Below, piece after piece: positions 1 through 25,300 of a stretch of DNA of 25,300 nucleotides. The notes beneath the pieces are model-generated. The model did no database searches. It worked only from the letters and a program-made list of their open reading frames with translations, and had not been told where the DNA came from. Every line of letters starts with the position of its first letter. The stretch's first letter is position 1. The position numbers were made by a program, and so were the translations under genes. The stretch is taken from positions 1 to 25,300 of the IMG/VR virus record IMGVR_UViG_3300024262_004010; one strand, written 5' to 3'. This DNA comes from a virus.

Positions 1-30
1 ACGTAATGACCGTCCAGTAAGTTACGAAAT

Positions 31-48
31 CCGAACCTCTCGGTTCGG
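31..48. repeat. Short perfect hairpin near the left edge
   Basis: A 7-bp perfect inverted repeat (CCGAACC / GGTTCGG) encloses a TCTC loop. No T-run follows it on either strand, so it is not a convincing intrinsic terminator. It lies left of the terminator at 98-127 and may belong to the leader of the next leftward gene beyond the window. The function is unknown. Confidence 0.35.
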
Positions 49-97
49 TTACATTTATAATAAATACAAAAGAAATAGATTAAAAACAGTCGAAATG

Positions 98-127
98 AAA
101 AAACCCCATAAGTTTTCACCTATGGGG
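98..127 (-). terminator. Rho-independent terminator, leftward
   Basis: On the minus strand a CCCCATA / TATGGGG stem (104-110 with 121-127) with a 10-nt loop is followed by six T residues (the A-run at 98-103 on the plus strand). It would end leftward transcripts that start at the promoter near 586-615 and pass through the tRNA. Confidence 0.75.
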
Positions 128-460
128 CTGGGGTTGAAGACCTTAATCTTCATTGTTACGACCAAATGGACATGGTGGTTATGTGAGGCTCTTCTTAGGT
201 TATGAATTTTATCGGTCTGCCAGCCTTTTCATGTTCATCCAAATCTCGGAATTCTTTCCCATTCTTGTCGAATTCTTCGATGGTCATAAGTTAAGACGGT
301 TACATTGCTTTCGCAAGAGGCTTTACCGCCTATAATAACAAAAGTCGAACAAGGGCTTCCACCTTATCTGTGGGTTTGTTAAGCGTTTCTCTTGGTACTC
401 GGTAGCCACCACATTCTATCAATATTCCAACGTGTTTCCTATTGACGTTTCGACTTTTAG
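128..460. other. Gene-poor stretch between tRNA and terminator
   Basis: No convincing full-length gene is present. On the minus strand two short open frames stand out: 195-287 (listed separately), and a frame ending in TAG at 330-332 that is open back to the tRNA end but lacks an ATG. Its translation includes GGYRVPRETLNKPTDKVEAL and looks somewhat protein-like. The stretch is cotranscribed between the tRNA and the terminator, so a small RNA or gene remnants are also possible. Confidence 0.3.
195..287 (-). CDS. Possible 30-aa small protein
   Basis: An ATG at 287 opens a 30-codon frame ending in TAA. An in-frame TAA lies two codons before the ATG, so this is the longest possible version. The peptide begins MTIEEFDKNGKEFRDL and is highly charged, with a mix of acidic and basic residues. 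There is no ribosome-binding motif, but most genes here lack one too. It lies between the tRNA and the terminator on the transcribed strand. No family was recognised; it could be a genuine microprotein, a gene fragment or chance. Confidence 0.35.
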   Translation of the reverse strand: MTIEEFDKNGKEFRDLDEHEKAGRPIKFIT

Positions 461-545
461 TAGCGGGAGTCGGACTCGAACCGACACAAGCATTCGATGT
501 CTAAAGGTTATGAGCCTTTAATGTTACCAATTACACCATCCCGCA
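461..545 (-). tRNA. tRNA with CAT anticodon and long variable arm
   Basis: The minus strand folds as a tRNA. The acceptor stem has six good pairs, with a T1/T72 mismatch at the end. The D arm has a four-pair stem and loop AATTGGTA. The anticodon stem is AAAGG/CCTTT around loop CTCATAA, giving anticodon CAT. The T arm is GTCGG-TTCGAGT-CCGAC and the discriminator base is A. CCA is not encoded. About 17 nt separate the anticodon and T stems, far more than the 4-5 of a normal tRNA-Met, and can form a small CAT/ATG stem. The 5' part (T1 and the D arm) resembles tRNA-Gln. CAT means Met, or Ile if the C is lysidine-modified; identity is not certain. A promoter lies about 40 bases upstream. Confidence 0.8.
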
Positions 546-585
546 ATATATTTTAATTTTGTTAAGAACGAGTCCTGAGACACTA

Positions 586-615
586 CAAATATAATACTTA
601 TTTTTAAATAAACAA
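586..615 (-). promoter_or_regulatory. Bacteroidota-type promoter for tRNA unit
   Basis: Read on the minus strand: TTG (615-613), 19 nt, then TATATTTG (593-586). This matches the Bacteroidota housekeeping pattern with a TTG/TTTG -33 box and a TAnnTTTG -7 box. It lies in the gap after the helicase stop and points at the tRNA, ending about 40 nt from the tRNA 5' end. Confidence 0.7.
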
Positions 616-676
616 GTGCCTTGGGTGAATAAATACGAATAATAATCGGAAATGTTACAAATAATTACCGGAAAAT

Positions 677-2602
677 TTACGCTTTCGGCTTAACATTCTG
701 ATAATCACGCTTCTTCACCAACATGTTTTTTATCTCATCATTTTTCTTCTCAATTTCCTCCGGGTCTTCCAACATAGCCTCAAGGTCATCAATACTCACA
801 CCACTTAATTCAGGTGGTGTTACGGGTATCTCTGGTGGTGGTGTTATTTGGACAGGTGGTTGTGGTTCTTCCGCAGGTTGTTCAACCACTTCTGTACTGA
901 TGGTTTCAGGATATGGGTTAGCCCATTTCTGTACTGGTTGATTTGATACCTCCACTCCGACCCCTAGTGCTGCGTCATCATTTACAGCATCAAGTTGTGG
1001 TTTTGTCTGCATTGTGGTCTCAAAATCCATTTGTGGTTTGATATCATCATTAGCTTCCGGTGCTGAGTTGGCTCTAAGCATAGAATTAATTTCTTCACTA
1101 TTTACCTTCTCTAATGACGTGGCTTCACTGATTGCTGCATGCACCTTCATATCACTCGATTTCTCATTGAGCCTATCCATTTTCTTTTCCAAACCAGTAG
1201 TATCTTCATAATGTGTGAGTTTTTTATATGTCTTACTGTTTCGATATTTTGGGTCATCAATTATGATTTGCATGGTATCATTATTGAAAACACAGTCTTC
1301 AAATGCCTGACCATCCTTGGCAAATCTGGCTTTAATGATTCTGATGTTGGCAAAATTGGCTTCCTGTTGTTCCTGAGTTTTGGCTACACTCATAAAGAAG
1401 TGAGCTTTTTGTATTCTTTTAATACTTCCACCACTTTGGTGTGCTTCCACGAATTCTGACCCAAAACCACTACGGTTACTTTGAATCGCTGTCCATGCGG
1501 GAATATCGAAGTCCGAACTAAGTGCTTCAAAACCCTTGATAACTGTAAGTTCAGATTCGGTTCGGTCCTGTCCTCTTTTATGGCTTTCAACACAATCCAG
1601 ATAATCGAGCACTAATAAATCAAATTTAAAACCCCACTTCTTCTCGTAACTAACCATCCAGTTCCTGATGTCCTTCATTGTGGTGTCTTCCTGACTAAAT
1701 CTTTTGATGATAAGTCTACCCTTACCTTCCAATGATTTCACCTTTTCGTTTACGACTTTCAGGACTCTTTCATTCTCATCATCATCGTTGAGTCTACTCA
1801 GTGCCGACTCTGCCCAAATCGTAAAGTGCTTACGTTTAATCTGGTCCTTAGTGTCCTCGAACACAATTTGAGCCACATTCTTTTCTTGCTCATAAGCGGT
1901 ATTGGCTATTACCGTGAGCGCAGTAGTTTTTCCTACGCCACTAGGGGTTAGAATCACACCAATTTCACCCTTACCCAAACCACCACCAGTGAGTTGGTCA
2001 ATTGTTTCAATACCTGTTGGAATCGTTTCCCTAAATTCTTTTCTCAATGCCTTGGCGATGCCCTCGGTAACAGACTCGGAATCATCATTCTCTTCACCGA
2101 TATGTGAGATTTTCTGGAAGCGGTCTTCAATAGCTGCGACAGCGAACTTGTCTTTTATTTTACCAGTCTTGACCTTATCCATTACCTCTTCGGCTAGTTT
2201 CCGGTATTCCTGTTGTTTTATAAAGGCATTCGTTGACTTACGCACAACATCACCATCATAAAGCATTTCTTTATTTATGATTCTCTCATTCCAGAGCGTA
2301 ATTCGTTTGACCACACCGAATAAAGATTCTTCTTCGATTGGATTATTCGGAGTCTTATATTTGTTAATTGCTTGTTGGATACTCTGGTTCTGAAGGTTCG
2401 GAACCTTTTCAAACTCATTATAATATTCCAAAACAATAATGAATAACCGCTTTAGATTAGGGTCATCAAAATATTCAACTGCTAAATCAGGTAATACTTT
2501 CTCAGCAAATTCAGGTTCCACCAACAACTGCCACATAAGTCGTTGTTGAAATTCCGGTCCTAGATATGCTGTGAGTGTGTGTTCAATTTTTTCTGTCATC
2601 AT
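677..2602 (-). CDS. 41: Replicative DNA helicase, DnaB/T4 gp41-like
   Basis: Hexameric replicative helicase that unwinds duplex DNA at the phage fork, using NTP hydrolysis. Residues about 15-130 form an N-terminal helical region. The RecA-type motor spans about 190-450: Walker A TPSGVGKTT at 219-227, Walker B-like LLVLDYLD at 329-336, an IQSNRSG motif near 373-379, and RIIKARFAKDG near 421-431 in the place of the DnaB-family arginine-finger region. At 641 aa it is much longer than T4 gp41 (about 475 aa). The excess is a C-terminal extension from about 470, with a Pro-rich stretch at 575-598 and a charged, probably helical tail. The start is one of two adjacent ATG codons. No promoter lies directly upstream, so it is probably read from the promoter near 3393 through the 223-aa gene. 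Confidence 0.88.
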   Translation of the reverse strand: MMTEKIEHTLTAYLGPEFQQRLMWQLLVEPEFAEKVLPDLAVEYFDDPNLKRLFIIVLEYYNEFEKVPNLQNQSIQQAINKYKTPNNPIEEESLFGVVKRITLWNERIINKEMLYDGDVVRKSTNAFIKQQEYRKLAEEVMDKVKTGKIKDKFAVAAIEDRFQKISHIGEENDDSESVTEGIAKALRKEFRETIPTGIETIDQLTGGGLGKGEIGVILTPSGVGKTTALTVIANTAYEQEKNVAQIVFEDTKDQIKRKHFTIWAESALSRLNDDDENERVLKVVNEKVKSLEGKGRLIIKRFSQEDTTMKDIRNWMVSYEKKWGFKFDLLVLDYLDCVESHKRGQDRTESELTVIKGFEALSSDFDIPAWTAIQSNRSGFGSEFVEAHQSGGSIKRIQKAHFFMSVAKTQEQQEANFANIRIIKARFAKDGQAFEDCVFNNDTMQIIIDDPKYRNSKTYKKLTHYEDTTGLEKKMDRLNEKSSDMKVHAAISEATSLEKVNSEEINSMLRANSAPEANDDIKPQMDFETTMQTKPQLDAVNDDAALGVGVEVSNQPVQKWANPYPETISTEVVEQPAEEPQPPVQITPPPEIPVTPPELSGVSIDDLEAMLEDPEEIEKKNDEIKNMLVKKRDYQNVKPKA

Positions 2603-2623
2603 ATTAAAAATATTGGTATAAGA

Positions 2624-2677
2624 GAGGCAGGAATCAGGTTATAATTATAAGCAAAATGAACCCCCAATTCCTGCCTC
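2624..2677. repeat. 11-bp perfect inverted repeat before helicase gene
   Basis: GAGGCAGGAAT (2624-2634) pairs perfectly with ATTCCTGCCTC (2667-2677) across a 32-nt AT-rich loop. In the leftward transcript it begins about 10 nt after the stop of the 223-aa gene and ends about 20 nt before the helicase start. There is no clean T-run after it, so a processing site, attenuator or translational control structure is as likely as termination. Confidence 0.7.
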
Positions 2678-2686
2678 AATAAAATA

Positions 2687-3358
2687 CTATCGTCTAAGTT
2701 GCCTTATTAAGTATTCTCTTTTACCTATGGGAAGCTCACGGATTTGATTGATACTAAGACCTCTCATATTAATCAGGTCGTAGTCATCCCACATATTTTT
2801 AATGTCATTCCGCTTAATTTTTGCTGCGATTGTTTCAGCAATATCAACTACCACGTAAGTTAAATCGGTAGATTGTCTAGCAACAGGGTTGAACCCGTCA
2901 ACATAGAAGAGTCTTTCGACAATCGGGTTATCATTGATATACAACCCAATTTTACATTCCACACCTCTAATTGTTTTTTCTTCGATATGTTGAACTACAG
3001 GTAGTGGGGAATAGCGCATCGAATTGCGATAGCGTTGTGGATAGCTGTTAATCATGTCTTGATTGTACTTAAGAAGGTTATAACTCACCATTTCAAGCTC
3101 CACATCTTCATCAAGAGTATCTACCCCTGAAACATCTTTTCTTCCGACTTCAGCAACTACATCATAACTGCGTTTCGATAGGGTTTTCTGCAACCTTGTG
3201 ATTGCTCGTGGTAAAATGTCTCGGATATCAATAGAATATCTCGTGAAGGGGTTATAATCATCGGCATCAAACAGTTTTTCACATAACAAAACATCGCCCT
3301 GTGTTAATGTAAACCTAAAAATATTCTCAAATTTCTTCTCAACTTCATTTTCGTTCAT
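2687..3358 (-). CDS. Unknown protein with internal repeat
   Basis: This 223-aa protein is not recognised as any named family. It contains two related segments, about residues 16-60 and 137-181. Each has the pattern E-(K/R)-L-F-x(2)-D-x-(Y/F)-N-P followed by R-x-S-x-D and a hydrophobic helix-like stretch, so it probably arose by duplication of a domain of about 45 residues. No signal peptide or membrane segment is visible. It lies just upstream of the helicase gene in transcription order and downstream of its own Bacteroidota-type promoter, in the replication block. T4 has gene 40 between uvsX and 41, but I see no basis for equating them. A replication accessory role is only a guess from context. 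Confidence 0.8.
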   Translation of the reverse strand: MNENEVEKKFENIFRFTLTQGDVLLCEKLFDADDYNPFTRYSIDIRDILPRAITRLQKTLSKRSYDVVAEVGRKDVSGVDTLDEDVELEMVSYNLLKYNQDMINSYPQRYRNSMRYSPLPVVQHIEEKTIRGVECKIGLYINDNPIVERLFYVDGFNPVARQSTDLTYVVVDIAETIAAKIKRNDIKNMWDDYDLINMRGLSINQIRELPIGKREYLIRQLRR

Positions 3359-3392
3359 TTCTATTTTTTTAGAGGTTATTAAAAATCTATTA

Positions 3393-3423
3393 CAAATATA
3401 GTGATAATACTTATGATTTGAAA
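3393..3423 (-). promoter_or_regulatory. Bacteroidota-type promoter for 223-aa gene and helicase
   Basis: Minus strand: TATATTTG at 3400-3393, preceded at 19 nt by TTTC (3423-3420), an imperfect -33 box. The -7 box matches TAnnTTTG exactly. It ends about 34 nt before the ATG at 3358 and lies in a 71-nt gap after the RNase H gene. Confidence 0.6.
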
Positions 3424-3429
3424 GTAAAA

Positions 3430-4482
3430 TTACGGACTTACCTTATTATTTTTATAAAAATCATTAAGTAAATCTTTTTCATGCATAATTACGGTATAGA
3501 ACGGTTCGACATATTGCACGAAACTACTACCATAAACGGTTAAAAATTGGTCTTCATTCATCATTTTCACCAGATTAGCACTTCCCCGGTCTTCGGGAGA
3601 GAGTGGTAATTCCAATTGATTTAATTCCTCAACCGCCTCTTCGGTAAGCATGGGTTCTCTAAGATTTACGAGTTGGAAATTGGTTTTAAGTCTATTGATG
3701 TTATTTAAGATGTTATCGAGAGCCTTTAAACGCTTCTTTTTATTCGCCTCTCTTTCGGTCTGAATTTCATCGGCTCTGCGACAAATATCTCTCACAGACA
3801 TGGTTTTGAATTTGAGTTCTGGAAAGTGTTTCACCAATCCATCTTCTTTAATTCCACCAACACCCGGTATGTTATCAGCGACATCACCACAAATAATCTT
3901 CATTGTCAGAGCATTTGTGTAGTGATGATTGAAATGCATTATGTAATTGGACTTCGTAACGGGTTGGTCGATGTTGGGAAATATTATTGTGATGTTAAGG
4001 TCTAGCATTTGTGCGAAATCCCGGTCATTTGAATATATGAAAATTTCTTCCTTATTATTATGTTCGAGACAATAAGCAGCAATTAAGTCATCGGCTTCGG
4101 TATCATCAACCTCGATTTGTCTTAAAAATAATTCCTCGGCATATGCCTGAATCCTTTTACGTTGTTTGAGAATAGACTCTTTCTTAGCCTCTTCTCTACG
4201 GATTTCAGCAGCATTCATCTCAATGCGTTTATGCCACTCCTTACTTACACGATTTGCTTTATATGCCTCATCGATTCTATGACGCTGAATACCACCACCT
4301 TCACCATCCCAAACCAAGACCACTTTATTAATCATATGCTCCTTAATGAGCATGCGAACTGAAGTTAAAAAGGAGTATAAACCACCAATATGTCCGAAAT
4401 TAGCGGTTTCTACATCCTTCGCTCCATGAAATGAACGTTTCAATAAATTTTGACTATCAACTAAAAGTGTTCTAGTTTTCAT
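3430..4482 (-). CDS. rnh: 5'-3' exonuclease / RNase H, T4 Rnh-like (FEN family)
   Basis: Flap-endonuclease-family nuclease; in T4 this enzyme removes RNA primers and adjacent DNA from lagging-strand fragments. The metal-binding acidic residues are present in order: D9 (LLVDSQNL), D59 (VWDGEGG), E129/D131/D132 (EADDLIA), D153 and D155 (SNDRDF), and D200 and D203 in CGDVADNIPGVGG, which also begins the helix-hairpin-helix DNA-binding part. Its 350 aa is a little longer than T4 Rnh (305 aa). A charged stretch around residues 70-110 lies where the helical arch is expected. Its ATG overlaps the uvsX stop by 4 nt (ATGA), so the two are translationally coupled and probably act together in replication and recombination. 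Confidence 0.9.
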   Translation of the reverse strand: MKTRTLLVDSQNLLKRSFHGAKDVETANFGHIGGLYSFLTSVRMLIKEHMINKVVLVWDGEGGGIQRHRIDEAYKANRVSKEWHKRIEMNAAEIRREEAKKESILKQRKRIQAYAEELFLRQIEVDDTEADDLIAAYCLEHNNKEEIFIYSNDRDFAQMLDLNITIIFPNIDQPVTKSNYIMHFNHHYTNALTMKIICGDVADNIPGVGGIKEDGLVKHFPELKFKTMSVRDICRRADEIQTEREANKKKRLKALDNILNNINRLKTNFQLVNLREPMLTEEAVEELNQLELPLSPEDRGSANLVKMMNEDQFLTVYGSSFVQYVEPFYTVIMHEKDLLNDFYKNNKVSP

Positions 4483-5624
4483 TCTTCGTTCTCCCCAGTG
4501 TCTATTCTATCAATAATTTCCTCTTCGAACACTATATTTCCATCAGCATCCATTGGTTTGGATTTAAATTCAATGTCATCAGCAGTTAAGCTATCGTCAT
4601 CAAATCTCTTACGGAAATAAAGAATATGCTCTTTTTTATATTCATTCTCACTATCCTTATCACCATAAATAAAACCGTGTGGTGTACTAATGATTTTACC
4701 TTCAAGACTAATTCCACCCCAATCACCATCTACGTGATTCTTAGCTATGTTGACTTTGTTTTCGAAACCATAATTTAAGTCACGCTTTAATGATGTTGCT
4801 GTTACTCTACGAGTTCCGTGAGTAATAATTCCACCAAAATGATAAATAAGTCTTGAACCAAAGAAGAATGTTTCACCACCTTTGTGCTTAACAACTTTAT
4901 TCATACTATCATACCAGATTTTCTGAACAGCAGCGATTGTTGCAGTGAATTCACTATCAACTCTTCTGGTATTAGGAATTGCATTATTCAATAATGACAT
5001 AAATGCTTTTTCGTATGCACCAGCATTCCACATGTTATTATCTGAAGTGTCTTTTTCTAATGCATCTGTCGTTTTAATACAGTTTAATGTACCAATAGAA
5101 TCAATTGCAATAAATAAATCACGTGGTAATGCTCCTGTTTTCTGGGCATCAAGGAAATCGTAAATGGCTTTCGCCATGTCTTCAATTGTAGCTTCTTTTC
5201 TGTCTTTATTTTGCACAAGACCATATTTCTCAAGGAGATATTTGTTATTTACAAGAAGATATTCTCCATCCCAATCAAAACCCATTAAAGTCAAACGCTT
5301 ATTTCCTACATCGATATTGTTTTCAGTATCAATAATAATTGGGAAGTCACCCATTTTTTGAGCATTAACGATTGATTTCATTAAAGCTGTTGATTTACCA
5401 GTGTTCGAATAACCACGGAAAAGGGTTACATATCCCCTTGGGACACCGGGCATCCCCGTTGCTTCTCTCAGACCATCATCAATTGGAATCCATGTTAGTG
5501 GTTTTGATGGTATATCCGATGCACCTATTTTCTTTTTAAAATCATCAAGACTGAAATTCTTTTTTGGTGTTGGTTTCCTTCCTGCGTTCGAAGGAACTCC
5601 ACCCGTACTTTTTTTTGCTGACAT
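4479..5624 (-). CDS. uvsX: RecA-like recombinase UvsX
   Basis: Strand-exchange protein that forms filaments on single-stranded DNA for recombination-dependent replication and repair. Walker A is GYSNTGKST at 71-79, followed by an IIIDTEN segment near 97-102, and Walker B is LFIAIDSIG at 170-178. Further downstream an Asn/Gly/Lys-rich region and a GG-containing segment (about 240-285) fit the DNA-binding loops. The N-terminal 25 residues are basic and probably disordered; the C-terminus is acidic, as in T4 UvsX. Its 381 aa is close to the T4 protein (391 aa). It follows a strong terminator at 5646-5674, and no clear promoter is visible between terminator and start, so expression may rely on read-through or a promoter inside the SSB gene. 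Confidence 0.9.
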   Translation of the reverse strand: MSAKKSTGGVPSNAGRKPTPKKNFSLDDFKKKIGASDIPSKPLTWIPIDDGLREATGMPGVPRGYVTLFRGYSNTGKSTALMKSIVNAQKMGDFPIIIDTENNIDVGNKRLTLMGFDWDGEYLLVNNKYLLEKYGLVQNKDRKEATIEDMAKAIYDFLDAQKTGALPRDLFIAIDSIGTLNCIKTTDALEKDTSDNNMWNAGAYEKAFMSLLNNAIPNTRRVDSEFTATIAAVQKIWYDSMNKVVKHKGGETFFFGSRLIYHFGGIITHGTRRVTATSLKRDLNYGFENKVNIAKNHVDGDWGGISLEGKIISTPHGFIYGDKDSENEYKKEHILYFRKRFDDDSLTADDIEFKSKPMDADGNIVFEEEIIDRIDTGENEE

Positions 5625-5645
5625 AATATATTTTTTGAAAGAGCT

Positions 5646-5674
5646 TAAAAAGGGGAGACTCGTTGTCTCCCCTT
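5646..5674 (-). terminator. Strong rho-independent terminator after SSB gene
   Basis: Minus strand: a 10-bp perfect stem AAGGGGAGAC / GTCTCCCCTT (5674-5665 with 5659-5650), a 5-nt loop, then a run of five T. It lies 22 nt after the SSB stop codon and in front of uvsX, allowing the SSB to be expressed at a higher level than the genes behind it. Confidence 0.88.
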
Positions 5675-5695
5675 AATTAAACTAAGTAATTTTTA

Positions 5696-7012
5696 TCAAA
5701 ATGGTAAATCATCGTAATCACCACTATCATCAGGGTCAATATCCTCTGGTTCTGACACAGCAGTTGCTGGTTCAGCTACCGGAGCAGCTTGTGGAGGAGC
5801 AGGTGTTTGTGCTACAGGAGTAGCAGATGGTGTAGGAGTTGTCGCAACTGGTTCAGCTACCGGAGTGGTCGCTGCTTCTGCTTGAACTTCCTTACCAATA
5901 TCACTTGCATCATCAGTGTATTCTCCAACCTTTTCAGGGGTGATATTACTGATTGTTACACGAGGGACTTCCTGAGTCATTATGTCACTTGCCTGTTCGA
6001 AATCTTCGTCATCACTATCAAGATTCATCTTACGAGTGTTGGCAGCAGCTTCCAATTCAGGACGACCCGGAAATACCCAATGCTTGTTATTCTGGTCAGT
6101 ATCTTCCCAATAAGGATTAGTACCCTCTGCTACCGCTACGAGGAAATCGTAAGGTGGCATTCCCGGTGCTTGTTTTGGCTTAAACACATCTCTCCACGTA
6201 GTATCGTCATCAATCCACGCCTGTGCGACTTGTGGGTCTGGGTGGAGCTTTGACTTACCTTTGGCAGTAATGGCTGAAATCGCTTTGTAAACGTGTCCGT
6301 TGAACTCGCTATCAGTCATGATGATGTTCAGGTCAGTTCCGTTTTCGGGACTACTAAAATCAGCTTTATGAGTGTCTACATAATCCTGAAGGATAGGTAG
6401 TAACTTATCAAGTGTACCCTGATTCTTATAATTGTGCTTAAATCTCCAAAATTTAACTCCGTCCGCTTCATGTCCTTTGTCAATACCTTTGACGATGTAA
6501 AATTTCTTGGCTTCCCATTTAATGGCTTCCTTGTAAATTTCATCATTTTTGGCTTTGACCTTCAACTGAAATTCGTTCATTGTCTCTTTCTTAACACCCT
6601 TAAGACTTGGGTCTTGCTTTGCAAGCCATTCCTTATTCTTTGCACATAATGGGCATGGAGCAGGTACTAAAATAGGTGCTCCATTGGTGTCCAACATTGG
6701 TTGTCCATTGGAGTCTAATTTCGGTACTTTAGGGTCATTTTTAGCTGGACAGTAAATAACTGTACCATGCTTTTTCTTTCCACCAGCAGCATTAGTAGGA
6801 ACAACATGGAAAAATGCTTCTCCAATGTATTTTCTACCGGGTTTAGGTGGGAGAATTCTAAAAGTTTCTTTCGGATTTCGTGGTACGAAATACTTTTTTA
6901 AGATGTCCTTTCCTGATTTTCTGTTTTTCGTTTGTGATTGTTTTTTTTGATAATCAGCAAACATGTCTTTTAATTGTGACAGGTCTTGCCCTGTCTGCGC
7001 TTGGTTTTCCAT
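5696..7012 (-). CDS. 32: Single-stranded DNA-binding protein, gp32-like
   Basis: Coats single-stranded DNA and coordinates replication proteins. The core begins after a basic N-terminal stretch, with KYFVPRNPKETFRILPPKPG near residue 41. A zinc site fits the gp32 pattern: a His at 69 or 82, one Cys in TVIYCPAKN (C88), and CPLC (C120 and C123). Residues beyond about 360 form a Pro/Ala/Thr/Val-rich linker. The protein ends in an acidic tip, DSGDYDDLPF, which looks like the tip of bacterial SSB and not like T4 gp32. Length is 438 aa against 301 for T4. I chose ATG at 7012; an in-frame TTG at 7045 would add 11 residues but leave almost no leader after the promoter at 7061-7091. A strong terminator follows. 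Confidence 0.87.
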   Translation of the reverse strand: MENQAQTGQDLSQLKDMFADYQKKQSQTKNRKSGKDILKKYFVPRNPKETFRILPPKPGRKYIGEAFFHVVPTNAAGGKKKHGTVIYCPAKNDPKVPKLDSNGQPMLDTNGAPILVPAPCPLCAKNKEWLAKQDPSLKGVKKETMNEFQLKVKAKNDEIYKEAIKWEAKKFYIVKGIDKGHEADGVKFWRFKHNYKNQGTLDKLLPILQDYVDTHKADFSSPENGTDLNIIMTDSEFNGHVYKAISAITAKGKSKLHPDPQVAQAWIDDDTTWRDVFKPKQAPGMPPYDFLVAVAEGTNPYWEDTDQNNKHWVFPGRPELEAAANTRKMNLDSDDEDFEQASDIMTQEVPRVTISNITPEKVGEYTDDASDIGKEVQAEAATTPVAEPVATTPTPSATPVAQTPAPPQAAPVAEPATAVSEPEDIDPDDSGDYDDLPF

Positions 7013-7060
7013 TTCAATAAATTTTTCAGTAATATTATTTTTCAATTGTAATTAATGCTA

Positions 7061-7091
7061 CAAATATAGCCTTCATTTGACATAAATACAA
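7061..7091 (-). promoter_or_regulatory. Bacteroidota-type promoter for SSB gene
   Basis: Minus strand: TTG (7091-7089), 20 nt, then TATATTTG (7068-7061). The -7 box is identical to those at 586-593 and 3393-3400. It leaves a leader of about 45 nt before the ATG at 7012. The -33 box overlaps the octamer GTATTTAT, which recurs in other gaps of this window. Confidence 0.7.
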
Positions 7092-7122
7092 GCAATTTTG
7101 AAAAAAATCGTAAGTTTTTTGA

Positions 7123-8538
7123 TTATTTTGATAATAAATTGATAGAAACCACATTAAACGATAATGTCTGTTTGTTTTCGTAATAATTACCGTTTTTCAT
7201 TCTGATTTGCAATTTATATGTTTGTGGAATCAACCAAGACGTATCGAGATTAAAGTCATATCCGGCACTGGTTCTATTGACCTTGGTAAATGGAATCACA
7301 TCAATTTCATATTTCTCTCCAACAGTTGTGAATAATCTGTATTCGAGTTCCAGAGGTACGAAGTTGTTTTGGTTGGGGTAGAGTTCTTTTATGGTTAATT
7401 TAACCTTTCTGGTGTTACCAGCAGTAACATTCTCACCCTCACCAATTCCCCAGAAATAGAAGAAGTAGTTATCGAACTCAATTCCAACTGGTTGGTCAAA
7501 CGTATAATATTTGTGTTGAGAAATGAGATAGAAATTATTTGAGTGTTGAACTGACCTGCCATTAATAACAAGATTCCATTCATCTCTAAATATTACTGCA
7601 TCTGGATAGGTGTCGGAATCAACGTTTAATCCGATTTTATAGATGCCTTTGCTAACATTAACAATACTATCACCAGTTAAGGTGTCAACAAGAACGTCTT
7701 CGTAATCATAAATATTAACGCTCTGGACCTCGATATCCTGCTCGATTCCACCGACATTAACATAAAGGTATAATTCATTGTCTTTATCGAGATAGAAATA
7801 ATTACGGTCATCAGTAATGGTATCGTCAACAACGGTCTCAACAAATGGTTCGTACCAAGTATTGGTATTCTTGGCATGGAAAGCCACGGCTTCACGGAAG
7901 TCGGTTATTGTCTCTTCAAGGTCATCGGGGAATTTAATCATTAAGCCGAATGATGCGCCAGTATGTGCGGTTGTTCCAGTATATCCGGTTCCGAATATTC
8001 TCTGATTAACGTAATCCGTAATATCTATATCAATGTTTTCATTACCCTTCTCAAATCTTTGTGTACCTATGATTTGGGTTACACCGCTTTCATATGCACC
8101 CGGAACCGTCCAATCCACATCCGTTTTCCTTTCTTTCCAGTTTGAGGCTTCGATTTGTGCATTTGCAACTATAGTATCATTGTATATGAAGTCATATCCA
8201 CTTCCTTCATCCCAATCTTCATCAAGATTATAAAGTTCCAAATCAAAACTAGTTGCTCTATCAATATTCTCAGAATAAGACTTCTGCCCCAAATATTTAG
8301 GTGCATAACTTATTGTATTGGTCATACGTAAGGTGTGGGTCATTCCTGAAGTGGGAACAATTTCACCACTATTGATTTTATCGATTAGATTCGTTAAATC
8401 AATATCAAATATAAACCTTGTGGGTTGTTCGTTAAGTGTACCATACGATATCTCAGTAACGGGGTTCTGAGAATTGTTGGTTAGGTTATTACCTATCAAC
8501 GTATTGTTCTTTAAAAAGTATGACCTGAATACTGACAT
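7123..8538 (-). CDS. Virion surface-type protein with DNRLRE-like domain
   Basis: A 471-aa protein, rich in Asn, Asp, Tyr and Thr and predicted beta-rich by eye, with no signal peptide or transmembrane segment. Residues 1-230 have features of DNRLRE-type stalk/adhesin domains: an opening beta strand region, FDIDLTNL near 44-51, W109-DEGSG, NWKER near 133-137, VDWTVPG at 141-147, and FHAKNTN at 220-226 before a closing strand. The C-terminal half (about 240-471) looks like one or more Ig-like or jelly-roll domains. This suggests a virion surface component such as a neck, head-decoration or tail-fibre-associated protein; which one cannot be told. It is a single-gene unit between a terminator (8566-8595) and the SSB promoter, and a GAGTATTTAT element lies 13 nt before its ATG. 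Confidence 0.75.
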   Translation of the reverse strand: MSVFRSYFLKNNTLIGNNLTNNSQNPVTEISYGTLNEQPTRFIFDIDLTNLIDKINSGEIVPTSGMTHTLRMTNTISYAPKYLGQKSYSENIDRATSFDLELYNLDEDWDEGSGYDFIYNDTIVANAQIEASNWKERKTDVDWTVPGAYESGVTQIIGTQRFEKGNENIDIDITDYVNQRIFGTGYTGTTAHTGASFGLMIKFPDDLEETITDFREAVAFHAKNTNTWYEPFVETVVDDTITDDRNYFYLDKDNELYLYVNVGGIEQDIEVQSVNIYDYEDVLVDTLTGDSIVNVSKGIYKIGLNVDSDTYPDAVIFRDEWNLVINGRSVQHSNNFYLISQHKYYTFDQPVGIEFDNYFFYFWGIGEGENVTAGNTRKVKLTIKELYPNQNNFVPLELEYRLFTTVGEKYEIDVIPFTKVNRTSAGYDFNLDTSWLIPQTYKLQIRMKNGNYYENKQTLSFNVVSINLLSK

Positions 8539-8549
8539 TATCCTTTTTA

Positions 8550-8561
8550 TGATAAATACTC
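8550..8561 (-). promoter_or_regulatory. Candidate phage late-promoter element
   Basis: Minus strand GAGTATTTAT ends 13 nt before the ATG of the 471-aa virion-type gene, just after the preceding terminator. The same ten bases occur 20 nt before the first gene of the other virion-type operon (12205-12214). No TAnnTTTG box is present here. A late promoter read by a phage-modified polymerase is inferred, not shown. Confidence 0.4.
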
Positions 8562-8565
8562 ACAA

Positions 8566-8595
8566 ACAAAAAAGACTACGCACCGCATAGTCTTT
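8566..8595 (-). terminator. Rho-independent terminator of virion operon
   Basis: Minus strand: AAAGACTA / TAGTCTTT (8595-8588 with 8578-8571), with three further inner pairs around a GGT loop, then a run of T (the A-run just left of 8571). It lies 24 nt after the stop of the 716-aa gene and closes the four-gene operon. Confidence 0.85.
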
Positions 8596-8619
8596 ATTTT
8601 GTCAGAAAGCATGATTTAA

Positions 8620-10770
8620 CTAAAGTTTTTTTAGAAATTGGATATCACGAGTGGCAATTTCTTTCTCTCCACCCTGTCCTTGTAGTGTCACACCACCTTG
8701 GGTCTTATCTCTTACGGTAAATTGATTACCATCTCCATCAGCATAACGGTCACCGATATCACCCTGATACTCTTCCATCCCGTCTTCTTCAGTAAGATTT
8801 TGTTCATCACCTCCTTGGTCCTGCTGGAAATATTCTTTATCCCAATAATTTTTTTCTTGTTCAGGACTTTGTGGTAAATCTAGTTCCTCATTGGTATAAT
8901 CACCAACATTATGTGGCTTATATCCAAGGAGTTCATCGGTTAATTCCTCATCAGGTTCACCGTTTTTCATTTCGTCAACACCTTCGGGCTTAAGCGCACC
9001 AAGACCCTTTTCTTCGGTATCAATTTCAGTTTCATCACCCTCTGGTTCTTCGACACCAGCTTCTTTTTCCATTTTGTTTAGTCTGGTATAGTAATCCGGT
9101 ATTTCCATTAAATGGTCCATAGCGATTTCCAGTGCGATTTTTGGGTCATCGGTGTGTTCCATTTCAACACCCATTCCAATCATGATTTGATTTGAATCGA
9201 AATCAACCGGGTCTTTATCATCGGCTTTACCACCCTGTACTTGATTTCCGTTATCATCTTCCTCTTCACTAATCTTCACCACAGATTGTGGTCTTTTCTT
9301 TTTCTTAGGCATTTGATTCTTTGGCTTGAATTTTTTTCCAATTTGATTTGGATATTCTCCACCAATTTTCTTATCACCATCCTCATTCAAGTCAGCAATA
9401 TCGGTTCGGTATATCTCAAGTGCTTGTTTTCTAACAGCTTCAAGATATTGTTCTTTCGGCATATTAGCTTTAAGGTCACCTAAATCAGCGTCAACAATCT
9501 CTGCTGCTATGAAAATAATTTGTTGTTTCTTGTTATTAGGGATTAACCTATCATATCCTTGTTTAACAACATCATCAGCATTAACATCACCAACCACATG
9601 ACTATCACCCTCGGTGATTCCTTCTCCGGTTAAAAACTCGTCAACAAGTTTAAAATATATGTCTAATGCTTCATTTGGTGATTTCATATTATGTGGGTCA
9701 GCTTCTTGCTTAAAATATCGTTTTACTTCAACCCAATCTTCACCAGTTTGCTCCGCATATTTCCTTAATCTCGCATCAATATCTTGTGAATAGTTTGAAT
9801 ATCTATCAACTTCTGCTGACTCCCAAAATTCTTCTGCCCCTTTAGGTATGGCTCTGGTCTTTTGAACTGGTTGGTTATGACCCTTTAACTTAAGAACCTC
9901 TTTATCGAGTTGGTCCGGGGTCGGCATATCTACACCAGCAGCAGTAAGATTATCATATGCTCGGCTATAAAGTGCTTGTTCTTCGGGACTTGCAGCTTCT
10001 TCATCACCCAATTCCGGTTCTTGGTCAAACGGGTCAATACCGATACTACCATCATCATCACTACCGGGAGCTTTTGGAAACTCATTAGGGTCGAATTCTG
10101 GTTCTGGTGGCATACCCAATGGGTCTTCTTCCCCGGCTTCGGGTTCGTATTCCTGTAACTCAGACAGGTATTGCTCCAGTTCCGGTGAATCCACCCTTAA
10201 TTCAGGGTTTGTTGGCTTCTGGTCGGCATATGCTTTATGTGTTTGTATTTGCTCACTACCTTTATTATATGGTATTTTATCGATAAATTTAATCGCTTCT
10301 TCAAACATCTCATCAGTAACAGTGTCTTCGGCACTAGGTGTATCAACATATTCTGCAACAAAATCCAAAATATCTTGCTTACGATTCGCATTTAGTTTGG
10401 CAATGGCATCATATTGTTCTGGTAATTCACCATCTACTCCCGGTGTTTGGAAATTGAATTGAATTAATTTAGCATCAGTAATACTAGTAACCCCATCTTG
10501 GTCTGTCGGAGCCGATGAGACGTTAAATTTGAAAGTGGCTTGATTTCCGTCACGACCAACACCCGTTACTTCAAGAACAGATTCGTCACCATTCACCTGA
10601 TTATTAACTTGGTCGATTTCGAGTTCACCATTTACGAGTGCATTAAATGCTTGGTCAAGTACTCCAGATTCCTCGCCCATACCTTCATTTATCTTTATCT
10701 TTGCCTTGGTGACTCCCTCGAATAACTCTAGGAATCTTTCTTTACTACCAATTGGGTTATGTACTCTCAT
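8620..10770 (-). CDS. Large acidic virion-type protein with DUF5661-like segment
   Basis: A 716-aa, very acidic protein with long low-complexity stretches (Asp/Glu/Pro-rich, about 200-270 and 590-670). The segment around 535-575, with VEMEHTDD...IALEIAMDHL and then EIPDYYTRLNKME, matches the pattern I associate with DUF5661, a family of unknown function common in phages. A Lys patch (KKKKRP) lies near 490. The last 50 residues (GDRYADGDGNQFTVRD onward) look like a small SH3/KOW-like barrel. The N-terminus MRVHNPIGSKER is almost the same as that of the next gene upstream, and LFE-G (18/19) and INE-G (29/30) fit T4-type prohead protease sites. Role inferred: internal head, scaffold or injected protein. 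It is the last gene of the operon. Confidence 0.78.
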   Translation of the reverse strand: MRVHNPIGSKERFLELFEGVTKAKIKINEGMGEESGVLDQAFNALVNGELEIDQVNNQVNGDESVLEVTGVGRDGNQATFKFNVSSAPTDQDGVTSITDAKLIQFNFQTPGVDGELPEQYDAIAKLNANRKQDILDFVAEYVDTPSAEDTVTDEMFEEAIKFIDKIPYNKGSEQIQTHKAYADQKPTNPELRVDSPELEQYLSELQEYEPEAGEEDPLGMPPEPEFDPNEFPKAPGSDDDGSIGIDPFDQEPELGDEEAASPEEQALYSRAYDNLTAAGVDMPTPDQLDKEVLKLKGHNQPVQKTRAIPKGAEEFWESAEVDRYSNYSQDIDARLRKYAEQTGEDWVEVKRYFKQEADPHNMKSPNEALDIYFKLVDEFLTGEGITEGDSHVVGDVNADDVVKQGYDRLIPNNKKQQIIFIAAEIVDADLGDLKANMPKEQYLEAVRKQALEIYRTDIADLNEDGDKKIGGEYPNQIGKKFKPKNQMPKKKKRPQSVVKISEEEDDNGNQVQGGKADDKDPVDFDSNQIMIGMGVEMEHTDDPKIALEIAMDHLMEIPDYYTRLNKMEKEAGVEEPEGDETEIDTEEKGLGALKPEGVDEMKNGEPDEELTDELLGYKPHNVGDYTNEELDLPQSPEQEKNYWDKEYFQQDQGGDEQNLTEEDGMEEYQGDIGDRYADGDGNQFTVRDKTQGGVTLQGQGGEKEIATRDIQFLKKL

Positions 10771-10782
10771 AGCTCTTGTTTT

Positions 10783-11229
10783 TTATTCAAAAATTATTGG
10801 ATTGGCTTTGCCAAACTTTCTCATTATTATTGCTGCTTCCGCATTTGCTTCGTTCTCAATGTCGGTTCCATCATCTCCTGCTCCCATATGGAGTCTACCT
10901 TCAAACTTCTGCTTTTCATGAACAAGTTCATGCGCCAGTGTTCTAAGAACATCGGCTAGGTTTCGGTTAGCAGCAACCACCCTAACAACCCCAGTACTTG
11001 GGGTATTTAAACCAAACGAAGCCATTTTCCTTGCTTCAGTTGGGTCATATGATATTTCAATCTTTAACTTACTAGAATCAATTCCCAGATATTCACAAGC
11101 AAACTCAATGAGTTGCTGAATAATATCGTTCTTCTTCTCCTTGGGGAGAAGTTCTTCATTAATACGATTGACCTTATTCACCATTTCAAAGAGTCTTTCC
11201 TTCGAACCATATGGGTGAAATACTCTCAT
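10783..11229 (-). CDS. Putative zinc metallopeptidase (HExxH)
   Basis: A 148-aa protein with a clear gluzincin-type site: H100-E-L-V-H104 with E101 as catalytic base, and a likely third ligand in ENEANA (E127, or E125). This layout resembles the small ImmA/IrrE- and SprT-like phage peptidases. The substrate is unknown. The first 25 residues, MRVFHPYGSKERLFE and on to RINE, mirror the start of the 716-aa protein, suggesting a shared targeting leader. It contains two LxE/IxE sites that could be cut by a T4-type prohead protease. It lies in the virion-type operon, 12 nt from the next gene. A role in virion maturation or in acting on a host protein after injection would fit; neither is shown. Confidence 0.8.
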   Translation of the reverse strand: MRVFHPYGSKERLFEMVNKVNRINEELLPKEKKNDIIQQLIEFACEYLGIDSSKLKIEISYDPTEARKMASFGLNTPSTGVVRVVAANRNLADVLRTLAHELVHEKQKFEGRLHMGAGDDGTDIENEANAEAAIIMRKFGKANPIIFE

Positions 11230-11232
11230 TAC

Positions 11233-11994
11233 TTAAACAATATCATTAAAACTATTCTGTACATCAATTTTGGACTTCTGAGGTAAATCATCGAAATCAG
11301 CAACATATGTACCATCTGGTAATTCTTTTATTCCACCACTTTGTTCTTCAGCACGTTTTTGTTCAAACCAGTTGTCTCCCCACATATCATTTAAATTAAA
11401 ATAATAGGGATAACTCACATCGGTTTTATTCATAAGTTTCTCACCACTAGTTGGTTCACGCACCTCTTCAACATCAGCATTTAAAGCATCCAATTTAGCA
11501 TTTAATGCGTCTTGGGTTGCACTTAAATTTGCTAATTCACTAGCAATCCCCTTCATAGCTTCGATATTATATTTGATAATTTCATTTTGAAGGTCATCAA
11601 CTTGGTGTTCGGCTTCTTGAGGGTCAGGAGCCATTGGGTCTCCCATAGGGTCTGCGCCCGGAGTAGCTACTGGTTCTCCCATTGGGTCCATAGGTTCGCC
11701 TTCAGGTGGCATTCCTGCCTCTGGTGCTGGTGCACCGCCTTGAGCGTCTAATGGTGGAGGGGTAGGAGGTTGTTCGGCTCCTTGCGGAACATCGTTACTT
11801 GGCGCAGGGGGTGCTTGTCCCTCTGGCTTCTCCGCATCCTCTTGCTCCCCAGCTTCTAGCATAGGAACTTCATCAAATTCCTCATTACTGGTTACCAATG
11901 GACGATACTTAGGCGTTTCGCTGATTAGATATTCAGTACGATGTTTAAACTTCCTCAAGTATTCTTCAGAAAGTTTCGATTTGTTATTTTCCAT
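11233..11994 (-). CDS. Pro/Ala-rich coiled-coil protein, probable virion or scaffold component
   Basis: A 253-aa protein with no recognised family. Residues about 45-128 are a low-complexity acidic Pro/Ala/Gly/Met linker with repeated PMG/PMD units. Residues about 128-178 have heptad-like Leu/Ile/Ala spacing that predicts a coiled coil. The C-terminal 70 residues are Tyr/Trp/Asp-rich (YPYYFNLNDMWGDNWFEQ). The basic N-terminus ends in YLISE, another possible IxE cleavage site. I use ATG at 11994; a TTG two codons earlier would also be in frame. It starts 13 nt after the 58-aa gene and ends 3 nt before the peptidase gene. A head or scaffold role is inferred from composition and position only. 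Confidence 0.75.
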   Translation of the reverse strand: MENNKSKLSEEYLRKFKHRTEYLISETPKYRPLVTSNEEFDEVPMLEAGEQEDAEKPEGQAPPAPSNDVPQGAEQPPTPPPLDAQGGAPAPEAGMPPEGEPMDPMGEPVATPGADPMGDPMAPDPQEAEHQVDDLQNEIIKYNIEAMKGIASELANLSATQDALNAKLDALNADVEEVREPTSGEKLMNKTDVSYPYYFNLNDMWGDNWFEQKRAEEQSGGIKELPDGTYVADFDDLPQKSKIDVQNSFNDIV

Positions 11995-12007
11995 TGTCAA
12001 ATGAGTA

Positions 12008-12184
12008 TTAGTATTGCTCTCTAAGTAATTGTCTGCCCTTTTTATCTACAAGAATCTTATCATACCTTTCGATAAGTCCTTCTCTTTCATCGATAACAAC
12101 CTTTTTAACGTTCTTATCTTCAGCAACCTCTTCTTGAGGTTCGTCAACAAAATTACTAAGTGCTTTTTCTTGTTTATTTTCCAT
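12008..12184 (-). CDS. 58-aa charged protein, first gene of virion operon
   Basis: An ATG at 12184 opens a 58-codon frame ending in TAA. The protein starts MENKQEKALSNFVDE, is strongly charged and ends RQLLREQY; its middle (IDEREGLIERYDKILV) is probably helical. No family was recognised. It fills the space between the glycan operon and the 253-aa gene and lies right behind a GAGTATTTAT element. Small charged proteins at such positions in T4-like phages are often prohead-core or assembly factors (compare T4 gp67 and gp68), but no sequence similarity is claimed. Confidence 0.7.
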   Translation of the reverse strand: MENKQEKALSNFVDEPQEEVAEDKNVKKVVIDEREGLIERYDKILVDKKGRQLLREQY

Positions 12185-12190
12185 AGTACC

Positions 12191-12214
12191 TATATTTATT
12201 TAATATAAATACTC
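12191..12214 (-). promoter_or_regulatory. Candidate late promoter of virion operon
   Basis: Minus strand: GAGTATTTAT (12214-12205) followed by AT-rich sequence containing AATAAATA about 10 nt before the ATG at 12184. The first element is shared with 8550-8561; the second resembles the T4-type late -10 box TATAAATA. It lies in the 38-nt gap that separates the glycan operon from the virion operon. No terminator is visible in this gap, so read-through from the right is also possible. Confidence 0.4.
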
Positions 12215-12222
12215 GGAAACAT

Positions 12223-12861
12223 TCATTTTGACAATATCGTGACTAGATATCTTTTGAGTAGTTCAAATTTGGGAAAGATTTTGTAATAGGATTGGTAGAT
12301 TTCACCCTCGGTGTCATCTGAAATTAAGAATAACGTTCTTTCTTTTAAATACCTCAGTAATTCCGGTATGTCGAATTGAAAGAATTCATACATTTTAAGA
12401 TTTATTCCGGTAATTTTATTGCCTTTGAGGATATAAACCATATCGTTCCGATAGTTGTAAAAACCATCAATGTTTTTCGGTAACACATCCATGAGGTCTT
12501 GCATGTCCCGTAACTGGAATCCCACGGGGTCTAAGTTGATGTAACTATACTTGGGACTGAAATAATAGTCTGGTACGGCTTCGACAAAGGCACTCACACC
12601 ATTTATGTGTTCGGACTTGTTTTCTTTAAAATCAAACTCCCAATACAGTTCATTTGTGATAATTTTTTTCTCAAGAATCTCAGCACCAGCAATAATTGGG
12701 TTCTTGGGATTACAGGTTTTCATGAATTCCCACCCCACATAAAGCGTGGGGAGATTACTATCAAAACTATGGTACTCCATAGGTCCATTGAAGTAATTGA
12801 TGTAATCCGCTTTTGTGTGATTTACTAGTTCGTTGCCATGAATAATGTTACCGATTCTCAT
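12223..12861 (-). CDS. Unknown protein at the end of the glycan operon
   Basis: A 212-aa protein, soluble by appearance, rich in Tyr, Phe, Asn and Ile, and not recognised as a member of a named family. No P-loop, Rossmann, glycosyltransferase DxD or cupin motif is visible. Segments such as YINLDPVGFQLRDMQDLMD and ELLRYLKERTLFLI suggest an alpha/beta fold. Its start overlaps the hldD stop by 14 nt, so it is translated as part of the glycan operon, and it is that operon's last gene. This coupling suggests a role tied to the sugar pathway or its product. It is not GmhA or GmhB as far as motifs show: neither SIS nor HAD signatures are visible. Confidence 0.8.
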   Translation of the reverse strand: MRIGNIIHGNELVNHTKADYINYFNGPMEYHSFDSNLPTLYVGWEFMKTCNPKNPIIAGAEILEKKIITNELYWEFDFKENKSEHINGVSAFVEAVPDYYFSPKYSYINLDPVGFQLRDMQDLMDVLPKNIDGFYNYRNDMVYILKGNKITGINLKMYEFFQFDIPELLRYLKERTLFLISDDTEGEIYQSYYKIFPKFELLKRYLVTILSK

Positions 12862-13822
12862 TTTCTAATTCTTTAATGTATAAATCAATACCTTCTTCTA
12901 ACGTAGTAAAATTATAACCACCCACCTCTCTATTAAATTTATCCATCTTGGCTTGGGTATAGTACTGGTAACTATCCCTAATCTCTTCAGGGGTGTCAAT
13001 ATACGAAATTTTTACTGGTTTTCCCAGAGATTTAAAAATCGCTCGTGCTAAATCGTTGTATGTTCGTGCTGTTCCGGTTCCCAGATTATAAATATCTGAA
13101 GGCAGAAGATGTCTGAGGTCGTATAATAAAATCATCACATTTATAATATCAGAAACGTGAATAAAATCACGTTTTTGCTCCCCATCTTCACACCAATCCA
13201 CGTGTGAACGGAATAGTTTTACTTCACCTGTTTCTTTTATTTGATTGTAAAAATGCCAAATGACTGATGCCATCTTGCCTTTATGTTGTTCATGGTTTCC
13301 GTAAACATTGAAAAACTTCAGACCAAACCAGTGAGTTGGGGTAAGTCTTGGATTCAATAAATGTCTTGCACGTATTCTCCAATCAAACCTATTCTTATAA
13401 TCACCATATGGGTTCAATGGTTTTAAATTACACGGTGCTTCGTCATCATCAAAACCATCTTCACCATCACCATATGTTGCAGCACTACTGGCATAAATCA
13501 TGGGAATATCCGCTTCATTACATAATTCTGCAATTAAAATACTATAATGTAAATTAAGACGCTTAAAAATTTCCTCGTCTTTCTCCATAGTATCAGTGCG
13601 TGCACCAAGATGAAAAATAGCGTCAATATGATATTTATTGAATGGTAACCATAAATAACTGTCTTCAACTGTCATGTATGTAACATTCTTGGTTTCCGTG
13701 AATGTCTCACAATAACTATGAACCCTATTATCGATTATAATAATATCATCATAACCTAACTCAAGTAATTTATTAACGAGATTCTGTCCAATAAAACCAA
13801 GTCCACCTGTTACTACTATCAT
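12848..13822 (-). CDS. hldD: ADP-glyceromanno-heptose 6-epimerase, HldD-like
   Basis: Extended short-chain dehydrogenase that converts ADP-D-glycero-D-manno-heptose to the L-glycero form. The nucleotide-binding motif is TGGLGFIG at 5-12. The active site has ASSAATYG (111-118), Y139xxxK143, and the HldD-typical HKGKMASV with K181, matching the second catalytic lysine of E. coli HldD. QKRDFIHVSD and IYNLGTG follow, as in the family. Its 324 aa is close to E. coli HldD (310 aa). The ATG overlaps the rmlB stop by 4 nt. With the kinase at 15613 and the adenylyltransferase at 14820 it forms the late part of the ADP-heptose pathway. A related ADP-sugar epimerase is the main alternative. Confidence 0.85.
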   Translation of the reverse strand: MIVVTGGLGFIGQNLVNKLLELGYDDIIIIDNRVHSYCETFTETKNVTYMTVEDSYLWLPFNKYHIDAIFHLGARTDTMEKDEEIFKRLNLHYSILIAELCNEADIPMIYASSAATYGDGEDGFDDDEAPCNLKPLNPYGDYKNRFDWRIRARHLLNPRLTPTHWFGLKFFNVYGNHEQHKGKMASVIWHFYNQIKETGEVKLFRSHVDWCEDGEQKRDFIHVSDIINVMILLYDLRHLLPSDIYNLGTGTARTYNDLARAIFKSLGKPVKISYIDTPEEIRDSYQYYTQAKMDKFNREVGGYNFTTLEEGIDLYIKELENENR

Positions 13823-14823
13823 CCCAATAAGTTTTTATAATAATTATATGTAATTTCCAAACCTTCAGAAAAAATCATTTCCGGCTTCCATCCAACATCA
13901 ATTGTGATTTTATTATGATTAATCGCATATCGGAAATCATGTCCTTTACGGTCAGTAACGAAATCGATATAACGATTAAAATCGAGTTCAAGACCCTTAT
14001 CCAAACAATAAATATTAATAAGTCTTTTAACAATATCGATATTTGTCCACTCATTATCACCACCAATATTATAGGTTTCACCAATTCTACCTTTATGAAA
14101 TATGGTGTCAATTGCTTTCACATGGTCACCGACATATAACCAATCCCTGATGTTCTCACCCTTACCATAAACAGGAATCTTTTTGCCCGTAAGTAAGTTA
14201 GTTATGGCTTTTGGTAGAAGTTTTTCAATGTGTTGACGTTCTCCGTAATTATTGCTGCAATTCGAGATTAATGTTGGTAAGCTGTGTGTTTGTCCATATG
14301 CCCTAACAAAGTGGTCAGAACTAGCTTTACTTGCACTATATGGACTACGAGGGTCGTATGGTGTGTCTTCGGTAAATGCAGGGTCATTGAGTCCAAGATG
14401 TCCATAGACTTCATCGGTGCTGATGTGATAAAATGCGTTATCTGGTGTCGTTTTTCCCCACGCATTTCTGGCAGCATCAAGTAGATTCAGTGTGCCCATT
14501 ACATTGGTTTCTGCGAAAATATTGGGTGTCTCAATGCTGTTATCCACATGAGATTCTGCTGCTAAATGAATAATTGCATCAATCTTATCGGCTTTCATTA
14601 TGGCGTGACAATCTCTGGATTTTCTAATGTCGCCATGAAAAACCTTTACGTTCGGATATTTTCCATCTGCCCACTCATTAAATAAATCCACATTTGCTGC
14701 ATAAGTCAAAGAATCCATCACAGTAATATTGTATTCAGGATAGGTCTCGGCAAAATGTTCAACAACATGACTACCAATAAAACCTGCACCACCTGTAATT
14801 AATAAATTTAAATCCTGTTTCAT
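13819..14823 (-). CDS. rmlB: dTDP-glucose 4,6-dehydratase
   Basis: Converts dTDP-glucose to dTDP-4-keto-6-deoxyglucose, the entry to rhamnose and many deoxysugars. It is an NAD-binding Rossmann enzyme with TGGAGFIG at 10-17, the RmlB signature STDEVYG at 135-141 (catalytic T136, D137, E138), and Y162SASK166. SNCSNNYG and ENIRDWLYV, both typical of the family, are present. Its 334 aa is close to the usual length of about 350. Stop and start overlaps of 4 nt join it to hldD and the adenylyltransferase gene. No RmlA thymidylyltransferase is in the window, so dTDP-glucose would come from the host or from genes beyond the right edge. Confidence 0.92.
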   Translation of the reverse strand: MKQDLNLLITGGAGFIGSHVVEHFAETYPEYNITVMDSLTYAANVDLFNEWADGKYPNVKVFHGDIRKSRDCHAIMKADKIDAIIHLAAESHVDNSIETPNIFAETNVMGTLNLLDAARNAWGKTTPDNAFYHISTDEVYGHLGLNDPAFTEDTPYDPRSPYSASKASSDHFVRAYGQTHSLPTLISNCSNNYGERQHIEKLLPKAITNLLTGKKIPVYGKGENIRDWLYVGDHVKAIDTIFHKGRIGETYNIGGDNEWTNIDIVKRLINIYCLDKGLELDFNRYIDFVTDRKGHDFRYAINHNKITIDVGWKPEMIFSEGLEITYNYYKNLLG

Positions 14824-15239
14824 AACGCCTTAATTTTTTCAATAACTCCTGTGGTTGACCTCTGGTCTGTGGGAAAATAAATCACACCATGTTTTGCGTT
14901 CACACCACCAATAACCAGCTTATCCTTGTAATGGTCACCAACAATAATATAGTCGATATCAAACATCCTAATTAGTTGAATGAGTTCTTCATCACTATTG
15001 AAGTCAACAACATGGTCTACCATCTTAAGATTCTTAAGTATCTCCATTCTGTCATAGCATGAATTGATAGGTCTCCCTTCGCCTTTAAGTTGCTTCACCC
15101 TTTCATCACCATCCACCCCTACGATTAACTTATTTCTTGCGTCAAATATTATTCCATCACTATATAACTTTGCGTATCGCAGTAAATCAATGTGTCCTGT
15201 ATGTAGGATGTCAAAGCATCCGTTTACCCAGATGTTCAT
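14820..15239 (-). CDS. hldC: Heptose-1-phosphate adenylyltransferase (HldE C-domain/HldC-like)
   Basis: A nucleotidyltransferase of the cytidylyltransferase fold that would make ADP-D-glycero-beta-D-manno-heptose from the 1-phosphate. GCFDILHTGH at 7-16 contains the HxGH nucleotide-binding motif; GVDGDERVKQLKGEGRP (41-57) and RSTT near 127-130 fit the RfaE domain II pattern. At 139 aa it is a complete stand-alone domain. In E. coli this activity is fused to the kinase in HldE; here the kinase is a separate gene with a cupin gene between. It overlaps its neighbours by 4 nt on each side. A glycerol-3-phosphate-type cytidylyltransferase is a less likely alternative, given the neighbouring genes. 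Confidence 0.85.
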   Translation of the reverse strand: MNIWVNGCFDILHTGHIDLLRYAKLYSDGIIFDARNKLIVGVDGDERVKQLKGEGRPINSCYDRMEILKNLKMVDHVVDFNSDEELIQLIRMFDIDYIIVGDHYKDKLVIGGVNAKHGVIYFPTDQRSTTGVIEKIKAL

Positions 15240-15616
15240 TTCTGACTATCTCCTTTTCCTATTCTATAACTATCATCATCAAAATGTGGTGTGCTGACTT
15301 CAAATATTTCACCTTCAGCAACACAAAATAATTGGTGTGGGTCACCACGTTCAACTTCAATAATATCACCTGCATGTAGTGTCACTATGCGAAGATTAGC
15401 TGTTTTAATATCAATCCAATGTAAAGTAAATTCACCATTTACCACATACCAAGTCTCTTTCTTTTTAATATGAAAATGCATACTGAACGTTGCACCAGCA
15501 TTAAATCTCAGGATTTTTCCACAATACTCTTCATCGTTATGAATAATGACTTCCTCACCCCATGCCTTTGGGACTATACGATTATGAATATCTAATTTGG
15601 AATCTATTATTTTCAT
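15236..15616 (-). CDS. Cupin-domain protein
   Basis: A single-domain cupin of 126 aa. The first cupin motif is visible as GATFSMHFHIKKKETWYVV (metal-binding His pair and Glu), the second as GDIIEVERGDPHQLFCVAEG. It resembles the cupin part of type II mannose-6-phosphate isomerases and related sugar-phosphate cupins, so a role in sugar isomerisation or binding is likely but unproven. I use ATG at 15616, which overlaps the kinase stop as ATGA. A longer frame from 15673 would add a Cys-rich 19-residue stretch that is only the kinase 3' end read out of frame. It sits between the two halves of the heptose kinase/adenylyltransferase system. Confidence 0.82.
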   Translation of the reverse strand: MKIIDSKLDIHNRIVPKAWGEEVIIHNDEEYCGKILRFNAGATFSMHFHIKKKETWYVVNGEFTLHWIDIKTANLRIVTLHAGDIIEVERGDPHQLFCVAEGEIFEVSTPHFDDDSYRIGKGDSQK

Positions 15617-16368
15617 ATCTTCTCTGGGTCTATTACAGCAACACCTTTTTGACTCACAACCCATGCTGCACATCGGTTTGCAAAACGAATTGCCTCACAA
15701 ATATCGTTATTTTTTACGTAATCTGCAACTAAAGCAGCTAAAAAAGTATCTCCAGCACCACTAAGGTCTCTGACTTCGTGTTCTTTTTCTATTGTAAAAT
15801 ATGATTCGTTATTGAGCGTAGCACCTTTCTGCCCACGAGTAACAATAACATCACCCTCGTGAAATTCTTTTAAATATTTCTCATTAAGAAGAAATTCTTT
15901 TTCATTAATTTTAATAAATTCAGCATCACTAATCCATTCCTCAATTACTTTTTTTGTATCAATAAAAACCAGAGGGTGGTGATATAGGATATATTCAATA
16001 TTTTCCTGATTCAAAAACCCTTTGTTGTAATCACTAACAATCACGGCATCGTAATCATCAAAAATTATCTTGGTCAATTCATTAGAATTAATAGGTTTAA
16101 TTTCATCTTTTTCATCAACCCTAAGTAACATCTGATTGCTAATTTCATCGACATACCGGGTCTTAACGGGTCGGATATCATTTGTAATTATATCGACCTC
16201 GATACCAAGTGCCTTGAGGTTTTCCATGACATTTATTGCCATACCACCATTACCTGTGGTTCTCGTGGGTTTGAATATTGGCACGGGTGCTTCAGGACTA
16301 AGCCTATCACATTTTCCGTATCGGAATACGTCTTCACAACTATCACCAATTACTAATATTTTTTTCAT
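15613..16368 (-). CDS. hldA: Heptose-7-phosphate kinase (HldE N-domain/HldA-like)
   Basis: A PfkB/ribokinase-family kinase that would phosphorylate D-glycero-D-manno-heptose 7-phosphate at C1. The N-terminal GDSCEDVFRYGKCDRLSPEA (8-27) and the GNGGMAINV segment (39-47) match the RfaE kinase pattern. The PfkB signature DLSGAGDTF at 201-209 provides the catalytic Asp (D207) and anion hole. At 251 aa it is shorter than the usual kinase domain of about 310-320, so some loops are trimmed. Its start shares TAATG with the upstream RmlD-like gene and its stop overlaps the cupin start. Substrate identity rests on RfaE-like motifs and on the nearby hldC and hldD genes. Confidence 0.85.
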   Translation of the reverse strand: MKKILVIGDSCEDVFRYGKCDRLSPEAPVPIFKPTRTTGNGGMAINVMENLKALGIEVDIITNDIRPVKTRYVDEISNQMLLRVDEKDEIKPINSNELTKIIFDDYDAVIVSDYNKGFLNQENIEYILYHHPLVFIDTKKVIEEWISDAEFIKINEKEFLLNEKYLKEFHEGDVIVTRGQKGATLNNESYFTIEKEHEVRDLSGAGDTFLAALVADYVKNNDICEAIRFANRCAAWVVSQKGVAVIDPEKI

Positions 16369-17198
16369 TATTCTGCCGATAAAATATTGAAATAGTTATA
16401 CATCTCAATGATTTGGTCCTTCAATTCTTTCACAATCACACCAGAATCATCATATTTTGTGGTCATGGACCTGTCACATTTTGTGGGTGTTTCAAAAGGA
16501 TTAATGGTCAAACCCAATCCATATATCTCTGAAATTAATGTGGTTAGTTCGAGTTTATTGACACTTGTTGGCGAAAACACGTGTCTAACGCCTTTCCAAT
16601 ACAAATCCTTTTCGATTATTTGTTGACAAATCTTGGCGAATTCCAAACAAGTTATACCATTCCATTGATGATTAGTGAACCCGTTAACAGTTCCACCCTT
16701 ATTTGACTTAATCCACTCAACTAGTGAACGTCCCTGATTAACCTCATCGCCAATGATTGATGTTCTAATCACTGTTGAATTCTCCGGTTCCCCAAGTGAC
16801 TTGGTTCTACCGTAAATGTCTGTTACGTTATGTGGATGGTCTTCATCATATTGACCCTCCAAACCATCGAAAACACAATCGGTTGTTGGGTGAATTAACT
16901 CAACATCCATATCAGCCAGAACCGCCTCTAAGACGTGTGGAAATACTGAATTAATATTGATTGCATTCAAGACACCCAATTCATCAACTCTTGGCTTTAT
17001 TACACCCATACAATTAATAACAACATCACCCTTACCTAATTCGAGGCTAGTGAAATATTCGGCTAATACCGCCCTCTTCACTTCTCCAATATCAACATCT
17101 TTCCTTGACACTCCAATGGTATCATATCCACAAGATTTAAAGTATGTGTAAACATATCGCCCTAACATACCAGTTTTTCCTAAAACAACTATTTTCAT
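16368..17198 (-). CDS. RmlD-like sugar-nucleotide reductase
   Basis: A 276-aa short-chain dehydrogenase of the dTDP-4-dehydrorhamnose reductase type. A Rossmann motif GKTGMLG is at 7-13, TTDCVFDG at 105-112 (the RmlD family has STDYVFDG here) and Y129GRTK133. I use ATG at 17198; an upstream extension of 23 codons would run through the end of the zinc-ribbon gene and has no family counterpart. It could reduce a dTDP-4-keto sugar made by RmlB and the RmlC-like protein, or a related UDP- or GDP-linked keto sugar. It follows the zinc-ribbon gene by 19 nt and shares TAATG with the kinase gene. Confidence 0.82.
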   Translation of the reverse strand: MKIVVLGKTGMLGRYVYTYFKSCGYDTIGVSRKDVDIGEVKRAVLAEYFTSLELGKGDVVINCMGVIKPRVDELGVLNAININSVFPHVLEAVLADMDVELIHPTTDCVFDGLEGQYDEDHPHNVTDIYGRTKSLGEPENSTVIRTSIIGDEVNQGRSLVEWIKSNKGGTVNGFTNHQWNGITCLEFAKICQQIIEKDLYWKGVRHVFSPTSVNKLELTTLISEIYGLGLTINPFETPTKCDRSMTTKYDDSGVIVKELKDQIIEMYNYFNILSAE

Positions 17199-17217
17199 TT
17201 CATTAAATTTTTTAATA

Positions 17218-17397
17218 TTATAATTTCTCACCACAATCATCGCAAAGCTGACCTGCACCCTCAACATAATATTTTCTCAAATCTATGTGAGTGTCAATAA
17301 AGACGTTGGTTTCCTTTCCACAAGAAACACATTTCTCCTTTTTCCTTTTTGGTAGAGTCCTAAAGAACTTCTCACCATATGCTGAATCGCTTCCCAT
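17218..17397 (-). CDS. Small zinc-ribbon protein
   Basis: A 59-codon frame from ATG at 17397 to TAA. Two CxxC pairs, KCVSCGKE (C23, C26) and QLCDDCGEK (C52, C55), 25 residues apart, give a four-Cys zinc ribbon, preceded by a basic patch KRKKEK. Its ATG overlaps the stop of the RmlC-like gene as TAATG, and the next gene starts 19 nt after its stop. These junctions and the motif make it a real gene even though it is short. No family name is assigned. It might bind nucleic acid and regulate the operon, or act as a protein-protein adaptor; neither is shown. Confidence 0.78.
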   Translation of the reverse strand: MGSDSAYGEKFFRTLPKRKKEKCVSCGKETNVFIDTHIDLRKYYVEGAGQLCDDCGEKL

Positions 17398-17819
17398 TAT
17401 CTATACTCCTTTTTAAATATTGGATAATCTTCATAAGGCAATCGAAAATCATCGCCTTGTGCTTCTTCCATAGTTACTGTACTGAAAAACATCAACACCG
17501 TGTCTTCTTCAAGAGTTTGGAACCCGTTATATTTTCCGGGTGGAATCCAAAGAATTTTGGGGGTCTTGGCACTCAAAACATATTTTTCTTCAATTTCGGT
17601 TTCCATATCGACTACTCCTATCCATGCCGTGCCTTTCACAACATATACATATTTTCCTTCTTTTTTGTGTCCATGCCATGCACGGATAAAACCTCGTTCA
17701 TGATTCTCAACCTGATAAAATCTTTTAACACCTTCAAAACCAAAATTATTGACAAAACTCAATGACCCTCTGTCATCGACAAACGTACCACCATTAATTA
17801 GTTTACATTGCTTTTCCAT
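17397..17819 (-). CDS. RmlC/WxcM-like sugar epimerase (cupin)
   Basis: A 140-aa protein with the RmlC-like jelly-roll pattern: FVDDRGSLSFV near 13-23, RAWHGHKKEGKYVYVVKG near 45-62, and ILWIPPGKYNGFQTLEEDTV near 88-107. This is the single-domain cupin type that includes dTDP-4-keto-sugar 3,5-epimerases and the FdtA/WxcM-like 3,4-ketoisomerases. Standard RmlC is longer (about 180 aa) and has an RGLHYQ motif where this protein has RAWHGH, so exact chemistry is uncertain. It lies between the NAD-dependent epimerase and the zinc-ribbon gene with TAATG overlaps on both sides. It probably acts on a keto sugar made by RmlB. Confidence 0.82.
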   Translation of the reverse strand: MEKQCKLINGGTFVDDRGSLSFVNNFGFEGVKRFYQVENHERGFIRAWHGHKKEGKYVYVVKGTAWIGVVDMETEIEEKYVLSAKTPKILWIPPGKYNGFQTLEEDTVLMFFSTVTMEEAQGDDFRLPYEDYPIFKKEYR

Positions 17820-18769
17820 TATATTTCTTTTAGATTTTTCTTTATAAATTGACCATTATTATAGGCTTCGTCCCTCACATTACAAATTCGATTCTCATTA
17901 AATAGTTTCACCAATAACTCAACCTCAGATTCTAATGTGTGTTGTGGTTTGTATTCAAATAATTTATCGGCTTTCTCTGAACTCACGTGATAATTTCTGG
18001 CATCCTCAAAAGAAATATCAGTCATAACCATTTTGGTATCCGGTAGGACTTTGCATATACGCTCCCCCAATATCTTCATTGTAACGTTTTCCTGTGATAA
18101 GATAATCGTACCTCTGATGTCCTTACGAACGGCTTCCTCGATATAACCTGAAATGTCTTTAACACAAATTAATGGTCTCCATTGTTCGCCACCAAAAATA
18201 TGAATTTCTTTATCATACACGGACTTCATCGTCACAACATTCGCAACCAAATCCAGTCTTATTCTTGAATACGTGTCTCCGATTCCAAAAACTGTTCCTA
18301 AACGGAATATGGTTCCACCAATTTCCTTAACATATTCTTCAGCAGCCAATTTTGTTGTAGCATATGCTGATAAGGGGTTGGTCCGGCTTTCCTCGTCCAA
18401 AATATCGTGTTGTGCACCATATACACTACAGGTACTCATGAAAATTACGTGTTTTCCCTTACCAATAGCCTCACAAATATTTTTGACCGCAACCCGGTTA
18501 ATTGAGTCTGTGAGTTCAACATCAACACTACATGCCGGGTCTCCGACTAATGCTGCCATTATCACAACCACATCATAATTCTTTGCGAGTTCCGCAACAA
18601 CATCGGTATCACGAATGTCGCCATGAACGAAATCGACCTTTTTCAAATACCTTGTTTCATACACAAGTTTATCGAAAACAGTAACATCGTGTCCTTTACT
18701 AATAAGATAATCAGTGGTATAACCACCAATATATCCTGCACCACCTAATAATAAAATCTTTTTACCCAT
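17819..18769 (-). CDS. NAD-dependent epimerase/dehydratase (extended SDR)
   Basis: A 316-aa extended short-chain dehydrogenase. GGAGYIGG at 9-16 binds the dinucleotide; STCSVYG (112-118) and Y136ATTK140 form the catalytic set. RLGTVFG and EQWRPLICVKD fit the sugar-nucleotide-binding C-terminal part. It resembles UDP-glucose 4-epimerase and related sugar dehydratases, but motifs do not fix the substrate. It starts 2 nt after the methyltransferase stop and shares TAATG with the RmlC-like gene. It is one of four SDR-type genes in this operon (with hldD, rmlB and the RmlD-like gene), each clearly distinct in sequence. Confidence 0.85.
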   Translation of the reverse strand: MGKKILLLGGAGYIGGYTTDYLISKGHDVTVFDKLVYETRYLKKVDFVHGDIRDTDVVAELAKNYDVVVIMAALVGDPACSVDVELTDSINRVAVKNICEAIGKGKHVIFMSTCSVYGAQHDILDEESRTNPLSAYATTKLAAEEYVKEIGGTIFRLGTVFGIGDTYSRIRLDLVANVVTMKSVYDKEIHIFGGEQWRPLICVKDISGYIEEAVRKDIRGTIILSQENVTMKILGERICKVLPDTKMVMTDISFEDARNYHVSSEKADKLFEYKPQHTLESEVELLVKLFNENRICNVRDEAYNNGQFIKKNLKEI

Positions 18770-18771
18770 AT

Positions 18772-19395
18772 CTAATTTTCTTTATTTTTTATGTGAATAT
18801 ATTGCCACTTCGCAACAGTATGATTATAGTGTCGGACTTCTGAGACCCAGACAATCTCACCTCCGGCTTCATCTACAATCTTTTCCATATCCGATAACCG
18901 TCTAATTACACCACCACCCATCTGAAATTCTTGGGATTGATGCTTCTCGTAATCTCCCTCATAATCAACATCCTCTCTAAATGCAAACTGCATCGCAAAC
19001 ACCGCATTGGTTTTTAATGATGGTAATACCGCTCTGATTTGATTCAACAAAGTGTCGTCATTTATGTGTTGGGTAACGAGATGGGATATTGCTAAATCAT
19101 ATTTCCTTTTTGGTATCTCACTAAGGTTAGATGCTAGAAATTGATTTTGGGTTATGTCCATTACCTTCTCCAACGCCTTTTCCGATATATCCAGCACATC
19201 CACAAGTACTCCGACATCAACTAGTTCCTTTGTACAATACCCCATTCCAACACCAATATTTAATATATTCTTACCCTCTTTTATTGATTCTTGGATATTC
19301 ATGTATTCCAATAATTCCTCTAAGTGAGAACCAGTTAGCCACTTCCGAAATTTCTTTTCGTGATTTATTTCCCAATAATTTTTAATTTTTCCCAT
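18772..19395 (-). CDS. SAM-dependent methyltransferase
   Basis: A 207-aa class I methyltransferase. Motif I is NILNIGVGMGYCTKEL (43-58), followed by an acidic residue near the end of the second strand (VLVDVLDIS, about 63-71). The YDLAISHLVTQHI segment (99-111) fits motif II/post-II. The N-terminal 40 residues form an amphipathic helical cap. Context points to methylation of a sugar or sugar nucleotide, but a lipid or protein acceptor cannot be excluded. The start overlaps the DUF2061 stop by 14 nt. Confidence 0.82.
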   Translation of the reverse strand: MGKIKNYWEINHEKKFRKWLTGSHLEELLEYMNIQESIKEGKNILNIGVGMGYCTKELVDVGVLVDVLDISEKALEKVMDITQNQFLASNLSEIPKRKYDLAISHLVTQHINDDTLLNQIRAVLPSLKTNAVFAMQFAFREDVDYEGDYEKHQSQEFQMGGGVIRRLSDMEKIVDEAGGEIVWVSEVRHYNHTVAKWQYIHIKNKEN

Positions 19396-19624
19396 TACTA
19401 TTTTCCTTTACATCATCATCCACTGAACGACCATAATTTATTTTACTCCAAATTCTCTCAAAGAAGTAAAAAACAACAAAACCCGTTATATTCATAATTA
19501 CTGCCCTAGTCAAATTCCCACCGGACATCACAACCGACAATATAATCCACGAATTTAATGTGGCGACCACTCTCCATGAAACGGTTTTTAATAGTGTTCT
19601 TTTTTTACTCTCTTTTATCGCCAT
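19382..19624 (-). CDS. DUF2061 small membrane protein
   Basis: An 80-aa membrane protein matching the DUF2061 pattern: a basic start, then TLLKTVSWRVVATLNSWIIL (10-29) and, after a GGNLTRA turn, a second hydrophobic segment (about 43-57) ending FYFFERIWSKI. Two transmembrane helices are predicted by eye; the C-terminal tail is charged. The family's function is unknown. Its overlaps with WecB (20 nt) and the methyltransferase (14 nt) show that it belongs to the operon. It is the only obvious membrane protein of the run, so it might anchor the pathway at the inner membrane. Confidence 0.8.
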   Translation of the reverse strand: MAIKESKKRTLLKTVSWRVVATLNSWIILSVVMSGGNLTRAVIMNITGFVVFYFFERIWSKINYGRSVDDDVKENSNGKN

Positions 19625-20699
19625 TAATTTCCTTAATTTTATCTACAATCAGTTGGGAAGTATTTCCACTACCAAGCCAATTGGGGTTAATTTCTATAAT
19701 ATTATGTGCCACATCATCTAAATAATCAATCGAATTAACCCAAGTCTCATCCATATATTGATTTACATCAATCATAAAAGAACAATTAGTTTCAACAGAT
19801 TCTGGTCTTTCTGTGTAATCTCGTGGGACAATGACTGGTGTATTTAATAACGCAGGTTCTTCCTGTGCGGTTCCACTGTCTGATATAATAAATAAGCTAT
19901 CATATACGGCACTAATATATTTTTTGTACGACATCAAGGGAATTAATTCGATATTTCCTAATTCGATGCCCCATTCATTTAATTTCTGCTCGGTTCTCCC
20001 AAAGTTAAGTATTTTAATTGGTAATTGAGAGTCTTTTGAAATCCATTTGGCATATCTAATAATGTTTCTTAGCCTATTTTCATATTTAAAATTTTCTGGG
20101 CGGTGAATATCCAGAATTATTTGATTATTTAATTTAGGTGTTGCAAATAAATCCGATTTAAATTCATTGGCTACCTCAACAATTGTATTGCCCACCACAC
20201 TAATCCGTTCTTCGGGAATACCTTCTTTTAATGCCTTTTTCTTATAATTTTCGTGATATACGAATAGATGGTCAGAACAATGGTCACAAACCACCCTATT
20301 GATTTCTTCCAGCATTCTCCGGTCATACGAGCGCATTCCGGCTTCGATATGTGCTATGCGATATCCTTCTTTTTTTAGTGCCACAGCAGATACTACTGAA
20401 TTCGAATCTCCGAGGAAACAAATTAAATCTGGATTAATGTTATTATTTCTAATTAATTCGATGACCTTAACCGATAAATCAGCAGTTTGATGAAAATGTT
20501 CTTTACCAATTCCACCAATTTCAAGATTATAATCAGGTTTTCTAATATTTAATTCCTCAAAAAAAACTTCGGAGAGCATTTTATCATAATGTTGTCCAGT
20601 ATGCACTAAAATATGCTCAAAATTTTCGTCAAATGCCTTGAATATTTTTGACATTCTGATAAAATCCGGTCTTATTCCTGTTATTGTTAATATTTTCAT
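19605..20699 (-). CDS. wecB: UDP-N-acetylglucosamine 2-epimerase
   Basis: Interconverts UDP-GlcNAc and UDP-ManNAc (GT-B fold, WecB family). Family motifs are present: TGIRPDFIR (R10), HTGQHYD (33-39), GDSNSV with D98, HIEAGMRS (E119), EEINR (131-135), DIHRPEN (H199) and SDSGTAQEE (273-281) with the UDP-binding region around TERPE. The residues shown to matter in bacterial WecB all have counterparts. The first motif is TGIRPD, where most members have GTRPE. Its 364 aa is normal. It overlaps the upstream glycosyltransferase gene by 4 nt. A hydrolysing 2-epimerase is possible. The product UDP-ManNAc is a precursor of many surface glycans. Confidence 0.88.
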   Translation of the reverse strand: MKILTITGIRPDFIRMSKIFKAFDENFEHILVHTGQHYDKMLSEVFFEELNIRKPDYNLEIGGIGKEHFHQTADLSVKVIELIRNNNINPDLICFLGDSNSVVSAVALKKEGYRIAHIEAGMRSYDRRMLEEINRVVCDHCSDHLFVYHENYKKKALKEGIPEERISVVGNTIVEVANEFKSDLFATPKLNNQIILDIHRPENFKYENRLRNIIRYAKWISKDSQLPIKILNFGRTEQKLNEWGIELGNIELIPLMSYKKYISAVYDSLFIISDSGTAQEEPALLNTPVIVPRDYTERPESVETNCSFMIDVNQYMDETWVNSIDYLDDVAHNIIEINPNWLGSGNTSQLIVDKIKEINGDKRE

Positions 20700-22528
20700 C
20701 GAATAATAATTTTATTTGGGTTTGCTCTAATAATATTTTCAACTGCTGTTGTTTTAGCATATAATTGATGATTCTTTAATCTCAATTCCTTCGCATCTGT
20801 TTGGGAATATTGGAATGGTGGGTGTGATTGATGAATGACGATAGCGTTTTTGACGAACGTAATTTGCATTTTTTTTCTTTTAATTCTATCTAAAAACTCA
20901 ATATCATCACGTTCAATTCCGTAAGCATATCTTTCATCAAATCCATTTAAATCAGCCAAATCTTTTCTGGTTATAGCCACACAAAAATTTAATGCCAACG
21001 GTCTAAATTCTTTATGACAATACCATTGATTTTCCGGTGAATTGTCCTTAACATCTATTTTAATTATTTTATCTATTTGTTTTTGATAATCTTTCGACCA
21101 ATCAATTGTTGCTAATTGAACACTAATATCTTTATTTAAAGTACTATATGCCAGATATTTATTTTTACTTAAATTCTTCACCACATGATTAAACACATCC
21201 CCATAATGAAAACATTCGGGATTCTGAATAATAATTTTATCTCCAGATGTCTGACTTAATGCAATATTTGTTGGTATACTGGGGTTCGTATAGTTTTTAT
21301 TCTCCTTCTCTATTCTATGTACTTTTAAAAACTCAAATTCTTTCTGTAAATCCTCAATGCGGTGTTCCTCATCACTCCCATCATCAACAACAATTACCTC
21401 AAAATTCTTATATTCACTTTTCTTCATACTATGGAGAGTATTAATTAGATGTTGTTTTCGGTTATAATATGCCATTACCACCGATATTAATTTAGGATTC
21501 GAGGAAATTGTGATTTTTTTAATGTCTGCCTCACCAAATGTTTTGGTATTATTTATTTTACTTAATATCTTGGTTTTCGACATTTCTTTATATGAATCAT
21601 ATATGTTGGAATTTCTTTTCTGATATGAAAAATAGATGTCATTACTTGGGGGATTATTTACTCCCGGCTTCGAAGACCCATCATGGTGTAAATGTAATGC
21701 CGTTGATTCGACCATATGAATATGAAACCCCATTTTTTTTATTTTTTCATCAAAAATATAATCCTGAAATCCCCATCCGTAAGAATTTTCATCATATCCC
21801 TTTATTTCCAGAAATCTTTTTCTTTTTATTAAGTAAATTCCACCAGTAATTACTGAAGGAGAGAATATTTTTCTATTTAATATCATATTATCTATATGGT
21901 CTTGGGATGCGAATTCAATTGTTTCTGGTTCATTCAACCAATATAAATATTTATATGGGTTTACCACATCATAATCTTCCAATAATTTTATTGCTATGTG
22001 ATATGTTTGGGCAGAGACAAGCACATCAGAATCATTAAATAATAAATTATCGTGTCTTGCACTCTTTGCTCCAACATTATACCCCCACCCCTTATTAAAT
22101 ATTCCATCATTTTTTAAGAAAATATGTTTAATATGTTCGTAATTATTTATTTCGTGAAGCCAATTAACCTTACTTTCAATATCTTGCTCAACAATAATCA
22201 TTTCTATGTCATCACATAAATATTTCGAAAAGAAATTCAGGATTTTCCGTAAATTTCTTTTCCTATCTTCATAACTTTCTTTATAAGAAATGATTATTGA
22301 TAAAGGTTTTTCTGTTAACTGAGCAATTTCCTGACTAAACTCCAACATTGTTTTTTTATTAACATTAAGGGGTCTACCCGCTCTGCGTTCATTTCTGCTA
22401 ACTAACTCAACTGGAAGTGGTGTAGTCGGCATTCTTAATTTATCTCTAACACCCATTCTTGATTTTTTTATTTTGAGTTCAATTCTTCTTTTAATTCTTT
22501 TTTTTATGCTACGATTTTGTGCTTTCAT
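20696..22528 (-). CDS. Two-domain glycosyltransferase
   Basis: A bifunctional-looking glycosyltransferase of 610 aa. A very basic N-terminus (about 1-35) precedes the first domain at about 75-290, with NDSDVL (165-170) as the DxD metal site and GYDENSYGWGFQDY (244-257), typical of the galactosyltransferase C-terminal motif. The second domain (about 347-590) is GT2/GT-A: ISVVMAYYNRK, VVDDGSDEEH with the Asp pair near 382-383, and GIERDDIEFLDR as the late acidic motif. The layout recalls two-domain polymerases such as chondroitin synthase. I use ATG at 22528, 11 nt after the methyltransferase stop; a GTG at 22552 would add 8 residues. The second domain is a close paralog of the protein at 23108. 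Confidence 0.82.
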   Translation of the reverse strand: MKAQNRSIKKRIKRRIELKIKKSRMGVRDKLRMPTTPLPVELVSRNERRAGRPLNVNKKTMLEFSQEIAQLTEKPLSIIISYKESYEDRKRNLRKILNFFSKYLCDDIEMIIVEQDIESKVNWLHEINNYEHIKHIFLKNDGIFNKGWGYNVGAKSARHDNLLFNDSDVLVSAQTYHIAIKLLEDYDVVNPYKYLYWLNEPETIEFASQDHIDNMILNRKIFSPSVITGGIYLIKRKRFLEIKGYDENSYGWGFQDYIFDEKIKKMGFHIHMVESTALHLHHDGSSKPGVNNPPSNDIYFSYQKRNSNIYDSYKEMSKTKILSKINNTKTFGEADIKKITISSNPKLISVVMAYYNRKQHLINTLHSMKKSEYKNFEVIVVDDGSDEEHRIEDLQKEFEFLKVHRIEKENKNYTNPSIPTNIALSQTSGDKIIIQNPECFHYGDVFNHVVKNLSKNKYLAYSTLNKDISVQLATIDWSKDYQKQIDKIIKIDVKDNSPENQWYCHKEFRPLALNFCVAITRKDLADLNGFDERYAYGIERDDIEFLDRIKRKKMQITFVKNAIVIHQSHPPFQYSQTDAKELRLKNHQLYAKTTAVENIIRANPNKIIIR

Positions 22529-22538
22529 TGGTTTAATC

Positions 22539-23099
22539 TTAATCACCCCCACTTTCTAAAATATAGCAATATAATTTATCGTCATACATTTTAAATGACT
22601 CGATTATTTTAAAATATTTACTTAATTTCCTATCCCACCAATCTTTATCTTCTTGAATTAAATGAAGCTCAATGCCATTTTGAATGTCAGGATGATTCGC
22701 AACACCTAAACAAAATCTATTTGATAGGGTTCTAAAAAACATTAATATGTCATCAATATATTTTTCTTCGACATGTTCCAACACATCTAAGCATGATAAT
22801 AAATCATATGTACCCATCACATTCTTATAGTCATCCTTCTCACATAAATCTAACCGAATAAATTCCACATCTAAATTATTAAATTTCTCTAAATCCGTAG
22901 ATGTGATTTCAATGTCCCTAATTAATTCCTTAAGGTATTTTATTAAAAATCCCCTTCCTGACGATATGTCAATTAATTTTTTATGTTTGTATCTAATTAC
23001 ATCATCAATAACGAAATCGTATCTTTCCTTATCGATAATATGTAAATTATATCCATCATTACCATTAAATATGTTTTTATATGTGTCTTTATTCGTCAT
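22539..23099 (-). CDS. SAM-dependent methyltransferase
   Basis: A 186-aa class I methyltransferase. LIDISSGRGFLIKYL (42-56) is motif I, D69 lies at the end of the second strand (TSTDLEKF), and YDLLSCLDVLEHVE (98-111) is motif II. It is related in fold but not closely in sequence to the methyltransferase at 18772. It lies between two glycosyltransferase genes, 8 nt after one, and so probably methylates a sugar in the growing glycan. The acceptor is unknown. Confidence 0.8.
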   Translation of the reverse strand: MTNKDTYKNIFNGNDGYNLHIIDKERYDFVIDDVIRYKHKKLIDISSGRGFLIKYLKELIRDIEITSTDLEKFNNLDVEFIRLDLCEKDDYKNVMGTYDLLSCLDVLEHVEEKYIDDILMFFRTLSNRFCLGVANHPDIQNGIELHLIQEDKDWWDRKLSKYFKIIESFKMYDDKLYCYILESGGD

Positions 23100-23107
23100 G
23101 ATTTATT

Positions 23108-23911
23108 TTATATTTTAATTACCAAATTATTATCGGCATAAACCTTATTTTCTCTCGATGTCACATTATGAAACAAATCTCTATTCCTATTGGTTAGTTC
23201 ACCTGCTTTGGGGTGTTGATATGCTTGTTCGTGAAATTGGTGGACAACTACCCTATCATCAATAATTCTAACATTCAGTCCCAGCTTCATCACCCTATTT
23301 AAAAATTCATCATCATCATAACCAATTCCATCACCATATCTTTCATCAAATCCATTTAATTTCTTCATATTCGAATTATGAATTGCTGCACAGAAGTGAT
23401 ATGCTTTGGGTCGATAAGTACTGTGATTATACCAACCCGGAAGATTAAAATCATAAAAAATCCGGGGCACTAGTGGTGAAATTATCGTTCTCATGTCATC
23501 CCTTGTTAAATTGGGTTTTGATGTTGCTCGATTTGTTTGGTCCTTATTAATTGAATATGTCGAGAACGCATAATATTCGTTCTCCTTTAAATTCTCATCA
23601 ACATATGACATAATATCATCAAGATGAAAACATTCGGGGTTCTGTAAAATAATTATTTCCCCGGTTGCATCCTTAATACCAATATTAAAAGGAACCGATG
23701 GGTTAACATGCTTCTTTTCTTCTTTTTTAATTTTAATAACACGTAAAAATGGATAAGTTTGCATTAAATCAGTAATATCGTGTTCCTCATCACTCCCATC
23801 ATCTACAACAATAAATTCAAAGTCTTTAATTACGGATTCATTGATTGAAAGCAGTGTTGTTTCCAATAATGGTCTCCTATTAAAATATGTCGCAACAATT
23901 GAAATTTTCAT
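23108..23911 (-). CDS. GT2 family glycosyltransferase
   Basis: A 267-aa inverting GT-A enzyme of family 2. ISIVATYFNRR (3-13) begins the nucleotide-binding fold; VVDDGSDEEH (35-44) contains the metal/nucleotide-binding Asp residues; GYDDDEFLNRV (197-207) supplies the likely catalytic base region. It shares long motifs (VVDDGSDEEH, NPSxPxNI, QNPECFH) with the second domain of the protein at 20696, and the coding DNA around the first motif is nearly identical over about 30 nt. A recent duplication is likely. Sugar donor and acceptor are unknown. One base separates it from the upstream gene. Confidence 0.85.
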   Translation of the reverse strand: MKISIVATYFNRRPLLETTLLSINESVIKDFEFIVVDDGSDEEHDITDLMQTYPFLRVIKIKKEEKKHVNPSVPFNIGIKDATGEIIILQNPECFHLDDIMSYVDENLKENEYYAFSTYSINKDQTNRATSKPNLTRDDMRTIISPLVPRIFYDFNLPGWYNHSTYRPKAYHFCAAIHNSNMKKLNGFDERYGDGIGYDDDEFLNRVMKLGLNVRIIDDRVVVHQFHEQAYQHPKAGELTNRNRDLFHNVTSRENKVYADNNLVIKI

Positions 23912-23912
23912 A

Positions 23913-24725
23913 TCAATAATTATTGTAATTAACCAATTTGAACTTAGGTTCTATTTTTTCTAACTCCACCTCACCCCTTTGGAGCTTTGCAACCAAATTC
24001 TCACCATTCCAATTATTATAATAATCAATAATTTCTTGGATGAAATTTCCTCTATCATAATTTATTTTTGCTGATGAATTAATTAATTTGGGTCTAATAT
24101 CTTTTCTCACCATCGTCATGTGGTGCATTATTATGAAATCTGGGTCGAATAATCGGTAATTGGGGAAATTAGGTCTTCTTGTTGGGTCCACGGGATTTGG
24201 GACGATATTATATGCCCAAGTATAATTAACATTTTTATGAAATATTGGAACAAATAATGAGACCTTCGTTTCATCCTTCCCTTTCAACAAGAATTCCGGG
24301 GTCTTATAGTAACTTTCTAATTCACAATATGTCATACTATCTGGGTTAGTCTTATAGAATTCAATTAGGTTAGAAAACTCTTCTTTGACATAGAATTCGT
24401 CAGTATCCATTGACATATGATGAGTACAATAATTCCTTCGAGATAGTTCTAACCCGATATTTCTTTTAGTTAATTCGTTATGGTGGCAATATTGTTGTCC
24501 AAATTGTTGAGGTACAAACTCAAATATTTCATCAACTAAACCATCGTCTTTTAAATCCAATAATAAATCGAGTAAATCATCACTACAATCATTACCAAAA
24601 TTAGATTTTTTTTGGTAGACAACTGAAATATATTGAACGAATTCTCGAATTGACAGAATTGAATCTTCAAGCAATTCTTCACCATCAAAAACATTGTAAC
24701 TAACTCCAAACTTTATGAAACTCAT
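23913..24725 (-). CDS. Glycosyltransferase-like protein
   Basis: A 270-aa protein resembling GT-A glycosyltransferases of the GT2-like/GT92-like kind. An opening strand VSYNVFDGEELLEDSI (8-23) and a parallel strand YISVVYQ precede an HHNELTKRNIGLEL helix and the DxD-type motif MDTDEF (106-111). HHMTMVRKD near 215 could provide further active-site residues. The motifs suggest sugar transfer, but the family is not secure. It overlaps the neighbouring glycosyltransferase gene by 4 nt at its start and lies 1 nt from the GT2 gene at its end. Confidence 0.7.
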   Translation of the reverse strand: MSFIKFGVSYNVFDGEELLEDSILSIREFVQYISVVYQKKSNFGNDCSDDLLDLLLDLKDDGLVDEIFEFVPQQFGQQYCHHNELTKRNIGLELSRRNYCTHHMSMDTDEFYVKEEFSNLIEFYKTNPDSMTYCELESYYKTPEFLLKGKDETKVSLFVPIFHKNVNYTWAYNIVPNPVDPTRRPNFPNYRLFDPDFIIMHHMTMVRKDIRPKLINSSAKINYDRGNFIQEIIDYYNNWNGENLVAKLQRGEVELEKIEPKFKLVNYNNY

Positions 24726-25300
24726 GATAATCTTATATGTTTATTAAGTACTTCTTTATTCTCTAAATAAAAAGGATGAAGTCTTTCAAAATAATCCCTA
24801 TTTAACTTCTCTATTTTATCACCACTCTTATCTCTCGATACCGATTCAAAATGATATGCCACGGCATCACTAACTGTGATATTCCTCTTATTTTTTATCA
24901 AACATTTAAGATTAAGTTCGACATCCTCAAAACATTCGATATAAGATTCATTTAAATAACCACATTCAATAAATACTTCCTTATTAATTAATAGAAACGC
25001 TCCAGTATTTCCTAATGAATGTTGATTTACTGTAGTTCGATATTTTTCAGTTTTACGGATATCGATATGTGTAAGATGAATATTTTCAGTGCTATCCCTA
25101 ATAATTCCAATACCATTATGTTGAATACTCGCATCGCCATAATGTAAACGGATACCTATTGTCCCAACACTATTTTTATTTTGATTATAAATTTCAACTG
25201 TTCTACTCAGGGCATCATTCAGTAAAACAATATCGTCATTACAGAATAGTAATAACTCGGTATCGGCACTAACATGATTACGTACCACGTCATTATTGAT
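24722..25300 (-). CDS. GT2 glycosyltransferase, 5' end cut by window edge
   Basis: Open to the right edge; the frame continues past 25288 (reading I-N-N-D before the GTG there), so that GTG is not the true start. The visible 190 residues are the middle and C-terminal part of a GT2 enzyme like the rhamnosyltransferase group. LLLFCNDDIVLL carries the DxD-like metal motif, VGTIGIRLHYGDASIQHNG is the family's central segment, GAFLLINKEVFIECGYL follows, and ECFEDVELNLKCL has the catalytic ED pair. YHFESVSRDKSGD near the end is also typical. The family likeness makes transfer of a deoxysugar such as rhamnose plausible, in line with the Rml-type genes. Confidence 0.83.
   Translation of the reverse strand: MNNDVVRNHVSADTELLLFCNDDIVLLNDALSRTVEIYNQNKNSVGTIGIRLHYGDASIQHNGIGIIRDSTENIHLTHIDIRKTEKYRTTVNQHSLGNTGAFLLINKEVFIECGYLNESYIECFEDVELNLKCLIKNKRNITVSDAVAYHFESVSRDKSGDKIEKLNRDYFERLHPFYLENKEVLNKHIRLS

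Follow-up and report, generated by a model that had tools for sequence, protein, structure and literature searches.

The window analysed here is a complete IMG/VR virus record of 25.3 kb, with an unbroken series of minus-strand ORFs that runs from a DnaB-like gene (677-2602) to the contig end (Table 1). Its left side holds matches to a DnaB-like helicase, a UvsX-like recombinase and a 5'-3' exonuclease, bearing out the original prediction that a large glycan-synthesis operon adjoins T4-type replication genes. The operon itself, put at 17 or more leftward and mostly overlapping genes, comprises 17 ORFs of at least 80 aa between 12223 and 25300, the final one truncated where the contig ends; a further zinc-ribbon ORF of 59 aa, below the size range of that prediction, raises the count of the sugar part to 18. 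Neighbouring sugar genes overlap by the predicted 1-20 nt or are separated by gaps of no more than 8 nt, with two exceptions: the cupin and hldE1 ORFs overlap by 61 nt (either start may have been misassigned) and the small ORF overlaps rmlD by about 48 nt (a start of rmlD at 17198 is more likely). Both larger overlaps probably reflect start choice. The gap between u58 and u212, which parts the sugar genes from the next operon, measures 38 nt, as had been stated.

Table 1. Features of the 25,300-nt window
Feature	Position	Strand	Basis or remark
GT192, C-terminal part of two-domain glycosyltransferase, cut by contig end	24722..25300	-	PF13712 + GT2 in full-length relatives
u270, island protein without Pfam or PHROG match	23913..24725	-	after GT192 in L126, L129, L151
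GT2-family glycosyltransferase, 267 aa	23108..23911	-	PF00535 1.7e-12
SAM-dependent methyltransferase, 186 aa	22539..23099	-	family match
Glycosyltransferase, 618 aa, two GT2-type domains	20696..22552	-	family match
UDP-GlcNAc 2-epimerase family (WecB-like)	19605..20699	-	PF02350 2.6e-66; TIGR00236 195 bits, below 210-bit cut-off
DUF2061 small predicted membrane protein	19382..19624	-	family match
SAM-dependent methyltransferase, 207 aa	18772..19395	-	family match
NAD-dependent sugar epimerase/dehydratase (SDR)	17819..18769	-	PF01370 4e-34
RmlC/FdtA-like sugar isomerase	17397..17819	-	PF00908, PF05523
Zinc-ribbon ORF, 59 aa	17218..17397	-	absent from list behind original prediction
RmlD-like reductase	16368..17267	-	true start probably 17198
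hldE1, compact heptose-7-phosphate kinase-like PfkB kinase, 251 aa	15613..16368	-	phrog_8133 4e-84; TIGR02198 147 bits, below 345-bit cut-off
Cupin of heptose cassette	15236..15673	-	phrog_7851 7.9e-35
hldE2, heptose-1-phosphate adenylyltransferase-like	14820..15239	-	phrog_7878; TIGR02199 94 bits, below 181.5-bit cut-off
RmlB, dTDP-glucose 4,6-dehydratase	13819..14823	-	TIGR01181 394 bits, above 365-bit cut-off
HldD, ADP-glyceromanno-heptose 6-epimerase	12848..13822	-	TIGR02197 319 bits, above 275-bit cut-off; PDB HldD matches 5.5e-47
u212, last gene of predicted island transcript, conserved at island 3' edge	12223..12861	-	locus alignment
GTATTTAT promoter-like motif upstream of u58, opens next transcription unit	12205..12212	-	motif
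u58, first gene of conserved flanking block	12008..12184	-	synteny
Conserved flanking block u255, mp148 (metallopeptidase-like), u716, str471	7123..12000	-	synteny
GTATTTAT motif before str471	8552..8559	-	motif
Host-type promoter TTG-N20-TATATTTG before ssb	7061..7091	-	same class as pre-island promoter in relatives
Replication block: DnaB-like helicase, unk223, 5'-3' exonuclease, UvsX-like recombinase, ssb	677..7045	-	ssb named by synteny with phage immuto

Sugar chemistry and the heptose cassette

The sugar part encodes the three classes of protein that had been foreseen: sugar-nucleotide enzymes, two methyltransferases and at least three glycosyltransferases. HldD and RmlB lie above their NCBIfam equivalog cut-offs; the RmlD-like, RmlC/FdtA-like, WecB-like and heptose kinase/adenylyltransferase assignments rest on matches below cut-off or on Pfam. 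The HldE kinase and adenylyltransferase domains match TIGR02198 and TIGR02199, respectively, below the curated cut-offs; the best solved relative is the heptose kinase 4e84.

An ADP-heptose-type kinase is present in about 60% of the longer islands of related contigs (described below), often with a compact cassette that is also found in cyanophages. Of the 41 contigs that have five or more upstream genes, 24 encode the hldE1 kinase and 16 of these also have hldE2 and hldD; the full cassette, hldE1-cupin-HAD-hldE2-hldD, occurs for example in L115, L134, L137 and L150, its HAD-like member being a 95-aa protein for which there is no Pfam match. The window is without the HAD-like gene and has rmlB in its place. 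GmhA was not found in the window, and one might speculate that the cupin replaces it. Two candidate heptosyltransferases were discarded: the one 332-343-aa protein preceding hldE1 that was scanned is an Epimerase_2 protein, and a 254-aa protein in L151, considered as GT9-like, has no Pfam support.

The same five protein types are encoded by genes 309-313 of cyanophage P-SSM2, where hldE2, the hldE1 kinase, a 95-115-aa HAD-like protein, the cupin and a sugar epimerase sit together (we read gene 311, annotated as a phosphoheptose isomerase, as the HAD-like protein). Four cassette members, T4-GC 304, 305, 307 and 308, co-occur in three cyanophages (PMC3037559). The S-SM2 kinase is only 49% identical to that of the window.

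A fixed slot with a variable interior

A search of viral contigs for relatives of the window's UvsX found 124, of which the best 80 were kept, on contigs of up to 364,702 bp. Mapping all window proteins on to these contigs by tblastn shows a common block order, in many cases with sugar genes linked to u212-u58-u255; the original prediction had proposed looking for the same gene order in other jumbo phages, and more than 50 IMG/VR contigs, several of them 200-365 kb long, share the order sugar genes-u212-u58-u255. The T4-like major capsid protein (PF07068) scores above cut-off in five of seven large contigs; it is absent from G004 and G006, both of which may be fragments. A divergent family-B DNA polymerase (PolB) is found in 12 of 13 contigs and the T4 baseplate protein PF12322 on related contigs (2.6e-7). 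By these sequence criteria the window would belong to a widespread, so far uncultured group of T4-type jumbo phages, the jumbo size being known from its relatives (the window itself is 25.3 kb), with hosts that are probably Bacteroidota. Among isolates, Flavobacterium phage immuto (MW353175) has the closest UvsX (35% identity) and the same order ssb-uvsX-exo-dnaB but, in the annotated regions examined, no glycan island beside that block. Moraphages are likewise uncultured jumbo phages of Bacteroidota, with T4-like genes, four core groups of glycosyltransferases and uncharacterised variable islands (PMC12619734). Membership of that group was considered and, on one marker, rejected: a lysine-tRNA ligase is present in 24 of 28 moraphage/ERM genomes (PMC12619734), whereas the class II lysyl-tRNA synthetase domain (PF00152) was found in none of 13 contigs here.

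Had phage and bacterial DNA been misassembled into a chimera near 12200, or had composition betrayed a host chromosome, the original prediction would have been undone. Third-position GC does fall mildly, from 0.32 on the left of the junction to 0.29 on the right (codon-frequency r = 0.88). Since island GC is lower than core GC in all 41 related contigs (correlation of island with core, 0.93), the drop belongs to the island and does not mark a break into host chromosome. The junction itself recurs in many independent contigs, among them L048, whose hldD and u212 are 72% and 79-80% identical to those of the window, and is therefore not chimeric; we give that explanation practically no weight.

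Alignment on u212 found 64 loci. In 54 of them, as far as each contig extends, the order is baseplate genes, gp53-like, island, u212, u58, u255, mp148, u716, str471 and onward. The left flank consists of tail genes: the PF12322 T4 baseplate protein, an OmpA-domain protein, a gp53-like, baseplate-wedge-like protein of 104 aa and what we read, with no family match, as a putative tape-measure protein. Fifteen distinct islands are complete end to end, with 1-16 genes in 1.6-12.6 kb; incomplete ones reach more than 20 genes (29 in G006). Every complete island has a PF13712 glycosyltransferase, as its first gene in 13 and its second in two, and in L164 and L168 that enzyme is the whole island. GT192 belongs to this family, whose gene opens the island behind gp53 in relatives, and aligns to profile positions 309-498 of about 500. 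Since these are the C-terminal 190 residues of the PF13712-type family, comparison with relatives places the contig end probably about 0.9 kb short of the promoter and gp53.

Behind the first enzyme the content changes. Clustering of the 473 island proteins of 53 contigs gives 205 families, of which 134 have a single member. Island identity follows core identity weakly (r = 0.32), and in 150 of 1228 comparisons the island genes are more similar than the core by over 10 points of identity, a sign of exchange. L129 and L151 are 72-91% identical in most of the core genes compared and have only three to four island genes in common. In these phages a fixed slot accommodates a hypervariable glycan island, of which the operon is an example. 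This goes beyond the original prediction: the operon represents one allele of a swappable locus whose flanks are fixed, whose first gene is nearly so and which has a host-type promoter to itself.

The 3' edge of the island is formed by u212, for which an at first poor structural model reached a pLDDT of 92.6 with 49 sequences; comparison of the predicted fold with the PDB gave no match below E 0.06. A homologue search yielded only one uncharacterised viral homologue and none was found in cellular genomes, so that u212 offers no direct link to a host. Recoding of stop codons was also considered and dismissed: TAG lies inside the match in four u212 relatives, but their u212 ORFs end a few residues earlier, and TAG readthrough gave no higher coding cover in seven other big contigs.

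The possibility that such an island is filler DNA, or host genes gathered passively for headful packaging, has been raised for the LPS clusters of cyanophages, where the choice between function and stuffer DNA was left undecided (PMC3037559). Here it is very improbable. Across 197 pairs of island genes the median dN/dS is 0.16 and the maximum 0.31 (the value may be biased downwards by the selection of pairs at 70-97% protein identity), and a ratio of about 0.16 argues that these genes are not filler. The fixed slot, the common first gene, the dedicated promoter motif, the intact and overlapping ORFs and the retention of the heptose cassette across phage groups speak against filler as well.

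Transcription signals

All evidence on transcription, and with it the promoter classes, consists of motifs. The GTATTTAT motif, a separate signal of the flanking virion genes, is found upstream of gp26 (4/4), TMP (4/4), bp1084 (7/8), u58 (47/48) and str471 (54/59); none was found before uvsX, exo, unk223 or dnaB. A Bacteroidota-type promoter, TTG-N18-23-TAnnTTTG, precedes ssb in 43 of 48 contigs. It also lies between gp53 and the island in 8 of 14 (0.15 expected from shuffling), several of the remaining gaps having degenerate versions, and inside islands its frequency is 6 in 393 against 3.45 expected. Shine-Dalgarno sequences are mostly missing at starts, as is expected in Bacteroidota (PMC6847099). 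From this distribution of motifs, the island and u212 look like a single unit read by host RNA polymerase and ending where the u58 unit starts, and the position of a host-type promoter in front of the island points to expression early or midway in infection. Late transcription of the island by way of GTATTTAT was considered and discarded: that motif precedes the first island gene in only one of the 15 contigs listed (L159), and most have the host-type promoter there.

The acceptor of the glycan and the role of the island

We tentatively favour, while giving it somewhat less than an even chance, a joint reading in which the window phage has, in this operon, its own allele of a hypervariable glycan island that a large group of uncultured T4-type jumbo phages, probably of Bacteroidota, keeps in one fixed slot; the encoded pathway would make a glycan in the cytosol, with decoration of the virion as its most likely use. 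It builds on observed gene content and position, fixed flanks, a near-constant first glycosyltransferase, a swapped interior, purifying selection and promoter motif statistics. Early or midway in infection, host RNA polymerase would transcribe the island as a single unit, and its enzymes would make activated sugars in the cytosol: dTDP-deoxysugars, an N-acetyl sugar (through the 2-epimerase) and an ADP-heptose-like sugar. The conserved PF13712/GT2 enzyme would put the first sugars on a conserved, putative phage acceptor, most likely a virion protein, and variable glycosyltransferases and methyltransferases would build an outer glycan differing from phage to phage. Diversifying pressure, for example from host receptors, surface traps or competing phages, would favour the swapping of cassettes, as at bacterial O-antigen loci.

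The main rival is that phage enzymes feed the host's lipid-linked glycan assembly, altering the surface polysaccharide and thereby masking receptors and blocking superinfection, a role of the kind proposed for the glycosyltransferases of pelagimyophages (PMC7029224). The predicted products, heptose and deoxysugars, are sugars of LPS type, and the promoter before the island is of the class that serves replication genes; early expression would suit superinfection exclusion. Against this, neither a Wzx flippase (PF01943) nor an initiating transferase (PF02397) was found in 15 contigs, with positive controls, and at least two predicted membrane segments occur in only one of 149 island ORFs (a lower bound, as the threshold missed DUF2061). 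The lack of these two proteins and the rarity of membrane proteins favour an acceptor that is soluble, a virion protein being the simplest case. GT9 heptosyltransferase matches occur in only 2 of 15 contigs, the smallest islands are a single soluble glycosyltransferase, and baseplate genes lie next to the slot. The phage could, however, borrow flippases and lipid carriers from its host, so that its lack of them leaves room for a role at the host surface; with the host-type promoter this keeps the rival strong, as a possible if doubtful account. That the glycans sit instead on modified bases of the phage's DNA, guarding it against restriction, we consider unlikely. Hypermodification of DNA with diverse glycans by phage glycosyltransferases is described in literature cited in PMC12619734, and the replication genes are adjacent, ssb having a promoter of the island's class. 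Yet three of seven contigs have no thymidylate-synthase-family gene while the first glycosyltransferase is universal; of the four such genes found, two have the usual PFN motif (L184 has GFN and L182 PYN), and a base modification would hardly seem to call for islands that reach 29 or more genes and include aminotransferases and methyltransferases.

Large glycan clusters are less exceptional among phages than the original prediction held. T4-type cyanophages have LPS-type gene clusters (P-SSM2, S-SM2 and S-SSM7; large in P-SSM2 and S-SSM7) (PMC3037559), and glycosyltransferases are known from pelagimyophages and moraphages (PMC7029224, PMC12619734). The cyanophage clusters belong to another host group and another location, and neither a fixed first glycosyltransferase nor a gp53-u212 slot is reported for them. 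The host recognition cluster of pelagimyophages is also a hypervariable island, with glycosyltransferases and rfaE among T4-like structural genes, but it lies between VrlC and gp14 and mixes tail fibres with sugar genes (PMC7029224), whereas the present island consists almost purely of glycan genes, extends from gp53-like to u212 and has its own host-type promoter. The Megavirinae, too, have 6-33 clustered nucleotide-sugar/glycosyltransferase genes with conserved flanks and clade-specific content, linked to the glycans of virion fibrils (PMC10117803); these are eukaryotic viruses with late promoters, in contrast to bacteriophages with a Bacteroidota-type promoter and a putative acceptor. The late expression of Megavirinae fibril-glycan genes (PMC10117803), set beside the early/middle-type promoter here, counts against virion decoration. 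What is new is the dedicated slot, the constant first enzyme, the dedicated host-type promoter and the swapping of alleles in this phage group.

These features bear on the question left open for cyanophages (PMC3037559), whether large LPS-type clusters of phages are functional or filler: the combination of selection, fixed position and dedicated promoter argues for function. One might go further and see a phage antigenic-variation locus, an idea that we hold loosely, in which cassettes recombined at fixed flanks behind a constant priming glycosyltransferase and a host-type promoter would give related phages different glycan coats, or serotypes, including heptose from a compact phage-borne pathway in which the cupin possibly replaces the GmhA isomerase. 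More than 50 alleles of one locus make a comparative system for the acceptor, the priming enzyme and the diversity of the glycan. The parallels with bacterial O-antigen loci and with giant-virus glycosylation clusters suggest, by analogy, that large viruses of different domains may have converged on swappable glycan islands.

Interrupted replication and nucleotide genes in relatives

The DnaB-like genes of three loci of related uncultured T4-type jumbo phages (L021, L024 and L037) encode 813-1056 aa, as against 641 aa in the window, and the DnaB match in them is interrupted by ~1.7 kb; these genes carry an in-frame insertion, for which an intein is a candidate. The 537-aa thymidylate synthase gene of L184, another such locus, also carries an in-frame insert, which looks like an embedded homing-endonuclease-type sequence.

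Small and tail-cluster proteins

The small HAD-like proteins of two relatives are barely detected by Pfam; they have DIDGTIC-type and IDDK motifs and are common to cyanophages and the jumbo phages related to the window. A family search with the tail-cluster protein of contig G002 returned no match; this protein looks like a tape-measure protein. In moraphages, a tape-measure gene was reportedly not found (PMC12619734).

Coordinates of features in the window and its relatives
Feature	Location	Remark
HAD-like protein genes	L084:11419-11706; L101:24312-24656	95-114 aa
Tail-cluster protein	G002 (L105:11705-14182)	825 aa
tRNA-Met gene	window 460-545	
Host-type promoter match (motif)	window 586-615	upstream of tRNA-Met gene
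u716	window 8620-10770	
mp148	window 10783-11229	adjacent to u716

Signature motifs

u716 and mp148 have in common an N-terminal motif of ~20 residues, MRVxHPxGSKERLxEMxxKVN, also present in relatives L129 and L151, which may be a targeting signal. The thymidylate-synthase-family protein of L182 (G002) has an atypical DCHLYEAH motif where GDTHLYVNH is expected and is a candidate for a different pyrimidine-modifying enzyme.
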